Source: a virus. From it: a DNA stretch of 60,596 bases. A program made the translations under genes and the position numbers. Of this stretch, positions 1 through 60,596 are shown in pieces (within the stretch, counting starts at the first letter, position 1; each line of letters begins with the position of its first letter). The notes beneath the pieces are model-generated. The model saw only the letters and a program-made list of their open reading frames with translations, was not told the origin of the DNA and searched no databases. The stretch lies in IMG/VR virus record IMGVR_UViG_3300024308_000030, positions 1 to 60,596 of that record; one strand, written 5' to 3'.

Positions 1-98
1 CCCCCTCCCCACAACCGCCGGTCCGATCACATGAACCACCCGTGGACACCCAGGTCCGTGGTAGGGTCACCCCCAACCACTCACCCACGAGGTGCACC
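1..98. other. Left edge of the control region
   Basis: The window starts with C5-T-C4, continuing the (CCCCCCT)n tract that ends it. Bases 11-98 lie upstream of the first rightward gene and hold its ribosome binding site (GAGGTG near 89-94). A GTG at 42 in the same frame could extend that gene, but it has no Shine-Dalgarno sequence. I see no other gene here. Confidence 0.6.
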
Positions 99-539
99 AT
101 GAACTCGCACGGCGACCCCGAACAGACCCCCAGCGCGAACAACCCGAACCCCGAGCAGGAGCCCCGCAAGGAAGACCTGTTCGATCGTATCGGCCGCGCC
201 TTCCCCCACGAACGCCAGCGCCTGGTGCTCGAAGAACTCCTGATGCTGATCAAGTCCGTGGACGCCATCGCCGACGAGACCGCCACCGAGGCGAGCTCCA
301 TCGTGGCCCGCGGCGGCAAGTCGATCGCCAGCCGCCGGACGGAGCAGGCCAAGGCCGAAGAGGACACCGGTCGCAAGCAGGACGAGGTCAGCGGTTCGGT
401 GCTGGACGGCAGCGCGGACGTCGAGCTGTCGGAGACCGAGCGGACCATGAACCCAGCGCCCACCAGCGACGACGATACCGGCACCGGCACCAGCAAAGGG
501 GCGGCCAAGGGAAAGACCAAGACCGCTAGCAAGGGCTGA
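99..539 (+). CDS. Hypothetical acidic protein at the head of the virion arm
   Basis: The product has 146 residues and I do not recognise it. It is hydrophilic, with an N-terminal Pro/Asn/Glu-rich stretch, a helical central part containing FPHERQRLVLEELLMLIKS, and a Lys/Ala/Thr-rich disordered C-terminus. I chose ATG 99 because GAGGTG lies 5-6 bases upstream; a GTG at 42 would add 19 residues without a ribosome binding site. It is the first gene rightward from the control region, ahead of the fibre genes. A small structural or packaging-associated role is possible but is only inferred from position. Confidence 0.55.
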   Translation: MNSHGDPEQTPSANNPNPEQEPRKEDLFDRIGRAFPHERQRLVLEELLMLIKSVDAIADETATEASSIVARGGKSIASRRTEQAKAEEDTGRKQDEVSGSVLDGSADVELSETERTMNPAPTSDDDTGTGTSKGAAKGKTKTASKG

Positions 540-637
540 CCACCCTCCCTCTCGCCGAGGCTCTTGCTATCAGCCCATGGATGGGCTACCCTCACGCGGA
601 CTTCGTGTAATTCCCACTGGCCAGTGAGGACACCCAG

Positions 638-877
638 ATGGCACTCGCCAAACTCCGCATCAACGAAACCGACGAGAACCGCGTCCGCAAGCTCAACGCC
701 CTCGTCGACGCGATCAACGCCCTCGGCGTCTCCTCCACCGGCACTATCGACGCGGCCAAGCTCACTGGCACCGTCGCCCCGGCACGCCTGCCCATCGCGA
801 CCGCCTCGACCCTGGGCGCCGTGAAAGACGGCACTGGCATCACCGTGGCCGCCGATGGCACCATGAGCGTACCGTAA
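638..877 (+). CDS. Small tail-fibre-like protein
   Basis: The product has 79 residues. After a helical N-terminus it carries ASTLGAVKDGTGITVAADGT and a DAAKLTGTVAPARLP segment. Both are typical of phage tail-fibre shafts, where short repeats of this kind form trimeric beta structures. It lies at the head of a run of fibre-type genes and probably contributes to or attaches the adsorption apparatus. GAGGA precedes ATG 638. The assignment rests on motif resemblance only. Confidence 0.5.
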   Translation: MALAKLRINETDENRVRKLNALVDAINALGVSSTGTIDAAKLTGTVAPARLPIATASTLGAVKDGTGITVAADGTMSVP

Positions 878-898
878 CGCTCATGGGGGCCGTAGAGC

Positions 899-1525
899 AT
901 GACAGCGCCAATCGTTCCGATGACGATCCAGCGGGGCAAGACGCTTCGCTGGGTGTTCTTCTACGCTGAGCAGAAGCTGGTCTACAAGACCATCACTGCG
1001 ATGCCGATCAAGGCGCCGTGCACCCTGACGGTCCCCTCCCATGGCCTCCCCGACGGATGGCCGTTCCGCATCGAGTGCGTCAAGGCACCCGAAGAGCTCA
1101 ACTCCCCCGACCTGGACAGCGAAGAGCCGTACTACTTCGCAACGGTCGTCGACGCCGACACGGTCGAGATCAACACCCTCAACGCCCACTGCCTCAAGCC
1201 GTTCACCGGCGAGGGCGTGCTGGTCTACAACCAGCCGGCTGACCTGACCGGGTACGAGGCCAGGGCCCAGGTCCGCGCCAGCGAGTCGGCCACCAGCGCC
1301 CTGTTTACGTGGAACAGCGATGGCGCCGTCGTACCGCCCCCGGACGAGCTGGCTATCGTCGACGTCGCCCTGTCGCAGATCATCCTGCCGATGGACCCCG
1401 CCACCTCGGCCGACCTGTCGTGGTCGGCGGGGGTCTACGAGACCGAGGCCATAGCGCCCTCTGGGGACGTGTTCCCGGTCAACGCGATCAGTTCGGTCGT
1501 CGTGACCGGGGAAGTGGTCAAGTGA
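899..1525 (+). CDS. Conserved phage fibre/baseplate-associated protein
   Basis: The product has 208 residues. The order RGKTLRWVFFY, then YKTITAMPIKAP, VPSHGLPDGWP, a VVDADTVEIN segment and a C-terminal DLTGYEARAQVR domain ending in an immunoglobulin-like strand set matches a conserved hypothetical protein of many enterobacterial and pseudomonad phages. In those phages it sits among tail-fibre genes. It is probably a virion component. Its stop codon overlaps the GTG start of the next gene, so the two are translationally coupled. The molecular role is not known to me. Confidence 0.55.
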   Translation: MTAPIVPMTIQRGKTLRWVFFYAEQKLVYKTITAMPIKAPCTLTVPSHGLPDGWPFRIECVKAPEELNSPDLDSEEPYYFATVVDADTVEINTLNAHCLKPFTGEGVLVYNQPADLTGYEARAQVRASESATSALFTWNSDGAVVPPPDELAIVDVALSQIILPMDPATSADLSWSAGVYETEAIAPSGDVFPVNAISSVVVTGEVVK

Positions 1526-2061
1526 GCTGCGCCACCCTGGTCATCCGCCCGGCCACGGGCCAGCGCACGCTGGTCACCGCCGGCTGCGGTACGTTCATCC
1601 CCCTGCGCACCCCGACCCAGCAGCGCCTGGTGCAGACCGTCCTCAACGGCCGGGCCGTCGTCACCGTGGCGCAGAGCCAGGGACGTACGGGCCCACAAGG
1701 CCCGGTCGGCCCGTCGGGCGGGGCGCTGGTGCTCACCGCCGGTGAGACGGTGAGCGCGCTGAAGATGGTCTACGAGCTGGGCGGCGAGGTGTTCGCGCTG
1801 GACAGCCAGGACGCGGCGAACATCTACCGGTGGGTGGGCGTGGCCGTGACCGCCGGCACCACGGGGAACGACGTCACGGTACAGCGCAGCGGGGAGCTCG
1901 AGGACAACAGCTGGAGCTGGACCGACGGCGAGCGGGTGTACCTGGGCGCCAGTGGCACGCTGACCCAGGTGCCGCCCGTGGTAGGCTACTATCAGCTCGT
2001 AGGCACGGCGGTGTCGCCCAAGCGCGTGCTGCTCAACATCCAAGACCCGATCGAACTGTAG
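1522..2061 (+). CDS. Fibre protein with short collagen-like hinge
   Basis: The product has 179 residues from GTG 1522, which overlaps the preceding TGA (GTGA). Around residue 55 it has a collagen-like run GRTGPQGPVGPSG, a common trimeric hinge in phage fibres. A beta-rich C-terminal domain with several Trp and Tyr residues follows. An in-frame ATG at 1309 would put most of the extension antisense to nothing useful and inside the previous gene, so I reject it. It is likely a tail-fibre or fibre-connector subunit. Confidence 0.55.
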   Translation: MSCATLVIRPATGQRTLVTAGCGTFIPLRTPTQQRLVQTVLNGRAVVTVAQSQGRTGPQGPVGPSGGALVLTAGETVSALKMVYELGGEVFALDSQDAANIYRWVGVAVTAGTTGNDVTVQRSGELEDNSWSWTDGERVYLGASGTLTQVPPVVGYYQLVGTAVSPKRVLLNIQDPIEL

Positions 2062-2070
2062 GAGATCATC

Positions 2071-2589
2071 ATGGCCCAGGGCTTCATCGCCGTCGTGAGC
2101 GGCAAACTCAAGGTGCTGTTCGGCATCGCCAGCAGTGCTGGCGCTGGCGACGCGGGCAAGTACATCGTCACCGACGCCGGCGGCAAGCTGGACCCGAGCT
2201 TCCTGCCCAGCGGCATCGGCGCCAACCAGGTGGTGGCGACGGCCAGCGAGGCGTTGACCGCGGGGGACTTCGTGAACCTGTACCTGAACGCCGGTGCGCT
2301 GAACGTGCGCAAGGCCGACAACAGCAATAGCCGCGAGGCCTGGGGCTATGTCGAGGCCGCCGTGTCCAGCAGCGCCAGCGCCACGGTGAAGCGCCTCGGC
2401 ACCACCAACGCTTCGCGCACCGGCCTGACCATCGGCAGCGAGTACTGGCTGGGCACCGCCGGCGGCGTGATCAGCACCCCGCTGGACGCGAACGACACCG
2501 GCAACGCGGGCAAGATGGTCCAGTACCTGGGCATCGCGAAGTCCGCGACTGAGCTGGTCACCGCCGAGTTCCAGCCGGTACTCCTGTAA
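2071..2589 (+). CDS. Phage tail/capsid-decoration-like structural protein
   Basis: The product has 172 residues. The segment from about residue 55 (VVATASEALTAGDFVNLY, then EAWGYVEAAVSSSASATV, then GSEYWLGTAGGV and VQYLGIAKS) follows a pattern common in phage beta-rich fibre and decoration modules. AGGAGA precedes ATG 2071. Its TAA shares a base with the ATG of the next gene, suggesting coupled expression with the larger fibre. A structural role is likely, the exact place in the virion unknown. Confidence 0.5.
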   Translation: MAQGFIAVVSGKLKVLFGIASSAGAGDAGKYIVTDAGGKLDPSFLPSGIGANQVVATASEALTAGDFVNLYLNAGALNVRKADNSNSREAWGYVEAAVSSSASATVKRLGTTNASRTGLTIGSEYWLGTAGGVISTPLDANDTGNAGKMVQYLGIAKSATELVTAEFQPVLL

Positions 2590-3983
2590 TGCCCGGTCCG
2601 GTTCCGGTCGTCCTCGAGAACGGCAAGCCGAAGGTCTCCAGAGACCTTGGGTCTCTACTGCCGTTGCCGATAAGCACGACGCTGAACTACGCGTGGAAGA
2701 CCGGCACCGGGTGGGTGCAGCTGGGAACGGCCGCAGTCCAGGACGCAACCACCTCGGCGACCGACACTACGTCGGGCAGGCTGTGGCGAACCAACGACCT
2801 GGTCAAGCAGACTTCGACGGTCGATGCTACTACCGGCAGCGTGTTGTTGGTCGGGGGGTTCGGCATCGGCGTCCAGTTGGTCTCCACTGAGACCAACCTC
2901 GACAACTACCGCGCCGGTGGCAAATACATCACCCCGGCGTCGGGTCTAACCAACCTACCGCCAGGGTGGTCGCAAGGTCGCCACATCATCGAGGTAGCTG
3001 GCAGCAACTATTCGTCGCAGTTGGTGTTCGGCGGATCGGCTAGCTTCAGCCGCATAGCCAATCGGGTCTTCGCGCCCACGACGTCCACTTTCACCCCGTG
3101 GTACGACGTGCTGACAAATAACAGCCTCGTGCAGGGCACGGGGATAACCCTCACCTATAACTCTTCCACCGGCCAGGTAACCATCGCTACGTCGGGCGGG
3201 AGCAGTACGGGGATATCGACCAAGGCCAACTTCCAGACAAAAGTACTGAACGGTCTACTGGGGTACATTCCTCAGTTCGCGGACGTCGACATAGGTTGGG
3301 CCTGCGGCATCCTCAACACGAACACGCTGCCGTTGGGGTCGGGCTACTCGTCGAGCAATGCCGCGGACTACGCAGACGCATCTGAGAGCCTGCTGGCTAT
3401 CACGGGGACTGGTGCGTCCGTGAGCGGACGATCGCCGACGGTCCTCTCCACTGGGACCACTACCACGGGCACCGTCAACTGGTCGAACGGCCGCACGCTC
3501 GCCGGGATCATCAATGGTGGCTTGCGCTACAACCAGATGGCGTCGATGACCTACCAGTTCACCGGTAACATCCAGACCATCAGCACGGCTACGGATCGAT
3601 TCGTCTGCGAGATGGGCGTCACCAGCGGCGGCCTGTCCAGCAAGCAGGCGTGGTTCAGCTGTGTCGACAACGTAAACAGCGGACGCTGGCTGTTCAGCTA
3701 CGTCAACAACGCAGGATCGACGGTGACGGTCGACACGGGGATAACCCCCTCGGCTGGCGTCGACGTCGACGCGACCATCACCTGGACGTGGACCGGCAGC
3801 GCATTTACTCTGGTGGCGACGCTCAGCACGTTCACCAGCTCGACGCTGACCAGCCTGGTGGTGAACCTCAGCCTATCGTCGGTAATAGCCTGGAACCCCT
3901 ACATGAGCATCACGAAGTCGGCAGGGACCACGGCACGCGCGTTCAGGTTCCGCCGGCACCTGATGATTGGGACAGTGCAATGA
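2589..3983 (+). CDS. Tail fibre protein with pyocin-knob-like module
   Basis: The product has 464 residues. Residues about 105-180 (YRAGGKYITP, LPPGWSQGRHIIEV, FAPTTSTFTPWYDVL) resemble the pyocin knob domain of R-pyocin and phage fibres. The C-terminal part (residues about 235-464) is a Thr/Ser-rich beta-structured region that could be the receptor-binding tip. Ser/Thr/Gly richness and lack of charged residues fit a fibre. It is likely the main receptor-binding fibre of this cluster. The last bases overlap the start of the small terminase gene. Confidence 0.6.
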   Translation: MPGPVPVVLENGKPKVSRDLGSLLPLPISTTLNYAWKTGTGWVQLGTAAVQDATTSATDTTSGRLWRTNDLVKQTSTVDATTGSVLLVGGFGIGVQLVSTETNLDNYRAGGKYITPASGLTNLPPGWSQGRHIIEVAGSNYSSQLVFGGSASFSRIANRVFAPTTSTFTPWYDVLTNNSLVQGTGITLTYNSSTGQVTIATSGGSSTGISTKANFQTKVLNGLLGYIPQFADVDIGWACGILNTNTLPLGSGYSSSNAADYADASESLLAITGTGASVSGRSPTVLSTGTTTTGTVNWSNGRTLAGIINGGLRYNQMASMTYQFTGNIQTISTATDRFVCEMGVTSGGLSSKQAWFSCVDNVNSGRWLFSYVNNAGSTVTVDTGITPSAGVDVDATITWTWTGSAFTLVATLSTFTSSTLTSLVVNLSLSSVIAWNPYMSITKSAGTTARAFRFRRHLMIGTVQ

Positions 3984-4456
3984 ACATCAACACGCCAGAG
4001 CAGCTGATCCAGCTCGACAACCCGGTCTCGAAGACCAGTAAGCCCGCTTGGGACAAGCAGCTACTGGTCGACGTGGCCATCGGCACGTCGGAAATGGAGA
4101 TCCTCGAGGCCTACGACCTGCAGGCGCACCAGCTGCGCGAGATTCTCGAGGACAGCACGTTCCTCGTGGCGCTGGCCACCCTGAAAAAAGAGCTCGACAA
4201 GGACGGCATGAGCTTCAGGCTGAAGTGCCAGCTGCAGGCCGAGGCCATGCTCGAGGAAAACTGGATGCTCGCCCACGACCGCGAGAACGTGCCGGCCGAG
4301 ACCCGGCGCAAGGCGATTGCTGACACCGTCCGCTGGGCCGGCTTCGACAACCAGGGCGGCGCAAGCGGCCTCGGAGGCGGCGGTGGGTTCACCATCAACG
4401 TCATCACCGGCTCTTCTGGCCGGGCAGGCGTCACGATCGAGGGCGAGAAGGAATGA
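3980..4456 (+). CDS. terS: Terminase small subunit (putative)
   Basis: The product has 158 residues and directly precedes the large terminase, with start and stop codons overlapping as ATGA on both sides. Its size, the helical N-terminal half (DVAIGTSEMEILEAYDLQAHQ looks like a helix-turn-helix segment) and the Gly-rich flexible linker near residues 128-137 fit a small terminase that recognises packaging sites. Sequence alone does not prove the family, so position carries much of the weight. Confidence 0.65.
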   Translation: MNINTPEQLIQLDNPVSKTSKPAWDKQLLVDVAIGTSEMEILEAYDLQAHQLREILEDSTFLVALATLKKELDKDGMSFRLKCQLQAEAMLEENWMLAHDRENVPAETRRKAIADTVRWAGFDNQGGASGLGGGGGFTINVITGSSGRAGVTIEGEKE

Positions 4457-5844
4457 GCGTAAGCATTGACTACACGCCGGAGCCTATCGCCGACGCGTTC
4501 CTCCAGAGCGAGAAATTCTACAACTTCATCGTCGGTCCGGTAGGCTCGGCGAAGACCACGGCGATCCTGTTCAAGATCGTCTACCACGCCTCAAAACAGG
4601 CGCCCAGCCCGGTGGACGGTATACGCCGGACCCGGTGGGTTATCGTGCGGAACACCATGCAGCAGCTGAAGGACACCACCCTCAACTCGTTCTTCACCTG
4701 GTTCAAGCACGGCCAGGCCGGCACGTGGAAGGCGTCTACGAACACGTTCGTGTTTCGCTTCGCCGACATCGAGGCTGAGGTGTTGTTTCGTCCGCTCGAC
4801 ACCCCTGACGACGTCAGCCGGGTGTTATCGCTCGAGGTGACCGGCGCGATCCTGGACGAATTCGTCGAGATTCCCAAGGAGATCGTCGAATCGCTGTCTG
4901 GTCGCTGCGGCCGCTACCCGTCGAAGAAAGACGGCGGTGCCACCTGGTGGGGCATGTGGGGGGCGAGCAACCCGGGCAACGAGGACGACTGGTGGTACAC
5001 CTGGCTCTATGACCAGAAGCCGTCGAACATGGGGTTTTTCATCCAGCCGTCGGGGTTTTCGCCCGAGGCCGAGAACATCGAAAACCTGCCGGGCGGCCGC
5101 GGCTACTACACCAACCTGGCCGAAGGCAAGAGCCCGCAATGGGTCAAGCAGTTCATCGAGGTGAAGTGGGGCTACAGCATCCGCGGCAAGCCCATCTACA
5201 CCTCGTTCAACCCAGAGGTCCACGTCGCCAAGCAGCCGCTGCAGTTCAATCCGCATCTCCCTCTGGTGATCGGGTTCGACGCCGGCCTGACGCCGGCGGC
5301 CATCTTCGGCCAGCAAGACCCGCAGGGGCGCGTGCTGATCCTCCGCGAGCTGACCAGTGAGAACATGGGGGCGCGCCGGTTCTGCCGCGAGAAGATCCGA
5401 CCGCTGTTGAATCGCGAGTTCCGCGACGCCGACCTGGTCATTCAGGCGGACCCCGCGTGCGGTCAGCGGGCGCAGACCGACGAGCGCAGCGTCAGGCAGG
5501 TGCTGGAGGAAGAACTCGGCGTCCGCGTGTACCCGGCGCACAGCAACACGCTGACCGACCGCCTCGGCGCCGTCGACAGTCTGCTCACCCGGCTGGTGGA
5601 GGGCCAGGCCGCGTACCTGGTGGACCCGTCGTGCAAGGTGCTGATCCGTGGCTTTACGTCCGGCTACCGCTACCCGGTCAACAACAAGGGGGTCAAAGGT
5701 GACAGCCCGGAGAAAAACGCCTACTCTCACCCGCACGACGCCAACCAGTACCTGTGCATGATGTTCGAGCGCGACGCTATGCGCGAAGCGAAACGGCTCA
5801 AGATGCCAAAAATGCCGACCTACCGCAACAGCTACGTCTACTAG
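4453..5844 (+). CDS. terL: Terminase large subunit
   Basis: The product has 463 residues and is the DNA packaging motor. Walker A is GPVGSAKT at residues 28-35 and Walker B is GAILDEF with D135 and E136. The C-terminal RNase H-fold nuclease shows its acidic residues at D276 (VIGFDAG), D333 (IQADPACG) and D429 (HPHDANQ). Length and motif order are normal for the family. It overlaps terS by ATGA and is followed by the portal gene after 9 bases. Confidence 0.93.
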   Translation: MSVSIDYTPEPIADAFLQSEKFYNFIVGPVGSAKTTAILFKIVYHASKQAPSPVDGIRRTRWVIVRNTMQQLKDTTLNSFFTWFKHGQAGTWKASTNTFVFRFADIEAEVLFRPLDTPDDVSRVLSLEVTGAILDEFVEIPKEIVESLSGRCGRYPSKKDGGATWWGMWGASNPGNEDDWWYTWLYDQKPSNMGFFIQPSGFSPEAENIENLPGGRGYYTNLAEGKSPQWVKQFIEVKWGYSIRGKPIYTSFNPEVHVAKQPLQFNPHLPLVIGFDAGLTPAAIFGQQDPQGRVLILRELTSENMGARRFCREKIRPLLNREFRDADLVIQADPACGQRAQTDERSVRQVLEEELGVRVYPAHSNTLTDRLGAVDSLLTRLVEGQAAYLVDPSCKVLIRGFTSGYRYPVNNKGVKGDSPEKNAYSHPHDANQYLCMMFERDAMREAKRLKMPKMPTYRNSYVY

Positions 5845-5853
5845 GGATAAGCC

Positions 5854-8007
5854 ATGGCCGACGGCTCTCAAGACCCGGAAATCAAGGTAAGCCCGGATGC
5901 GCTTACAGCGCTCGGTCGTAACCTGCGGTCGAAGTTCACCCAGTACACGCGCGACCGCAGGCTGATCGAAGAGCAGTGGATGAAGAACCTCCGCCAGTAC
6001 CTCGGCCAGTACGACCCCGACCTGATCTCCAGGATGGACCCGCAGCAGAGCAGGGCCTACCCCAAGATCACCCGGGTCAAATGCGTGAGCATGGTTTCTC
6101 GGCTGACGTCGCTGCTGTTCCCCGCCGACGAGAAGAACTGGAGCCTGGAAGCCAGCCCGACCCCGAGCCTGCCGCCCGAAGCGCTGCAGGCAGCGATCGA
6201 CCAATGGATGGCCACCCACAACGGCTTCAACCTGGCCGACTTCGATATGGCCGTGGGCCGCTTTGCGGCGAACGCCGCGGAGAAGATGGAGGCCCAGATC
6301 GATGACCAGCTGGCGGACATCGCCGCCTATGGCCCGTGCGACTACCAGACCCTGGCGCGCCGCGTCGTGCGCTCGGCGGTGATCTACGGGCCGGGCATCA
6401 TGAAAGGCCCGATGACGCTGGCCGACACCCGCTCGGTCCCGGTAACGTTGCCCGACGGCCGCATCACTGTCGGTACGGAGACGACATATCGTCCCTACTT
6501 CGAGTACGTTTCGAACTGGGACTACTACCCCGACCTGGCTGCGAAGACCTTCGCGCAGATGGATGGGCAGTTCCAGCGCCACATATTCTCCCGACACCAG
6601 CTGCGAAAGCTGGCCGAGCGCGCCGACTTCCGCGGCAACGTCATCAACGACTACTTGCGCTCCCACGCGGATGGCAACTACACGCGCCAGACGTACGAGA
6701 CGGAGCTGCAGACCCTTGGCGAACAGACCAACGTCGTCGCCGACACCCGCAAGTTCGAGGTGGTCGAGTACTGGGGGTACGTCTCGGGCTACGAGCTGAG
6801 CCAGGCCGGCGTGAACATCGACGACAGCAAGCTGAACACCGAGCTGAAGGCCACGGTGTGGATGCTCGATGACGTCGTGATCAAGGCGGCCGAAGACCCA
6901 CTGCCGGAAGGCGCCTCGATGTACCACCAGTTCGTCTTCGAAGAAGACGACGTGAACCTCATGGGCACCGGCCTACCGGAAATCATGCGTGACAGCCAGA
7001 TGGCCGTGAGCATGGCGTCTCGCATGCTGATGGACAACGCGTCGGCTGTGTGCGGGCCCAACGTCGAGGTAGACTGGAACCGTCTCAGCCCCGGCCAGGA
7101 CACCACCATCAAGCCGTTCAAGGCGTGGATGGTGGAGCCTGACGCCTCGCAGGGTAATGCGCCAGCTGTGCGCCCGGTTAAATTCGACTCCAACCTCACC
7201 GAGCTGCAGGCCGTGGTCAAGATGTTCCTGGAGTTCGCGGACGCAGAGACGTTCGTCAACCCGATCACCGGTGGCGATATGGACGGTTCCGGTGAGGCGC
7301 TGCGCACGACCGGCAACATGTCCATGGTGCTTGGTAACGCGGCGCTGCCGTTCCGCGACATCGTGCGGAATTTCGACAAGTTCACGGTGAGCGCCATCCA
7401 TTCGCTGGTCGAGTGGAACATGGCGCTGAACCCGCGACGCGACATCGTCGGCGACCTTCGCCCGATCGGCCGTGGAGCGACTACACTGATCGCCAAGGAG
7501 ATCCGTGCGGCTGCGCTGGACAACCTGGCCAACACCTTGCTCGAGGAAGAGAAGGACTACATCGACTTCGGACAGCTGGCCAAACAGCGCCTGCTCTCGC
7601 GCGACCTGCCGCTGAACCAGATCATGGTCAGCGAGGAAGTCGCCAAGCAGCGCCAGGACGACAAGGCAAGCCAGGCTCAGGAAGCGCGCGACCAAGCCCG
7701 TCGGATGTTCGAAGAAGAGCTCAAGAACCTGGCGAGCGACTCGCTGAAGCAAGCGTCCCAGGCCCAGAAAAACGTCGACGCCGCGGACGTGGCTACTTTC
7801 AAAGCCGTCCTCGACGCGTTGGCCCAAGGAGTCAGCCCTCATGCAGTCGCTCGAGCAGCGCAACGAACTACGCCAGCAGCTGGCGGAAATCAAGAACAGC
7901 CACGAGGTCAAGCTGGTGGTGCAGTTCCTCCAGCACCAGATGAACCAGGAGCTGCAGGCATTGCTCAAGGCCTCCGACCCGGCGCAGCTGACGCGTTTAC
8001 AGGGTAA
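5854..8007 (+). CDS. Portal protein
   Basis: The product has 717 residues and sits between terminase and scaffold, the usual portal position. Features of podovirus head-tail connectors are visible: an N-terminal helix with RDRRLIEEQWMKNLRQYLGQYD, a VKCVSMVSRLTSLLFPADEKNW segment, and a long helical C-terminal crown from about residue 560. The last 55 residues are Ala/Pro/Gly-rich because this stretch also encodes another protein in the +1 frame (7841-8083). It would form the dodecameric DNA channel at one capsid vertex. Confidence 0.85.
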   Translation: MADGSQDPEIKVSPDALTALGRNLRSKFTQYTRDRRLIEEQWMKNLRQYLGQYDPDLISRMDPQQSRAYPKITRVKCVSMVSRLTSLLFPADEKNWSLEASPTPSLPPEALQAAIDQWMATHNGFNLADFDMAVGRFAANAAEKMEAQIDDQLADIAAYGPCDYQTLARRVVRSAVIYGPGIMKGPMTLADTRSVPVTLPDGRITVGTETTYRPYFEYVSNWDYYPDLAAKTFAQMDGQFQRHIFSRHQLRKLAERADFRGNVINDYLRSHADGNYTRQTYETELQTLGEQTNVVADTRKFEVVEYWGYVSGYELSQAGVNIDDSKLNTELKATVWMLDDVVIKAAEDPLPEGASMYHQFVFEEDDVNLMGTGLPEIMRDSQMAVSMASRMLMDNASAVCGPNVEVDWNRLSPGQDTTIKPFKAWMVEPDASQGNAPAVRPVKFDSNLTELQAVVKMFLEFADAETFVNPITGGDMDGSGEALRTTGNMSMVLGNAALPFRDIVRNFDKFTVSAIHSLVEWNMALNPRRDIVGDLRPIGRGATTLIAKEIRAAALDNLANTLLEEEKDYIDFGQLAKQRLLSRDLPLNQIMVSEEVAKQRQDDKASQAQEARDQARRMFEEELKNLASDSLKQASQAQKNVDAADVATFKAVLDALAQGVSPHAVARAAQRTTPAAGGNQEQPRGQAGGAVPPAPDEPGAAGIAQGLRPGAADAFTG

Positions 8008-8083
8008 GGCGCAGGCCTACAGGGACGCTGTGGACATCCTGCAGCGTCCCATGCCAGAGAAGCCGGGACAACCGGCCGCTTAG
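7841..8083 (+). CDS. Small helical protein overlapping the portal C-terminus
   Basis: The product has 80 residues and overlaps the portal reading frame by 167 bases in the +1 frame. A strong AAGGAG lies about 10 bases before ATG 7841. The protein is almost entirely helical and charged (QRNELRQQLAEIKN, FLQHQMNQELQALL), consistent with a coiled coil, and ends just before a promoter-like sequence. I do not recognise a family. A small head-assembly factor is a guess from position. Confidence 0.7.
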   Translation: MQSLEQRNELRQQLAEIKNSHEVKLVVQFLQHQMNQELQALLKASDPAQLTRLQGKAQAYRDAVDILQRPMPEKPGQPAA

Positions 8084-8090
8084 TAAGTTA

Positions 8091-8119
8091 TTGACAACAT
8101 CACAGCCGCGGAGTAAATA
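8091..8119 (+). promoter_or_regulatory. Promoter candidate ahead of the scaffold gene
   Basis: TTGACA at 8091-8096 is a perfect sigma-70 -35 box. It is followed after 17 bases by TAAATA at 8114-8119, a weak -10 match. It lies just after the stop of the preceding gene and would start transcription inside the leader of scaffold and capsid, the most highly needed products. ATG 8126 would then be nearly leaderless, so the -10 could also serve a different start point. Confidence 0.4.
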
Positions 8120-8125
8120 GCGCTC

Positions 8126-9109
8126 ATGAACAACGAAGCCAATGCCCAACAAGAGTTCGACTCTGCCCTCACCGAGGCGATGAATGAGAGCTCGGCACCT
8201 GATACGCAGGCAAGCGCGCCGGACCCGGCAGAGCCTGCGCAGGCTCCTGTTGCACAAGATCCGGCCCAAGATCCGGCTGCCGCTGCTTCTGCTGAAGGCG
8301 AGCCGGCGAAAGCTGACGAACCTGCTGCGCAGCCGACTCCTGCGGCTGAGGCTCCTGAAGTAGACGCCAAGCCGGAACCTGTTCCGACGCCTGCGCCGAC
8401 CCCGGTGAACCAGCCGGCACCGCTTGACCCGACATTCCTCGCCCAGGCCATTGTCGAAGCGCAGCGCCAGGCTCAGCAGTCGCAGCAACCCGAGCCGATA
8501 CAGAAGGCCGAGCCGAAGCTGGAAGATTTCATCAGCGCCGACGAGAAAGCGGTGCTGGACAAATACGACTCGGAGTGGGGCGAAGTGTCCCAGGCCGAGC
8601 AGATCCGCACCAAGGCCGCGATCGCGCTGGCCTTGGCGCAGTTCAAACTGGAAGTGCAAGGTGAGCTGGCGCCGGTCCGCGCGTACATGCAACGATCGAC
8701 AACTACCGCGCACACCGCAGCGATCCACGCCGCCCACCCGGATATCGAATCGATTACCGGGGACGTGGTCAAGTGGGTCAAAGAGCACCCGAACCAGATG
8801 GTCCGCGACAGCGGGGCTCAGGTGCTCAAACAAGGCAACGCGCAACAGGTCATTGGCCTGGTGTCGTTGTTCAAGGAAGCGACGGGACGGACGGGTGCAG
8901 CGCCAGCCACGCAAGCAGCCTCGCCAGCCGCGCAAGAAGCACCTGCTGCACCTACGCCTGCCGCGCCTGCCGCGCCCGATCCCGCCCGGGAGAAAGCCGC
9001 CGCAGCCACTGCAGCCGTGACCGCAGCTCAACGTGGTGGCATCCCCACCGGGAAGGACCAGACCGACTTCGATCTGGCCTGGAAAGAAGCCATCGCAAGC
9101 GCATCTTGA
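8126..9109 (+). CDS. Head scaffolding protein
   Basis: The product has 327 residues and immediately precedes the capsid gene. It has an acidic Ala/Pro/Gln-rich N-terminal half, a helical middle (AEPKLEDFISADEKAVLDKY, TKAAIALALAQFKLEVQGEL) and a Pro/Ala-rich tail ending with a short conserved-looking GIPTGKDQTDFDLAWKEAIA. Such composition and position are typical of phage internal scaffolds that shape the procapsid and are then removed. Confidence 0.75.
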   Translation: MNNEANAQQEFDSALTEAMNESSAPDTQASAPDPAEPAQAPVAQDPAQDPAAAASAEGEPAKADEPAAQPTPAAEAPEVDAKPEPVPTPAPTPVNQPAPLDPTFLAQAIVEAQRQAQQSQQPEPIQKAEPKLEDFISADEKAVLDKYDSEWGEVSQAEQIRTKAAIALALAQFKLEVQGELAPVRAYMQRSTTTAHTAAIHAAHPDIESITGDVVKWVKEHPNQMVRDSGAQVLKQGNAQQVIGLVSLFKEATGRTGAAPATQAASPAAQEAPAAPTPAAPAAPDPAREKAAAATAAVTAAQRGGIPTGKDQTDFDLAWKEAIASAS

Positions 9110-9129
9110 CGACACAAAGGAGATAGACC

Positions 9130-10173
9130 ATGTCGTACAGCGGCACTACTTACGGCGACATTACCCCGCGTCAGGCGGCTTACTCGATCGCCAACCTGCT
9201 GAAGCGCGCGCTTCCGCTGCTGACCATCGAGAAGTTCGGCCAGACTTACCCCATTCCGAAGAACAACACCAAGGTCGCCAAGTGGCGCCGTTACTACATC
9301 GACGGCGGCACCGGTGCTTACTCTGGCGAGGCCGGCAATTACAGCATCCCGCTGGCGCTGACCCCGCTGGTCGAGGGCGTGACCCCCGCTGGTCAGCAGA
9401 TGGCGAACAAGGACTACACCGCTACCCTGGTGCAGTACGGCAACTACATCGAGTTCACCGACGTGATCCTCGACCTGCACGAGGACATGCCCGCGCTGCT
9501 GCGCGAGCTGACCGACATGCTCGGCGAGCAGATGGCGGTGACCATCGAGACTCTGCGGTTCAACGTGCTGAAGGCTGGCACCAACGTGTTCTACGCCAAC
9601 GGCAACGCCCGCAACGCCGTCAATACTGTGCTCACCCGCGAGCTGCAGATGCGCATCACCCGCGCGCTGAAGCGCCAGAACGCGATGACCATCACCTCGG
9701 TGGTGAAGTCCTCGGTGGCCTACAACACCCAGCCGATCGAAGCCTCCTTCGTTGCGCTGTGCCACCCGGACGTCGAGAACGACATCCGCAAAATGGACGG
9801 CTTCGTGTCGACCAAGCACTACGCGTCGATCACCCCGATGGAAGGCGAGATCGGCTCGGTGGACGACGTGCGCTACATCCGCTCGACCGTATTCGCATCC
9901 TTCCCGGATGCGGGCGGCGCAGCTGGTGGCACCGTGCTGTCGACCACTGGCTCCTCGGCCGACGTCTACCCGGTGCTGTTCATCGCGCGCGACGCCTATG
10001 GCCTGGTGCCGCTGAAAGGCGACAACGTGGCCAGCGTGATGGTCGTACAGCCGAAGCCGACCAACGTCGACCCGCTGGCTCAGCGCGGCACCGCCGGCTG
10101 GAAAGTGTGGAACGCCACCGTCATCCTGCAGGATGCCTGGCTGATCCGCGCCGAAGTCGCTGCGAGCGTATAA
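9130..10173 (+). CDS. Major capsid protein, N4-gp56 type
   Basis: The product has 347 residues. The order of segments (PIPKNNTKVAKWRRY near the N-terminus, then LVEGVTP, YTATLVQYGNYIEFTDVI, and the later CHPDVENDIRKM and GFVSTKHYA) matches the N4 gp56 family of HK97-fold capsid proteins. AAAGGAGATAGACC gives a very strong ribosome binding site. A rho-independent terminator follows after 14 bases, as expected for a highly expressed gene. Confidence 0.9.
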   Translation: MSYSGTTYGDITPRQAAYSIANLLKRALPLLTIEKFGQTYPIPKNNTKVAKWRRYYIDGGTGAYSGEAGNYSIPLALTPLVEGVTPAGQQMANKDYTATLVQYGNYIEFTDVILDLHEDMPALLRELTDMLGEQMAVTIETLRFNVLKAGTNVFYANGNARNAVNTVLTRELQMRITRALKRQNAMTITSVVKSSVAYNTQPIEASFVALCHPDVENDIRKMDGFVSTKHYASITPMEGEIGSVDDVRYIRSTVFASFPDAGGAAGGTVLSTTGSSADVYPVLFIARDAYGLVPLKGDNVASVMVVQPKPTNVDPLAQRGTAGWKVWNATVILQDAWLIRAEVAASV

Positions 10174-10187
10174 CGGCCTGCTGAACG

Positions 10188-10215
10188 AAAGGCCCGCCCT
10201 GGTGGCGGGCCTTTT
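10188..10215 (+). terminator. Rho-independent terminator after the capsid gene
   Basis: GGCCCGCC at 10191-10198 pairs with GGCGGGCC at 10204-10211 across a five-base loop. The stem is extended by AAA/TTT and followed by TTTT. It lies just downstream of the capsid stop codon and would raise the capsid transcript relative to later genes. Confidence 0.85.
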
Positions 10216-10229
10216 CATAGGGGGCTACA

Positions 10230-10523
10230 GTGAACGACATAGCAATCGAGGCGCCGGGCATGAGCAACTGCGTTCGCATCACCACCGCCGAAAACGGGTA
10301 CGTGCTCGAGTACGAAGACCCCGAAGTCCGCAAGAAAAACCGCGACAACTGCTGCCCATGGGAAGATCCGTGGAAGCAGCGCGTGTACGACACACCGGAA
10401 GCCCTAGCCGCCGATCTGGTGCGCGTGCTTCCGATCATGAAAGAACAGGGAAAAGAAGCCATGGAACCGGCAGAAGAATTCAAAACCGCGTTGTCACAGG
10501 CGTTCAAGGAGACTGACGAATGA
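10230..10523 (+). CDS. Hypothetical protein after the capsid gene
   Basis: The product has 97 residues from GTG 10230, or 87 from ATG 10260; both have purine-rich sequence upstream (AGGGGG and GAGG), so the start is uncertain. It is acidic, with ITTAENGYVLEYEDPEVRKKNRD, a CCPWEDPW segment and a helical C-terminus. I do not recognise it. ATGA overlap with the next gene places it in the head-completion operon. Confidence 0.6.
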   Translation: MNDIAIEAPGMSNCVRITTAENGYVLEYEDPEVRKKNRDNCCPWEDPWKQRVYDTPEALAADLVRVLPIMKEQGKEAMEPAEEFKTALSQAFKETDE

Positions 10524-10948
10524 GCACCGATATCGACCTCAACACCCTCGACGAGACCAAACCCGAGACCGCTGCGCTGCAGCCGGCGAAGAAACCGCGC
10601 GCCAAGAAAGCGGCCAAGCCTGTGCAGGCCAAAACCGCCGAAGCCCTCAAGGTGGCCACTGAGGCGTTCGCCCAGGTGTCCGCCGAAGTGCATACCCCGG
10701 TCGGCGTACCGCAGGAAGAAAAGCGCGTCCGCATCATCCTCGAAGAAAACGACGAGATCCCACCCACCGGTCTCTACGTTGGCGTCAACGGCAAGGGCTA
10801 CCTGATCAAGGCTGGCGAGGAAGTGTCGGTCCCCGAGTCGGTGATCGAAGTCCTGAAAAACGCCATAAAAGACAAGCCGATCATGGAGTCCGGGCGCATT
10901 GTGCGCTACCGTAAGGCCTCCCGTTTCCCCTTCCAGCGCCTGGACTGA
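10520..10948 (+). CDS. Hypothetical head-associated protein with basic N-terminus
   Basis: The product has 142 residues. The first half is disordered and Lys/Ala-rich (KKPRAKKAAKPVQAK). The second half is a compact domain with RVRIILEENDEIPPTGLYVG, KGYLIKAGEEVSVPESVIEV and a basic end. Similar proteins occur between capsid and adaptor genes of N4-gp56-type phages, so a virion or head-completion role is likely. This is inference from position and composition. Confidence 0.55.
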   Translation: MSTDIDLNTLDETKPETAALQPAKKPRAKKAAKPVQAKTAEALKVATEAFAQVSAEVHTPVGVPQEEKRVRIILEENDEIPPTGLYVGVNGKGYLIKAGEEVSVPESVIEVLKNAIKDKPIMESGRIVRYRKASRFPFQRLD

Positions 10949-10965
10949 CCAGCGAGGTATTCGTC

Positions 10966-11682
10966 GTGACGCTCAAGGAACTGCTCGCAGAGCTGCGTAA
11001 CAACATCCTGCGGGACGTCACCTACCGCGTCGGCGCAAGCAGCGACGAATACCTGTGGACCGACGAGACGCTGATCCGCTACATCAACGAGGCCGAACGC
11101 AAGTTCTGCCGCATGACCCAGTGCCTGCGTGACAAGACCACCGCGGCTGTCACACAGGTCACCCTGCAGCCGGACGTAGCCGAGTATGTCATTGACAAGC
11201 GCGTGCTCGACGTTCTTGACGTCCACATCCAGGGGTATCAGCTGCGCCCGTCGCAGAACGACGCACTGAACGGCTATCCCGGCAACGTGGCCACCGGCAG
11301 CGTGAACGTGAAAGCGTCCCGCCGCGGCCGCCCGCTGCTGTTTTCACTCGATGAAGCCGACCGTACCTTGCGGCTGTATCCCATACCCAGCGAGGAGTTC
11401 GCCGGCACGATCGCCTATCTGCGCGTGGCGCGCTTGCCGCTGAACCCGCTGACCAAATCCAACTTGGCCGCCAGTCCAGAGGTCGACGAGGACTACCACC
11501 TCGAGCTCCTCGAATGGGCTGCATGGCGGGCGCTCCGCAACCACGACGTGGACGCAGAGAACATGGCCAAGGCCAGCGCGCACAAGACCAGGTTCTTGCA
11601 GGCGGTAGACGAAATGAACATAGACGCCAAGCGCGCCAAGGCGTCCCCAGTGCAGTTCGGTGTGAACGCGAGGTTTGACTGA
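10966..11682 (+). CDS. Head-tail adaptor protein
   Basis: The product has 238 residues from GTG 10966. The N-terminal TDETLIRYINEAERKFCR segment, the central beta region with RTLRLYPIP and GTIAYLRVARLPL, and the helical DYHLELLEWAAWRALRNHD segment match the DUF6682-type phage adaptor fold that docks under the portal. It lies two genes after the capsid, the expected place. Its TGA overlaps the next ATG (TGATG). Confidence 0.7.
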   Translation: MTLKELLAELRNNILRDVTYRVGASSDEYLWTDETLIRYINEAERKFCRMTQCLRDKTTAAVTQVTLQPDVAEYVIDKRVLDVLDVHIQGYQLRPSQNDALNGYPGNVATGSVNVKASRRGRPLLFSLDEADRTLRLYPIPSEEFAGTIAYLRVARLPLNPLTKSNLAASPEVDEDYHLELLEWAAWRALRNHDVDAENMAKASAHKTRFLQAVDEMNIDAKRAKASPVQFGVNARFD

Positions 11683-12734
11683 TGGCCGACAACCGCAGAA
11701 CGGTAGGCAACTACTACGGGGTCAACGAAGACATCCCGATGATCCCCGGTGTGGCCGACCCGTACGCCACGGATTATGACGCTCAGCTCGGCTTGGGCCT
11801 CACTGCGGCCATCGAGGACAACCAGGCGGATATCGCCAAGCGCCAGGCTGCGGCAGTCGCAGCGAACAACGCGCGGCGCGCCGCCCAGGCAGCCCCTGGG
11901 GCCCCGACCCCTATCGCCGGACCGACTAACGCGGCTGGACGCCAGAACGCGTTCGATGTGACCAACACCAGCACGGTCGACGCCGCCGGCAACGTTACTA
12001 GCAACCTGGCGCAACCAGTCGGTGCTGGCCTCACCATGGGGTTCGGCGGCGGGAACGAGACTGCCACCCAGTACCTGCAGCGCATGCAGCAGAGCGACCA
12101 GCAAGCCGCACTGAACCGCCAGCGCACTCAGCTTCTGGACCGTTTTACCGCTGCGCAGGACAACCTCAGTGCGGATTCGTCGATCGGCGAGATCGGCGCT
12201 GCGCGCGCGCAGCTGGCCGGACTGACCCCGCTGCTCGGCGCAACCACTGGTGCTACTGCTGACCTGGCGCGCACCGACGTTGGCGCCAGCGCTGACCTGG
12301 CCCGGGCGAACATCGGCGCGGCCGCGGCAATCCAGGAACGCGCCCTGGCCAACGCAGGACAGCTCGCCGCCGTCGACTTGACCGGCCAGTACGGCCTGCA
12401 GGAAGCCAGCACGCGCGGACAGGCTGCTGTAGGTGCGGCCCTGGCCAAGGCGTCGCTCGACGCCAACACTGGCAAGAACCAGAAGGCAGCGCAAGAAGCG
12501 CAGCTGCTGCAGCTGCGTGAGGCCCTCGCGCTGCAAGCGCTCGAGAACGGCGAACCTGAACGCGCGGCGGCGCTGGCTAGCGGTGCTACTCCGGCTACTC
12601 CGAAGCTGATCAACGACAACCTCGGCCTGCCATATGCCAAGCAGATGCCGGACGGTAGTATCGTTGCGCTGAGCCCGACCGAACTGGCGCAGCTCGCAGC
12701 GGCAAGACAACAACTGGCCACCGGGGGCGAGTAA
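11682..12734 (+). CDS. Internal virion/ejection protein (Ala-rich, helical)
   Basis: The product has 350 residues. It is very rich in Ala, Gln and Asn, with long helices such as AAIEDNQADIAKRQAAAVAA and a pseudo-repeat region around residues 190-220 (TADLARTDVGASADLARANI). Ahead of a giant ejection protein this composition fits a DNA-ejection or core protein. Start and stop codons overlap with both neighbours, implying fixed expression ratios. Confidence 0.6.
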   Translation: MADNRRTVGNYYGVNEDIPMIPGVADPYATDYDAQLGLGLTAAIEDNQADIAKRQAAAVAANNARRAAQAAPGAPTPIAGPTNAAGRQNAFDVTNTSTVDAAGNVTSNLAQPVGAGLTMGFGGGNETATQYLQRMQQSDQQAALNRQRTQLLDRFTAAQDNLSADSSIGEIGAARAQLAGLTPLLGATTGATADLARTDVGASADLARANIGAAAAIQERALANAGQLAAVDLTGQYGLQEASTRGQAAVGAALAKASLDANTGKNQKAAQEAQLLQLREALALQALENGEPERAAALASGATPATPKLINDNLGLPYAKQMPDGSIVALSPTELAQLAAARQQLATGGE

Positions 12735-15700
12735 TGGCGGCGCAGACCAACTACGCGGATATCGTCGCCAGGGCTTATCAGCTCCAGGCTGAACGTCAAG
12801 CGCAGCAGGCAGCCGACGCTGAGACGCAGCAGGCGGAACTGCTGCGCCAGCGCGACGCCACGCGCAGCCGAACATTCGGCGAAGTCGCGCAAGACGTTGG
12901 ACTGCAGCTGACCCAAGGCGTGGTGGGTCTGGGGCAGGCGCTCTATGGGGCTGGGAACCTGGCAACCCTGGGCCTGCTCGACCGTGGCGCAGGGATTTCG
13001 CGAGACTTCGCGGAGACCAACCAGATTCTGCAAGGAGCCAAGTCTGCCCCGACGCAGGCGCGCGCGGCCGAAGCTCAGCGCGCGTTCGATGAGGAAGGCG
13101 TAGCGGCAGGCCTGGGGGCGTACGTCACCAGTCCAGCGCTGCTGCAAGATCTGGTAGTGAGCAACGCACCGTCGCTGATCCCCGGCGTTGCTGTGGCCGG
13201 TCGCGCTGGCCGTGTGGCAGCCGCGGCGACTACTGGCTTGGAACAGGCTGCCGCGTCCAAGCTGATTCGCGAAGCGGCTACTACGGCCGCAGTGCGGACC
13301 GCCGGTGCGCAAACCGCAGGCGCTACCAACGTCGACGCGATCAACGCCATACGCGACGCAGGCGGTGGTGAAGACCTCCAGCAGTTCGGCGGTGTCGGCG
13401 CGGGCTTGCTGGCCGGCCTGGCTACTCCTGCGCTGAGCCGTCTTACTGGCGCCGGCGCGCTGGAAGCGGCAGCAGCCAACGCCCTCAACCCAGCCACACG
13501 CGCTGCGTTCCAGACCGGTGCCGGCGGTGTCGCTCGCGGCGTGGCCGGTGGTTTCCTCCGCGAAGGTACGGAAGAAGCTGCGCAGTCGTCCGTGGAGCAG
13601 CTGGCGCAGAACTTGTTCGCGCCTGGCGTCGACCTTGGCCAAGGCGTCGGTCAGGCCGCGGCCCTCGGTGGTTTGGCTGGCGGCCTGCTCGGCGGCGGCC
13701 TCGGCGCTGTGTCTTCCAGCCCGCGCCAGAGCAGTGGCCTGCGCGACCAGATTGAGTCGACGCTGAACGAGTTCTCTGCCGAACAGGCTGCGCCTGACGC
13801 CCAGGGCGAACTGCGGGGGCTGCGCGGCGTTCTCGGTCGTCGGTTCGTGCAGCCAGTGAGCAACGCGCCGGTGCCTGAGCCTACCGGGCTGAACGCGGCA
13901 ATGCAGCGTGTGCGCGCGGAGCAGGCGTACGTGCAGAACCTGCCGAACATGCTGCCGGAGATCAACAGCGACACCGGCCCGCTACCCTACGACAACCTGG
14001 GCGAAGTGCAGACCGACGTGGGCCTGCCGACCCCCGACGTCGAAGAACTCACCGGCGCCCGCGCGGCGATCGCTCGCGTGCGGGCCCAAGCGATTCCCCA
14101 GATGCAGGTAGAAGAACTGCCTGTTGAAACGGTCGACGCTGCGGCCGCGCCGCGTACCGGCAGCCTGCTTGACGCGATCGCGTCGACTCGCGCTCGCCAA
14201 GGGCAGCTGGGCGGCACCGACCTGCTTGGCGGGCCGCTGGCTGACCAGGGTGCGTTCTTCCGCGCCGCCGAAGAGCCGGGCGCAGCTCCGGTGTTGGCCC
14301 AGGTGCCGGCCGAGGTCCAGCCGCCGCTGCCGTTCGACCGGCCTATCCCGAGCTGGAAGTCGTTCCTGGCGAAAGACCTCGGCTTGAAAGCTGCGAACTT
14401 CCGCGGCGCGGCATGGACCCAGTTCGAGCAAGCGGCGGCAGCCAGCGGCATCCGCCCAACAGACCCTGGTGCTGTCGAGTTCCTGCGCCAGGTAGGTGGT
14501 CAGCTGGGTGCTGACGAAGCTCGCGCCCCGCTCTTTGCAGCAAAATTGGCCGAGCGGTACGCCGCTCAGCCGCCAGTCCCTGCCATGGACGCCAACGGAG
14601 CAGCCGAGCAGCCCGCCCTGGGCGCCGCGCCGGAAGCTGCTCCGAGCCTCGAACAGCAGGTGGTGGACCAGGTCGAATCTTCTGTCGAACAAGTTCCGCG
14701 GGTGACGAACGTTAAGCAGGTGAGATCTGGCTACGCGGATGAAGGCACGTACTACGAAGTCGCTATGGATGACGGTCGCAGCGCCCGTGTTTACCGCCAG
14801 GCAGGCGATGGCGGTGTCCAACTGTCGGGGTGGTACTACGCTCCCGAGGGAGCCGAGCGCGGCGTTTATTTGGGTGAGACCAGAAAAGACGCGCTGGACG
14901 CACTCCCGAGAGCGCTTGGTACTAACTCTGCCGCGCTCGCTCCGGTCGTAGGGGAGATCGACAACGCAGTTTCCCAGCGCGCCGCAGATCTCCAAGACCT
15001 AGTGGACGCCGAAGGCCAGGGCAAGAACAACCTGGTCCCAGCCGCGCGCCGCGTCCTCGCCGACAGCGTCGAGTCGGCCACGACCATCGCGGACCTTGAA
15101 CTGCTGCGCCAGGCCTCGGAAATGGTGCAGAGCATGACTCGGCTCTCGCCGGCGGCGCGCCGCACGATGTTCGAAGACCGCGCCGTGAAGATCGCTTCCG
15201 AGTCGCTCAGCGGCGCGCCGGACACCGACCAGCTGGACGCGGTGTACAACTCGCTGATCCAGACCGAGGCCTTCAAGGCGCTCCCGCAAGCCAAGCAGGA
15301 CGAACTCGTCAACACCTACAGCCAGAGCTACGACCGCTTCGAGCTGGGCAAATTCAGCCGCGCCGAGGCGCCCGTCACGACCCCGCTGAAAACCGAGACG
15401 TTCGCCGAACTGGTCGCCAACGCGTCCCGCCTTGGCACCCCAGTGGTTGCTCACGACAACGTCGCCGCGTTCAAGAACGCTACTGGCCACACGGCGCCGG
15501 CCGACGCCAACGGCGTGTACATCGGCGACCAGCTGCACCTGATCCGCCAGAACATCGGCTCCGCGAAAGAGCTGGCCATGGTGCTGGCGCACGAACGGGG
15601 CCACCAGGGGCTGGCCGGCCTGCTCGGCGACCGTCTGCCGGCGGTGACCAACCGTCTGTGGGCCAACGCCGCACTGCGCAAGCGTATCAAGGGCAAGATG

Positions 15701-18700
15701 GACACCGGCCTCGACCGCTCCACCGCTGCCGAAGAAGTCCTCGCAGATATGCTGGCTGGCGGCGAGCGCCTCACCGGCGACGTCACGTCCAAGCTACGCG
15801 CCGGCGTGGACAACCTGTTCGCCAAGATCTTCGGCTACAGCAAGTACCAGGTGCCGTCGAAGGACGTGGACACCCTGCTGAAAGATACCGTGGCGTACCA
15901 GCGTGCGCGTATCGCCGGTCAGGGCAGCGCCATCGACCCGAACAACCCGCTGACCAACGAAGAGGCGATGGCCGAGCTCGACCGCATGCTGGGTGACCCC
16001 GGGCGCATCGGCGGCCAGCCGCTGTACTCGCGCGCCCTCGACGACATTCAGACGGCGATCGCCGGCGCCAACGGCACGACCTCTCCGCGCACGCTCCAGG
16101 ACGGTGTCAAGGCGGCGTACGACGCGGGTAAGCAGACCGCCAAGGGCATCGGCGAGTCGTTCACCGTGGGCGGCGTGTTCTCGCGCCTGCTGGACGCCGT
16201 GCCGCTCAACCAGATGAACAATCTCTATGGCGACCTGCTGAGTGACGGCGACCGCAAGCCGCTGGCCGATTTCGCTCGGTTCAAACGTGCCAAGGAAGCG
16301 ACGTACAACAAGACCCTGACCGAGGACCGTCCGGTCAAATACGGCAGCGAGCAATTCAACACTGGCCCCATGAGCCTGGCCCAGGAGTGGGACAAGTTCG
16401 CGCGCGACAGGTCCACTGCGAAAAAGGCCGAGGCGCTCAACACGCTGCAGCAGAACGCTACGCTGTACCGGGTGTTCCCCGACCGCAAGTGGTCCGAGCA
16501 GTCCGACCTCAACTACAACGACTTCAGCTTCACCGAAGCCGAGCGCAAGGCCGCGCACGCCAAACTCAGCGAGCTCTACACCTCGCTGGGCAAGACCGGC
16601 CAGGAGCTGTACAAGAAGTCGCAGGGGGTCTACTCGGACCTGTGGAACCGCCGGTTTGAGGCCCTGGCCAATGAGCTGTCGCGGGTCACTGGTGCGCCGC
16701 GCGACTCGGAGCTGTTCAAGCAGCAGTACGGCCGCACCATCGACACCGCGCTCAACAAGATGCGCACCGGTCCGTACTCGCCGTTGCAGCGCTACGGCGA
16801 TTACCTGGTGACCGTGCGCGACAAGCAGGGCAAGATCGCCTGGTTCTCCGGTCACGAGAGCGCAGCGGAAGCCGACGCTGTGGCCGCGCAGCTGCGCAAG
16901 GGCCAGTACGCCAGCACGAGCGATTACAAGGTGAACCGCACGGTGCGCCAGAAGTTCGACTGGAACCTGGACGGCATCAACGACGCGACCATCAAGAAGC
17001 TGGAAGGGTCGGTGGACGCTGCGCTACCCAACGAGTCGCAGGCCCAGCTGCGCAACGAGCTGCGCAAAGGGCTCGTAGAGGCCTACCTGCAGTCGCTCCC
17101 GCAGCAATCGTTCCTGCAGCACGCCAACGTACGCAAAGGCGTCGAGGGTGCCACTGCCGACGCCTTCCGGGCGTTCAACGACTACTCGACCAAGGCGGCC
17201 CGCAACATCGCGGCGCTCCAGTACGACGGCCAAATCAGCAACAAGCTGACCGAGCTGCAGCAGTTCGTCACCGAGAAGGCCCAGACCGAGCCGGACTCGA
17301 ACACCAGCAAGATGCAGCAGGTGGTGAACGCCATCAAGACCCAGCACGCAGCGTCCCTGCGCGCCGAGCAGACGCCCATCGTCGACTGGCTGACCCAGGC
17401 TGGCTTCGTCATGTACATGACCTCGCCCAGCCAGATGTTCATCAACGCCATGCAGACACCCATGGTGGCCATTCCTCGCCTGGTGGGCAAGTACGGCACC
17501 ACTGGCGCCTTGCGCGCGTTCAAGGGCGCCCTGGACACGTTCGTGCGCAGCCGCGGCAATATGCTCGGCGCGCGCTCGACGGTCGCTGAGGGCAGCCTGG
17601 AGCGTCAGGTGCTGGACCAGTTGCAACAGCGCGGCGTCCTCGACTTCACCCAGGCACATGACCTCACGGGTCTGGCGCGCGGCGACAACGCAGCGATGTC
17701 CGGCCACTGGCGCACAGCGATGAACGTCATGTCGCTGGCGATGAACAAGTCCGAAGTGTTCAACCGCCAGGTCACGGCATACGCTGCCGCGCAGCTGGAG
17801 GCGCAGAAGCTCGGCCTGCAGCCAGGTGCCAGGCCTACCCCGGCGCAGCTGGCGCAGATCACCGACGCCGCAGAAGACGCGGTCTACGACACCCAGTTCG
17901 ACTACTCCCAGTCGAATAAGCCGACGATCATGCAGGGGCCGCTGGGCAAGCTGGCGCTGCAGTTCCAGCAGTACCGGTTCAACATGCTGGCCATGATCGC
18001 CAAGGACATTCGCGACAGCTTCACCGGCACCCCCGAAGAGAAGGCCACCGCGCGCCGTACCCTGGCCTGGACCCTGGGCATGCAGGCAGCCTTCGCCGGC
18101 GCCGCCGGCACCGTGCTCTCGCCGATCGCGTTCGCTATCGCAGACGCGTTCCGGGATGACGACGACCTGCTCGACAGCCAGACCGAGTTCGCGCGTTCGG
18201 TCCCGCAATGGTTGTCGCACGGCCTGCTGTCTGGCGCGCTGGACACCAGCCGCCTGAGCGCTGCCACCCTGATTCCGTACTTCGGCGACAAGGAGTACGA
18301 GCCGAAAGACGCCACCGCCAAGGAGGTGTTCCAGTACCACGCCATGCGCAACCTCGGCCCGTGGCTGGGCCTGGGCGCTGCGTGGTCGGATGGTGCTGCG
18401 AAAATGCTCGACGGCGATGTCGCCGGCGCCCTGAAGTCCGCCGCTCCGAAACCCTTCGCCGACGCCCTCAAGGCCTACACTGACGCCGGCGGCGCTAAGG
18501 ACGCGCGGCAGGTCAGCTACTTCGATCCGAATGTCTGGGACACCGTGACGGCGGCAGTTGGTCTGAAGAGCGGCTCGCGCGCCGAGGCGGAAGAGACCCG
18601 CGGCGCGACCTACGAGGCGACCAAGCGCATCAGCACGGTCAAGCAGCGCTACCTGAACCAGCTGGCTATCGGCCAATCGACGGGTGACAGGGAACTGGTG

Positions 18701-18880
18701 CAGGAAGCCATGGCCAAAATCCAGGCGTGGAATGCTTCCGTCCCCGACCAGGCCATCAAGGCACAGGACATTCGCCGGGCAACGGTGCGCCAGGCACGGA
18801 GCCAGTCGAACGCTGACGCGTTCGGTACTCCGCTGTCTCTGCCGCCGAGCCCCTCTGTTCGAGCAGCAGTTGGCATATAA
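12734..18880 (+). CDS. Giant polyvalent internal virion protein with HExxH motif
   Basis: The product has 2048 residues, the largest in the genome, and probably forms the injected internal core. The first 400 residues are Ala/Gly-rich with membrane-active-looking segments (GAYVTSPALLQDLVVSNAPS). Around residues 946-965 the sequence AMVLAHERGHQGLAGLLGD carries an HExxH zinc-protease motif (H953, E954, H957) with possible third ligands E1000/E1001. The C-terminal part from about residue 1540 (TSPSQMFINAMQTP, FDYSQSNKPTIMQGPLG, LQFQQYRFNMLAMIAKDIRD) resembles the large polyvalent protein-associated domain LPD38 found in phage ejection proteins. Such proteins are thought to enter the cell with the DNA. 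Whether the protease motif is active is unknown. Confidence 0.75.
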   Translation: MAAQTNYADIVARAYQLQAERQAQQAADAETQQAELLRQRDATRSRTFGEVAQDVGLQLTQGVVGLGQALYGAGNLATLGLLDRGAGISRDFAETNQILQGAKSAPTQARAAEAQRAFDEEGVAAGLGAYVTSPALLQDLVVSNAPSLIPGVAVAGRAGRVAAAATTGLEQAAASKLIREAATTAAVRTAGAQTAGATNVDAINAIRDAGGGEDLQQFGGVGAGLLAGLATPALSRLTGAGALEAAAANALNPATRAAFQTGAGGVARGVAGGFLREGTEEAAQSSVEQLAQNLFAPGVDLGQGVGQAAALGGLAGGLLGGGLGAVSSSPRQSSGLRDQIESTLNEFSAEQAAPDAQGELRGLRGVLGRRFVQPVSNAPVPEPTGLNAAMQRVRAEQAYVQNLPNMLPEINSDTGPLPYDNLGEVQTDVGLPTPDVEELTGARAAIARVRAQAIPQMQVEELPVETVDAAAAPRTGSLLDAIASTRARQGQLGGTDLLGGPLADQGAFFRAAEEPGAAPVLAQVPAEVQPPLPFDRPIPSWKSFLAKDLGLKAANFRGAAWTQFEQAAAASGIRPTDPGAVEFLRQVGGQLGADEARAPLFAAKLAERYAAQPPVPAMDANGAAEQPALGAAPEAAPSLEQQVVDQVESSVEQVPRVTNVKQVRSGYADEGTYYEVAMDDGRSARVYRQAGDGGVQLSGWYYAPEGAERGVYLGETRKDALDALPRALGTNSAALAPVVGEIDNAVSQRAADLQDLVDAEGQGKNNLVPAARRVLADSVESATTIADLELLRQASEMVQSMTRLSPAARRTMFEDRAVKIASESLSGAPDTDQLDAVYNSLIQTEAFKALPQAKQDELVNTYSQSYDRFELGKFSRAEAPVTTPLKTETFAELVANASRLGTPVVAHDNVAAFKNATGHTAPADANGVYIGDQLHLIRQNIGSAKELAMVLAHERGHQGLAGLLGDRLPAVTNRLWANAALRKRIKGKMDTGLDRSTAAEEVLADMLAGGERLTGDVTSKLRAGVDNLFAKIFGYSKYQVPSKDVDTLLKDTVAYQRARIAGQGSAIDPNNPLTNEEAMAELDRMLGDPGRIGGQPLYSRALDDIQTAIAGANGTTSPRTLQDGVKAAYDAGKQTAKGIGESFTVGGVFSRLLDAVPLNQMNNLYGDLLSDGDRKPLADFARFKRAKEATYNKTLTEDRPVKYGSEQFNTGPMSLAQEWDKFARDRSTAKKAEALNTLQQNATLYRVFPDRKWSEQSDLNYNDFSFTEAERKAAHAKLSELYTSLGKTGQELYKKSQGVYSDLWNRRFEALANELSRVTGAPRDSELFKQQYGRTIDTALNKMRTGPYSPLQRYGDYLVTVRDKQGKIAWFSGHESAAEADAVAAQLRKGQYASTSDYKVNRTVRQKFDWNLDGINDATIKKLEGSVDAALPNESQAQLRNELRKGLVEAYLQSLPQQSFLQHANVRKGVEGATADAFRAFNDYSTKAARNIAALQYDGQISNKLTELQQFVTEKAQTEPDSNTSKMQQVVNAIKTQHAASLRAEQTPIVDWLTQAGFVMYMTSPSQMFINAMQTPMVAIPRLVGKYGTTGALRAFKGALDTFVRSRGNMLGARSTVAEGSLERQVLDQLQQRGVLDFTQAHDLTGLARGDNAAMSGHWRTAMNVMSLAMNKSEVFNRQVTAYAAAQLEAQKLGLQPGARPTPAQLAQITDAAEDAVYDTQFDYSQSNKPTIMQGPLGKLALQFQQYRFNMLAMIAKDIRDSFTGTPEEKATARRTLAWTLGMQAAFAGAAGTVLSPIAFAIADAFRDDDDLLDSQTEFARSVPQWLSHGLLSGALDTSRLSAATLIPYFGDKEYEPKDATAKEVFQYHAMRNLGPWLGLGAAWSDGAAKMLDGDVAGALKSAAPKPFADALKAYTDAGGAKDARQVSYFDPNVWDTVTAAVGLKSGSRAEAEETRGATYEATKRISTVKQRYLNQLAIGQSTGDRELVQEAMAKIQAWNASVPDQAIKAQDIRRATVRQARSQSNADAFGTPLSLPPSPSVRAAVGI

Positions 18881-18881
18881 T
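18876..18881 (+). promoter_or_regulatory. Possible -10 box ahead of the lysis block
   Basis: A perfect TATAAT overlaps the stop codon of the giant protein, 30 bases before the holin gene. No convincing -35 box lies 16-18 bases upstream. It may be chance or an activator-dependent promoter that times lysis. Confidence 0.25.
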
Positions 18882-18910
18882 CCAGGCAGCCAACGGGGGG
18901 GAGATAAACG

Positions 18911-19219
18911 ATGGAAGACTTCTTGCGCGAAGTCAGGCAGTGGGCCCAGATGGGCCTCCTGGCAGCATTCGGAGGCGCGGCCAGCTACCTGTACACCATG
19001 GTCACGAAGAACAAGAAGTTCGTGTGGCTGACCTTCAACATCAACCTGTTCCTCGCGTTTTTCGTAGGGCAGTCCCTTGGCGGCTTCATCCCGCCGGACA
19101 CCAAGAACTTCGGCGGGTGGCTCATGATGCTGGGGTTCTGCGCTTACCCAGCGCTGGGCCTGGTCGAAAACAAGGTACTCGCCTACCTGGACAAACGCAT
19201 GGGAGCCCGAGGTGAATAG
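18911..19219 (+). CDS. Holin, LydA-like
   Basis: The product has 102 residues with membrane segments at about residues 13-32, 38-55 and 67-85. The pattern AAFGGAASYLYTMVTKNKKFVW followed by NLFLAFFVGQSLGG resembles LydA-family phage holins. Charged residues cluster at both ends. A GGGGGGAG ribosome binding site precedes ATG 18911. It would form the inner-membrane lesion that releases the endolysin, and it heads a compact lysis block. Confidence 0.7.
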   Translation: MEDFLREVRQWAQMGLLAAFGGAASYLYTMVTKNKKFVWLTFNINLFLAFFVGQSLGGFIPPDTKNFGGWLMMLGFCAYPALGLVENKVLAYLDKRMGARGE

Positions 19220-19220
19220 C

Positions 19221-19532
19221 ATGCTCGTCGTGACCGTCCTCACTACGCTGATCCACGCGTTCGTCATCGCCAAGGCCGTGACGTTCTTCAGGGTTAACGG
19301 CCCCTGCCGCGAGAGCGACAAGACCATCGTGGCGATGCTGGGGGCCCTCAGCGCGATGTTCATCCTGGCCCAGGTGCTGGTCACCGTCGACAACTTCGGA
19401 CGCGTGCTCACTACGAGCCTCGCGTCGGCGCTGCTGATGGGGTTCAACTTCTCCAACGCGTTCTTCTACCTGGCCCAGATAAAGGTGCTCACCGACCGTA
19501 GGAGCTACAACGCGTGCCAACGCTATCGCTGA
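19221..19532 (+). CDS. Second holin-like membrane protein
   Basis: The product has 103 residues with three hydrophobic segments (residues about 1-17, 32-55 and 63-85). I chose ATG 19221 because GAGGTG sits 6 bases upstream; GTG 19212 would be inside that ribosome binding site. It lies between the first holin and the spanin gene, so an antiholin or pinholin role is plausible. I do not recognise a named family. Confidence 0.6.
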   Translation: MLVVTVLTTLIHAFVIAKAVTFFRVNGPCRESDKTIVAMLGALSAMFILAQVLVTVDNFGRVLTTSLASALLMGFNFSNAFFYLAQIKVLTDRRSYNACQRYR

Positions 19533-19891
19533 GCCAGTGGATCGCGGTAGGCGCAGTGGTCGCGGCCGCTGCAGGCGGCTGGTACGCGCGCGGTGTCGTG
19601 GCGGACAACGACATGTTGGCCTACAAGCAAGGCCTCTATGACCAGGCAAACGACCAGCGTATCCTGCGCGCCAAGGTGGAAGCTGCGCAGACAGCGGTGA
19701 CCGCCGACAGCACGGAGCGCGTCAACCAGTCTCAGAAGGCCCAGGCCGAGACAGTCCGAGTGGTGACCAAGGAGATCGTCCGGTATGTGCAGAACCCTGA
19801 TCATGGCAAGTGCGTGCTTCCTGCTGATTTCGTGTGGGGGTACAACCGCTCCCTTGGTGTCCCCGGAGTGCCCGAGACCGCAGCTCCCTGA
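19514..19891 (+). CDS. i-spanin (Rz-like)
   Basis: The product has 125 residues from GTG 19514, with TAGGAG upstream. It has one N-terminal membrane anchor (residues about 8-22) followed by a periplasmic helix with DQANDQRILRAKVEAAQ and KAQAETVRVVTKEIVRYVQ. This is the layout of an inner-membrane spanin. It overlaps the o-spanin frame by 107 bases. Together they would fuse the two membranes at the last step of lysis. Confidence 0.8.
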   Translation: MPTLSLSQWIAVGAVVAAAAGGWYARGVVADNDMLAYKQGLYDQANDQRILRAKVEAAQTAVTADSTERVNQSQKAQAETVRVVTKEIVRYVQNPDHGKCVLPADFVWGYNRSLGVPGVPETAAP

Positions 19892-20057
19892 CCAGCGGCT
19901 ACTGGAGGCGCCCGAGGACTACGAGCCCATAACCGCGGGCACCGACGTCGACGTCTACCCGACGATCGTCCGCAACAACCTGGTGTGCCGAGTGTCGCGA
20001 GACACCCTGGTAGAGCTGCAGCGATGGACAAAGGAGCAACACGATGCGACTCACTGA
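19785..20057 (+). CDS. o-spanin lipoprotein (Rz1-like)
   Basis: The product has 90 residues, and the first third is encoded inside the Rz-like gene in another frame. A short lipoprotein signal ends in the lipobox LISC with Cys at residue 17. The mature part is Pro-rich at its start. AAGGAG lies about 10 bases before ATG 19785; ATG 19803 is an alternative start. It would be anchored in the outer membrane and pair with the i-spanin. At 90 residues it is longer than typical Rz1 proteins. Confidence 0.75.
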   Translation: MCRTLIMASACFLLISCGGTTAPLVSPECPRPQLPDQRLLEAPEDYEPITAGTDVDVYPTIVRNNLVCRVSRDTLVELQRWTKEQHDATH

Positions 20058-20655
20058 CGCCCAATTCAAAGCCCTGTTCCCGAAGGCTGACGAGGAGCTG
20101 CTGCCCTTCCTCAACCGGACCATGGTCCGCTACCGCATCGACACCGCCGTGCGCATGGCGGCGTTCCTGGCGCAGGTCGGGCACGAGAGCGCAGGGCTCA
20201 CCCGGTTCGAAGAGAACCTGAACTACAGCGCCGAGGCGCTGAAGCGCGTGTGGCCGGCACGGTTCCAGGGCGTGGACGCCAACGCCTACGCGCGCAAACC
20301 GGAGAAGATCGCCAACTTCGTGTACGCCGACCGGCTGGGTAACGGCGGCGAAGCCACCGGTGACGGCTGGCGTTACCGCGGCCGGGGCCTGATCCAGATC
20401 ACCGGCAAGGCCAATTACGCGTCGATGGGCAAGGCCCTCAGCGCTGATTTCGTGGGGCACCCGGACCTGGTACTGACGCCGGAGTACAGCTGTTTGACGG
20501 CTGGCGAGTACTGGGGTCGCAACGGCCTCAACAACTTCGCCGACGTGGGCGATTTCCGCGGACTCACCAAGCGGATCAACGGCGCCTTGACCGGCGTGGA
20601 CGACAGGCTGCAACGGTGGGAAGCAGCCAAGCGGGTGCTCAATGCAAGAGGGTAA
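20044..20655 (+). CDS. Endolysin, GH19 chitinase-like family
   Basis: The product has 203 residues. The GH19-type catalytic region shows FLAQVGHESAGLTRFEENLNY with the expected acids E48 and E57, followed by YRGRGLIQITGKANY and a GLTKRINGALTG segment. There is no signal peptide, so it depends on the holin to reach peptidoglycan. AAAGGAG precedes ATG 20044. It overlaps the o-spanin stop and the next tail gene. Confidence 0.9.
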   Translation: MRLTDAQFKALFPKADEELLPFLNRTMVRYRIDTAVRMAAFLAQVGHESAGLTRFEENLNYSAEALKRVWPARFQGVDANAYARKPEKIANFVYADRLGNGGEATGDGWRYRGRGLIQITGKANYASMGKALSADFVGHPDLVLTPEYSCLTAGEYWGRNGLNNFADVGDFRGLTKRINGALTGVDDRLQRWEAAKRVLNARG

Positions 20656-21832
20656 GCAGTTCACCGACTTCAGCGGTGGCATGAACAACATCGCCCAGGT
20701 CAACAACCTGCCGGCCAACGCCGTCCGCGAGATCTCCAACATGGACCCGGTCGAGGGCGGCGCCCTGCAGCTGCGCGCTGGGGCGCAGCGCATCCTGCAG
20801 CTGGACAACCTGCGTGGCGGGGTAGAGGTGAACGGCGACTTGATCGTCGTCGGCGACAGGTTGCAGCGCTTCATCCCCTACGCCGGTACGGTGGTGGACC
20901 TGGGGGCGGCACCGGACGGCGAGGTGGCCGGGGCTTCGATGAACGGGGACGCGTTCCTGAACATCGGCGCGACTATGCTGCGCGTCCGCGAGACCACGGT
21001 CGGTCCTTGGTGCCTGCCGGAAATCAACCTGATGGTGGGCGTCGGTGCCGGAGCCCTGCCGGGGGGCGTGTACCGGCTGGCTGTGACAGCGGTGGATCAG
21101 TTCGCAGCGGAAACCGGCTGCGACCCGATGATCGTCCAGGTGGCCGACGGTTCCTCGATAACCGTCTCCTGGGTTGCGCCGCCCGGCGCCGTGAGCTGCA
21201 AAGTATACGCCAGCGCCACCAACGGCGAGACCCTCTACTTCCAGACCACCGCCACTGGCGAGTTCACGTTGAGTACTCCGGCGCAGGACCAGACGGCGCG
21301 GCTGACCACCATGAACCTCCAGGCCCCGCCGAACGCCAACTTGATCGCCTCGCACAAGGGGCGCCTGCTGCTGGCGGCCGGCAACGTGCTGTGGGCTACC
21401 GAGCCGTTCGCCGTCCACCTGGTCAACTTCGCCACCGGCTATCTGGCCTACGAGTCCCCGATCACTGTCGTGATCGGTGTGGAGGGCGGCGTTTACGTGG
21501 CGACCGAGACGCGTACCTGGTTCGTCGCTGACTTCGGAACTACCAAGGTCCAGCAGGCCGTCGTGCTCGAAGTCGGTGCGGTGCCCGGCAGCGGTGTTCT
21601 TCTGCCGGACGGCAGAGCCACCTGGATCACTCGCTACGGCCAAGCGTTCGGCAGCCCCACCGGGGCTCTTGAACTACCGCAGCGCAACAGCTACGCTCCC
21701 GTTATTGCTAGCCATGCAAGCGCGGGTGTGGTAGATCACAACGGCGTGCAGATGGTGGTAACGAACCTCAAGGGCGCCACAAACACCAACTCCCTCGGCG
21801 TCGAGGACTTCTTCGACATGGAGATCGAATAA
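20642..21832 (+). CDS. Tail structural protein, beta-propeller-like
   Basis: The product has 396 residues. The start QEGKQFTDFSGGMNNIAQVNNLP and the repeated beta segments (NGDLIVVGDRLQRF, NVLWATEPFAVHL, GVYVATETRTWFVADF) are typical of podovirus nozzle or tail-tube proteins that dock below the adaptor. It follows the lysis block and heads the second structural cluster. The assignment as nozzle is inference. Confidence 0.55.
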   Translation: MQEGKQFTDFSGGMNNIAQVNNLPANAVREISNMDPVEGGALQLRAGAQRILQLDNLRGGVEVNGDLIVVGDRLQRFIPYAGTVVDLGAAPDGEVAGASMNGDAFLNIGATMLRVRETTVGPWCLPEINLMVGVGAGALPGGVYRLAVTAVDQFAAETGCDPMIVQVADGSSITVSWVAPPGAVSCKVYASATNGETLYFQTTATGEFTLSTPAQDQTARLTTMNLQAPPNANLIASHKGRLLLAAGNVLWATEPFAVHLVNFATGYLAYESPITVVIGVEGGVYVATETRTWFVADFGTTKVQQAVVLEVGAVPGSGVLLPDGRATWITRYGQAFGSPTGALELPQRNSYAPVIASHASAGVVDHNGVQMVVTNLKGATNTNSLGVEDFFDMEIE

Positions 21833-22323
21833 TGCTGGCGTACATCTACGAGTTCGAGCTGCTTAAGGGGGACCGGGTCGTAGACCGCTGGGTTGAGCGT
21901 AACCTGATCCCGAGTACCGGTGTCAACTACCTGGCCCAGGCCATGTTCGGCGACACGTCCCCCATCGGCACCTACTACATCGGCCTGTTCCAGAACAACT
22001 ACGTCCCTGTCAACGGGGCCACTTCGGCCGACATCCCCGGCACCATTCAGGAATTCACCGGCTACTCGCAAGCCACTCGCCCACTGTGGAGCCGCGTGTA
22101 CGACGGCGCCGGAGCCTGGGACAACGTGGCCGCCCGGGCCGAATTCTCCGTTACCGCCGATCAGCGGATCTACGGCGGCTTCCTGGTGTCGAGCTCGGCG
22201 AAGAACTCGAGCACCGGCCTCCTGCTCTCGGTGGCGCGGTTCGCCTCGCCGAAAGACATCACCGCGGGGCTCACCCTCCGCGTCCGCGCCGGCATCACGC
22301 TGGTCCCGACTACCCTGGTCTGA
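21832..22323 (+). CDS. Virion-associated protein, unknown
   Basis: The product has 163 residues and is beta-rich with many aromatic residues (GTYYIGLFQNNYVPV, RPLWSRVYDGAGAWDN). It overlaps the preceding gene by one base and is followed after 8 bases by the next. The pattern of a short N-terminal YEFELLKGDRVVDRWVERNLIP followed by a fibre-like domain occurs in phage tail clusters. A precise role cannot be given. Confidence 0.5.
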   Translation: MLAYIYEFELLKGDRVVDRWVERNLIPSTGVNYLAQAMFGDTSPIGTYYIGLFQNNYVPVNGATSADIPGTIQEFTGYSQATRPLWSRVYDGAGAWDNVAARAEFSVTADQRIYGGFLVSSSAKNSSTGLLLSVARFASPKDITAGLTLRVRAGITLVPTTLV

Positions 22324-22331
22324 GGTGAACC

Positions 22332-22724
22332 ATGACGACCACCACCTATCTCAGCGACCAGATCATCGAGACCTACTTCGCTACCCCGACCGGTCTGTAC
22401 ATCGCGCTGCACACTGGCGACCCGGGCACCGCCGGCACCGCCAATGAGCTTGTCATCGGCACCGACGCGAACTACGTGCGCAAGGCCGTGGATTTCGTGA
22501 AGAGCGCTGACGGCCTGATCTACGTGGCCAAGAACAACGCCGACGTGGTGTTCAACGCAGCGGCCAGCGGGGCTTCCTACACCGTCACCCATATCACCGT
22601 GAAGAGCGCTTCCACCGGCGGCAACACCCTGGCCGTGCTGGCTCTTGTCAGTCCGCTACCTACCGTGGCCGGTACGGTTAACTCCTTCGCAACCAACGAC
22701 ATCGTCATCCGAGGTGAATCGTAA
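22332..22724 (+). CDS. Phage tail-fibre-type protein
   Basis: The product has 130 residues. The segment GLYIALHTGDPGTAGTANEL matches a widespread phage tail protein pattern (LYxALHTxDPG), and TVTHITVKSASTGGNTL continues it. It lies between two small structural genes, overlapping the next by one base. Probably a fibre base or tail decoration subunit. Confidence 0.55.
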   Translation: MTTTTYLSDQIIETYFATPTGLYIALHTGDPGTAGTANELVIGTDANYVRKAVDFVKSADGLIYVAKNNADVVFNAAASGASYTVTHITVKSASTGGNTLAVLALVSPLPTVAGTVNSFATNDIVIRGES

Positions 22725-23164
22725 TGGCGCTCAAGTTCAGCACTGCGCTGCGTAACGGCCTGCTTGCCACCGGCGCCCTTCGGACGCTACTCAACGGCGG
22801 CGAGATTCGTATCTGGTCCGGCCCGGTCCCGGCGACCTCGAACGACGCGGTCTCGGTGTCCAACACCCTGCTCGTGACTATCAAGGCGGAAGGCGCTGGT
22901 CTTACCTTCGAGGCCACTGCCAACGACGGCACGATCACCAAGAACCTGGCCGAGATCTGGACCGGGGTGTGCGGTGCCAGCGGCACTGCCACTTTCTACC
23001 GCCACGTGCTTTCCGCCGACGCCAACGACGCAAGCACTTCGGCGGTGCGTATCCAGGGCGAGGTGGCGTTGTCGGGTAAAGACCTCAGCCTCAGCAGCAC
23101 CACGCTCACCGCCGGCGCCGTCCAGAAGATCGACTTCTACTCCATCAGCATGCTGGAGCAGTAA
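22724..23164 (+). CDS. Virion-associated protein, unknown
   Basis: The product has 146 residues. It starts with a helix (TALRNGLLATGALRTLLNGGEIRIWSG) and continues as a beta-rich domain. It looks like a partner of the upstream 130-residue protein because both have the same beta-sandwich pattern and coupled start and stop codons. I do not recognise the family. Confidence 0.5.
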   Translation: MALKFSTALRNGLLATGALRTLLNGGEIRIWSGPVPATSNDAVSVSNTLLVTIKAEGAGLTFEATANDGTITKNLAEIWTGVCGASGTATFYRHVLSADANDASTSAVRIQGEVALSGKDLSLSSTTLTAGAVQKIDFYSISMLEQ

Positions 23165-23176
23165 GGGAGCAACCGC

Positions 23177-25105
23177 ATGGCCAACCGGCTGCTGAAGAAG
23201 CCAGCGCTGAAATACACGCCGGCGCAGCCGGGGCAGGCCGGTTCGCCTGCTCGCTGCTGGTGGGAGACGCGCACGGTCCAGACCTTGGACGAGGCGCTGA
23301 ACCAGATCATCTACTACGGCCGGCTCTCCGGCCTGACTCCGCAGAAGGCGCTCGAGGTCTTCGGTGGCATCTACGCTGACTTCCTCGGCGGTCCGTCCTA
23401 CACGTACCAGGTCCAGGTGTGCACGCCTGCAGTGGCGCCGATACCGTCCGTGCCGGCGGTGATCACCTACGACAACCTGCGCGGGTGGAACGCCGGCGGC
23501 CGGTCGATCAACTACCTTAGTGGCAACGGCTACGTCGAGTTCGAAATCTCCCCCCTGGCCACCGGCGCCGTCGTCGGCCTGGCGGGTATCACCGACAGCA
23601 CGCTGCCCAACAACTGCACGCACGCGTTCTACGTCCACTCAGGCGTCACGGAGCTGCTGGAGAACGGCGCCTCGGTGCAGACCATCACCGTCGACCTCAG
23701 CACCCGGCCGCGCCTACGTGTGTCGCGCAGTAGCGGGGTTGTTACTTTCCTAGTCGACGGCGTGGTGGTTCGTACCAGCTCGCTGCCCAGCACCGGACGC
23801 GCGTGGCTCGACGCCGCCCTCTACACCTCCGACGACTACGTCGACAACCCCGTGATCTCCAACCTGCTGGCCGGACGCGCCGTGGGCACGGTGGGCATCA
23901 CCTCCTACATCGACCCCAGGGCTCGCGCCGCCGGCAACGTGGGCATCGGCGGCTTCGCAGTCGGCCGCACTGACGGCCAGGTCCGCACCGCGGCGTCCGG
24001 CAACGTGGGCATCGGCGGGACCGCGCTGGGCTCTGGTCGACACTACGGCGTCGGGACCACCTCGGTCGGCGTGAGCGGCAGCGCTTCGCCTGCTGTGAAC
24101 GGCGTGCAGGGCGTGGCACCGCGGTTCGCCACCCTGGCAGCAGACTACCCGGTAGCCTACGGCAGCGGCTCGTGGGCGGGCTGGGCAGGCCAGGCTGAGG
24201 GCGGCTTCCCCGACGTCCTGAGCGCCGGGGGCGACGGCTACGTTCCGCCGGTGATGCTGGCGTCGAACGTGTTGGTGGGCGCAGTAGGCGGCAGTGACGG
24301 CTTCGCGCCGGGCGTCGCCGGCAAAGGCGCTGACCACCCGTACGGCGAAAGCGCCGGGGTGTGGGGCGGCTACCTGATCGGTCGTGGATACTCGCCGCCG
24401 TTCGCCGACGGCATCATCGACTGGATCGAGCCGGTGTTCATGGTCGACTCCTGGCAGCCCTACGTGGAAGTGGCCGCCGAGTTCTTCTCGTCGATCGACG
24501 TGGGCGATGCGCTGGACGTGGAAGTCGTGCTGCAGGACGGCCTCGACTGGTTCGAAGCGCTACTCGCCTCTGGCACCATGGACTACGTCGGCGACGAGAA
24601 CGCCGAGTTCTTCAGCAGCCTGTACGTCACCAGCCAGAGCAACTACGACAACTTGGCCGGCATGCAGTACGCCACCAACACTCGCACCGCAGCGATCACC
24701 GGCTACAAGGACTTCGACTTCCTGAAGATCATCCAGACCGACGCGGGCACCTACGGGCTGCGCGCCGATGGCGTCTACCGTATCGCCAGCACCAGCGACG
24801 ACCCGATCCAGGCGTACGTGGACTTCGGCGCCAAGCTCTTCGACACCACCAATCCGAAGCACCTGGACGCCATCTACTTCGGGCTGCGCACCGACGGCAC
24901 GGTCCTTGCTGTGGTGCAGGACGTCGACGGCGTCGAGAAGACTTACCGGGTGGTGGCGCGTCAGGACTTCATGCGCACCCTGACCTCTCGTGGCAAGACC
25001 TCCAAGCAGTGGCGCCTGCGCATGGAACTGACCGACGCCACCAAGGCTGACCTCGACAACGTGGAGTTCGTGATCAGCACCGCCTCTCGCCGCTGGACGC
25101 GATGA
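23177..25105 (+). CDS. Large tail/fibre protein with Gly-rich repeats
   Basis: The product has 642 residues. An N-terminal helix-rich region is followed by a lectin-like domain (FEISPLATGAVVGLAGI), then imperfect repeats GNVGIGGFAVG and GNVGIGGTALG near residues 255-285. A further stretch of FFSS-containing repeats spans about residues 435-480. The ending HVxxR-type tail is basic. It is likely a long structural component of the tail. It overlaps the next gene by ATGA. Confidence 0.55.
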   Translation: MANRLLKKPALKYTPAQPGQAGSPARCWWETRTVQTLDEALNQIIYYGRLSGLTPQKALEVFGGIYADFLGGPSYTYQVQVCTPAVAPIPSVPAVITYDNLRGWNAGGRSINYLSGNGYVEFEISPLATGAVVGLAGITDSTLPNNCTHAFYVHSGVTELLENGASVQTITVDLSTRPRLRVSRSSGVVTFLVDGVVVRTSSLPSTGRAWLDAALYTSDDYVDNPVISNLLAGRAVGTVGITSYIDPRARAAGNVGIGGFAVGRTDGQVRTAASGNVGIGGTALGSGRHYGVGTTSVGVSGSASPAVNGVQGVAPRFATLAADYPVAYGSGSWAGWAGQAEGGFPDVLSAGGDGYVPPVMLASNVLVGAVGGSDGFAPGVAGKGADHPYGESAGVWGGYLIGRGYSPPFADGIIDWIEPVFMVDSWQPYVEVAAEFFSSIDVGDALDVEVVLQDGLDWFEALLASGTMDYVGDENAEFFSSLYVTSQSNYDNLAGMQYATNTRTAAITGYKDFDFLKIIQTDAGTYGLRADGVYRIASTSDDPIQAYVDFGAKLFDTTNPKHLDAIYFGLRTDGTVLAVVQDVDGVEKTYRVVARQDFMRTLTSRGKTSKQWRLRMELTDATKADLDNVEFVISTASRRWTR

Positions 25106-27129
25106 ACAGGGTAGTAGGTCGGTCGCTGACGATGTCCGGGGCGTACCTCGTGGACCGCGCCAAGAAGCTGGCGCGGTCGTTGCTCCGGTTCAAGCAGAAC
25201 TCGCGGACGGAGATCGTCGACGGGTTCATGATCAGGGCTACCGTCGACACCACGCGTTTCGGCCAGACCGCCACCGGCGTAGTGATCGACCCGCCAGGGG
25301 TCGTGCTCGTTCTTGAGGCATCGCTGGACACGCGGGGCGAGCTGGTCAGCGTGGGCGGCCGCGACTTCTTCGACAGCCGCACCGGCCTCACCAACGGCCC
25401 GTTCCTCTATGCACAGCGCAACCCACAGCCGGCGATACCCAAGTTCCTCGCCCTGGTCTTTGACCCGCTCGACCCGTTCGGCCAGTGGCAGCTGTCCAGT
25501 CTCTGGCGAACGCAGCGCATCAGCGTAAACACCGCGGTACGTACCAACTTCCTGCGGATCACCCCCAGCTCGGAGGGCTGGCCGTTCGACGTCTATGACC
25601 AGGTGCCGACGGACGTCAACGCCTTCGTGGCCACCTACCAGTTCGACGGCGCCAGCGCAGCCTCGACCACCCAGGTGCAGCGCACGGTCGGGTACGCTCT
25701 CAACGAGGGCTACATCGACGCGGCGGCGCCAGGCTACAGGTTGTTCTGCAGGACGTCACTGGGCTACATGGCTCAGGAATACCAGGCGATGCCCTGCGCC
25801 AGCGACCGCATCGGCAACGTGACGTTGATGGCGGTGCCCGTGGTCAACCTGGCCAGCACCAGCTCTGCTGTCGAGTGGGGCACGCCAGGTGTGCTGTTCC
25901 TGCTGCTCAACGGTTACGACGCCAACCAGGGGACGATCCCCAGCGAGTTGGTCTGGTCTCGCTTGTGGACGCCGGCAGAACACAGCGTCGACTTCTACCA
26001 CCCCGGGCCCTGGCTGGCCGAGCCGCACCAACCGTTCTCGTCGCCGGAGACAGCACCGCAGGAGAATTGGGACGCGTTCTGGAGCGCTTGGCACGCGGGC
26101 GGGGAAGTGCAGCCGGCCGGCGGCTCTCGCCCGAACTGGACCGACGCCATCAGCTGCTGCGCGCACAACGGCGAGTTCCACGTGAACCTACGCCAGGTGG
26201 CCTACAACGGCGTCTTCGCTGACGAGGGCAGTCCGCTCTACCAGATGGCCGGCGGCGAGGCCAGGATCAAGTTCGTCATCAGCCCGACCGGCGACTTCGC
26301 CATGCAGGAGCTGGGCGACGAGGTGTGGTCCGCGCCCAACAGCGGCGCCGGTGGCACGGTGCACACGCCCTACGAGCGCTGGGTAGAAGGTCGGCTTGAC
26401 GAAGCCGTCGTTACGCTCGCTGTCCCCCTGGCCACGATGCAGGTGGGCGGCCACCTGGTCGAGGTGCGCATGCAGATGGAAGGGACGCGCGACGAGCAGT
26501 TCGTCTTCGGCTACGCGCGCGGGCAGATGCCGGCGACCATGGGCAGTCAGCGCTTGGTGGTGGACGTCACCCCGACCGACGCGCCAGCGTTCAGCCTAGA
26601 TGTCGTGTTCGACACGCTCGGCGCCGGCCTGCAGATGTTCACCTTCCTGCGTACTGGCGACTTCGTCATGGGACCGGCGACCAGTAGCTACAAGATGTGG
26701 CCGTGCCAGCCGATGTTCGTCGAGGTCAGCGACACCGAGCTGGGGTTCATCGCCTACACGGACTGGCAGGACTTCAACACCGAAGGTACGCGCAGCGTGC
26801 GGTTCTGCGTGCTGGACCTGGAGAGCGGCGCCTATGCGGTGCGCAGCACGCTGCCATTCATCCACGAGCTCACGGTGGGCCACGAGTACCAGGTGCACGT
26901 GTCTTGCATGCAGAAGACGGTGCGCACCGCCGACAGCGACCTGGTCGTCGATGGTGTACTATTCCTGTCGTACCGTGGCGCAGACCCCGTGTTCATCAGC
27001 AGAGACAGCGGCGCCACCTGGCAGGAATATTTCGACAGCGAGCGCGCCGCGGCCGGCGCCTACTACCTGGGCAATCCCCTTCAACTCGGCAGGCTGCCTG
27101 GCGCGGCCGTTCTCAGCGAGGCACCGTAG
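25102..27129 (+). CDS. Large virion protein, unknown
   Basis: The product has 675 residues, beta-rich, with many Trp, Phe and Asp residues and no recognisable enzyme motif. The stretch around residues 195-330 (TTQVQRTVGYALNEGY, YHPGPWLAEPHQPFSSPE) looks like a carbohydrate- or receptor-facing domain. It lies in the tail cluster and is probably a fibre or appendage protein. Alternative roles cannot be excluded. Confidence 0.5.
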   Translation: MNRVVGRSLTMSGAYLVDRAKKLARSLLRFKQNSRTEIVDGFMIRATVDTTRFGQTATGVVIDPPGVVLVLEASLDTRGELVSVGGRDFFDSRTGLTNGPFLYAQRNPQPAIPKFLALVFDPLDPFGQWQLSSLWRTQRISVNTAVRTNFLRITPSSEGWPFDVYDQVPTDVNAFVATYQFDGASAASTTQVQRTVGYALNEGYIDAAAPGYRLFCRTSLGYMAQEYQAMPCASDRIGNVTLMAVPVVNLASTSSAVEWGTPGVLFLLLNGYDANQGTIPSELVWSRLWTPAEHSVDFYHPGPWLAEPHQPFSSPETAPQENWDAFWSAWHAGGEVQPAGGSRPNWTDAISCCAHNGEFHVNLRQVAYNGVFADEGSPLYQMAGGEARIKFVISPTGDFAMQELGDEVWSAPNSGAGGTVHTPYERWVEGRLDEAVVTLAVPLATMQVGGHLVEVRMQMEGTRDEQFVFGYARGQMPATMGSQRLVVDVTPTDAPAFSLDVVFDTLGAGLQMFTFLRTGDFVMGPATSSYKMWPCQPMFVEVSDTELGFIAYTDWQDFNTEGTRSVRFCVLDLESGAYAVRSTLPFIHELTVGHEYQVHVSCMQKTVRTADSDLVVDGVLFLSYRGADPVFISRDSGATWQEYFDSERAAAGAYYLGNPLQLGRLPGAAVLSEAP

Positions 27130-27131
27130 CC

Positions 27132-28073
27132 ATGGCCACGATCGACGACATCATCTCCGAGCAGCAGGCCACCGTGGAAGACACGCTGCGCACGGCCCGC
27201 GAAGTCACCAGCCGCATCGGCAACAGCGTGGTGCCGGCGCTGCGCGACCCGACCCTGGCCTATACGGTGAACCAGCCCGTGCTGGCGCCGCCTCCGCAGT
27301 TCAGCGATCTGTTCCCGGGCACCGACACGTCCAACGAGCAGATCCAGTGGCTGGACAGCGAGGTCGACAAGCTGATCGAGAAGTACTTCCCCGAGCTGAC
27401 CGCCTGCTTGCGGGACAAGCCCGAAGAGTGGCTGTGCAAGATCATCTCCGGTAGCGACCCGTTCGGTGACAGCCAGGCCGTCATCGACGCCATGTGGCAC
27501 GAGGCGCGCGACCGCGCGTACCGCGCGTCGAACTCCGAGGTCATGACCTTGCACGCCGACTACTCGCAGCGTGGGTTCACCATTCCGCCGGGTGCCCTGA
27601 TCCAGCAGCGGGTCGAAGCCGAGCAGCGCGCCAGCCAGGCCATCGCCGACGTCAACCGCGCGCAGACCATCCGCGTGTTGGAGCTGAAGGTGGAGCTGCT
27701 CAAGTTCGCCGAAGAGCAGGCCATCCGCCTGAAGCTGGGCCTTATGGACGCCATTCGCGCCTTCTACGTGGTCTGGGCCAGCCTGCCGGACAAGGACATC
27801 GAACGTGCCAGAATCCGTTCCCAGGCGCTGGGCAACTTCTACGGCGCGCTGAGCAGCTACTACAACGTGCAGCTCGGCTTCGAGGGCCTGCGCCTGCGGG
27901 CCGCCGAGGGCGGCGCCGACGTGTCGCTGGGCGTGGACCGCAACCGCATCGCAGCGTTCAGCCAGAACCAGGCGGCACCTGCCCTGGCCCAGGCCGTGCG
28001 CGGGTTCACCGACGTGGCATCGTCCGCGTCGAACGCCATCTCCTCCCTCGTCGCCGAAATCACTGCGGGGTAA
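27132..28073 (+). CDS. Helical virion protein, unknown
   Basis: The product has 313 residues from ATG 27132, two bases after the preceding stop. It is mostly alpha-helical, with a long predicted coiled coil around residues 155-205 (QQRVEAEQRASQAIADVNRA, LELKVELLKFAEEQAIRL). This contrasts with its beta-rich neighbours and suggests a connector or internal rod. The frame is open upstream to 26697, but no ribosome binding site supports a longer start. Confidence 0.6.
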   Translation: MATIDDIISEQQATVEDTLRTAREVTSRIGNSVVPALRDPTLAYTVNQPVLAPPPQFSDLFPGTDTSNEQIQWLDSEVDKLIEKYFPELTACLRDKPEEWLCKIISGSDPFGDSQAVIDAMWHEARDRAYRASNSEVMTLHADYSQRGFTIPPGALIQQRVEAEQRASQAIADVNRAQTIRVLELKVELLKFAEEQAIRLKLGLMDAIRAFYVVWASLPDKDIERARIRSQALGNFYGALSSYYNVQLGFEGLRLRAAEGGADVSLGVDRNRIAAFSQNQAAPALAQAVRGFTDVASSASNAISSLVAEITAG

Positions 28074-28079
28074 TCGCCC

Positions 28080-29093
28080 ATGGTCTTCCCCCAGTTCGTC
28101 CTCTATGGTCGCGGCACCAGCGTTGACAGCGACGTCCTGCTGTACCGCTCGACCGGCGCCAGCCTGGTCACGGTGCGCTACGCGGCGACGCACATGTCGC
28201 CGTTGCTGGGCCTGCACGGCACGCTCGACTGGTACGTGGGCGGCGACCAGATCACCACCGACCTGACGGCCACGGCGATGCTGGAGGTCGACACGGTCCC
28301 GCCTGACCAGGGTGACCTGAACACGTTCGGCCTGCCCGGCGACAACGGCGCCGTGTTGATCCTCCCGCTGGAGGACGGCACGTTCTTCATCGCCGCCGGG
28401 ATCTTCGTCTACCGCAGCACGCCGGACGCCACCAGCTACGACACACGGCTGCAGCTGAACAACGTCTCCGCCGGCGGCGCTCACTACCCGGTGGCCATCT
28501 CGCTCCAGGGCACCACGGTACGTGTGCTCTACGCCACGCGGGGTAACTCCACCCAGCACGCGTTCCTGCTTACCCATGACCTCGGCGATCCGCTCACTGG
28601 GACGTTGGACGCCACCACGCTGCCCCAGTACACCGGGTCCGTGACCTGGCCCATCAGTCTGGGCGAGAAGTACAACTGGTTCACCGGCCTGATCCCCAAC
28701 GTGATGGGCGCGTTCGACTACTGCATCTACCGCAACGCGGACCGCAGCGGCGACGGCACCAACTACCTGGGCGTTGGCGTGGCCACCAGTGCGCCGTTCT
28801 CCGAGGGCGGCGCCATGAAGATGTTGTCGTTCGAGGTGGTGCGCGGTAGCGGCAGCACGGCCAACTTCGAGAGCGTCACCGCCGGCGGGACCATGACGGG
28901 CAGCGCGCTCACCGCCCAGAGCTACCTGGCCGTGACCATCGCCACGTCGGCGGATGTCATCGCAGCCGCGCCGGGCATTGACCCGGGCGACTACTTCTTC
29001 GACGAGCTGATCGGTTCGCTGCTGCTGTCGTTCGAGACGCCGACGGTGCCGTTGTTCTGGACTAACCTTCGCGCTGCAGTTGAAGTTGCTTGA
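28080..29093 (+). CDS. Virion-associated protein, end of the rightward arm
   Basis: The product has 337 residues, beta-rich, with segments such as HMSPLLGLHGTLDWYVGGDQ and DYCIYRNADRSGDGTNYLGV. It is the last rightward gene and overlaps the last leftward gene tail-to-tail by 32 bases; no terminator is visible at this convergence. A fibre or tail surface role is likely from position. Confidence 0.5.
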   Translation: MVFPQFVLYGRGTSVDSDVLLYRSTGASLVTVRYAATHMSPLLGLHGTLDWYVGGDQITTDLTATAMLEVDTVPPDQGDLNTFGLPGDNGAVLILPLEDGTFFIAAGIFVYRSTPDATSYDTRLQLNNVSAGGAHYPVAISLQGTTVRVLYATRGNSTQHAFLLTHDLGDPLTGTLDATTLPQYTGSVTWPISLGEKYNWFTGLIPNVMGAFDYCIYRNADRSGDGTNYLGVGVATSAPFSEGGAMKMLSFEVVRGSGSTANFESVTAGGTMTGSALTAQSYLAVTIATSADVIAAAPGIDPGDYFFDELIGSLLLSFETPTVPLFWTNLRAAVEVA

Positions 29094-29364
29094 TCCGGTG
29101 GCGCACCGAGTCCATTGAGAACGCAGTGATCACCACGTCGTCATCGGCTACCACGAAGACGACGCCGCTTGGCGAGATCATGTAGGACCGCCGGTCGCAC
29201 CCAGGCATCTTGCCTTTGATGCGCCGGCGCGGCGCGTAGTTGCTCTCGTTCAGCAGTCGCAGCAGGCGCTTGCTTGGCCGGAATGCCTGGGCGAACTCCC
29301 GGTAGGGGCTGCGGTCCGGGAACCGCTCGGCCCACCGGACCCACGCGTGGGCGCTCATCTTCAT
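29062..29364 (-). CDS. Small basic hypothetical protein
   Basis: The product has 100 residues from ATG 29364, which overlaps the primase-helicase stop as ATGA. It is basic and begins SAHAWVRWAERFPD, followed by SYMISPSGVVFVVADDD and VITAFSMDSVRHRIKQ. The HAxxRWxERF opening and following beta strands recall small phage nuclease-like or RelE-like folds, but no catalytic set is identifiable. It is the last gene of the replication operon. Confidence 0.6.
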   Translation of the reverse strand: MKMSAHAWVRWAERFPDRSPYREFAQAFRPSKRLLRLLNESNYAPRRRIKGKMPGCDRRSYMISPSGVVFVVADDDVVITAFSMDSVRHRIKQLQLQREG

Positions 29365-32309
29365 GCGGTCTTGTCCTCCACCACGTCCTGCACGGCGCGA
29401 ACCGGAGAGCTGCCGAACATCGGGTGGTTGAGGTCCAGTACCCAGCACGGCACCTGGGCGCTGTGCCACTTGGTGCCCTTGCCCAGCACCACCCGACGGG
29501 AGTCTTCCAGCAGGGCTCCGCTGTCGGTCAGCGACTTCTGCACCATCTTGGCGTCGATCTGCTGGTCGGCGCAGAACTTGCGGAAGTGCGCCCGGTCGAT
29601 CATCACTCGACCGTGCCAGACCTCGACCCTGATCCGCAGCTCGGCGACCGGCTCGATCAACGTCATCGGGACCGCCGTGCCTTTCGGGTCGTCGCGCAGC
29701 GACAGCGTGTTGCGGATGTTCCGGTTCATGTACTCGGCCACGGTGGTGATCGGAGTGCGGCTGCCTTCCTCGACGACGACGCGCATGTTCTGGATGGTCC
29801 GCACGGCGAAGGCCGCCAGGCGGTCGATATCGCAGTTGGTCAAGCCGATGTCGTTGGCCAGCTCGAAGCCGGTGAGGACGCACGCGGGCGCGGCCGACCA
29901 GAACCGCTCGCCGCTGGACACGTTGGCACGCTTGTCGATCTCGCGGCTCCAGTACTTGACCCGGTCCCGGGCCCACGCGTAGCGCTGCAACATGGCCAGG
30001 ACGTACGCCGGCGCGGCCACGCCGTAGTGATCGTTCAGCGCGTCGAAAGTGTCGTCGGCTTCCTCCTTGGTCAGCGTGCCGTCCGGCAGGCCGTACTCGA
30101 ACACGCGCACCGACTCGGCCGACGAGTCCCCCTTCAGGTTGGCCAGCCGGCCGTGCAGTCCGGCGTTGGATGTGGTCAGCATCATGGTCTGCCAGTTGCC
30201 GTGGTTCTCCTGCGACTCGCCGGTCTGCTTCAGGCGCTGGCGCCCCTGCCCTTTGGAGATGGCGTAGCACAGGTCGGACAGCACGTCCGGCTCCAGGTTG
30301 GTGATCTCGTCGTAGATCACCGGCAGGTTGTTCATCACGCCGAGCATGCCGTAGAACGCGCGCTGGGTGTCGTGCTGCAGGTCGATCCACCCCGACTTCT
30401 TGTGGCCCCAGATCGATGCTGCGCACATCGCCGCGCTCGACTTGCCGCAGCCCTTGGAGCCCACGAGGGACACGATCATGCCGTTGTAGTTGGTCATGTG
30501 GAACAGCGGCGCCGCGAAGCCCACGCCGAAGGCGAACTGGAAACCCTCCATGCCCGGGCGCTCGTAGACCGAGACGATCTTCTTCCACTGCTCGACGTCG
30601 CCGCGCGTGCGGTGCTTGTCCCACGACAACGCGTTGGCGATGGAGGCGCTGGGCTTGACGGTCTCGTAGCCGGTGGCCGTGACGACGCGATCGGGCAGCA
30701 CGAACTGCTCGTTGCTGCGCCAGCCCAGCTGGGCGTAGATGGTGGTGGATTTGCTGCGACGCTGCAGCTCGCGGATATAGGCGACCATGTATTGCACCAA
30801 GTCATCGATCATGCCCGGGTCGGGCATCACGCCCACCGACCCCAGGGCGCCGGCCAGCCGGCGTCGGTCGTACATCAGACCGGTCTGCAGCTGGAATTCC
30901 TGTTCCCCATCCTTGGGCAGCCACCGTTTCAGGACCACGCGGTAGCCCTGCTCGCGCTCGTCGAATATCAGGCGCACCGGATAGACGTCGAACTCGTAGA
31001 TCTCGACCTCGCTGACGCCGTCCTCGTTGTCCTCCATGCGCACGATGCGGGCCTTGTTGGTCTCTGGGTTGACCGCGCGCTTGTACGGCGCTGGCGGGTC
31101 GGGCAGGTCGATCTCGACCTCGTTGCCCTCCAGGCTGATCACGGTCTTCGGCGGCGCGACGGCGAGCATCTCCCGCCCGAGCACGATGGGGCTCTTGATC
31201 TTGCCCTGGTGTGGGCAGCCCTGGCAGCCGCCGGGCCGGTGGTTCTCGAACGACGTGCACAGGCTGGGGCCGTAGCCGCCGGCGACGTGCTGGTCGATCT
31301 TGGCATCCGTGGCCACCGCCGAGTAGTCGGGGTGTTTACGGGACAGTAGGTGCACCGCCTCGGCGCCCCGGGCGCAGTGTCGGATCACGCCGACCATCGC
31401 GTACCACGAGGACTGGTCGACCTCACCCTGGTGGCTGGCCTGCCACTTCAGCTGCTGGCACCGCGACACGACTTTCTTGGCGTCGGCTTCGGTGTAGCCC
31501 GAACCGATACCCGAGGTGGCACCTGCGTTGATGTCCACGGCTGCGCCTGCTGCGTCAGGCCGCGTGCCGCCGATGGTGGGCGCTACGGTGGTAGCGGGTT
31601 CGCGCTCGCGACGCTCCTGCGAAGCCGTAGGGGCTTTCAGCTGGGCCGACTCGGCGATCTGGGCGATGCGTTTCAGGAACGCGTTCGTGGTTGTGACCTG
31701 CCCCTCGACCACCACCTTCACTTCGCGCGGCTCGCCGGTCTTCCAGTTGTAGGTGCCCACCGGGCGCAGCACGCTGGCGTAGTCGGCGGTGCGCGACGGG
31801 TCTTGCTTGAGACCCCAGCTCTTGGCGATGGCCTTCAGCAGGTCGGCGTAGTGCTTCCACTTGTCGCAGTCCAGCTCTTCGGTCAGCGGCCAGTAGACGT
31901 GGATGCCGCCGCCGCTGTCCACCAGGTAGGGCTTGGGCAGCTGCATGGCGCGGCAGAAGTCGCGCAGGTGGGCGGCGGCTTCCTTCTTGGTGGCGTAGTT
32001 CTTCGGGTCCGGTTTGACGTCGAGGTCGAACCAGAACGCCTTCAGCTTGGCGATGTTGTCGCCCTTGCGCGCGCCCTTCTCGCGCTTTTCCTTCAGCGAC
32101 CCCAGGGCATAGAACACGTTCTGCGGGTCGTGGTGATCGATCGACAACCCCTCAGCCTGGTCGGCTGCGGACTGCAGGTCGTCGTGGAGAAAATGCTTGT
32201 ACGTGTGAACTGTCTGTTGGGTCTGCTTGTCGATGAAACTGATGGGTATCGCTATCAGGTATGGCCCTTGCGCAGGCCATACCAAGCGGAGGAATTCTGA
32301 AGTTTCCAC
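29361..32309 (-). CDS. Primase-polymerase/helicase fusion
   Basis: The product has 982 residues. The N-terminal archaeo-eukaryotic-type primase domain shows FWFDLDV (D95, D97), SGGGIHVYW (H137) and a VLRPVGTYNWK motif near residue 180. A Cys/His cluster (C351, C362, C365, H367) follows. The C-terminal helicase has Walker A GSKGCGKSS at 617-625 and Walker B VIYDE at 663-667, in a DUF927-like arrangement. It would prime and unwind DNA at the phage fork, acting with the family A polymerase encoded at 37906-39984. Confidence 0.85.
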   Translation of the reverse strand: METSEFLRLVWPAQGPYLIAIPISFIDKQTQQTVHTYKHFLHDDLQSAADQAEGLSIDHHDPQNVFYALGSLKEKREKGARKGDNIAKLKAFWFDLDVKPDPKNYATKKEAAAHLRDFCRAMQLPKPYLVDSGGGIHVYWPLTEELDCDKWKHYADLLKAIAKSWGLKQDPSRTADYASVLRPVGTYNWKTGEPREVKVVVEGQVTTTNAFLKRIAQIAESAQLKAPTASQERREREPATTVAPTIGGTRPDAAGAAVDINAGATSGIGSGYTEADAKKVVSRCQQLKWQASHQGEVDQSSWYAMVGVIRHCARGAEAVHLLSRKHPDYSAVATDAKIDQHVAGGYGPSLCTSFENHRPGGCQGCPHQGKIKSPIVLGREMLAVAPPKTVISLEGNEVEIDLPDPPAPYKRAVNPETNKARIVRMEDNEDGVSEVEIYEFDVYPVRLIFDEREQGYRVVLKRWLPKDGEQEFQLQTGLMYDRRRLAGALGSVGVMPDPGMIDDLVQYMVAYIRELQRRSKSTTIYAQLGWRSNEQFVLPDRVVTATGYETVKPSASIANALSWDKHRTRGDVEQWKKIVSVYERPGMEGFQFAFGVGFAAPLFHMTNYNGMIVSLVGSKGCGKSSAAMCAASIWGHKKSGWIDLQHDTQRAFYGMLGVMNNLPVIYDEITNLEPDVLSDLCYAISKGQGRQRLKQTGESQENHGNWQTMMLTTSNAGLHGRLANLKGDSSAESVRVFEYGLPDGTLTKEEADDTFDALNDHYGVAAPAYVLAMLQRYAWARDRVKYWSREIDKRANVSSGERFWSAAPACVLTGFELANDIGLTNCDIDRLAAFAVRTIQNMRVVVEEGSRTPITTVAEYMNRNIRNTLSLRDDPKGTAVPMTLIEPVAELRIRVEVWHGRVMIDRAHFRKFCADQQIDAKMVQKSLTDSGALLEDSRRVVLGKGTKWHSAQVPCWVLDLNHPMFGSSPVRAVQDVVEDKTA

Positions 32310-32338
32310 TGTGATCTCCCGACTGCCGAACTGTCAGC

Positions 32339-32644
32339 TTAGCAGGACGGATTGTTCTGTAGTGCAACTTCCAGTTCGTGCAGCCGGACGGCCGCAGTGA
32401 ACTCCTTCAGGTTCGTGTAGAGATCGACCTTGGCATGAACTTTGTTCAGGCGCTCGATTTTGTCGATGACGGGCCCGGCGATGTGTCGGTAGGCGCCGTG
32501 CTCGTAGTCGCCGGTCATCCACCGGTTCAGGGCGGTCGGCGACACGCGGAGCAGCGACGCGGTGGCGCGGTTGGACAGGCTGACGTTCTTGTGGAACGCC
32601 ACCACCAGGGCGACGAATGCGGCCATTTCTTCTTCGTTGAGCAT
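32339..32644 (-). CDS. Helix-turn-helix DNA-binding protein
   Basis: The product has 101 residues. Residues about 22-46 (LSNRATASLLRVSPTALNRWM) form a helix-turn-helix of the Cro/XRE or homeodomain-like kind. The rest is helical. It lies between the primase-helicase and the SSB-like gene, after a hairpin that could attenuate transcription. It may regulate the replication operon; the target is unknown, and the repeated palindromes of this arm are candidates. Confidence 0.7.
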   Translation of the reverse strand: MLNEEEMAAFVALVVAFHKNVSLSNRATASLLRVSPTALNRWMTGDYEHGAYRHIAGPVIDKIERLNKVHAKVDLYTNLKEFTAAVRLHELEVALQNNPSC

Positions 32645-32659
32645 GACTATCTCCCAGTC

Positions 32660-32687
32660 AAAGAGCGGCGGGGATTGCCCCCGCCGC
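32660..32687 (-). terminator. Hairpin between the SSB-like and HTH genes
   Basis: On the leftward strand GCGGCGGGG pairs with CCCCGCCGC over a five-base loop (stem 32665-32687) and is followed by TCTTT. It lies just after the 351-residue protein gene. The U-tract is short, so it may be a partial terminator that lowers expression of the downstream genes. Confidence 0.6.
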
Positions 32688-32695
32688 GAACACCA

Positions 32696-33751
32696 TCAGT
32701 CCCAGTCGGACCCGAACACGCTGTCCAGGTCGGCGTCGCCACCGGCCACGGCCCCCGTGTCGTGCTCAATGGTAACCGGCTCTGCTTCCTCGGCCGGTTT
32801 CTCCTTGCGGGTGCGGGCCTTCTTCGGAGCCGCTTCCGCTTTCTTCGGCGCCGGATCACCGAAGCCGTCATCGTCGTCCTCTACCGCGGCAGGCTGCGGC
32901 GCAGGTTTCGCCTTGACCTTGGCCGCCGGGGCAGCGGGTTCGTCGAAGCCGTCATCGTCGTCCTCGACCTGCTGCACAGGAATGCGTTCCGGCTCGGGTT
33001 CCTTGACCGGCTTGAGGCCGGCGGCCGGCAGCTTGCCACCCGGCACGCCGGCGGTGTCACGCGCTTCCTGGCTGTCGTAGCGAGCCTGGGCGTGTGCGTA
33101 CTCCTCCTCGGTGAGGTAGTCCAGCGGGCGGAACTTGATCAGCGGGAACGTCTGGTCGGTGTCGAACGAGAACTCCACCACCACGGCGTTGTACGGCACC
33201 GGCGGGTTGACGGAGTTCAGCTGGTTGATCAACGAGCCGAACCCTTTGAGGGACGCAGCCGGGATCTGCAGCTGGTACAGTTTGCCGTCTTCCAGGCGGT
33301 TGCGCGGCGCGACGGCAATGCGCTTGCTGTCGCCGCACTTCTTGCCCTTCTTGCCGGTCTGCGGGTTGATGTAGGAACCCCACTCGTTGTTGGGGCAGCC
33401 GGCGCAGTTGTCGCACTGCTTGTTCTTGGAGTCGGCGCGCGGGGTGATGCCGTCGTCGCTGGAGCAGTCCGGGGCTTCCGGCTCCTGGCCCGGCTTCCAG
33501 GGGTTGGCGTAGAAGGTCTTGGTCACGTGGTCGTTGGCGCGGACGATGACCAGGGCCAGGGCGTTCTTCTCGAAGACCTTGACCTCGTCGCCGCCCTCCA
33601 CCAGGCGCCACTTGGAACCCTTGATGCCCAGCTTGTTGATGGACACGCCACCGCCAGTGCCGGCCGCGGCGCCTGCGTTGATGGCAGCCGCATCGGCGCC
33701 GCGCAGGTGGGCGGGAAGTTGACGTTCAAACAAAGCGATTTCGGTGCTCAT
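32696..33751 (-). CDS. Single-stranded DNA-binding-like protein with Cys cluster
   Basis: The product has 351 residues. A beta-rich N-terminal domain with SINKLGIKGSKWRLVEGGDEV and ALALVIVRANDHVTKTFY contains a Cys cluster (QCDNCAGCPNNEWGS, then GKKCGDSKR) that could bind zinc. The last third is disordered, acidic and Lys/Pro-rich with two EDDDDGF motifs, and ends in an acidic Asp/Trp tail, as in SSB proteins that recruit partners. The position among replication genes supports an SSB role. This is inference, not a family match I can prove. Confidence 0.55.
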   Translation of the reverse strand: MSTEIALFERQLPAHLRGADAAAINAGAAAGTGGGVSINKLGIKGSKWRLVEGGDEVKVFEKNALALVIVRANDHVTKTFYANPWKPGQEPEAPDCSSDDGITPRADSKNKQCDNCAGCPNNEWGSYINPQTGKKGKKCGDSKRIAVAPRNRLEDGKLYQLQIPAASLKGFGSLINQLNSVNPPVPYNAVVVEFSFDTDQTFPLIKFRPLDYLTEEEYAHAQARYDSQEARDTAGVPGGKLPAAGLKPVKEPEPERIPVQQVEDDDDGFDEPAAPAAKVKAKPAPQPAAVEDDDDGFGDPAPKKAEAAPKKARTRKEKPAEEAEPVTIEHDTGAVAGGDADLDSVFGSDWD

Positions 33752-33779
33752 GCAGTAGTGCTCCTTTCAGGCACGGGGG

Positions 33780-34187
33780 TTACTTGGCGCTGGGGCGCCG
33801 GATGTTGATGGTGCGCTCGACGCTGGCGTTGACACCAGGCGGCAAGGCCCCGTCGTTGTTGGTCATGTAGTCCTTGAGGACGGTGGTACTGACCCGGAAT
33901 TGCAGCAGCTCCACCTCCCCGGTCTCGCGGATGAATTCCGCCAGGACGCCCTTGTCGGCCACGCTGGCCTTCAGGTTCTGGGTGGTGTAGACGGTGCCGG
34001 TGGACAGCTTCATGCTGGCGCCTTCGCCCATCTCGTTCAGTTGCTGCATCAGGAACGATTCGCCTTTGGCGTACTGCTCCAGCAAGGCTTTGTCTTTCTC
34101 CTCGAACTCGCGCTTCAGTGCTTCGCGCTTGTCGCGGATCTCGACCATCTTGGCAACCACCTTTTCGTTTTTGCTCAGCTCGCTCAT
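33780..34187 (-). CDS. Hypothetical protein, first gene after a sigma-70 promoter
   Basis: The product has 135 residues. The first half is a charged coiled coil (VEIRDKREALKREFEEKDKA), the second a small beta domain with VYTTQNLKASVADKGVLAEF and a PPGVNASVERTINIRRP ending. The ending resembles conserved replication-operon proteins in other phages, which have no assigned function to my knowledge. GGGACTCCCCC rather than a classic Shine-Dalgarno precedes ATG 34187. Confidence 0.6.
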   Translation of the reverse strand: MSELSKNEKVVAKMVEIRDKREALKREFEEKDKALLEQYAKGESFLMQQLNEMGEGASMKLSTGTVYTTQNLKASVADKGVLAEFIRETGEVELLQFRVSTTVLKDYMTNNDGALPPGVNASVERTINIRRPSAK

Positions 34188-34215
34188 GGGGGAGTCCCTC
34201 GTACTGTGTAGCTAA

Positions 34216-34245
34216 AGTATACTGACAATGGAACTAGTGCGTCAA
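34216..34245 (-). promoter_or_regulatory. Leftward promoter for the lower replication operon
   Basis: On the leftward strand TTGACG (34240-34245) and TATACT (34216-34221) are separated by 18 bases. Both differ from consensus by one base. It lies between the SNF2-type helicase gene and the 135-residue protein gene, in the only non-coding gap there. Confidence 0.65.
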
Positions 34246-35828
34246 GTTGCCAACCCGACTTCTTTTTTGTACAGCGACAGGACGCTGTCCTGCATGTGGG
34301 CCTTGCCCTCCAGGGCCGCGTAGAGTTTCCGCTCCAGGGCGTTGGCGGCGATCATGGCCACGGTCATGTTGTGCTTCTGGCCCGGGCGGTTCATCCGGTT
34401 GTTCGCCTGCTCGAACGTCTCCAGGCTGAAGATCGGCGCGTACCAGATAGTGGTGTCCGCAGCAGTCATGGTCAGGCCGTGCGACGTGGTCTTAGGGTGG
34501 GCCACCAGCACCCGCGGGTTCTCCTGGTTCTGCATCTCGAAGAAGATCCGCTTGCGCTCGGTCGGCGACGTGTCGCCGTCGACGGTCTCGACGGTGTAGC
34601 CCTTCTTGCGCAAGTGCTCGGCGACCATCCTCAGCGCTGCCTTGAAGGGCACGAAGACGAGCACCTTCTTGCTGGCCTCGCCAATCAGCTCTTCGACCAG
34701 CTGCAGCCTGGGCGCTGCGTCGATAGCGTACGACCCACCGGCGCCGTCGTAGATCGTGCCCACGCCAACCTGCAACAGCTTCTGGAGCTTGACGGCGGCA
34801 TTCGCCGCGGTGACGTTGGCGCCGCCCACGGAGGCCACGAGCTCGTCGTGCATCTCCTTGTAGACCCGGTTCTGCTCGGCGCTGAACGCGCAGTCGCGCA
34901 TCTGGAAGGTGACCGGCGGCATGTCCTTCAGGCAGTCTTCCTTCTTGAACCGAATGCCGGGCTGCAGCAGGTTGTACGCCTGCTGGTAGGCGTCCGCCTT
35001 GGGCACCCACTTGTACTGGGTCAGCTGCAGCATGACCTGGCTCTTGAACGTGTTGAAGTACTTCGGCGCCTGGGGGTTGCGCATCAGCCTGGCCAGGGCC
35101 CAGGCATCGGTCGGTGCGTTGGGGCACGGGGTGCCGGTCATCAGCCAGACGTAGTCGGTCGGGCGCATCAGCGAATTGAGCGTGGCGTAGCGGTCGGTCT
35201 TGGCGTTGCGGTATCCCTCGGCGGCCTCGTCGACGATCCACAGGTTGATGTCCTTGCGTGCCTCCAGCTCGCGGTAGATCGACTTCAGCCCGTCGTGGTT
35301 GATCACGTAGAAGTCGACGTCGCTGGCCAGCAGCTTACGCCGGCGCTCCTTGTCGCCGACCAGCACGGCCACGTTGCGGGAGAACAGGAAGTGCTGCCGG
35401 ATCTCGTTGGCCCAGACGGCGTCGGTGGTGGACAGCGGCGTCACGATGATCGCCTTCTTCACCATGCCCCTGGACATCATGTAGTCGGCGGCCCACAGCG
35501 CGCTGAGGGTCTTGCCGGTGCCCATGTCGTTGAGGCAAATGCAGCGCTGGTGCAGCGTGAGGAACTCCGACGTGACGATCTGGTGGTCGAAGGGCTGCGG
35601 CACCTTGTTCTCGTTACGCGGCCAGTGGTAGCTGTAGCGGATCGGGGCCGGGGCGTTGTACCCCAGGTTGCGCAGCACCTTGGCCTCGTCAATGCCCAGC
35701 TTGACCTGCACGTGGGGTTTGTCGTTGAACATCACGACCCGGGCGCGGTCGCCAGGGATGTGGTCGGTGATCCGTTCCGGGTCGCGTACACGGAGAATCA
35801 GGCTCTTCGACTTCTCGTGGTACTGCAT
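34242..35828 (-). CDS. SNF2/DEAD-type helicase
   Basis: The product has 528 residues. Motif I is DMGTGKT (101-107), motif II is VDEAA (D200, E201), motif III is MTGTP near 231-235, and motif VI is QANNRMNRPGQKHN near residue 480. This is the SNF2-like superfamily 2 set with both RecA lobes complete. Many lytic phages carry such a helicase beside the polymerase for fork remodelling or recombination-dependent replication. Confidence 0.87.
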   Translation of the reverse strand: MQYHEKSKSLILRVRDPERITDHIPGDRARVVMFNDKPHVQVKLGIDEAKVLRNLGYNAPAPIRYSYHWPRNENKVPQPFDHQIVTSEFLTLHQRCICLNDMGTGKTLSALWAADYMMSRGMVKKAIIVTPLSTTDAVWANEIRQHFLFSRNVAVLVGDKERRRKLLASDVDFYVINHDGLKSIYRELEARKDINLWIVDEAAEGYRNAKTDRYATLNSLMRPTDYVWLMTGTPCPNAPTDAWALARLMRNPQAPKYFNTFKSQVMLQLTQYKWVPKADAYQQAYNLLQPGIRFKKEDCLKDMPPVTFQMRDCAFSAEQNRVYKEMHDELVASVGGANVTAANAAVKLQKLLQVGVGTIYDGAGGSYAIDAAPRLQLVEELIGEASKKVLVFVPFKAALRMVAEHLRKKGYTVETVDGDTSPTERKRIFFEMQNQENPRVLVAHPKTTSHGLTMTAADTTIWYAPIFSLETFEQANNRMNRPGQKHNMTVAMIAANALERKLYAALEGKAHMQDSVLSLYKKEVGLAT

Positions 35829-35892
35829 GCAGTCTCCTGACGACGTGTTACTATTTGAACGGGGGCCTGCTCAGCCCCTCGCACTGTGATTT

Positions 35893-35916
35893 CCCCGGCT
35901 ACGGCCGGGGCTTTTT
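35893..35916 (+). terminator. Rightward-oriented terminator inside the leftward operon
   Basis: CCCCGGC (35893-35899) pairs with GCCGGGG (35904-35910) across the tetraloop TACG, followed by CTTTTT. In this orientation it stops rightward transcription although all genes here run leftward. The stop codon of the leftward gene 35899-36138 lies in the stem and loop. It may stop antisense read-through. Confidence 0.6.
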
Positions 35917-36138
35917 CTCCAGGCTCATCTTCTGGTCCAGCTTGTGCAGCAGCGTGCCGGCCAACATGGTCGTGATGATCTGCATGAACCGCTCACGCTT
36001 GGCCGCTCCGACGAACGCCGTGTCCATGAACCCCTTGAACGTCATCGAGGCGCGCTCGCCGGTGGGTTCGGAGGCGTGAACCTCGATGCTGCCATCGTCG
36101 AAGTGTTCGGTCCACCAGCGTATCGGCAAGCGCCTCAC
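35899..36138 (-). CDS. Small hypothetical protein
   Basis: The product has 79 residues from GTG 36138, whose GTGA overlaps the VRR-NUC stop codon. It begins RRLPIRWWTEHFDDGSIEVH, continues with FKGFMDTAFVGAAKRERFMQ and ends basic. A longer start at 36222 would lie mostly inside the nuclease gene. I do not recognise a family. Confidence 0.55.
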   Translation of the reverse strand: MRRLPIRWWTEHFDDGSIEVHASEPTGERASMTFKGFMDTAFVGAAKRERFMQIITTMLAGTLLHKLDQKMSLEKKPRP

Positions 36139-36494
36139 GACCACGCGTGAATCCACTTCGCCTTGGTGCCCTTGGCTGTGCACTTCGCCACGCCCACGCG
36201 TGCTTGGGGTGTTTCGAGCCATCGTTCCAGATCTCCCAGGTTCATTTCGTTGATGACCAGCGTGCTACCGCCGGCCGCGTCTATCTCTGCCAGCCGCACC
36301 CACTGCAGCGCAGTCGGCACGCCGTCGCCTGCCTTGGCTTCGAGGCCCAGGTAGCGGCCGTAGTGGCAGATGGCGAAGTCCGGCGTGCCGTTGGTGGCGT
36401 AGCCGGTCATGACGGGCATCGTGTAGTAGGCCCCGTACTTCTTCAACAGCTTCTTGATCTTGTCCTTGACCTTCGCTTCAGGTGTCGCTGCCAT
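36135..36494 (-). CDS. VRR-NUC domain nuclease
   Basis: The product has 119 residues from ATG 36494. The core GTPDFAICHYGRYLGLEAKAG carries the PD-(D/E)xK set (D, E, K) of VRR-NUC nucleases, preceded by the helix KVKDKIKKLLKKYGAYY. Stand-alone VRR-NUC proteins of this size are common in phage replication operons and may resolve branched DNA. It overlaps both neighbours. Confidence 0.82.
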   Translation of the reverse strand: MAATPEAKVKDKIKKLLKKYGAYYTMPVMTGYATNGTPDFAICHYGRYLGLEAKAGDGVPTALQWVRLAEIDAAGGSTLVINEMNLGDLERWLETPQARVGVAKCTAKGTKAKWIHAWS

Positions 36495-36906
36495 CGATCT
36501 TCTCCCACAGGCTGTCGTCTTCTTCGGCGTTATTGGGGTTGCCCGGGTGCGTGCAGTCCGGACACGGAGCGCAGCCGGTGTGGCAGCTGCAGCCGTTGCT
36601 CTCGTGGCGGTAGTCAAACGCCAGCTTGGCACCTTCATCGGTCAGTCGGTAGCCGTACCGGTACGGCCGTTGCGGCGGCTTGATGTCCCAGCCGCACAGC
36701 TCGCCCAGGGCGAACGCGGCCAGTAGGGATTCGCACGGCTCGCTTCGTCTGCCGCGATATCGAGCGACCCATTTATCCCCTGCGGCTATCAGCCAGTGGT
36801 TGTTCATGCGGGGTACGTGCGGGCGGAAGTAGCTGTGGCCATCGACGTGAGCCGCGTTGCGGAATCCCGCGGCCTCGATCACCTTGACCTGCTCCTCGAA
36901 GTCCAT
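36478..36906 (-). CDS. Paralogue-family-like protein with C-terminal Cys cluster
   Basis: The product has 142 residues from ATG 36906. The first part has the layout of the tandem paralogue family found at 42.8-54.8 kb: VIEAAGFRN, aromatic middle, and the tail SEPCESLLAAFALGEL. A second part adds a Cys/His cluster (CSCHTGCAPCPDCTH) that may bind zinc. It thus looks like a fusion of the family module to a metal-binding tail, located far from the main array and inside the replication operon. Confidence 0.55.
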   Translation of the reverse strand: MDFEEQVKVIEAAGFRNAAHVDGHSYFRPHVPRMNNHWLIAAGDKWVARYRGRRSEPCESLLAAFALGELCGWDIKPPQRPYRYGYRLTDEGAKLAFDYRHESNGCSCHTGCAPCPDCTHPGNPNNAEEDDSLWEKIDGSDT

Positions 36907-36908
36907 GG

Positions 36909-37583
36909 TCAGGCCCTCTTCGGCTTCCAGTGCTCGCAGCGGGTGACCGGGCACCAGCCGCGGCACAGGCCGGACGGCTTGGGCAGGAACACGCCGCGGT
37001 CGTAGGCCGCCTTGAGCATCCGGTACTTGTCCTCGTACACCATCCACAGCGCGTAGAGGTTGTTGCGGAAGTAGCTGATGGGCGCCGTGATCTGGTGGAC
37101 GGCGAGCCACACGTAGCCGCAGCGCACCTCCTTGATCTCCGGGTAGTGCTCCATGATCAGCAACGCGTACAGCAGCAACTGGGTGGTGTCGGTCTTGACC
37201 TTGCCGGTCTTCCAGTCGAACACCTCGGCCACGCCGTCGTCGCGCAGGATCAGCACGTCGATCTTGCTGCGCACCCACACGTCCTTGTCGAAGAACCCCG
37301 TGGGCTTCTTGTCGATGGTCAGGGCGAACTCGCCCTCGATGACCTTGGTGCCAGGGCGGCGCGCCATCCAGGCGGCCTCCTTGGCGAACGGCTTGAGGTT
37401 GGACGGCAGCGGGGTGCCGTCACGCACGAACTCCTCCAGCCCCTTGTGGACCTCGTTCCCCCAGCGGGTGGCGTCGGTCTCCTCGAACTTGACCTCCTTG
37501 GTCACGTACTTCGCTTCGTACTGCACGCCGCACGTCTCGAACGTGCTCATGCTGGTGTGGCTCCACGCGATGACGTCGCTCAC
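36909..37583 (-). CDS. RecB/Cas4-like PD-(D/E)xK exonuclease
   Basis: The product has 224 residues from GTG 37583. The nuclease set is H46, D109 (SKIDVLIL), D123 and K125 (DWKTGK), Q135 and Y139. C18 with C207, C211 and C216 could hold the iron-sulphur cluster of Cas4 and AddB-type enzymes. No CRISPR array is present, so it most likely processes DNA ends for recombination or replication. It lies two bases from the upstream gene. Confidence 0.85.
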   Translation of the reverse strand: MSDVIAWSHTSMSTFETCGVQYEAKYVTKEVKFEETDATRWGNEVHKGLEEFVRDGTPLPSNLKPFAKEAAWMARRPGTKVIEGEFALTIDKKPTGFFDKDVWVRSKIDVLILRDDGVAEVFDWKTGKVKTDTTQLLLYALLIMEHYPEIKEVRCGYVWLAVHQITAPISYFRNNLYALWMVYEDKYRMLKAAYDRGVFLPKPSGLCRGWCPVTRCEHWKPKRA

Positions 37584-37750
37584 TCTTGCGCCTCCCGGAC
37601 CAGTCCGAAGTCAGCCCAGAGCGCTTCGCGGCGCTCGCAGTCCAGGCATTCTCGGAACTTGTAGCTGTGGTAGTAGACCCAGGTGTGCTTGCCCGGGCAG
37701 GGAGCGCGGCTCTCGTCGCGCTCCCAGATCGATTTACTGGTGGGCTGCAT
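37580..37750 (-). CDS. Small Cys/His protein
   Basis: The product has 56 residues from ATG 37750, and its stop overlaps the exonuclease start (GTGA). It has CPGKHTW and FRECLDCERR, giving a Cys, His, Cys, Cys set that could bind zinc. I do not recognise it. Coupling at both ends and absence of any other gene in this gap support it. Confidence 0.6.
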   Translation of the reverse strand: MQPTSKSIWERDESRAPCPGKHTWVYYHSYKFRECLDCERREALWADFGLVREAQE

Positions 37751-37922
37751 GGCGTAGCGCCGTGATCCGCGCCTCGAGCTTCTGGGCCCGGGCCTGGAAT
37801 TTCTGCTTGGTCGCCGGGTCTTTGGTCAGGTCGATCAGCCCTTCGACGGAGAGCAGCAGCGCCTCCAGCTTGCGCGCCATGCGGGCGTTCTCCAGGTCCA
37901 CGGTTTTACTTCGCATCTGCAT
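37734..37922 (-). CDS. Small helical hypothetical protein
   Basis: The product has 62 residues from ATG 37922, with GGAG 8 bases upstream inside the polymerase gene; a TTG at 37934 is less likely. It is a single helical hairpin (ENARMARKLEALLLSVEGLI, then QKFQARAQKLEARITAL). It overlaps the polymerase end by 17 bases. Function unknown; a small polymerase-linked factor is only a guess. Confidence 0.6.
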   Translation of the reverse strand: MQMRSKTVDLENARMARKLEALLLSVEGLIDLTKDPATKQKFQARAQKLEARITALRHAAHQ

Positions 37923-39984
37923 ATCGATCTCCAATGCCCCCGGACGCCTTGACCGGGAGTTCAGGCCACCACTTGGGCGACTGGCTCATGACCTGCAGCA
38001 TGAATTGCTGGCAGTCCTCGGCGTCGTCTTCGTCGACGACAGCCACTACTTCGTCGTGCACGGTCAGCACCACACCGTTGTCGTTGGAACCCCAGCGCTT
38101 CTCGATCTCCAGCATCTGCTCGAAGACCACGATGCGGGCCAGGGCCTGGGTCACGTTTTCGGTGATGGCGCCGCCGTACACTTTCTTCATCCGGCGCTTT
38201 TCCTTGTCGTCGTACACCCAGACAAGGTCGCCGTCTTCCTCGAACTGGTGCTGGCGCAGGTCGTAGTACTCCATCCCCATGCCGTTCGGCAGCACGAGGC
38301 GGTTGTGCTCGATGCGGATCAGCCCCCAGTCGTCGAGGTACTCGTCACGGCCGTTGACCATGTCGAGGATGCTGTCGTTGCAGCGCCGCCAGAACTTCCG
38401 AATCTCGGCGTGTTTCCGGCGGTACACGTCCACTGTAGCCTGGGCTTCGCCTTCGGTCAATTTTACTCCACCCATGATCCGCGCCGCCCGGCGGAACGCC
38501 CCGCCGCCGGACTGGAACTGCAGCTGCAAGTGGCCGACCTTGCCGTGCTGGCGCTCCCGCGGGTGCATTTTCTTGTCGACCGGATAGCCGTAGATGTCCT
38601 CGGCTAAGTCGCAGTACAGGTCCACGCCGCTGCGGATCTTGGCGATGGTGTCCATCTGCCTGGCCAGCAGGTGGCAGACACGCAACTCGATGTTGGCCGA
38701 GTCGGCGACGACGATCTTCTTGCCCTTCGGCGCCACGATGGCGTCGCGCATGCCGGCGACGTGGACCTGGTCGTTCGTGTAGATCGTGCCGTCAGGCAAC
38801 ATAATGCGGTTGTCTTTCTTGTTGTACTTGTGCAACCTGTCGAAGCCCTTCGGCGTAGACAGCAACGTGTTCTTCGGCGTGAGCACCGTCGGTGAGCGCA
38901 CGCCAGTCAGGTTCTGCAAGTTGATCTTGCCGCCGCCGGCGGCCCGGTCGGTGTGGGTCTTGCCGTACAGCAGGGGCACAGCCAGCGGCCCGCGCTCGGC
39001 GATGCCCACGAAGCGCTCGATGCGCGACTCGGCGATGGTCGACTTGACACCCAGGCGCGCAGCGATCAGCGCTTGCAGGTCCGGGTCTTCGTCGTCCTCG
39101 GCCATGTCCTGCATGGCCTCGTCGGTCTTGGCGAAGGCGTAGACCAGCAGCGGGTTGCCCTCGGAGTCCTTGCGCTTGGGGCTGTACTTCATCGGCGGCT
39201 CAATGCAGAACTCCTCCCGCAGGATCTCGGCCATCTTGGCGTCGCTGCGCAGCTCGCGCTGCACCATCTGCATGCGGGTCTCGTGGGGCAGGCCGACGCC
39301 GATGTCCAGCATGTCAGCCACCTTGTCCAGCAAGTAGGCCTTGCGCTTGCCGAGGTCGGAGCGCATGCGCTTGAGCAGGTCGAGGTCCAGCTCCAGGCGA
39401 GGGTCGGCGAACATTCGGGTGAACAGGTGCATGAGCTGCAGCTCAGCGGCGGGGAACTTGTTGCGGAACTTGAAGAACAGGTCGCGGCAGCGGGCCACGT
39501 CGTTCGAGCAGTAGTCGCCATATGCCTTGAGCTGGCCGGGGCTGAAGTCGGCGCGCCGCTTGTTGATGGCGTCGTGCACGGCGGTGCCTTTCTCGGGGAT
39601 GCCGTACATCTTGCAGAGGTTGGCCAGGCTGTTGGAGACCTTCCCGCCGTGCAGGCGCCGGGCCATCTGGAGCGTGCAACCGTAGAACTTCGGGCGGATG
39701 CCGTAGTGGTGAGAGAGGATCAGCGAGTCGAACTCGCTCATGTTGTGGCCAATCAGGTACGCGTTGCTGAAGTCGATGTGGTTCAGCTGCCAGCGGATGT
39801 ACTCATCGTCGCCGGTCATCCACACCGGGTCTTCCATCCCCCGGGCGATGCTGAAGCCGATGGTCTCGAACCGCGTGTCGCGGATGTATTCCTCGTTGGT
39901 CATGTAGGACAGCGAGTACGCGCCCGACGCCTTGTCGGTGTAGTAGGTCTCGAAGTCCAGAAAGGTAGGGACAATGCCCGCCAT
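37906..39984 (-). CDS. Family A DNA polymerase
   Basis: The product has 692 residues. The 3'-5' exonuclease domain shows LDFETYY (D10, E12), HNMSEFD (D86) and YCSNDVARCRD (D162). The polymerase domain has motif A ADSANIELR (D428, E433, R435), motif B RERQHGKVGHLQLQFQSG (K482) and motif C VHDE (H643, D644, E645). Motif A lacks the usual YSQ after the Asp, and the motif B tyrosine position is F490; both mark a phage subclass. It is the replicative polymerase of this genome. Confidence 0.9.
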   Translation of the reverse strand: MAGIVPTFLDFETYYTDKASGAYSLSYMTNEEYIRDTRFETIGFSIARGMEDPVWMTGDDEYIRWQLNHIDFSNAYLIGHNMSEFDSLILSHHYGIRPKFYGCTLQMARRLHGGKVSNSLANLCKMYGIPEKGTAVHDAINKRRADFSPGQLKAYGDYCSNDVARCRDLFFKFRNKFPAAELQLMHLFTRMFADPRLELDLDLLKRMRSDLGKRKAYLLDKVADMLDIGVGLPHETRMQMVQRELRSDAKMAEILREEFCIEPPMKYSPKRKDSEGNPLLVYAFAKTDEAMQDMAEDDEDPDLQALIAARLGVKSTIAESRIERFVGIAERGPLAVPLLYGKTHTDRAAGGGKINLQNLTGVRSPTVLTPKNTLLSTPKGFDRLHKYNKKDNRIMLPDGTIYTNDQVHVAGMRDAIVAPKGKKIVVADSANIELRVCHLLARQMDTIAKIRSGVDLYCDLAEDIYGYPVDKKMHPRERQHGKVGHLQLQFQSGGGAFRRAARIMGGVKLTEGEAQATVDVYRRKHAEIRKFWRRCNDSILDMVNGRDEYLDDWGLIRIEHNRLVLPNGMGMEYYDLRQHQFEEDGDLVWVYDDKEKRRMKKVYGGAITENVTQALARIVVFEQMLEIEKRWGSNDNGVVLTVHDEVVAVVDEDDAEDCQQFMLQVMSQSPKWWPELPVKASGGIGDRYADAK

Positions 39985-39993
39985 GCTCAGCTC

Positions 39994-40254
39994 CTATCGA
40001 CTGTGTGCGATCCATTGGATGTCGCGGACCTCGTCGTACAGCTCGACGTCCTGACGTATCTCCGCTTCGATGGCGCTGGACAGCTGCGCCATCATGCACG
40101 GGTGCTTGGGCGAGACGGTCAGCTTCCGCTTGCCGCCGTCGCCCAGCGTGTAGAACACCTCAACCGTCCACCGGTGAGGCCGGCCGCGATGCAGCTGCCC
40201 CTTGATGATCCGGTACGTGGGCCAGCCGTAGTGGTAGCGAACCGTCACGCTCAT
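39994..40254 (-). CDS. Hypothetical protein
   Basis: The product has 86 residues from ATG 40254. It is basic in the first half (YRIIKGQLHRGRPHRWTVEV) and acidic in the second (AIEAEIRQDVELYDEVRD). It lies ahead of the polymerase gene and is overlapped for 95 bases by the end of the HNH gene in another frame. I do not recognise it. Confidence 0.55.
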   Translation of the reverse strand: MSVTVRYHYGWPTYRIIKGQLHRGRPHRWTVEVFYTLGDGGKRKLTVSPKHPCMMAQLSSAIEAEIRQDVELYDEVRDIQWIAHSR

Positions 40255-40795
40255 TGCTCAGGCTCCTGAACAGCACGGCCTGGCCGCGCAGGGTGTTGAC
40301 CCGGACCGTCACCGGCTCCAGGTGTTTGGGGTTACAGCAGGATCTGTTCCTGCACGTGTGGTCTAGCACCAGGGCGCGGTCGTACTCGCCGACCAGCCGC
40401 ACGTAGGTCGCGATGTGGGCCATATGGCGTTTGCCCTGATGCCACACCCGGCCGTAGCCGTTGCGGTTGATCTCGCCGCACCAGACCCAGCAGCCTTTGC
40501 GGTTGACCTCAATGCGCTCCTGCCAGTTGGGCGGCAGGGCGAGCAGCAGGTTGAACTTGCACTTGCCCCTGGCCTCACGGTGAGGGTAGGGGTAGCCGTC
40601 GCAGTAGCAGGTGCTGCCCCGCCAAGGCCTCTGGTTGGCCCAGGGATCGCGGAGCCCGGGCGACCCGCAGCTAGGGCACGGGGTGGAGTCGGGCTCGCCC
40701 TGGAACCGCTTGCGGCAGCTGCTCTTGCGGCACCGGCAGTGGACATCACGGCGTAATTTCGAGCGGGACGAGCGCTTCTTCTGGGATGTGGCCAT
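40160..40795 (-). CDS. HNH endonuclease
   Basis: The product has 211 residues. The HNH core is LDHTCRNRSCCNPKHLE with H146, N155 and H158, preceded by GCWVWCGEINRNGYGRV, an arrangement typical of phage homing-type or free-standing HNH_3 enzymes. An N-terminal Cys cluster (C20, C22, C27, then CPSC) may form a zinc finger for DNA binding. Its position beside the polymerase gene fits a mobile endonuclease. It overlaps both neighbours. Confidence 0.8.
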   Translation of the reverse strand: MATSQKKRSSRSKLRRDVHCRCRKSSCRKRFQGEPDSTPCPSCGSPGLRDPWANQRPWRGSTCYCDGYPYPHREARGKCKFNLLLALPPNWQERIEVNRKGCWVWCGEINRNGYGRVWHQGKRHMAHIATYVRLVGEYDRALVLDHTCRNRSCCNPKHLEPVTVRVNTLRGQAVLFRSLSNERDGSLPLRLAHVPDHQGAAASRPASPVDG

Positions 40796-41006
40796 CGTGG
40801 CATGCCTGCGCTATCAGGTTGAGGATGGCCATGGCCCCGCCGTAGCTGGGCTGGTGGCTGCCTCGGTCGTAGTTGCGATTGCGCACCCGGTTGGCCACGA
40901 AGCGGCTGATCTCGGCGGTGTCCGCGATCTGCTGGTCCGTGTACCCGGCCTCGTACAGCACCTGGTAGTAGGGCGCCCAATCCTCAACGCGTTCTGGGAA
41001 AGTCAT
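40746..41006 (-). CDS. Helix-turn-helix protein
   Basis: The product has 86 residues from ATG 41006, preceded by AGAGGAACC. The segment YTDQQIADTAEISRFVANRVRN is a Cro/MarR-like helix-turn-helix, followed by another helix. It overlaps the HNH gene start by 50 bases and lies just below the 12-bp hairpin at 41020-41054. A local regulator is likely. Confidence 0.6.
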   Translation of the reverse strand: MTFPERVEDWAPYYQVLYEAGYTDQQIADTAEISRFVANRVRNRNYDRGSHQPSYGGAMAILNLIAQACHDGHIPEEALVPLEITP

Positions 41007-41019
41007 CTCGGTTCCTCTA

Positions 41020-41054
41020 GGGGTCGGTGTGGGTTTAGTTTACACACCGACCCC
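41020..41054. promoter_or_regulatory. 12-bp perfect hairpin in an intergenic gap
   Basis: GGGGTCGGTGTG (41020-41031) pairs perfectly with CACACCGACCCC (41043-41054). The loop is AT-rich; on the leftward strand it reads TAAACTAAACC, resembling a -10 box. There is no U-tract, so it is not a standard terminator. It could be an operator, attenuator or RNA processing signal between the exonuclease and HTH genes. Confidence 0.6.
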
Positions 41055-41059
41055 GGCTG

Positions 41060-41755
41060 TTACAAACCGAGGCGCTTCTTACGGGCGGCCATCAAGGCGG
41101 CCAGCCCTTCGTCGTTCGCGCTTTCGGCCGCGTGGTAGGACACCGTGGCGTTGTAGGCGTCGAGTTCGTCCTTGGTGAAGAACGGCTCCAACGCTTCGGC
41201 CTGCGCCGCGCGGTAGCGGTTGATGGCCGCCAGGTGCAGCGCCTGGTTGGTCGCGTCGTCGATGGCGTTGTGGGCGGTGCCGCCGTACTCGCATTGGACG
41301 TGGGCGAACTCCTGGCGCAGGGTGCGGAAGCAGCGCTCGGAGCGGTAGTCCACGGGGTTCTTCATGCCGACCGCCGCGTAGGCCGAGTCCAGCCAGGTGA
41401 AGTCCTTGCGCGAGCTGGCCCACACTTCGAGGGTGTCCGGGTGCATCGGCAGCTCCTCGTCCTCGTCGGGCGACAGCCAGTTGCTGAAGGCGACCAGGGC
41501 CAGGTTCAGCGGGTAGCGCTCCAGCTCACGGTCGAACAGCTCGGCGCGGGCGGCCTCGCTCTGTTTCAGCCACCACAGGATAGTGCCGGGGTCGACCACC
41601 AGGCCGGCGGCCATGGCGCTTTCCAGCTCGATGCGAGCGTAGAAGGTGTCCTCGATGATGCCCAGCGTGGGGCTGAACTGCACAGCACCCAGGGCCACCA
41701 CAGCGGCGCGGTCGTTGAGACCCATGGTCTCGAAGTCAAGCATGACGTGTTTCAT
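41060..41755 (-). CDS. DEDDh 3'-5' exonuclease, Rv2179c/RNase T-like
   Basis: The product has 231 residues from ATG 41755. The first acid pair is D7 and E9 (MLDFETMG), followed by DPGTILWWLKQSE, a signature of the Rv2179c-like exoribonuclease group. The last motif is HNAIDDATNQ with H162 and D167. The substrate may be RNA or DNA ends; phage relatives such as T4 DexA degrade DNA. Overlap with the next gene is ATGA. Confidence 0.8.
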   Translation of the reverse strand: MKHVMLDFETMGLNDRAAVVALGAVQFSPTLGIIEDTFYARIELESAMAAGLVVDPGTILWWLKQSEAARAELFDRELERYPLNLALVAFSNWLSPDEDEELPMHPDTLEVWASSRKDFTWLDSAYAAVGMKNPVDYRSERCFRTLRQEFAHVQCEYGGTAHNAIDDATNQALHLAAINRYRAAQAEALEPFFTKDELDAYNATVSYHAAESANDEGLAALMAARKKRLGL

Positions 41756-41931
41756 CTGTATCTCCGTCGGGGGAATGCAGCGAGCCCGAGACGTCGGGCT
41801 CGCCATAGAACGTGTTTCAGCGAAGCCGGGGTCACCCACAATCCCTGGCAGATGTGCTCGATCTCATAGCCGTGCGCCAGTAGCTCCATCGCCAGGGCGA
41901 TTTCCTCGGGGCCAAGCAGGCGCGCGGGCAT
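41752..41931 (-). CDS. Small helix-turn-helix protein
   Basis: The product has 59 residues from ATG 41931, overlapping both neighbours (TGATG and ATGA). Residues 7-45 read like a homeodomain-type helix-turn-helix (GPEEIALAMELLAHG, then LWVTPASLKHVLWRA), with a basic C-terminus. Probably a small DNA-binding regulator. It is short, but it fills the only coding possibility between its coupled neighbours. Confidence 0.65.
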   Translation of the reverse strand: MPARLLGPEEIALAMELLAHGYEIEHICQGLWVTPASLKHVLWRARRLGLAAFPRRRYR

Positions 41932-42485
41932 CAGTGCAGCGTTCCGGTGGGGGTCGGCGGCTCGGCCACGGCAGGGTCGGTGACCCACGCAGGGATGAGC
42001 CCTACGGAGACGGCGTGCTCGCTGAGCTGGCGCACGCCAGCGGCGAACAGCTGCCCCTGCTGCACCTCGGTGATGTCGACTCCGTGGGCCCTGGCCGTGG
42101 CGATACCCAGGGCGATGATCATCGCCATGTGCATGTTCAGCAGGTGCTCGTGCGGCGTGTTGGCGATGATCTCCGGGTTGCCATCCGCGTTGATCACCGT
42201 GGCCGTGTAAGGGCGCCCCGCGTTGACCGCCGTGATGAGCGCCGCGTTGACCGCCTGCGCCGTATCCGGCACGGTCACCGGCTCTACGACCAGCTCCAGG
42301 TAATACTCGGGGCTGCGGTGCATATCGACGGCCTGCATGTAGGTGCGCAGCAGCGCCTCGGCGAAGGGCCCCTCGGCGCAGACGTGGTTGCTGTAGTGCT
42401 CGCGGACACGGACCGGACCGTCGCCCAGCTTGGCGGCCAGCTCGCGGTAGCACTGGCCAGTGGTCGGGAATTTGTGGCTAGACAT
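41931..42485 (-). CDS. Hypothetical protein
   Basis: The product has 184 residues and I do not recognise it. It contains REHYSNHVCAEGPFAEALLR, an EPVTVPDTAQAVNAALITAV helix and a long helix AIIALGIATARAHGVD, then a Pro-rich end. It precedes the small HTH gene and follows a 103-residue protein, all translationally coupled. Confidence 0.6.
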   Translation of the reverse strand: MSSHKFPTTGQCYRELAAKLGDGPVRVREHYSNHVCAEGPFAEALLRTYMQAVDMHRSPEYYLELVVEPVTVPDTAQAVNAALITAVNAGRPYTATVINADGNPEIIANTPHEHLLNMHMAMIIALGIATARAHGVDITEVQQGQLFAAGVRQLSEHAVSVGLIPAWVTDPAVAEPPTPTGTLH

Positions 42486-42789
42486 GGATGTTTCCCCAGT
42501 AGTTGCTGCCTACGTACACCTTGATCACGCCCCGCAGCGCTGCCGCATTGGCGGCAGCAGTCATCTCGCCGAACGTTACCTCGGGTCCACTGCACAGGAT
42601 CTCGCCTTCGTGTATGACGACACGCGTCTTGAGCTCCTGGCTCCACCCCCGGTTGGGGGCGAAGTTCATCCAGCGCATGAACTGGTTCATGCGTGTCTCG
42701 CTGCGGCGCACGCGCTCGACGATCTCCTGAATCGGATCGCCGCCGTACTTGCCGTCTTCGTAGCCGTGAGGCCGTTTGTCTTCAGACAT
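42478..42789 (-). CDS. Hypothetical protein
   Basis: The product has 103 residues from ATG 42789, with GGGAGC upstream. It has a charged N-terminus, a helix IQEIVERVRRSETRMNQFM and then a Trp-containing beta half (ELKTRVVIHEGEILCSG). No family is recognised. It overlaps the first tandem paralogue-type gene by 8 bases. Confidence 0.6.
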   Translation of the reverse strand: MSEDKRPHGYEDGKYGGDPIQEIVERVRRSETRMNQFMRWMNFAPNRGWSQELKTRVVIHEGEILCSGPEVTFGEMTAAANAAALRGVIKVYVGSNYWGNIHV

Positions 42790-43060
42790 GGATAGCTCCC
42801 AGCGCCAGTGCGGCGCACAGTGTTTCGAACGAATCGTAGGCGGCATAGAAGCACACGTAGTTCTGCCGCGATCTTGGTATTGTCGTAACGGGCGAACGAA
42901 CAACCCACGTGCCGTTGAACGAGCCTACGTAGATGACCCTGCCGAATCGCGAAGGGCCGCCTGTCAGCCAATACGCTCCTGCGAACCGTGACGTCGCTGT
43001 ATTCATCCCGAGACTACGTAGAACTTGTAGCTGCTGGGGAGTAAAGAAGTCGCCGTTCAT
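42782..43060 (-). CDS. Tandem paralogue family protein (first of the array)
   Basis: The product has 92 residues. It follows the family layout: an N-terminal LRSLGMN, an aromatic middle with GTWVV, and the tail YDSFETLCAALALG, where a turn is followed by an amphipathic helix. It is the first of about thirty such genes between here and 54.8 kb. Its start overlaps the stop of the next gene upstream by four bases (ATGA). Function unknown. Confidence 0.6.
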   Translation of the reverse strand: MNGDFFTPQQLQVLRSLGMNTATSRFAGAYWLTGGPSRFGRVIYVGSFNGTWVVRSPVTTIPRSRQNYVCFYAAYDSFETLCAALALGAIHV

Positions 43061-43353
43061 TTCGTCAGCTCCAGGTAAGCGACCATCGCTTCGAACGTGT
43101 CGAACGCGGCGACGATGCAGAAGTTGCGGGTGTCGTGCCCGCCGTTGCGTTCTTGCTCCGTCATCGACGGGCGCAGTACCCAGTGGTCTTTGTACATCGT
43201 CCCGTACAACTCTCGGTCACAGCACATGGCGCCGAACCAGGAAGCATTCATGTCCGTCACGTCGTCTGCACCGCACCAGAGGCAAACGTAGGCGTACCCC
43301 AAGGTCTTCAGCCTGGTCTTGTACGCCGCCGGTATACTCACGTGGACGCTCAT
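43057..43353 (-). CDS. Tandem paralogue family protein
   Basis: The product has 98 residues with LKTLGYAYVC, DHWVLRP and the tail AAFDTFEAMVAYLEL. The tail is close to that of the neighbour at 42782-43060, suggesting a local duplication. Two Cys pairs (CLWCG, MCCD) are unique to this member. ATGA overlaps couple it to the DUF3150-like gene and the next paralogue. Confidence 0.6.
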   Translation of the reverse strand: MSVHVSIPAAYKTRLKTLGYAYVCLWCGADDVTDMNASWFGAMCCDRELYGTMYKDHWVLRPSMTEQERNGGHDTRNFCIVAAFDTFEAMVAYLELTK

Positions 43354-44210
43354 GCGAGCGCCCCGGTGAAGAAGGCCAGCACGTCCTTGTGCATGGCGCA
43401 GGCCTCGTTGAATGCCGCCTTGCGGGCGTGCGGGTCGGTACGCAGGCGGTCAGGCTCGTGCTGGCACAGGTGCTGCGACAGGCGCTTGGCGATCACGTCC
43501 AGCTGAGGGTCGGCGGTGAGGTTCAGCGACGGCAGCACTTCGGCCAGGTCGCGGGCGTTCTCTACCAGGCTGTCGCGGAACACGGTCTCGGGCTTCGCCA
43601 GGCGATCGATGAACGCCTCCAGCACCTTGGCCACCCGCTGGTAGGCATCGCCCACGGCGCTGGTCAGCGTGGCCGTGGTGGTGCGCTCGATCTCTGCCTG
43701 GACCCGGGCCAGCTCGTCCTCGCCGATCTCGACGCGGAAGTCGCCGGCGCACGGCAGCGGCAACACGTTCAGGCGGAAGTCGAACTTGCCGGCCAGCACG
43801 TCGGCGGTCGGGTAGTCGTCCTCGTTGAACAGGGTGCCCAGCAAGCGCTTGGCTTCCTGGCGGTGCAGCGGATAATCACCCAGCAGCTGGGCGACGGCGT
43901 TGTCGAACTCGGTCTTGAACTCGCCGATGCGCTGCATGTAGTCGAAGTAGCCCATGCTCGACAGGGCGCGCGGGCCGGCGTCGGACCAGGGCAGAGTGCA
44001 GCGGTAGTGGTAGTCGCGGGCCGAGCGCACCACCTTCTGCACGGTCTCCAGCGCGGAGCCGTCGATCAGCGACTTGTAGTAGGTGCCCTGGTTCTGCGCC
44101 AGCTGGTGGTTCGCAGCGACCTCGGACGTGGCCTTGCGGTCGATCTTGCGAGCAGTCCACTGCGACACGCGCAGGTCAACGAGCATGGCTTTGGTGGCAA
44201 TGTGGGTCAT
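43350..44210 (-). CDS. DUF3150-like protein, partner of the MoxR/VWA pair
   Basis: The product has 286 residues from ATG 44210, preceded by GGAGAAACACC. The sequence AMLVDLRVSQWTARKIDRKA, then QNQGTYYKSLI, CTLPWSDAGPRALS and FNEDDYP resembles the DUF3150 family. In other phages such proteins occur with MoxR-type ATPases and VWA-metallopeptidase proteins, both of which are encoded at 46910-49687. A substrate or adaptor role in that chaperone-like module is inference. Confidence 0.6.
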   Translation of the reverse strand: MTHIATKAMLVDLRVSQWTARKIDRKATSEVAANHQLAQNQGTYYKSLIDGSALETVQKVVRSARDYHYRCTLPWSDAGPRALSSMGYFDYMQRIGEFKTEFDNAVAQLLGDYPLHRQEAKRLLGTLFNEDDYPTADVLAGKFDFRLNVLPLPCAGDFRVEIGEDELARVQAEIERTTTATLTSAVGDAYQRVAKVLEAFIDRLAKPETVFRDSLVENARDLAEVLPSLNLTADPQLDVIAKRLSQHLCQHEPDRLRTDPHARKAAFNEACAMHKDVLAFFTGALA

Positions 44211-44230
44211 GGTGTTTCTCCGGTCAGGGT

Positions 44231-44497
44231 TTAGTTCATCGTCAGTGCGGCGTACATCACCGCGGCTTGCAACTGGTCTGGTTCAAACACTAGCAAGGGC
44301 GGTCCTACAGGACCAAATTTTTTCGACTTGTGCACGTGCCACTGGCCGGTGCCAGCGGCGTTCGGCATCACGACGGCGGTCTCCGACGCGTAGCCGCAGA
44401 ACTGAGTCTCGCCGTCGTAGCGGGTGATCGTGTACCACCCTTCGGGCAGCCACTCGGGTCGGTCTTCGGTCATTTCCACCACCACGAACTCATTCAT
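44231..44497 (-). CDS. Tandem paralogue family protein
   Basis: The product has 88 residues. WLPEGWYTITRYDGE matches the [L]-x3-G-W start and EPDQLQAAVMYAALT the helical tail of the family. An ATG at 44473 would give a shorter product. It overlaps the next upstream member by 8 bases and is followed by a 20-base gap that holds the ribosome binding site of the DUF3150-like gene. Confidence 0.55.
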   Translation of the reverse strand: MNEFVVVEMTEDRPEWLPEGWYTITRYDGETQFCGYASETAVVMPNAAGTGQWHVHKSKKFGPVGPPLLVFEPDQLQAAVMYAALTMN

Positions 44498-44792
44498 AGG
44501 CCGGGTTGTATCCGTCCTGCTGGGTCAACATGAAGGCGACGGCGGCCGCAGCCGGCGATGGGAACCCACCGAGGATCGTCTTGGCCTTCTCCCTCGGCGA
44601 GCTGATAGTCGTGATCGCCCACAGCCCGTCGTCGAAATCGTCCCGCCAGATCCGCAGTGCCCGGCGCACCACCCGCCCATCGGGGTAGCGGAAGTCCACC
44701 ACCCGGCGCCACGACGGTACGCCCTGGCGGTCGGAGCTGTGCAGCTGCCACTCCTCGGGCATCACCCAGAGGCTTTCCTGGTGGCTGTTCAC
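44490..44792 (-). CDS. Tandem paralogue family protein
   Basis: The product has 100 residues. Several Trp residues lie in the middle (PSWRRVVDF, RIWRDDFDDGLWAIT), and the tail is GGFPSPAAAAVAFMLTQQ, a clear version of the family ending. The N-terminus MPEEWQLHSS is less typical than in other members. Start and stop overlaps (ATGA) tie it to both neighbours. Confidence 0.6.
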   Translation of the reverse strand: MNSHQESLWVMPEEWQLHSSDRQGVPSWRRVVDFRYPDGRVVRRALRIWRDDFDDGLWAITTISSPREKAKTILGGFPSPAAAAVAFMLTQQDGYNPAYE

Positions 44793-45223
44793 GGCTTGAA
44801 CCAGCTCGGCGGGAAAGCCTCCAGATCGGCCGCGCAGTATTTGCGCATGTCGTATTCGTACTTCCTCATGGCTGCCTGGTACTCAGCCATGGACTGCCCC
44901 GGCTTGACGTTGCGCAAGGCGTCGTGGGCCATTCGCGCCAGGGACAAATCTGGCGTGTTGGCTTTTGCCGGCGCCAGCTCAGGGTTCAGCTCGACCGCCA
45001 CCACTGCTGCCACCGGTGTCGGGTAGAACGTCATCGACCCTTCGAAGTGCCACTTGATCGCGCCGCTCACGGGCTTGGCTCGCAGCTTCGGCTGGCCTTC
45101 CTTCTGGAATGCAGCGCCTTCCACCAGATCGTAGCCGTGCTCGTACAGCTGGCGGACCCAGGCCCAGGCTTCGTCTTCGCTGGGCGCCCACATGTCGATC
45201 AGAAGTTTCATTTTCGCCTTCAT
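44789..45223 (-). CDS. Tandem paralogue family protein with C-terminal extension
   Basis: The product has 144 residues. The family module is residues 10-85: EAWAWVRQLYEHGYDL, IKWHFEG and the tail FYPTPVAAVVAVEL. A charged helical extension of about 60 residues follows. It is closely related to the next gene upstream (45227-45643), which has the same extended layout. Confidence 0.6.
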   Translation of the reverse strand: MKAKMKLLIDMWAPSEDEAWAWVRQLYEHGYDLVEGAAFQKEGQPKLRAKPVSGAIKWHFEGSMTFYPTPVAAVVAVELNPELAPAKANTPDLSLARMAHDALRNVKPGQSMAEYQAAMRKYEYDMRKYCAADLEAFPPSWFKP

Positions 45224-45226
45224 GGT

Positions 45227-45643
45227 CTACCACCCTCGGGGTTCGGTGAACTCAGTGTCGTCGGCTTTAGCCTCGATCCGTTCTGTGTAACTGCGTATCG
45301 GCACCTTAGCCTTCGGCACCTTAGCCTTTGGGGGCACCGGCGGAATTTCGTCGGTTTCGACGAACAAATCCAGGGCAACTACGGCTGCGACCGGAGACGG
45401 GTAGGTCACTTTCTCGTCGTTCATGAGCGGCCTGCCGTTCCTGCACACAATCCAGCGGACTGCGCCGGCGACCAAGCAAGGCAGCATGTACTGGCCGTGT
45501 TGGTTGACGAACCCGGGGATCGTGTTCTCATCCCCCGGGCTCGTCAGAATCCAGCCACGCTCGTGCATGGTGCGGAGCCAGGCCCAGCCTTCGTCTACTG
45601 TCGGCGCGGCGTGGTTAACTAGTCTAGTTATCGGATCTTTCAT
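45227..45643 (-). CDS. Tandem paralogue family protein with C-terminal extension
   Basis: The product has 138 residues and pairs with 44789-45223: EGWAWLRTMHERGWIL, VRWIVCRNG and tail TYPSPVAAVVALDL, then a Pro/Lys-rich extension. Codons 5-10 contain one copy of the repeated palindrome (45615-45631), read through in the single open frame. That places a potential RNA hairpin right after the start codon. Confidence 0.6.
   Translation of the reverse strand: MKDPITRLVNHAAPTVDEGWAWLRTMHERGWILTSPGDENTIPGFVNQHGQYMLPCLVAGAVRWIVCRNGRPLMNDEKVTYPSPVAAVVALDLFVETDEIPPVPPKAKVPKAKVPIRSYTERIEAKADDTEFTEPRGW
45615..45631. repeat. Palindrome copy 1 (3-nt spacer)
   Basis: TTAACTA-GTC-TAGTTAT, with one mismatch at the right end. 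It is the only copy inside a coding region, 12 bases after the ATG of the leftward gene 45227-45643. The 3-nt spacer spares one reading frame, which is the frame used. Confidence 0.65.
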
Positions 45644-45902
45644 CGCTCGCTACTCTGAAAAGGCCAGGGAAAATCAGGATCAGCTGGGCGTACGCGGCCT
45701 CCGCGTCGGGGAGCAGCGTGATGTCCACGTCGCCGACGATAATGCGCAGCTCGTCGCCCGTGGTCGTCGTGTGCAGCTGGATACGCCCGTCCGGTATTGG
45801 GTACGCGAGGTTCACCTCCAGCCGCGGCAGCCGGTCGTACATGATCTCGGCCGCGCTGGTGTTGGTGAAGCCCGTGTACGCCAGCATCCAGTTCTCAATC
45901 AT
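45624..45902 (-). CDS. Divergent tandem paralogue family protein
   Basis: The product has 92 residues. The tail LLPDAEAAYAQLILIFP resembles the family ending, but the N-terminal L-x3-G-W motif is replaced by MLAYTGFTNTS and Trp is nearly absent. It may be a strongly diverged member or an unrelated coupled gene. It overlaps the next gene by 4 bases and the previous by 20. Confidence 0.45.
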   Translation of the reverse strand: MIENWMLAYTGFTNTSAAEIMYDRLPRLEVNLAYPIPDGRIQLHTTTTGDELRIIVGDVDITLLPDAEAAYAQLILIFPGLFRVASDERSDN

Positions 45903-46210
45903 TTCGGATCTCCCATCAGCTGCATCACGGCGTGGACCATCATCGGGTCAGGGTAGGGGCCAACGTCCCATGTGTCCCAGTCACGGTCGTCGTGGTAGCT
46001 GAACCCCCTGATGTGGTTCAGAGCTGGGCGCCAGGGGCGCCAGCGCCCACCCCACATACCCTGGTGCTTGCCCTGCAGGATCGGCACGATGAAGCGGCCG
46101 CGGTGCTCACGGACAGGCATAGCGAACCGCTCGCGGGTGCCGTTATTCCGCCAGTCGTAGCCGAGCTTGCGCATGGCAACGCGCTGCTCCTTGGTGCTAG
46201 TCCAGATCAT
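45899..46210 (-). CDS. Tandem paralogue family protein
   Basis: The product has 103 residues with MRKLGYDWRNN near the start, a Trp/Arg-rich middle (GMWGGRWRPWRPAL) and the tail GPYPDPMMVHAVMQLMGD. The middle is longer and more basic than in most members. Overlaps both neighbours. Confidence 0.6.
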   Translation of the reverse strand: MIWTSTKEQRVAMRKLGYDWRNNGTRERFAMPVREHRGRFIVPILQGKHQGMWGGRWRPWRPALNHIRGFSYHDDRDWDTWDVGPYPDPMMVHAVMQLMGDPK

Positions 46211-46478
46211 CTTTCGTCAACTCCCATGCGAACAGGGCTGCCTGCGGCGACTCGTGCCATTCGCCCAGCATCCCGAGCTTCCACAAGTCATTCGAGCAAT
46301 GCAGGTTCACCGCATAATCGGGATGACCGAACCGTCGGTTGAGCCTGATATCGGTCACCCCTCTGTACGCGGTACTTATGTCGGCCCAGCCTTCAGCTGC
46401 TACCCAGTCGAGGTTTCGTTGCTTGCGTGTCTTCCACTGCAACGGCGTCAGCTGGCCCTTCGCCCACTTGGTCTTCAC
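46197..46478 (-). CDS. Tandem paralogue family protein
   Basis: The product has 93 residues. A basic N-terminal arm (TPLQWKTRKQRN) precedes the module WVAAEGWADIS, and the tail is EWHESPQAALFAWELTKDD. The four-base and fourteen-base overlaps with its neighbours fit the tandem array. Confidence 0.6.
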   Translation of the reverse strand: MKTKWAKGQLTPLQWKTRKQRNLDWVAAEGWADISTAYRGVTDIRLNRRFGHPDYAVNLHCSNDLWKLGMLGEWHESPQAALFAWELTKDDLD

Positions 46479-46702
46479 TGCGCACCCCCCAGCAGTGCGT
46501 AGGCTGCTGCGGCCTGGACCGTCTCGAACCGCACTGTCTCCCTTGATCCCTTAGTCCATGCCACCCAGCCTGGGCGCAGATCGAACTCTTTCTCGATGGC
46601 GGCGGGGAAATGGTCGTCGTAACGCTGTTCACCATGCGTCCAATAAAAAACGTCCGGGTTGTTCACCCACCCGTTCTCGATCAGCCACTGCTCGTCGTTC
46701 AT
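46475..46702 (-). CDS. Tandem paralogue family protein
   Basis: The product has 75 residues, near the minimal form of the family: EQWLIENGWVNNPDVFYW, a PGWVAW middle, and VRFETVQAAAAYALLGG. The tail is most like the next member (46699-46932), suggesting a recent duplication of the pair. Confidence 0.65.
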   Translation of the reverse strand: MNDEQWLIENGWVNNPDVFYWTHGEQRYDDHFPAAIEKEFDLRPGWVAWTKGSRETVRFETVQAAAAYALLGGAQ

Positions 46703-46932
46703 TCCGGCGGTCCTAGTAGAGCCCAGGCCACAGCGGCCTGGACAGAAGGGAAAATCTTCCCGTGCTCAGACCCGGCGGGAAACCCCTGCCACACCAGACT
46801 ACTGGCGTTCTGGCGAACCGCAGCGGGTTGGGGCTGGCTGACCCCTGTGCCTGGCGCAAACCACCACTCGCACATCGGCGTCCAGCCGTTGGCACGCAGC
46901 CATTCTTTGTCAGCGTTCGTCGAACTGGACAT
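46699..46932 (-). CDS. Tandem paralogue family protein
   Basis: The product has 77 residues: KEWLRANGWTPMCEWWFAPG, then LVWQGFP and IFPSVQAAVAWALLG. It is the last member before the VWA protein gene, whose 3' end it overlaps by 23 bases. Confidence 0.65.
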   Translation of the reverse strand: MSSSTNADKEWLRANGWTPMCEWWFAPGTGVSQPQPAAVRQNASSLVWQGFPAGSEHGKIFPSVQAAVAWALLGPPE

Positions 46933-48049
46933 TGATCGTGGTCCCCCACGGCGACTTGACGTCGGTGGTGCTGAGCCACAACACGTTCGGGCGCTCGTCC
47001 CCGAACGGCGTGTAGCCGTCGGTCAGCACGATCGTCAGCTGGGCGTCCGGGGCGTTCTTCTCGACCCAGTCCAGGCCAACGGTCATGTCGGTCCCACCAC
47101 CGCCCACGCGCTTGGCGCTGGTGCGGACAGCTTCCGGGTCGGGGCGCTCGAAGTAGTCCACGTGGTTCACGTCGGCGTCGACGTAGATCACGATCAGCTC
47201 GCTCGGGCACACGTCGTTGACCGCGCCGCACACCTCGCCGAAGAACTGCCGCAGCTCCTTGGCGCCGATCGAACCCGAGGTGTCGATCTGGAACACCAGC
47301 TTGCGCATGGCGCCGTCGCTGTACAGCCCGGGCAGGTAGGTGCCCTGCGCCACGAAGCGGCGGTTCGGCCTGGCGAACGTGTAGTCGGAGCGTGCCTTCT
47401 CGGTGAGATAGACCTTGAGCTGTTCCTGCCAGGCGACCACCGGGTTCATCACCTCGTCGATCAGCTCGCGGATGCCGGCCGGCAGTTTGCCCATGGCCTT
47501 GGCCACCTGCGCCGCCTTGGCGATAGTCGCCTTGGCTTTTGCCTGGGCCGCCGGACCCTGGTCCGGGGCGTCCATGAGGTCGTCGTCCAGCGGGTTGCCG
47601 TTACCGTGGTCCGCACCTCCGCCACCCGGCGGGTCGGGCGGCAGCTGGGCATAGACCTGCTCGCTGGTCATGCCGGCGTAGGCCTGGCTGTGCAGCACGC
47701 CAGCGGGCAACGAACCTTTCTCCTTGAAGATGATGTCGTTGATCACGTAGTCGGCGGCATGATTCCAGCGCTGCGGGCTGCGGCCCTGGCGGCGCCACGG
47801 ATGCATCAGGGCGATGTGCATGCACTCGTGCTTGAGCACGCCCACGGCTTCGGCCAGCGGGAGCTTGTTGAAGTTGACCGGGTTGACGTACAGATTCGCC
47901 CCGTCGGTGGCCGCTTGCCACAGCTTGCGTCCGTCCGGGAGTTCCTGGGTCTCGATCACCTTCAGGCTGAACATGATCGTCGCGTAGAACGGGTGATTGA
48001 TCACCAGCTGCGTCTTGGCCTTTTCGAAAATCGAGTGCTTCTTAATCAC
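46910..48049 (-). CDS. Metallopeptidase-like/VWA domain protein
   Basis: The product has 379 residues from GTG 48049. The N-terminal part resembles the DUF2201 putative metallopeptidase domain, with HECMH (H74, E75, H78) and NHAADYVIN. A Gly/Asp-rich linker leads to a VWA domain with an intact MIDAS: DTSGS at 256-260, T320, and D344 (LTDG). Such proteins work with MoxR AAA+ ATPases, here encoded at 48578-49687, in metal insertion or protein remodelling. The target in this phage is unknown. Confidence 0.85.
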   Translation of the reverse strand: MIKKHSIFEKAKTQLVINHPFYATIMFSLKVIETQELPDGRKLWQAATDGANLYVNPVNFNKLPLAEAVGVLKHECMHIALMHPWRRQGRSPQRWNHAADYVINDIIFKEKGSLPAGVLHSQAYAGMTSEQVYAQLPPDPPGGGGADHGNGNPLDDDLMDAPDQGPAAQAKAKATIAKAAQVAKAMGKLPAGIRELIDEVMNPVVAWQEQLKVYLTEKARSDYTFARPNRRFVAQGTYLPGLYSDGAMRKLVFQIDTSGSIGAKELRQFFGEVCGAVNDVCPSELIVIYVDADVNHVDYFERPDPEAVRTSAKRVGGGGTDMTVGLDWVEKNAPDAQLTIVLTDGYTPFGDERPNVLWLSTTDVKSPWGTTINVQFDER

Positions 48050-48278
48050 GGCTCTTCACCTCTGCGATCAGTTGGGTAAGCTGGCGCGCGGCGGCGCGCA
48101 GCTCCCGGATTTGTTGCAGCTCCTCGCGGAGCGTGACCAGCACGCGCTTCCTCGCACGAGCCAGTTCCTCTTGGATGCATGCCAGCGCGAAGCGCCCGTC
48201 GAGCTTGGCGTCGTCGCTCAGTCCCTCGGCCTGCAGTCTACGGCTGGCCTTGGCCAGTTCGCGCTTCCACTGGGTCAC
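48042..48278 (-). CDS. Coiled-coil protein between VWA and MoxR genes
   Basis: The product has 78 residues from GTG 48278. It is almost wholly helical and charged (ELAKASRRLQAEGL, RVLVTLREELQQIRELRAAA). It overlaps the VWA gene start and the next paralogue's end. A scaffold or adaptor for the MoxR/VWA module is possible from position only. Confidence 0.6.
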   Translation of the reverse strand: MTQWKRELAKASRRLQAEGLSDDAKLDGRFALACIQEELARARKRVLVTLREELQQIRELRAAARQLTQLIAEVKSRD

Positions 48279-48576
48279 GTTGCACCTTCCTCGGGTCTCG
48301 CTTGACGTCCTCCGGCGTCAGCAGGAACGCTGCTGATGCCGCTTCGGCCGAGGCGAAGACCACGTTGTAGACCGTCCTCGGGTATCGATGCCCGGTCGTG
48401 AGGTCTGCGATCAGGGCTCGCATCCGCCAGCCATTGGGTTTCCTAGCCGGGGCTATCACCCAGCGCGTCGAACCGATGGGGTTCTTGTGGCTGTAGCGCC
48501 AGTAGGCGAATGACTCGCCGCCCGGCGACAGCAGCGGTTTCCAGCCCTGGTTGACCAGGGCTTGGATCGGCTCCAC
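48238..48576 (-). CDS. Tandem paralogue family protein
   Basis: The product has 112 residues from GTG 48576. It carries ALVNQGWKPLLSPGG, TRWVIAPA and the tail VFASAEAASAAFLLTPED, followed by a basic extension that overlaps the coiled-coil gene. It sits between VWA and MoxR genes, so the array and the chaperone-like module are physically interleaved. Confidence 0.6.
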   Translation of the reverse strand: MEPIQALVNQGWKPLLSPGGESFAYWRYSHKNPIGSTRWVIAPARKPNGWRMRALIADLTTGHRYPRTVYNVVFASAEAASAAFLLTPEDVKRDPRKVQRDPVEARTGQGQP

Positions 48577-48577
48577 C

Positions 48578-49687
48578 TCACACCCCAGAGATCAGGCTGG
48601 CGTTGCTGATGGCCCACTTGTTGAAGGTGCTGGTCTGAGACAGGGTGCTGTCGCGACGCAGCGAGTCCTGGATGCTGAGCACGGCCATCTCCGGGCGCCC
48701 TGCCTTGGCGAAACGCTCCAGGTAGTTGAACACGCTCTCCTGGTTCTCGTGGGTGGTGCGAGCACCCAGGGCGACAGCCACGGCGTACTGAGTCGCGCTG
48801 TCGTCCGGCAACGGGGCGCTGTGCGGGTTGAGCAGGATCGCCTCGATGCTCGGCATTTGCAGCCAGACGTCGCGGAAGGCGATGTACTCAGCCGCCGGGC
48901 CCTTACCCACAGATCCCATGGCCAGGTTGTACATGCGGTCAGCCGGCAGCTTGGCCTTCTCGTAGCGGTCCACCATCACCCAGCTGCGCTCGGTGGCGAA
49001 TGCGTCGCCCTCCAGCTTCTTGGTGACGTGGTCGTCGAACGTGTTGAGCAGGTCCGGGCGCATCGCCATGAACGCCAGCAGGCAGGTCTCGATGTTGCCT
49101 TGGGACAGGCCCCAGCTACGCCAGCAGTCGAGGTCCGACTCGACGTCGATGTGGGTGGCACGGTTGGCCAGCGGCGTCGGCATCTTGAACACCACGCCGC
49201 CGTCGGTCATGCGGTTACCGGTCATGACGATGCTCCAGCCCGGCTTCATGCGCTTGCTACCGATGCGACGGTCGTGCGTCAGCTGGTAGGCCGCGGCCTG
49301 CACGGACATGGGCGCCGAGACGATCTCCTCCAGGGCGAGGATGCCGTAGTCCGGCACGTCCTCGCGGCCGATGAAGGGGAACCAGTCGGGCACCAGGCGA
49401 TCCTGGGTGCCGTGCACGCTCGCCACCGGCAGGCCGCCGATGTCCACCGGGTCGCACTGCGACAGGCGCACGTCGATGAAGCCGAAGCCGTCCTTCATGC
49501 CGAAGCCTTCGGCCGGCTGATCGCCGTACTCGATCACGCCCGCCTTGAGGCCCAGGTCTTCGGCGCGCTGCGCCGAGGCTTGGAGGATGGCAGCGGACTT
49601 GCCGATGCCGGGAGCTCCGCGCACCATGAGCACGGTGCTGGCGATGTTGGCGTCACGGATGTGGGCGATCAGGTCATTTACGTTCAT
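48578..49687 (-). CDS. MoxR-type AAA+ ATPase
   Basis: The product has 369 residues from ATG 49687, preceded by GGAGATACACC. Walker A is GAPGIGKS at 24-31. The Walker B region reads GILALEEIV, with E120 and E121 where Asp-Glu is usual. A sensor 1-type MTGNRMTD follows near residue 155. It belongs with the VWA protein at 46910-48049. A promoter and a palindrome copy lie in its leader, so it is probably the first gene of a transcription unit. Confidence 0.82.
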   Translation of the reverse strand: MNVNDLIAHIRDANIASTVLMVRGAPGIGKSAAILQASAQRAEDLGLKAGVIEYGDQPAEGFGMKDGFGFIDVRLSQCDPVDIGGLPVASVHGTQDRLVPDWFPFIGREDVPDYGILALEEIVSAPMSVQAAAYQLTHDRRIGSKRMKPGWSIVMTGNRMTDGGVVFKMPTPLANRATHIDVESDLDCWRSWGLSQGNIETCLLAFMAMRPDLLNTFDDHVTKKLEGDAFATERSWVMVDRYEKAKLPADRMYNLAMGSVGKGPAAEYIAFRDVWLQMPSIEAILLNPHSAPLPDDSATQYAVAVALGARTTHENQESVFNYLERFAKAGRPEMAVLSIQDSLRRDSTLSQTSTFNKWAISNASLISGV

Positions 49688-49705
49688 GGTGTATCTCCGT
49701 TCGGG

Positions 49706-49722
49706 TTAACTAGGGGTAGTTA
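49706..49722. repeat. Palindrome copy 2 (4-nt spacer)
   Basis: TTAACTA-GGGG-TAGTTA on the plus strand, 18 bases above the MoxR start codon and below the promoter at 49761-49788. It therefore falls in the transcript leader. Confidence 0.75.
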
Positions 49723-49760
49723 CTGCGGGTTGGTGGAGCTAAATCTCAAACTGTAGGCAT

Positions 49761-49788
49761 AGTTTACACTAGCCAGGGTAAGGGTCAA
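49761..49788 (-). promoter_or_regulatory. Leftward promoter for the MoxR unit
   Basis: On the leftward strand TTGACC (49783-49788) and TAAACT (49761-49766) are 16 bases apart. The -35 has the extended form TTGACCCT that is shared with the promoter at 59007-59034. It lies in the only gap of the array longer than 100 bases. Confidence 0.55.
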
Positions 49789-49793
49789 GTTTT

Positions 49794-50057
49794 CTAGGAT
49801 GCGTTGCTGCTTAGTGCCACGAAAGCGATGACCGCCTCGGGCGATTCGAACGTACCCTTGAGGACAAAGCCGGTGACTGCGTGCGCGTCCCACTGTAGAA
49901 GACGGACGGTGGTCCAGTACAGGCTGTACGTACCGCGACCTGCGTAGCGCCGAACCTCCCAGGTGCCGCCCTTAACGTGCTTGCGGTAGTAGCGCGGGGC
50001 GTCGTTTTTCTTGTGCCACCCTGTGGCGCGGAACAGGTTGGGTTTTTGCTCAGCCAT
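49794..50057 (-). CDS. Tandem paralogue family protein
   Basis: The product has 87 residues with LFRATGWHKKNDAPRYYRKH, TWEVRRY and the tail GTFESPEAVIAFVALSS. The tail is nearly identical to the next member (50050-50271), down to a 26-base DNA repeat. Basic and Tyr-rich overall. Confidence 0.65.
   Translation of the reverse strand: MAEQKPNLFRATGWHKKNDAPRYYRKHVKGGTWEVRRYAGRGTYSLYWTTVRLLQWDAHAVTGFVLKGTFESPEAVIAFVALSSNAS
49825..49850. repeat. 26-base direct repeat, copy A
   Basis: The 26 bases are identical to 50087-50112. They encode the ESPEAVIA part of the family tail in two adjacent genes. This is the clearest nucleotide-level trace of tandem duplication in the array. Confidence 0.85.
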
Positions 50058-50271
50058 TTCGGCCTCCTTGTGTCAGTGCCACGTAGGCGATGACCGCCTC
50101 GGGCGATTCGAAAGTTCCACAAAAGCGTGTGAGGCCGCCGTCCAGAGCGATCAGCTTCCACCCGTTTTCGACGAGGATAGTCAGCCAGTAGCCACGGGGC
50201 CGTCCACGCAGCGTGTAGGACTGCCCCGTGGCGCAGGACCAGCCAGCCTCCAGGAACAGCGCGCTAGCCAT
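50050..50271 (-). CDS. Tandem paralogue family protein
   Basis: The product has 73 residues: LFLEAGWSCATGQSY, YWLTILVENGWKL and the tail GTFESPEAVIAYVALTQ. Closest relative is its downstream neighbour (49794-50057). Start overlaps the next member by 8 bases. Confidence 0.65.
   Translation of the reverse strand: MASALFLEAGWSCATGQSYTLRGRPRGYWLTILVENGWKLIALDGGLTRFCGTFESPEAVIAYVALTQGGRNG
50087..50112. repeat. 26-base direct repeat, copy B
   Basis: Identical to 49825-49850, at the equivalent position of the adjacent paralogue gene. Confidence 0.85.
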
Positions 50272-50527
50272 GCAGGTCGCTCCTCATCTGGAAGTAGACG
50301 CAGAGCGCGGCCGCGGTTGGATACACGCCGAGCGACATGGTCTCCACCCGCCTGGCGCTGCCTGTGTTACGGCAGGTGACCTCGTTGAGATACCACTGGT
50401 CGTCGATACCGCGCGCCGCCGAGTAGGTGGTACTCACTGTGGCTCCTTTCCGCATCCACACCCAGTCCTCTCCGTTCCAGTGGCTCTTCTTCCAGCCGAA
50501 CGACAGGAACGGCTCTTCGTCGGTCAT
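50264..50527 (-). CDS. Tandem paralogue family protein
   Basis: The product has 87 residues from ATG 50527, chosen because it overlaps the preceding stop as ATGA; the frame is open further upstream. It shows FLSFGWKKSHWNGEDWVWMRKG, DQWYLNEV and the tail SLGVYPTAAALCVYFQM. Confidence 0.6.
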   Translation of the reverse strand: MTDEEPFLSFGWKKSHWNGEDWVWMRKGATVSTTYSAARGIDDQWYLNEVTCRNTGSARRVETMSLGVYPTAAALCVYFQMRSDLHG

Positions 50528-50769
50528 GACTGCCACCCCTTGATCTCCGCGGCAATGAACGCCGCCAGCGCGGTTTCGCCGTAGGCGACCTCGCTCCAGC
50601 CGCCGTTGACTTTCACCGCCCATGCCATCCACAGAGTCTCGTGCCTGACGCTGGGTTGGTCTCTCCCATGCGGCATCGGCGCCATCACACAGCGCCCACG
50701 AAGGCCCGTCCAGTCGCCGTCCGCGTCAACCATGAACCCCGCCTCAATGAGCAGCCGCGAGTCGTCCAT
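50524..50769 (-). CDS. Tandem paralogue family protein
   Basis: The product has 81 residues: RLLIEAGFMVDADGDWTGLRG, LWMAWAVKVN and the tail AYGETALAAFIAAEIKGW. The DADGDW segment is shared with the members at 51465-52430. Its start overlaps the RNase H gene end by 26 bases. Confidence 0.65.
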   Translation of the reverse strand: MDDSRLLIEAGFMVDADGDWTGLRGRCVMAPMPHGRDQPSVRHETLWMAWAVKVNGGWSEVAYGETALAAFIAAEIKGWQS

Positions 50770-51235
50770 CGCGCACCTCCCTCATCACCCGACGGGACTC
50801 CTTGTCGCACCACGCGTTGCACCACTGGCGAGGCTCCCACACGCCGGCATGGGCCTTGACGTGGTTGACCTTGAGCCAGAACTGGTGCTCGGCCTGGGCC
50901 CGCTGCAGCTTCGACAGCAGAGTGGCGATCTCCGGCCTGGCCGTGAGGCGGTTGGCCGCGCCCTCCAGCACCTGCTTGACCGCCAGGCAGTCGGTGACCA
51001 GCACCAGCCGGCGCGACGGCCCCTGGCGCAGCTCCGGGCCTATCACCGGGTGCCGGTACAGGCGGTCGAACGCATGCAGCGCGGCCAGCAGCTCGGCGCC
51101 GCCCGAGCAGGCGGCGTCAATGGCGAAGCCCTCTTTGTAGAACGTGCTCCCAGTCCTGGCCCAGAACGCAGCGCCGCCGGCGCGCGTGTGGGTACAGAAA
51201 CTGGCGTCCGTGAACAGGGTTATGTTTTCGATCAT
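50744..51235 (-). CDS. Ribonuclease H-like protein
   Basis: The product has 163 residues. RNase HI features are FTDASFC (D10), GGAELLAAL (E48), VTDCLAV (D82), and HVKAHAG with NAWCDKES (D144). The catalytic set is complete. It would remove RNA primers or RNA-DNA hybrids during phage replication. It is inserted in the paralogue array and coupled to its neighbours, unlike the other replication genes, which lie at 29-41 kb. Confidence 0.82.
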   Translation of the reverse strand: MIENITLFTDASFCTHTRAGGAAFWARTGSTFYKEGFAIDAACSGGAELLAALHAFDRLYRHPVIGPELRQGPSRRLVLVTDCLAVKQVLEGAANRLTARPEIATLLSKLQRAQAEHQFWLKVNHVKAHAGVWEPRQWCNAWCDKESRRVMREVRDGRLAAAH

Positions 51236-51468
51236 CGCGAATCTCCAGTCAGTAGTGCGCGGGCCACGAGCACCAGTGGATGCTCGCCGGGTTTACTTCG
51301 CATCGACTGCCCTTCCATGGGCCAGAAGTCCCATTCGACACCGTCGAAGTTACATTTCTCGTCGTACAGCATTCCTGCTGGTGACGACCAAAAGTAGCCT
51401 CCGCGCCAGTTGTACGGCATGTCCTCCTTTTCCCACCCCGCTGCACGCAGGTCGTCTTCAACGCTCAT
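51232..51468 (-). CDS. Tandem paralogue family protein
   Basis: The product has 78 residues from ATG 51468 (ATGA overlap). It has DLRAAGWEKEDMPYNWRGGYFW, VEWDFWPMEG and the tail GEHPLVLVARALLTGD, one of the clearest P-L-x-L-x-A-x-x-L-x-G endings. Confidence 0.65.
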   Translation of the reverse strand: MSVEDDLRAAGWEKEDMPYNWRGGYFWSSPAGMLYDEKCNFDGVEWDFWPMEGQSMRSKPGEHPLVLVARALLTGDSR

Positions 51469-51722
51469 AGCGTGTCTCCAAGCAGTAGCAACGCCGCGGT
51501 GTACGCTGCGAGCGGCGACACGCCATCCGCTATGCGCTCCTGGTAATACTGGACCTGCCACAGGGTTGGGTGGCGTTCCACGCGACCCGAGCGTAGCCAC
51601 GGTACGTTACTGGGTCGGATCAAGAATACGTGGATGCCGTCTACGCGGCTGTTAGACACCCAGTCGCCCTCGACATCGCGCTCGAATCCGATACGCTTTA
51701 GCTCTCTTTCCTCACTGTTCAT
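51465..51722 (-). CDS. Tandem paralogue family protein
   Basis: The product has 85 residues: ELKRIGFERDVEGDWVSNSR, TLWQVQYYQ and the tail GVSPLAAYTAALLLLGD. It belongs to the subgroup with an x-x-GDW core (51465-52430). Confidence 0.68.
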   Translation of the reverse strand: MNSEERELKRIGFERDVEGDWVSNSRVDGIHVFLIRPSNVPWLRSGRVERHPTLWQVQYYQERIADGVSPLAAYTAALLLLGDTL

Positions 51723-51960
51723 GTATCACCCCGAAAAGTATCGCCGCTCCATACGCCGCGAGCGGCGTGGCAGCTTTGGCTATGTTGCGGCCGTTGTACC
51801 TTACGGTCCAGAAAACTGGGTCGCGGTTATGGCTGTCGTGCCGCGCAGTCGGACGGAGCAGAAAGACCCGGGGACTACGCGCGCCGAAGCACCAGTCGCC
51901 GTCGTGGTCGAGGAACAAGCCGAGGCGTTTGAGCTCGGCGATCTCGTCTTCAATTCCCAT
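51712..51960 (-). CDS. Tandem paralogue family protein
   Basis: The product has 82 residues from ATG 51960. It shows ELKRLGLFLDHDGDWCFGAR, FWTVRYNGRN and the tail KAATPLAAYGAAILFG. It is very similar in layout to 51465-51722, including the ELKR start. Confidence 0.68.
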   Translation of the reverse strand: MGIEDEIAELKRLGLFLDHDGDWCFGARSPRVFLLRPTARHDSHNRDPVFWTVRYNGRNIAKAATPLAAYGAAILFGVIHEQ

Positions 51961-52201
51961 CGGCCACCTCCGGCAGCAAGGACTGGCCTGCGTACGCAGC
52001 CAGTGGCGTGGGCGCAAAGAAAGACCCGCGCTTGCGGTTGGTGCACTGCCACTGCGAACCGCGCACCAGGCCGTAATGAAGATTCGGACTGAACAACCAG
52101 GTGCGGGTGCCCCGGTTAATCCAGTCACCGTCCTGATCCTCGACGAACCCCAGCGCGGCGAGCTGCTCGCGCTCTTCGGCGGTAATCAGTTGGCTATCCA
52201 T
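51950..52201 (-). CDS. Tandem paralogue family protein
   Basis: The product has 83 residues: EQLAALGFVEDQDGDWINRG, TWLFSPNLH and the tail FAPTPLAAYAGQSLLPE. The TxxEREQLAALGF start is shared with 52194-52430 and 53911-54159. Confidence 0.68.
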   Translation of the reverse strand: MDSQLITAEEREQLAALGFVEDQDGDWINRGTRTWLFSPNLHYGLVRGSQWQCTNRKRGSFFAPTPLAAYAGQSLLPEVADGN

Positions 52202-52430
52202 CGAGCGATCCTCCCCGCAGCATCCACAAAGCTAATGCGGCCAGTGGCCTATCGGCGCCGACCAAAGCCTCACCGAATCTACCGGCTTCCCATCTGGGTG
52301 GCTTCTCCCACTCGCGGGGGCGGAACAGACAGACGGATCGCACGAGACCATTGCTCCAATCCCCGTCCAGGCCCTCGACAAACCCCAGTTCGAGGAGCTT
52401 CTGGCGCTCCTCGGTGGTGATTTTGCGCAT
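52194..52430 (-). CDS. Tandem paralogue family protein
   Basis: The product has 78 residues: TEERQKLLELGFVEGLDGDW, VCLFRPREW and the tail GADRPLAALALWMLRGG. Its ATG lies 3 bases below palindrome copy 3, whose loop GGAG is the only ribosome binding site in reach. Confidence 0.68.
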   Translation of the reverse strand: MRKITTEERQKLLELGFVEGLDGDWSNGLVRSVCLFRPREWEKPPRWEAGRFGEALVGADRPLAALALWMLRGGSLDG

Positions 52431-52433
52431 GAT

Positions 52434-52451
52434 TTAACTACTCCTAGTTAA
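52434..52451. repeat. Palindrome copy 3 (GGAG in the leftward loop)
   Basis: TTAACTA-CTCC-TAGTTAA on the plus strand, a perfect 18-base palindrome arm pair. On the leftward strand the loop is GGAG and the ATG of 52194-52430 follows after 10 bases. The stop TAG of the upstream gene lies inside it. Confidence 0.85.
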
Positions 52452-52665
52452 TGGACAGCTGCCACGCGGCGAAGACCGCCAGCGGGTGCTGCCCGGGCTC
52501 GCCGCTACGTCCTGGGCTTTGGCCGAAACGGCCTGTACTCCATGTCTTCCCGGTTCGCACGACATAGAACTCGCTCTGCCTGAAATAGGCTATGCCCTCC
52601 ATCGCATCGACGTATTTCACCGGCTCCCAGCCGCAGTCCAACAGGTCCAGCTCTTCTTGGGTCAT
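52444..52665 (-). CDS. Tandem paralogue family protein
   Basis: The product has 73 residues: ELDLLDCGWEPVKYVDAMEG, a TWSTGRFGQSP middle, and the tail GEPGQHPLAVFAAWQLS. Its stop codon TAG is part of palindrome copy 3. Overlaps the next member by 4 bases. Confidence 0.65.
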   Translation of the reverse strand: MTQEELDLLDCGWEPVKYVDAMEGIAYFRQSEFYVVRTGKTWSTGRFGQSPGRSGEPGQHPLAVFAAWQLSIN

Positions 52666-52922
52666 GGCTGATACCCCGCCAGTTGCCAGCGCACGTAGAG
52701 CGCGACCGGCGATTCATCTGGCGCTCCAGTGGCCAGTCGCCCGCTGCCCTGCAGCCACAACTCCCAGCCCCCGTGGCCGTTGAACTTCGGCGGGTAGAGG
52801 CATAGCAAATATGGATGCGTTTCGATGTGTTTCTCCCATCGCCGCTCGCTTATGTCCCGGTAATGCATGCCGTCGAGGTAGAACCCGTACGCCCTGAGCG
52901 CATTGAAATCGTCGTCAGTCAT
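52662..52922 (-). CDS. Tandem paralogue family protein
   Basis: The product has 86 residues from ATG 52922 (ATGA overlap). It has DFNALRAYGFYLDG, GGWELWLQGSGRLATGAP and the tail DESPVALYVRWQLAGY. The second half closely matches 52919-53170, another likely recent duplication. Confidence 0.68.
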   Translation of the reverse strand: MTDDDFNALRAYGFYLDGMHYRDISERRWEKHIETHPYLLCLYPPKFNGHGGWELWLQGSGRLATGAPDESPVALYVRWQLAGYQP

Positions 52923-53170
52923 GTCGCGTCTCCAGTCAGCAGCCAGCGCGCGTAGAGCGCCACAGGGCTCTCGCCTGGTGCACCGCGCGCCACCAGCCTG
53001 CCTTGGCGCCATACATCCCAGCCGGGATGGTCATTGTCTTCCGGCGCGTAGATCGACGTTCGGTGTCCGCATACGTTGTGGCGTCTGTAAGCCCTGCGTA
53101 CCTCGTGGTCCGCAACGGGCGTGAAGCCGTAGGCGGCCAGCGCCTCGCCGAACTCTTTCCACTCGCTCAT
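52919..53170 (-). CDS. Tandem paralogue family protein
   Basis: The product has 83 residues from ATG 53170: EALAAYGFTPVADHEVRRAY, PGWDVWRQGRLVARGAP and the tail GESPVALYARWLLTGD. Its W-x-W-x-Q-G-R-L-x-x-GAP segment is shared with 52662-52922. Confidence 0.68.
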   Translation of the reverse strand: MSEWKEFGEALAAYGFTPVADHEVRRAYRRHNVCGHRTSIYAPEDNDHPGWDVWRQGRLVARGAPGESPVALYARWLLTGDAT

Positions 53171-53424
53171 AGGAACCCCCGCAGCTTCAACGACGCTAGC
53201 ATCGCGTCGAGCGTTTCGTAGTACTCGTCGAAGTTGTGCCTGTCGATGTCTCGCGTCGGCCAGTAGATGTTCCACATGCGTCTCTTTTCTCCGGTACGGG
53301 CGCGATCTGCGACGGACACACCCGGCGGGTACAGCCACGCGCTGGCCCAGCCGATGTCCTTGGTGTACTTTCCGTTACGCCAGTGATAGAACCCCGCCGC
53401 GTTCAGCTTTTCTTCGTCGGTCAT
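53167..53424 (-). CDS. Tandem paralogue family protein
   Basis: The product has 85 residues from ATG 53424: EEKLNAAGFYHWRNGKY, RRMWNIYWPTRD and the tail EYYETLDAMLASLKLRGF. The Pro of the tail is replaced by Leu-Asp, as in a few other members. Confidence 0.62.
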   Translation of the reverse strand: MTDEEKLNAAGFYHWRNGKYTKDIGWASAWLYPPGVSVADRARTGEKRRMWNIYWPTRDIDRHNFDEYYETLDAMLASLKLRGFL

Positions 53425-53702
53425 AGCAAACCCTCCAGGGCCAGGCATGCCAGGATCGCGGGCAGCGGACGGTAGTCCGGCTCGTCGTAGCTCGCGGGAA
53501 ACTGGCCGCGTGCGGGCATCGTCACGAGAAATCCGCTGGCGAGTGGGTCGTTTGTCTTCTGTATGATCAACCTGGCTATCCCTTCGCCGCCGTGGCTACG
53601 CTGGACGTAGCGGTAGGTAGTTTCGCCGAGCCAGGTCTCGCGCTTAAATCCGTACTGAGCCAGGATGTCACGCTCGGCCTGGCTCATCAGTTCTACTTTC
53701 AC
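53421..53702 (-). CDS. Tandem paralogue family protein
   Basis: The product has 93 residues from GTG 53702, which overlaps the upstream TGA (GTGA). It shows DILAQYGFKRETWLG, ARLIIQKTNDPLASGFLV and the tail YRPLPAILACLALEGL. An ATG six codons further in is an alternative start. Confidence 0.62.
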   Translation of the reverse strand: MKVELMSQAERDILAQYGFKRETWLGETTYRYVQRSHGGEGIARLIIQKTNDPLASGFLVTMPARGQFPASYDEPDYRPLPAILACLALEGLL

Positions 53703-53914
53703 ATCCAGCCCTCCAGTTTCGCTGCGACGATCAGAGCCACGGGGTCGCCTTCGCCGAACACGTCCCACACCAAATCATCGGTGTAAAGGTTCCACCCGCT
53801 CAGGCCATTTCTATCCAGCCAGTGGGTCGGCTTGCCGTTGACGCGGCGCACGAACCCGTTTGAGGTCATGGGCTTGCACTCGAAAAACCCAAACTCGGCC
53901 AGCTTCTCGTTCAT
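53699..53914 (-). CDS. Tandem paralogue family protein
   Basis: The product has 71 residues, the shortest clear member: KLAEFGFFECKPMTSNGFV, SGWNLYTDDLVW and the tail GEGDPVALIVAAKLEGW. It defines the minimal module: start motif, one Trp-centred strand pair, and the tail helix. Confidence 0.65.
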   Translation of the reverse strand: MNEKLAEFGFFECKPMTSNGFVRRVNGKPTHWLDRNGLSGWNLYTDDLVWDVFGEGDPVALIVAAKLEGWM

Positions 53915-54159
53915 AGATCACCCACCAATACGGCTGCAGTTATGAGGCTCACCGGGTCATCGCCGTGCTTGAAATAGACCGGGTTCTTGCTGACGTACAG
54001 CGACCAGTACCGGCGCTCTTGCTGCCCTTCGTACTCTGGCAAGAACGGCGGGTACACGGCCGCCACGGGGTGGCCGTTCACGCGCTTGCACATGCAGTCG
54101 GCTTCCTTGTAGAACCCGTGGGCGGCCAGGGCCGCCAGCTGTTCGTCGGTCAGGTTCAC
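53911..54159 (-). CDS. Tandem paralogue family protein
   Basis: The product has 82 residues: TDEQLAALAAHGFYKEAD, RYWSLYVSKNPVYFKHG and the tail DDPVSLITAAVLVGDL. It is nearly collinear with 54156-54377 and 54368-54598, which share the LAAxGF start and the D-P-[VI] tail. Confidence 0.68.
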   Translation of the reverse strand: MNLTDEQLAALAAHGFYKEADCMCKRVNGHPVAAVYPPFLPEYEGQQERRYWSLYVSKNPVYFKHGDDPVSLITAAVLVGDL

Positions 54160-54377
54160 AAATCACCTCGCATTGTCGCCGCTGCGACGAGTGCTATGGG
54201 GTCGGGGCCTTCGTAGAACGGCCCGAGGCCCGCAAGACTCCACACCCTGGCCGCTCGGAGGTAGACCAGCGTCGCTTTCAGCGTACCGTCAGGCCGTCGA
54301 GCGGCCCAGATGGTCCCACCGTGGAGCCTGAACCCGTAGGCGGCGAGCGCTTCTTTCTCTTCGTCGGTCAGTCCCAT
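54156..54377 (-). CDS. Tandem paralogue family protein
   Basis: The product has 73 residues from ATG 54377: TDEEKEALAAYGFRLHG, ARVWSLAGLGPFYEG and the tail PDPIALVAAATMRGDL. The last four residues match those of 53911-54159. Confidence 0.68.
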   Translation of the reverse strand: MGLTDEEKEALAAYGFRLHGGTIWAARRPDGTLKATLVYLRAARVWSLAGLGPFYEGPDPIALVAAATMRGDL

Positions 54378-54598
54378 ACCACACCCTCCAGAATCGCCCT
54401 GGTTACCAGCACCACGGGGCATGGCCCCGTATACGGCTGGACATCACCGGTGACCATCCATAGGCGCTGGCTGGTCAGGTACTGGACGATCGCGATCACC
54501 TTGTCCAGGTCGTTGCGCTTGACCCAATAGCTCGACAGCTTGTCACGCACGAACCCGTGGGCGGCCAGGGCGTCCTGCTGTTCCTGCGTCAGGTCCAT
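54368..54598 (-). CDS. Tandem paralogue family protein
   Basis: The product has 76 residues from ATG 54598, preceded by GGAGG. It shows TQEQQDALAAHGFVRDK, RLWMVTGDVQPYTG and the tail PCPVVLVTRAILEG. It overlaps the upstream gene by 56 bases. Confidence 0.65.
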   Translation of the reverse strand: MDLTQEQQDALAAHGFVRDKLSSYWVKRNDLDKVIAIVQYLTSQRLWMVTGDVQPYTGPCPVVLVTRAILEGVVWD

Positions 54599-54848
54599 CG
54601 GTTACCTCCTTCTTGACCAGGGTTGCGATCATGGTGAGCACGCGCAGGTTGTCGCGCAGGTCCGGGGACAGCGGCGTCAGCTCCACGCGGCAGGTCGTGT
54701 CCCCGCCGTTGGTGTCGCTGACCCAGCGCGCGTTGGCGCCCTCGCCTGGCGAGTACCTGAACCCGTGCGCAACCAGCCAACGGGCCCGCTCATCGTGGTC
54801 GGTGAACACGATCATGAACGTGTTCTTGGTGTGCGGCGTCACCTTCAT
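54543..54848 (-). CDS. Divergent tandem paralogue family protein (last of the array)
   Basis: The product has 101 residues from ATG 54848. It keeps RARWLVAHGFRYSPGEG and a helix LRVLTMIATLVKKE in the tail position, without the Pro-Leu/Val pair. The last 19 residues are an overlap product with the next gene. It may be a founder-like or decayed member. Confidence 0.5.
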   Translation of the reverse strand: MKVTPHTKNTFMIVFTDHDERARWLVAHGFRYSPGEGANARWVSDTNGGDTTCRVELTPLSPDLRDNLRVLTMIATLVKKEVTDGPDAGTAGRPGRPRVRA

Positions 54849-55768
54849 GGCTTGGGCTCCTTGCTCGGTACGAACAGCGGGTCGGCGCCGATGAAGACTT
54901 CGTCCGGGCAGTTCGGCCACTCCTTGCGGATGGCCTCGAACTCGCCGTCGTTCCACATGCCGAGGAACGTGATGCCTTCGCCTTCTTCCTGCTCGACCCA
55001 CAACGCGAAAGCGATGGCCGCTGTCGAGGCGCTGTGGTCTTCCTGCTCAGTCACCGGCGCCGTGTACAGCGCGTTGTTCTGCCCTTCCCGGCGGTGCTGC
55101 GCCGGCGTGACGCCGACGCTGGAGCCACGACCGTTGCGGATTTGGTCGAGGACGTGGTTGTCGCAGTAGGCGACAGCCTGCTGCTGTTCGGACGCAGGCG
55201 GGGCGGGGGCGGCGGCGAGCAATGCGGCGTAGGCGTCCTCATGCGTGCCCGGTGTCGCCCAAAGTGCACGGATCATTTCGCTGGTTGCCTCTTCCGGCGC
55301 CAGTCGCCACCCCTCCGGCACCCCAGCAGCAGGCGGTGCGGAGAGCGCGGCGCGGCCCTCGATGGCAGCGATGAATACGTCACTTGGCTTGCCCGGAAGC
55401 TTGCGTGCCTGTTGAGGGTCAATACCGAGGTAGTCGCACAGGACAACGAAAGTTTCCAAGAGCATGGCGCGCTCTGCGCTGATGCTGGCTGTCATACGCT
55501 CGTGCTGGGCGACGGTCATCAGCCCCTGCTCTTCGATGCCGTCTAACACTGGGGTGCGGAAATCAAGGTGCCATCCTGGGTTGTTCTGCGGCGGGTCAAT
55601 AACACGCCACCGAAGCGCCACCACCTCCGGCTTCTCCTCCTGCACCTGCGCGGCGGGAGGGGTGCATGCAGAATCAAGATGGCGCCAGGTGCTTTCGCAC
55701 TCGGGGCATTCCTCCCCGTCCGGGCCTACCCATGCGTGGTCATCGCAGAATGTCATTTTATCGGTCAT
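54845..55768 (-). CDS. Phage hypothetical protein with N-terminal Cys/His motif
   Basis: The product has 307 residues from ATG 55768, with GGAG 8 bases upstream. The N-terminus has CDDHAWVGPDGEECPECE, a possible zinc motif. The middle carries GVPEGWRLAPEEATSEMIRALW and YAALLAAAPAPP, a pattern common in temperate and lytic phage proteins of unknown function. It seems modular, and a regulatory or accessory role is usual for such proteins. Confidence 0.6.
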   Translation of the reverse strand: MTDKMTFCDDHAWVGPDGEECPECESTWRHLDSACTPPAAQVQEEKPEVVALRWRVIDPPQNNPGWHLDFRTPVLDGIEEQGLMTVAQHERMTASISAERAMLLETFVVLCDYLGIDPQQARKLPGKPSDVFIAAIEGRAALSAPPAAGVPEGWRLAPEEATSEMIRALWATPGTHEDAYAALLAAAPAPPASEQQQAVAYCDNHVLDQIRNGRGSSVGVTPAQHRREGQNNALYTAPVTEQEDHSASTAAIAFALWVEQEEGEGITFLGMWNDGEFEAIRKEWPNCPDEVFIGADPLFVPSKEPKP

Positions 55769-55938
55769 TTCGATTCTCCAGGCGTGCACTGGACAGTGAC
55801 CACGCCATTTTCGGTGGTGATGGTTGGGCGGGCCATGGCCAGGGCTTCGTCACGCTGGTTGGCTACGATGTTGATCGCGACGAAAAGTATCCAAAACCCG
55901 ATGGCGTAGAACCATGCAAAGAAACGGTAGTAGCTCAT
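55765..55938 (-). CDS. Small membrane protein
   Basis: The product has 57 residues from ATG 55938. One membrane segment spans about residues 5-26 (FFAWFYAIGFWILFVAINIV), followed by a short soluble tail. It overlaps both neighbours by ATGA. Function unknown; early phage membrane peptides sometimes block superinfection. Confidence 0.6.
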   Translation of the reverse strand: MSYYRFFAWFYAIGFWILFVAINIVANQRDEALAMARPTITTENGVVTVQCTPGESK

Positions 55939-56135
55939 GGCTGGTCTCCCGGCCACTTGCAGCCATCGGGCGGGAAGGCGCCCAGCGCCTCCGCGATCTC
56001 GAACAGGCGCTTGTCGTGGGGCCCGGCCACGCGGACGCGGTCGGGGCTATAGGCCGGCACCAGGGTAACGCTCTCGTGCTCGGCGACGGCCTGAGCGACG
56101 AACTCGGGCACTTTGGTCATTTGGATGTAGAACAT
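55935..56135 (-). CDS. Hypothetical protein
   Basis: The product has 66 residues with a short helix (PEFVAQAVAEHE), a strand (VTLVPAYSPDRVRVAG) and a second helix. No family recognised. Coupled to the membrane protein gene downstream. Confidence 0.55.
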   Translation of the reverse strand: MFYIQMTKVPEFVAQAVAEHESVTLVPAYSPDRVRVAGPHDKRLFEIAEALGAFPPDGCKWPGDQP

Positions 56136-56353
56136 GGTTCATCTCCTAAAATCCACTCAGTTGTGTAGGCTCTGCAGCCCACCGAAGCCAGCGTCTGCCG
56201 CCGCAAACGTTGGTCGGAAAAAACGAACGAGCTGATGATCACGCTGTGCTCGAACACCACGAAGCCAACGCCGTAGAGCATCGCGCCGTCTTCCACGATC
56301 TTGGCGATGGTGCACGTCTCGCGACCGCCAGGTATGCCTTCGAAGTCGAACAT
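56117..56353 (-). CDS. Hypothetical protein
   Basis: The product has 78 residues, beta-rich (ETCTIAKIVEDGAMLYGVGF, VIISSFVFSD). It has three Cys residues and no helix-turn-helix or membrane segment. Not recognised. Confidence 0.55.
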   Translation of the reverse strand: MFDFEGIPGGRETCTIAKIVEDGAMLYGVGFVVFEHSVIISSFVFSDQRLRRQTLASVGCRAYTTEWILGDEPCSTSK

Positions 56354-56354
56354 G

Positions 56355-56516
56355 TCAGGCCTCCTGGCGCAGGCAACGGTCGAATACCACGACGGCGAAG
56401 GTCTTGGCCTTCAGCGCCAGTTTGCGGCTGAAGGGGTCCGGCGCGTCGCGCCACTCCTCCCAGAGCCGATACGTCATGCCCTCCAGGCTGCGGGCGAGCT
56501 GTAGACGGCGGTCCAT
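56355..56516 (-). CDS. Small hypothetical protein
   Basis: The product has 53 residues from ATG 56516. It is helical and basic (RRLQLARSLEGMTYRLWEEW, then KLALKAKTFAVVVFDRCLR). It occupies the gap between its neighbours exactly, with spacing of 1-2 bases. Confidence 0.55.
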   Translation of the reverse strand: MDRRLQLARSLEGMTYRLWEEWRDAPDPFSRKLALKAKTFAVVVFDRCLRQEA

Positions 56517-56518
56517 GG

Positions 56519-56716
56519 CTAGTCCTCCTCGACCTGGCAGGTCAGCAGCACGACGGCGTCCGGCGCCTTGAAGGTCAGCTCGGCCTGGCCCTGGGCGCGC
56601 TTGTACTCGCACTCAGCCACGGCATCGTCGCCGACCCAGCGGCCAGCGAGCCACACTTGGCAGTCGTCCTTGGCGTCGCTGGCGCAGAGGTACATCACGA
56701 GGGTTGCAGTGATCAT
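56519..56716 (-). CDS. Small hypothetical protein, possible exported
   Basis: The product has 65 residues. The first residues (ITATLVMYLCAS) could be a short signal or lipoprotein sequence, with Cys at residue 11. The rest is acidic and includes DDCQVWLAGRWVGDD. Not recognised. Confidence 0.5.
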   Translation of the reverse strand: MITATLVMYLCASDAKDDCQVWLAGRWVGDDAVAECEYKRAQGQAELTFKAPDAVVLLTCQVEED

Positions 56717-56925
56717 TTGTCGTTCTCCCAGTTCTTGAGCAGTTTTTCCAGCAGTTCGAGGCTGACGTACGGGTCGCCGTCTTTGCGCGCCGAGCTCAGC
56801 AACGCCTTGATCATGGCTTTCGCGCCTCGGTCCACGGCTTTGAGGTACATCACGCGGATCATGATCGACAACGGCACCGCGTAGGTGACAGCCACGACGA
56901 TGATAGCGACTGCGAAATCAGACAT
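56713..56925 (-). CDS. Small membrane protein
   Basis: The product has 70 residues from ATG 56925. A membrane segment lies at residues about 3-25 (FAVAIIVVAVTYAVPLSIMI) with a charged helical tail rich in Lys and Leu. It overlaps both neighbours by 4-8 bases. Confidence 0.6.
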   Translation of the reverse strand: MSDFAVAIIVVAVTYAVPLSIMIRVMYLKAVDRGAKAMIKALLSSARKDGDPYVSLELLEKLLKNWENDK

Positions 56926-57280
56926 TTCCCAGCTCCCGGGCGAACTCGTCTGCCAGCCAGTCCACCAGGCGCCAGCGCGCCAGGCCATAGGGCGTGCGCA
57001 TGGACCACAAGGCTTCCTTGTCACTCGCCAGGTCGTACTGGTCCATTGCGGTGACGGCTTTGTTGGTGGAGACCGGGTAGGCCCGGTCCCCGCTGAACTC
57101 CGGCCACTGGACGAAGTACTGGCGCAGCTTCAGCGTCATGACGTGGACAGACACATCAGTCGCCCGGGCCAGGTAACAGCAGATACCTTCGTTAGGGCAG
57201 ACCGGCACCGCGCCCTCGTACTGGAGCGCTCGCAGCGCCGCAAGCAGCCGCTGCATGGTGAAAGCGTCGATAGGATGCAT
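56918..57280 (-). CDS. Hypothetical protein
   Basis: The product has 120 residues. It has an N-terminal helix (FTMQRLLAALRALQYEG), a Cys-rich loop (VCPNEGICCYLARATDVS) and a C-terminal helix (LARWRLVDWLADEFAREL). The ATG lies 3 bases below palindrome copy 4, which also provides the GGAG ribosome binding site. Confidence 0.6.
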   Translation of the reverse strand: MHPIDAFTMQRLLAALRALQYEGAVPVCPNEGICCYLARATDVSVHVMTLKLRQYFVQWPEFSGDRAYPVSTNKAVTAMDQYDLASDKEALWSMRTPYGLARWRLVDWLADEFARELGNV

Positions 57281-57283
57281 GGC

Positions 57284-57300
57284 TTAACTACTCCTAGTTA
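57284..57300. repeat. Palindrome copy 4 (GGAG in the leftward loop)
   Basis: TTAACTA-CTCC-TAGTTA on the plus strand. As in copy 3, the leftward loop is GGAG, the stop TAG of the upstream gene lies inside the palindrome, and the next ATG follows after 10 bases. Copies 3 and 4 share 17 identical bases, 4.85 kb apart. Confidence 0.85.
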
Positions 57301-57551
57301 GCGCCTTGGCGGCAGTACGAACAGTGTGTGCCGGGCGCGATGTGATGGATCGAAGCCGGGTGCACGCCGCTGTGGTTCAAGTATTCTTCGGCGCTCCCGG
57401 GTAGCCCTTTTACCGGCCCCGCCCAGTGGAAACGGAACACGTGCCATCGGCCTTTTTTCGTCGTCCACTGGACACATCGGCCGGCTAGTGCGTCGAAAGT
57501 TGTTCGCGCTGCTGCGACACCTCTTACGGTGGCTTGGATTATCTGGCTCAT
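57294..57551 (-). CDS. Hypothetical protein
   Basis: The product has 85 residues. It is basic with RWHVFRFHWAGPVKGLPGSA and a C-terminal HCSYC motif that may bind metal. Its stop TAG lies inside palindrome copy 4. Confidence 0.55.
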   Translation of the reverse strand: MSQIIQATVRGVAAARTTFDALAGRCVQWTTKKGRWHVFRFHWAGPVKGLPGSAEEYLNHSGVHPASIHHIAPGTHCSYCRQGAN

Positions 57552-57553
57552 GG

Positions 57554-57649
57554 CTAAATGGCCAGGGCCAGAACGACGAAAAACGCCAGCAGGAAAGCGC
57601 CGGCGCTGGTCACCTCGCGGTACATGCCACGGGTCTCGAATTGTTTCAT
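57554..57649 (-). CDS. 31-residue membrane peptide
   Basis: ATG 57649 is preceded by CGGAGATCCACC, close to the leaders of the genes at 49687 and 60109. The peptide has a short charged start and one membrane helix (AGAFLLAFFVVLALAI). The gap would otherwise hold no gene. Function unknown. Confidence 0.55.
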   Translation of the reverse strand: MKQFETRGMYREVTSAGAFLLAFFVVLALAI

Positions 57650-57717
57650 GGTGGATCTCCGGTCAGTCCGGGCGACATTGCCCGCCGAAGCCCTGGCGCG
57701 CCAGGGCTTGAGCTGGA

Positions 57718-57981
57718 TCAGTCTGCGACGCGGTCTGGGATGTCAGGGAACACGCTGCCGAAGTGCCAGCAGCGGTAGCTGGTGCCGTCCGTGATGCGCT
57801 CCATGATCCGCCCTACGTCGTCGGCCTCAAGGCGTCGGGAGGCGTTGCGGTATCCGCCGAAGTGCTCGATGAAACGCCCCACGTCGGCCTCCTCGACCAC
57901 GTAGGCTGTCCGGGTGGTGGTCGTGTCACGCCCCCACGCGTTCGCCGCCGTGTGCTTGCGCGGCTCGCCGTATTTACGCAT
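57718..57981 (-). CDS. Hypothetical protein
   Basis: The product has 87 residues from ATG 57981, with GAGG upstream; ATG 57990 is an alternative. It is basic at the start and has YVVEEADVGRFIEHFGGYRN and GTSYRCWHFGSVFPD. Not recognised. Confidence 0.5.
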   Translation of the reverse strand: MRKYGEPRKHTAANAWGRDTTTTRTAYVVEEADVGRFIEHFGGYRNASRRLEADDVGRIMERITDGTSYRCWHFGSVFPDIPDRVAD

Positions 57982-58252
57982 CGCTGTCATCCTCGTCGCC
58001 ATAGGCGATCACGTTGTAGATCGGCATGCGGGCGGCTATCCATGCGTGGACTGCCTCCCGGTCTCCCAGCAGTTGCGCCGGCCAGCGCACTGACTGCGCG
58101 GGCTCACTGTACGCGGTTCGCACGATGGCGGTGCGGTCGCTCGGATGTGGCTGGTAGTCCTGACCGGTGGCGCGGGCCAGCTGGCCACGCAACGACTGTT
58201 CGGCACGCATGCCAGCGGTTACGGTCTGGTCCTTCAGGGGCGCTCGCATCAT
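57974..58252 (-). CDS. Hypothetical protein
   Basis: The product has 92 residues. It is basic in the first half (LKDQTVTAGMRAEQSLRGQL) and has REAVHAWIAARMPIYNVIAY before an acidic Asp-rich end. The tail helix weakly recalls the paralogue family but the start motif is missing. Confidence 0.5.
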   Translation of the reverse strand: MMRAPLKDQTVTAGMRAEQSLRGQLARATGQDYQPHPSDRTAIVRTAYSEPAQSVRWPAQLLGDREAVHAWIAARMPIYNVIAYGDEDDSDA

Positions 58253-58506
58253 TCCGGGTCTCCTTGGCTTGGCAGCTCATCGTACGTGTAGCCGGCGTCG
58301 CACCAGTTGAGGATCTCGACGTCACCGGCGGCGCAGCCCACGGCCTCAAGGCTGGCGGTCGTCATGCCCCAGCTGGTGGCGCACTCGTCCATCCCCTTGG
58401 TCATGGCGGCGCCCGGGCCCGAGGCGGTCACGCTGGTTACGAACATCGTCCCATCAGCGGGGTTGCCCGTCTCACGGATGAAGACGGTATAGGTCTTGTC
58501 GGTCAT
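58249..58506 (-). CDS. Hypothetical protein
   Basis: The product has 85 residues from ATG 58506. It begins with TYTVFIRETGNPADGTMFVT and ends with VEILNWCDAGYTYDELPS. The GAAMTKGMDECATSWGM middle is helical. Not recognised. ATGA overlaps the next gene. Confidence 0.55.
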   Translation of the reverse strand: MTDKTYTVFIRETGNPADGTMFVTSVTASGPGAAMTKGMDECATSWGMTTASLEAVGCAAGDVEILNWCDAGYTYDELPSQGDPE

Positions 58507-58508
58507 GT

Positions 58509-58727
58509 TCACTGGGCCTCTTGGTAGTTGCCGACGTTCTCGGCGCGGCTGAAGGTGGGGCCACGGCGCAGGCGGAAGCCCACGAACCCGTGCTTGTGCG
58601 CCCACGTGTTGCCATGCAGATACTGAACGGTGCGGCTGTAGCGGCCGTCCACGATGAGCACGGAGCGGTCGCCAGTGGCTTCGACCGGGCCCGTCTTGGT
58701 CATGCGGTAGAACTGTAGGTAGTACAC
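58509..58727 (-). CDS. Hypothetical protein
   Basis: The product has 72 residues from GTG 58727, with GGAG 8 bases upstream. An in-frame TTG at 58769 would run through palindrome copy 5 and has no ribosome binding site. The product is basic with GRYSRTVQYLHGNTWAHKHG. Not recognised. Confidence 0.55.
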   Translation of the reverse strand: MYYLQFYRMTKTGPVEATGDRSVLIVDGRYSRTVQYLHGNTWAHKHGFVGFRLRRGPTFSRAENVGNYQEAQ

Positions 58728-58740
58728 GGTGCGGTCTCCG

Positions 58741-58757
58741 CTAACTAGCGTAGTTAA
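58741..58757. repeat. Palindrome copy 5 (3-nt spacer)
   Basis: CTAACTA-GCG-TAGTTAA, one mismatch at the left end. It contains the stop codon of the 58-residue membrane protein gene and lies 14 bases above the start of the next. Confidence 0.75.
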
Positions 58758-58917
58758 GGCTGAGAGCAAGGACGGTGGCGGTGGCCGCCGCCCACACTAG
58801 CCAGCCGACGATGGAGCGGATGCGGTTGATTCCATGGTAGCCGGTGGCGGCGACCACGCCGAGGATGGCCACCAGAATAAGCGCGCTCACGACGGCGTAA
58901 AGCCAGATTGGGTGCAT
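58741..58917 (-). CDS. 58-residue membrane protein, first gene of the leftward unit
   Basis: ATG 58917 is preceded by CGGAGTAACC. Two membrane segments are clear, at residues about 4-25 (IWLYAVVSALILVAILGVV) and 36-54 (IVGWLVWAAATATVLALSL), separated by a short basic loop. It is first below a promoter and palindrome copy 6, so it is probably made early. Function unknown. Confidence 0.65.
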   Translation of the reverse strand: MHPIWLYAVVSALILVAILGVVAATGYHGINRIRSIVGWLVWAAATATVLALSLNYAS

Positions 58918-58930
58918 TAGGGTTACTCCG

Positions 58931-58948
58931 TTAACTAGTGGTAGTTAA
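58931..58948. repeat. Palindrome copy 6 (4-nt spacer)
   Basis: TTAACTA-GTGG-TAGTTAA, perfect arms. It lies in the leader between the promoter at 59007-59034 and the gene at 58917, about 50 bases below the predicted start of transcription. Confidence 0.85.
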
Positions 58949-59006
58949 GCAAGGCGCACTAAGGCCGCTTGTAGCAGGGTTCACTAGACGCACTTGTCTA
59001 ACTAAT

Positions 59007-59034
59007 ATCATACGCTTCTAGGGGTTAGGGTCAA
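59007..59034 (-). promoter_or_regulatory. Leftward early promoter
   Basis: On the leftward strand TTGACC (59029-59034) and TATGAT (59007-59012) are 16 bases apart. The -35 occurs as TTGACCCT, as in the promoter at 49761-49788. It would drive the small early genes from 58917 downwards. Confidence 0.65.
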
Positions 59035-59119
59035 GAAAACCCGACCGCGGGCGCCATTTTTAGTAAGAAATGGGCTTTACTACTAGGCGTTTTACTAGCC
59101 CAAGTCATTGATTTCATTG

Positions 59120-59137
59120 GGAATAGTAAAATAGTAA
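59120..59137 (-). repeat. 18-base inverted repeat, copy A
   Basis: Reads TTACTATTTTACTATTCC on the leftward strand and is identical to 59261-59278 in inverted orientation. Confidence 0.85.
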
Positions 59138-59260
59138 GCGATTTCGCATAAGAGAAAACCGTATGACTCGGATTTTTCGGTTGATACGGGAAGTGGTTTG
59201 GGCGCGACCCTTCTTGTATCGCTTTCGCCCGCGCGCGTGTAGGCTTATGTGTAAATTTCT

Positions 59261-59278
59261 TTACTATTTTACTATTCC
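59261..59278 (+). repeat. 18-base inverted repeat, copy B
   Basis: TTACTATTTTACTATTCC; the first 14 bases occur again at 59323-59336. Confidence 0.85.
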
Positions 59279-59458
59279 TATGTAAATCAATCACTTAGAG
59301 TAGTATTTTCTTTTTTAATTTTTTACTATTTTACTAAAACTATAGATATTCGTGGTCGTCTCGTGGCTACTTCTAGCCCTGGCCGCCTGTGGGAATCAGG
59401 CTGGACGCCTAGTGCCACGCGGCTTGCAGCCGTTTTTACCCTCTAATCGGGCTTTAGC

Positions 59459-59476
59459 TTAACTACAACTAGTTAA
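59459..59476. repeat. Palindrome copy 7 (4-nt spacer)
   Basis: TTAACTA-CAAC-TAGTTAA, perfect arms. Inverted relative to copy 8 with the same spacer: the shared block is 21 bases. It lies beyond the terminator of the 188-residue protein gene and precedes no gene closely. Confidence 0.85.
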
Positions 59477-59499
59477 CCTTTCGCTACATCTGAAACAAC

Positions 59500-59524
59500 A
59501 AAACCCGGCGCAAGGCCGGGTTTT
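59500..59524 (-). terminator. Terminator of the 188-residue protein gene
   Basis: AAAACCCGGC (59500-59509) pairs with GCCGGGTTTT (59515-59524) over a five-base loop. On the leftward strand it ends in TTTTGTTGTTT and lies 18 bases after the stop codon. The plus strand also ends in TTTT, so it may work both ways. Confidence 0.82.
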
Positions 59525-59542
59525 GGGTACATCGGGCTCAGA

Positions 59543-60109
59543 TCATTCGGCGTCGTCCGCCAACAGCTCCGTGGCCACGTCGTCCAGCAGGTCGGCTATC
59601 TCGGAAATCAACTCCAGCGCCGTGGCCTTGCCTGCCGCTTGGGCACGCACACGTTCCAGCGCAGCACGCAGGTCGGCCAGTGCTGCCGGGTCGCCTTCGA
59701 CCGGCGGAGCCTTGGGAGTCTGCGGCGCGCGTTCACGCCCCTTGATCAAGCCCTTGGCCTTGGCGTTCTCCCGTGCCGACTTCGCGAAGGTCTGGACGCT
59801 GCCGCCGCCGGCACCGGCCAGGGCTTCTTCGGGGAGGGTCATGATGGTCTTCGCCTCGGAACCGCGCATCTTCGCAGTCAGCTCGGCGCAGCCGGCGTCG
59901 AGGAAGGCGTCACGGACACGTTCCACGACGGTTTCGACGTCGAAGCCAGAGCGGCGCGCTTCGAGCACCAGCTCCAGCAGCAGGCGGGACGCGTTGGTAT
60001 GCTCGACTGCAGCCTTCGACAGGGCTTCGCCCCATGCAGTGATTGAGCGGGACGCTACGGCAGCGTCGGCCTTCAGGGACGAGTTCTTACGTACGGATTG
60101 CTTAGCCAT
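59543..60109 (-). CDS. Hypothetical protein in its own transcription unit
   Basis: The product has 188 residues from ATG 60109, preceded by TGGAGATACACC. It has a Lys/Ser N-terminal arm, a helical core (LLLELVLEARRSGFDVETVV, VRDAFLDAGCAELTAKM), a basic Pro-rich linker and an acidic C-terminal helix (ALELISEIADLLDDVATELL). It has its own terminator and is bracketed by palindrome copies 7 and 8. As the first substantial leftward gene it may be a regulator or host-takeover protein, but I see no diagnostic motif. Confidence 0.65.
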   Translation of the reverse strand: MAKQSVRKNSSLKADAAVASRSITAWGEALSKAAVEHTNASRLLLELVLEARRSGFDVETVVERVRDAFLDAGCAELTAKMRGSEAKTIMTLPEEALAGAGGGSVQTFAKSARENAKAKGLIKGRERAPQTPKAPPVEGDPAALADLRAALERVRAQAAGKATALELISEIADLLDDVATELLADDAE

Positions 60110-60134
60110 GGTGTATCTCCAGTCAGGTTGTGGG

Positions 60135-60200
60135 TCAGACGCGGCCGTAGCCCAGCGTGAACACGGTTGCGAGGATGAGTGCTAGCCAGACGTATTCCAT
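60135..60200 (-). CDS. 21-residue membrane peptide
   Basis: ATG 60200 is preceded by CCGGAGCACCACAC. The peptide is a single hydrophobic segment (EYVWLALILATVFTLGYGRV). It would be the first leftward product of the genome. It is very short, so the call depends on the good ribosome binding site and the lack of other coding potential. Confidence 0.4.
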   Translation of the reverse strand: MEYVWLALILATVFTLGYGRV

Positions 60201-60248
60201 GTGTGGTGCTCCGGTCGGTGGCTCGGCGTAGTTGCTTTGCCTGAACAA

Positions 60249-60257
60249 ATAGTAGCA
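60249..60257 (-). promoter_or_regulatory. Weak extended -10 promoter candidate
   Basis: On the leftward strand TGC-TACTAT resembles an extended -10. There is no good -35, and palindrome copy 8 occupies that place, so a protein bound there could repress or activate it. Confidence 0.3.
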
Positions 60258-60271
60258 CAAGCCGCACTTGC

Positions 60272-60289
60272 TTAACTAGTTGTAGTTAA
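60272..60289. repeat. Palindrome copy 8 (4-nt spacer)
   Basis: TTAACTA-GTTG-TAGTTAA, perfect arms, identical to copy 7 in the opposite orientation. It lies upstream of the first leftward genes, where an operator would be expected. Confidence 0.85.
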
Positions 60290-60355
60290 GCTGAATCAAT
60301 CTCCAGCGCCGTGTGTTCCGAACAAAGAATTCTTTTCCCGGCCGGACACCCACGC

Positions 60356-60378
60356 GGGGGGAGGCGGGGGAGGGGCGG
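60356..60378 (+). repeat. G-rich tract with G-quadruplex potential
   Basis: G-runs of 6, 2, 5, 4 and 2 bases are separated by one base or by AGGC-type linkers. Three long runs plus short ones could form an intermolecular or imperfect quadruplex. It is roughly complementary to the C-tract at the junction. Confidence 0.5.
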
Positions 60379-60405
60379 TATGTCTTACCCGTGTCTCTCA
60401 CACCA

Positions 60406-60416
60406 CAGGGTCAAAA
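60406..60416 (+). repeat. CAGGGTCAAAA direct repeat, copy 1
   Basis: Repeated exactly at 60472-60482. The reverse strand reads TTTTGACCCTG, sharing TTGACCCT with the two leftward promoters, but no -10 follows at the right distance. Confidence 0.7.
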
Positions 60417-60424
60417 ATGGCCCC

Positions 60425-60439
60425 GTATACTTTGTATAC
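60425..60439. promoter_or_regulatory. GTATAC-TTT-GTATAC operator-like palindrome
   Basis: Two self-complementary GTATAC blocks around TTT, in the centre of the control region between the two CAGGGTCAAAA copies. It may bind a regulator; no direct evidence. Confidence 0.4.
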
Positions 60440-60471
60440 AGGTGTACTAGGAGAACTCGTCGCAAAAATTC

Positions 60472-60482
60472 CAGGGTCAAAA
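60472..60482 (+). repeat. CAGGGTCAAAA direct repeat, copy 2
   Basis: Identical to 60406-60416, 66 bases apart, about six helical turns. Confidence 0.7.
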
Positions 60483-60496
60483 TTTTGAGCCCCGGC

Positions 60497-60525
60497 TTGA
60501 CACAACATCCCCATTGCGCAAAGAT
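60497..60525 (+). promoter_or_regulatory. Possible rightward promoter for the virion arm
   Basis: Perfect TTGACA at 60497-60502, then AAAGAT at 60520-60525 after 17 bases; the -10 is poor. Transcription from it would cross the C-tract junction into the gene at 99. Confidence 0.35.
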
Positions 60526-60569
60526 GACATTGCCACGCAGGCACCGGCAAGGCAGCCAGGGCACGGACG

Positions 60570-60596
60570 CCCCCTCCCCCCTCCCCCCTCCCCCCT
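60570..60596 (+). repeat. (CCCCCCT)n tract spanning the genome junction
   Basis: C-runs of 5, 6, 6 and 6 bases separated by single T; bases 1-10 continue with C5-T-C4. Joined end to end this gives six C-runs, i.e. six G-runs on the other strand. Assembly probably opened the circle or permuted molecule here. Confidence 0.8.

What the first reader, a model, noticed from the sequence alone, without database searches (positions are those of the whole stretch)
12734..18880. Giant ejection protein with a possible zinc protease
Seen: a 2048-residue protein with HERGH (H953, E954, H957) followed 43 residues later by EE, and an LPD38-like C-terminus. Known: polyvalent phage proteins carry effector domains that enter the cell with the DNA. 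Inference: it may deliver a protease that acts on the cell envelope or on a defence protein immediately on infection.
Basis: partly seen in the sequence, partly recalled or inferred. Interest (0 to 1): 0.5.

Follow-up and report, generated by a model that had tools for sequence, protein, structure and literature searches.

The report
Zinc-protease domain in giant phage protein
A giant protein that a bacterial virus probably injects with its DNA carries a well-conserved zinc-protease domain of a known kind, which more likely trims the giant protein itself than attacks the host.

Summary
The 2048-residue ORF has one HExxH (HERGH 953-957) and EE at 1000-1001, 43 residues on. The "LPD38-like" label was not met; Pfam finds LPD39 at 1153-1330 and NCBIfam a PLxRFG tail at 1346-2028. 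The zincin reading is supported: HExxH/HExxxH and EEvLaDM occur in all 80 rows examined (partly selected by motif), and the model is confident with zincin-like topology. Fold-search scores are individually weak. Polyvalent-protein zincins were described in 2017 (PMC5512222), so this is a new member of a known kind, absent from Pfam. The envelope/defence target is not supported. In a scan keyed only on the tail, 71 of 72 proteins of at least 1,700 residues carry a metallopeptidase motif 1,000-1,900 residues before the C terminus: 52 zincin, 19 JAMM, none both. The JAMM type is one clade nested among zincin types with a JAMM-like predicted fold. A peptidase tied to the tail, whatever the cargo, favours processing in cis of the giant protein. 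No cleavage was shown.

The parts
12734..18880 (+). Giant PLxRFG/DarB-like polyvalent protein, 2048 aa
12854..13723 (+). [quoted passage not shown]
   Evidence: (E 3.4e-16); function in injection inferred from N4 vRNAP as described in PMC5512222
14654..15373 (+). Variable, gappy linker (aa 641-880), no invariant residue in 14 complete relatives; candidate region for cleavage (inference)
15440..15880 (+). Zincin-like metallopeptidase domain (aa 903-1049), highest density of invariant residues in the protein
15590..15604 (+). HERGH: two predicted zinc ligands H953, H957 and predicted general base E954
15731..15736 (+). EE (1000-1001) of AAEEVLADM; predicted third zinc ligand lies here
16190..16723 (+). 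LPD39 domain (aa 1153-1330)
   Evidence: E 2.4e-10
16769..18817 (+). PLxRFG C-terminal tail (aa 1346-2028)
   Evidence: E 5.8e-112
4453..5844 (+). Terminase large subunit (context)
5854..8007 (+). Portal / head-tail adaptor-like protein (context)
9130..10173 (+). Major capsid protein (context)
18911..20655 (+). Lysis genes: holin-like, Rz-like spanin, endolysin (context)

Best explanation
The ORF is a stripped-down member of the PLxRFG/DarB-like polyvalent ejection proteins. It has an N-terminal leader, a variable linker, a zincin metallopeptidase, LPD39 and a ~700-residue tail. The zincin binds zinc through H953, H957 and a glutamate of the 1000-1001 pair, with E954 as base. It most likely cuts the giant protein itself (or copies of it) around the border between the N-terminal part and the LPD39/tail module, during head maturation or on ejection, so that the leader/cargo is freed from the tail that serves packaging. 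Shown: the motif, its conservation, the predicted topology and the fixed place beside the tail. Inferred: zinc binding, proteolysis, the self-cleavage and its timing, the packaging role of the tail, and ejection.
For: Invariant H, E, H and EEV..DM across 54 aligned relatives; H953, E954, H957, E1000, E1001, D1005 also invariant in 14 complete relatives, where the zincin core has 15.3% invariant positions against 8.5% in the tail, 5.4% in the leader and 0-0.5% in the linkers. AlphaFold2 model with pLDDT 93-98 over the core. Fixed place: in 23 proteins the HExxH lies 1126 +/- 35 aa from the C terminus, while its distance from the N terminus ranges from 826 to 3781. Tail-only scan: 49 of 72 zincin and 19 of 72 JAMM in the 1,000-1,700 aa slot, 0 both, 3 more zincin at 1,752-1,900, 1 none; control windows of about the same length: 2 zincin and 1 JAMM of 194. 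Replacement of a zincin by an unrelated JAMM-fold domain on one branch suggests that peptide-bond cleavage is the shared property. Breaks just upstream of the slot: F116 has cargo and zincin+tail as two genes; L016 has an in-frame TAA there. PMC5512222 (passages) proposes autoproteolysis for these domains and reports that P1 DdrB is cleaved before packaging.
Against: No cleavage has been shown here. PMC5512222 says N4 vRNAP, with a comparable HEXXH domain, is packaged uncut. No other enzymatic domain was recognised in this protein, so it is unclear what would need release. The zincin-to-JAMM change is one event on the tree, so the Fisher p-values overstate the evidence. In the zincin sisters of the JAMM clade (L105, L122) the zincin lies 1,244-1,283 aa from the end and an ADP-ribosyltransferase-like stretch sits near where the JAMM lies (by eye), so 'same slot' is approximate. 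RadC-type JAB domains in polyvalent proteins were proposed to act on nucleic acids. The L016 stop and the L106 frame break may be sequence errors.
Confidence: 0.5

Rival explanations
1. Host-directed effector: the zincin is injected and cleaves a host envelope or defence protein.
For: No other enzyme domain is recognised in this protein, so the protease could be its effector; PMC5512222 allows this role for some of these domains.
Against: Presence and place next to the tail hold whether or not other cargo is present, which an effector would not need. The domain is the most conserved part of the protein within the clade, not the most variable. No target was found.
Confidence: 0.2
2. Morphogenetic protease acting in trans on other head proteins (scaffold, capsid, portal), carried into the head by the tail.
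For: The gene lies downstream of portal and capsid genes; no separate head protease was recognised among the ORFs searched, although not all ORFs were searched.
Against: Few copies per virion are expected (recalled); the link to LPD39 and tail does not require it; no processing of the capsid protein was tested.
Confidence: 0.12
3. Structural zincin: the fold and its metal site are kept for packaging or stability, with little or no proteolysis in the virion.
For: N4 vRNAP is packaged uncut although the region is required for encapsidation (PMC5512222).
Against: Strict conservation of the general-base glutamate E954 as well as the ligands, and replacement by another peptidase-type fold.
Confidence: 0.15

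Closest known systems
Zincin-like MPTase domains of polyvalent proteins (Iyer et al. 2017, PMC5512222)
   Same: HEXXH or HEXXXH helix, second helix with a zinc-binding glutamate, three-stranded sheet, placed inside giant phage proteins with LPD domains; both motif spacings were described there.
   Different: This domain matched no Pfam family, and which of the paper's 12 clades it falls in could not be tested; its fixed place before the PLxRFG tail and the JAMM replacement were not found in the passages and sections read.
PLxRFG / DarB-like giant proteins (NF032893; phages PBC5, Parlo, SopranoGao, F116)
   Same: Same C-terminal tail, and in most the peptidase slot before it.
   Different: Large members can carry methylase, helicase, hydrolase and other domains (e.g. 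Atu_ph08); this one has none recognised and is about half the length.
N4 virion RNA polymerase
   Same: N-terminal match (phrog_2206) and, per PMC5512222, a HEXXH domain at aa 2130-2448 within a long C-terminal region needed for encapsidation.
   Different: No RNA polymerase domain was recognised here; the tails were not compared.
Peptidase family M49 (dipeptidyl peptidase III)
   Same: HEXXGH/HEXXH alternation and a downstream EE..(A)D ligand motif (PMC5805324, passages), like HExxxH/HExxH and EEvLAD here.
   Different: M49 enzymes are two-domain exopeptidases of about 550-740 aa; this is a ~150-aa module. No M49 match by sequence; likely convergence.

Membership tests
Zincin-like MPTase of polyvalent proteins | HEXXH (or HEXXXH) active-site motif, conserved | tested here: met
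   HERGH 953-957; H, E, H invariant in 54 rows and all 80 rows carry 5- or 6-residue forms (28 and 52); retrieval of most rows used one of two motif patterns
Zincin-like MPTase of polyvalent proteins | Glutamate on a second helix as third ligand | tested here: met
   EE invariant, in helix 158-171 of the model; distances between side chains not measured
Zincin-like MPTase of polyvalent proteins | Core of helix, three strands, HEXXH helix, Glu helix | tested here: met
   H50-61, E67-70, E88-93, E96-100, H107-119, H158-171
Zincin-like MPTase of polyvalent proteins | Structural match to solved zincins | tested here: inconclusive
   Foldseek best E 0.4; VIA Z 4.8 or less, with many zincins (LTA4H, IRAP, ERAP1, collagenase G, MATCAP, lethal factor, PprI, ArdC; that these are zincins is recalled) among 50 rows
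Zincin-like MPTase of polyvalent proteins | Zinc-dependent proteolysis | not testable with these tools
   needs an assay
Polyvalent ejection protein | Giant multidomain phage protein with LPD domains encoded among virion genes | tested here: met
   LPD39, PLxRFG tail, terminase/portal/capsid upstream and lysis genes downstream
Polyvalent ejection protein | Present in the virion and ejected into the host | not testable with these tools
   inferred; a DarB-like protein was found in JC1 virions (PMC9144972, passages), but its kinship with this tail was not tested
LPD38 | Pfam LPD38 match | tested here: not met
   none at E<=1 for the whole protein nor at E<=10 for aa 1323-2048
LPD39 | Pfam LPD39 match above gathering score | tested here: met
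   40.8 bits against cut-off 27
Peptidase M49 | M49 family match by sequence | tested here: not met
   no M49 hit in Pfam (nor among the 25 of 39 families shown)
JAMM/JAB (for the alternative slot domain in relatives, not the window) | E...HxHP...S..D and JAB fold | tested here: met
   E87, H131, H133, S140, D143 invariant in 15 rows; model pLDDT 85.9; most of the top structural rows are JAMM proteins, best Z 7.4 PfJAMM1, RadC 5.7; Foldseek E 0.014 at best

The most novel reading that the evidence does not exclude
PLxRFG-tailed ejection proteins have a nearly obligatory metallopeptidase slot about 1,100 residues before the C terminus. The slot usually holds a zincin (several kinds, HExxH or HExxxH). 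In one clade that includes phages of Sinorhizobium and Agrobacterium the zincin was replaced once by a JAMM-fold domain. If so, a JAMM peptidase works outside ubiquitin-like systems as a processing protease of a virion protein, and cleavage at this border is a general step in maturing or unloading these giant proteins.
Probability: 0.4. Interest if true: 0.6.

Novelty: new member of a known kind. Interest (0 to 1): 0.42.

Why it matters
The protease itself is of a kind predicted in 2017 but, in what I read, not assayed in the phage giants of this tail type. The position rule and the zincin-to-JAMM replacement give a comparative reason to expect processing in cis and name simple tests: compare the protein's size in virions of zincin-type and JAMM-type phages. 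If true it would explain how giant ejection proteins are unloaded from their packaging tail.

Tried and rejected
Pfam, NCBIfam, PHROGs and PDB sequence searches gave no curated family for the zincin region itself above threshold (M48 at E 0.13 was sub-threshold). PHROGs phrog_14770 (unknown function) matched 32 of 54 relatives but not the window. A scan of genome contigs for the domain found none. An M49 origin was considered because of HEXXGH...EE..AD and rejected as unsupported by sequence. A picture of many independent zincin/JAMM changes was considered and rejected: the tail tree needs only one change for the JAMM type (quick tree with long branches), so the Fisher tests are phylogenetically naive. 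The JAMM motif was first seen by eye in an alignment and then tested. Neither motif: L170 (none in the slot), L171 (none in its 1,684-aa ORF; a HExxxH lies near the end of the ORF upstream), and L150, L174, L176 (short ORFs). Of 78 tail loci, 6 with ORFs under 1,700 aa were dropped before the count (L099, L106, L150, L171, L174, L176). Of the 52 zincin calls, 37 were also matched by my zincin profile at i-E 0.01 or better; the others rest on the motif alone. Several loci are near copies (52 clusters at 70% identity; L110 and PBC5, and L160 and PEp14, have identical tails). In one search the HExxH and HExxxH forms need only 1 change, but 6 HExxH rows sit beside the HExxxH rows and the dividing branch has weak support. 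F116 (HExxH 1,270 aa from its C terminus) was left out of the 23 proteins. Fold search of the zincin model: no hit with E at or below 0.001 in PDB; 9 in the viral library, none of them named a peptidase, several annotated as large polyvalent proteins.

Full report
The ORF. Window 12734-18880 (+) encodes 2048 residues without a stop. It lies in a virion gene block: terminase, portal-like, capsid and structural genes upstream, holin-like, spanin and endolysin genes downstream. Its best named relative is Pseudomonas phage Rollin protein WNV50603 (40.7% identity over 62% of the protein), annotated there as an oligopeptide transporter protein, which the present evidence does not support. Other phages share mainly its C-terminal part (70 records in all, none covering 80%). 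The window's record is a virus record of 60,596 bases with no host given.

The motif. HERGH 953-957 is the only HExxH and EE 1000-1001 follows 43 residues later. In 5000 shuffles 21 HExxH arose, 2 with EE at similar distance. Rollin (HEMGH) and L004 (HESAH), found by whole-protein comparison and not by the motif, keep both parts. A scan of viral contigs with the domain alignment gave 96 relatives, 80 kept. Of the 80 rows I examined (79 loci of that list plus Rollin; L006, a copy of the window's sequence, left out) all carry HExxH (28) or HExxxH (52) followed by an EE. The scan patterns were EEVL[AV]DM or an AHE..H.G pattern, so each row was selected for at least one of the two parts. In an alignment of 54 sequences H, E, H, G and EEV..DM are invariant.

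Two spacings. HExxH and HExxxH forms occur in one homologous domain. On a tree of 67 rows the window's copy (L002) falls in a fully supported group of 21 HExxH rows; 40 HExxxH rows and 6 further HExxH rows form the other side. The HEXXXH form was already described in polyvalent proteins (PMC5512222, passages). M49 peptidases show the same alternation (PMC5805324, passages); I regard this as a parallel only.

The fold. The model of residues 838-1112 has mean pLDDT 85.8, 93-98 over the core, and the order helix, strand, helix, strand, strand, HERGH helix..., EE helix, which is the topology PMC5512222 gives for these domains. Foldseek found nothing significant in PDB (best E 0.4). A second alignment of its candidates gave Z up to 4.8, below the level at which a match means much, but many rows are zincins of separate families, including the antirestriction protein ArdC of plasmid R388. 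Among viral models 9 hits reached E 0.001, several of them annotated as large polyvalent proteins. I had no coordinates, so ligand geometry was not measured.

Architecture. NCBIfam places a PLxRFG tail at 1346-2028 and Pfam LPD39 at 1153-1330. [quoted passage not shown] Among 14 complete relatives the leader, the zincin and the tail are conserved and 361-880 is variable; invariant positions make up 15.3% of 881-1050, 8.5% of the tail, 5.4% of 41-320 and 0-0.5% of 321-880. Eleven of these 14 were retrieved only through the motif patterns, which raises the zincin figure somewhat.

A peptidase next to the tail. In 23 proteins, 16 of the window's group and 7 giants from named phages, the HExxH lies 1126 +/- 35 residues (1065-1207) from the C terminus, while the N-terminal distance runs from 826 to 3781. 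Two giants, Atu_ph08 and PBC5, lack HExxH but have an H-x-H-P...S..D motif 1126 residues from the end. I then scanned viral contigs with an alignment of the tail only. Of 78 new loci, 72 have ORFs of at least 1,700 residues: 49 have a zincin motif and 19 a JAMM motif between 1,000 and 1,700 residues from the C terminus, none has both, and 4 neither; 3 of these 4 have HExxxH at 1,752-1,900. Of 194 control windows of the same proteins 2 had the zincin motif and 1 the JAMM motif. Of the 52 zincin calls, 37 also match the zincin profile.

The JAMM form. E87, H131, H133, S140 and D143 are invariant in 15 rows (15 of the 20 JAMM-bearing slots listed, near copies left out). The model (pLDDT 85.9) is closest to JAMM proteins: PfJAMM1 Z 7.4, AMSH-type enzymes 6.0-6.7, RadC 5.7, with a cytidine deaminase at 5.7 too; Foldseek's best E is 0.014. 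Pfam shows only sub-threshold RadC in 2 of 15. On a quick tree of the tails the JAMM rows are one group nested among zincin rows (support 99). So it is one replacement, and the association tests (p 7.5e-14; 2.2e-7 by clusters) must not be read as independent evidence. PMC5512222 assigns RadC-type JAB domains of polyvalent proteins to nucleic-acid work (section 16 read).

Natural breaks. In phage F116 a leader-bearing protein annotated as a methyltransferase and a protein with HExxH motifs and tail are adjacent genes. In contig L016 (the same contig as L099) an in-frame TAA separates leader from zincin-tail. In L106 the break before the JAMM is a frame change with overlap. The last two may be sequence errors. 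Breaks on the other side also occur: in L076 and L057 the tail is in a separate, overlapping frame.

Reading. A peptidase that stays beside the tail while the cargo changes, and that was replaced by another peptidase-like fold, is better explained by a task on the giant protein itself than by a host target. This is the autoprocessing idea of PMC5512222, here with position and replacement as new support. Against it stand the uncut packaging of N4 vRNAP and the lack of any recognised cargo enzyme in the window protein. JC1 virions contain a DarB-like 4515-aa protein (51 peptides, 15.6% coverage; PMC9144972, passages); whether it is cut was not reported in the passages seen, and its kinship to this tail was not tested. 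P1 virions contain DarB and DdrB (PMC9024508, passages).

Print search. Searches for 'polyvalent proteins' with zincin, PLxRFG with phage, JAB domain with polyvalent proteins, DarB-related terms, LPD39 and JAMM with bacteriophage, metallopeptidase and virion listed no paper whose listing, or whose passages where I looked (PMC5512222 also sections 16 and 29; PMC7824862, PMC10910872), describes the slot or the replacement. Subscription journals are mostly not held.

Noticed in passing
window 46910-48049 (-) and 48578-49687 (-): A DUF2201 protein (putative metallopeptidase plus VWA domain) close to a phage ATPase family gene; resembles the MoxR-vWA-metallopeptidase pair described for jumbo phages in PMC7824862 (passages), here in a ~60-kb phage record. 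A second possible peptidase of this phage.
   Followed up: no
L105, L122, L170 (stretch about 900-1300 aa before the C terminus): ADP-ribosyltransferase-like sequence (HGT...FGWGLYF in L105 and L122; VYHGT...F in L170) lies between the peptidase position and the tail in some tail-bearing giants; seen by eye only.
   Followed up: no
L016:8719-8721 (same contig as L099): In-frame TAA between the leader-bearing part (755 aa) and the zincin-tail part (1250 aa).
   Followed up: partly
L171:1-5001: The ORF upstream of a peptidase-free tail ORF holds a HExxxH zincin-like motif near its end, as if the protein were split between peptidase and tail.
   Followed up: partly
window 40160-40795 (-): HNH endonuclease gene next to the family-A DNA polymerase gene at 37906-39984 (-).
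   Followed up: no
OR577172.1 15452-22006 (L005): The relative in phage Rollin is annotated as an OppA oligopeptide-binding protein, which the sequence evidence does not support.
   Followed up: no
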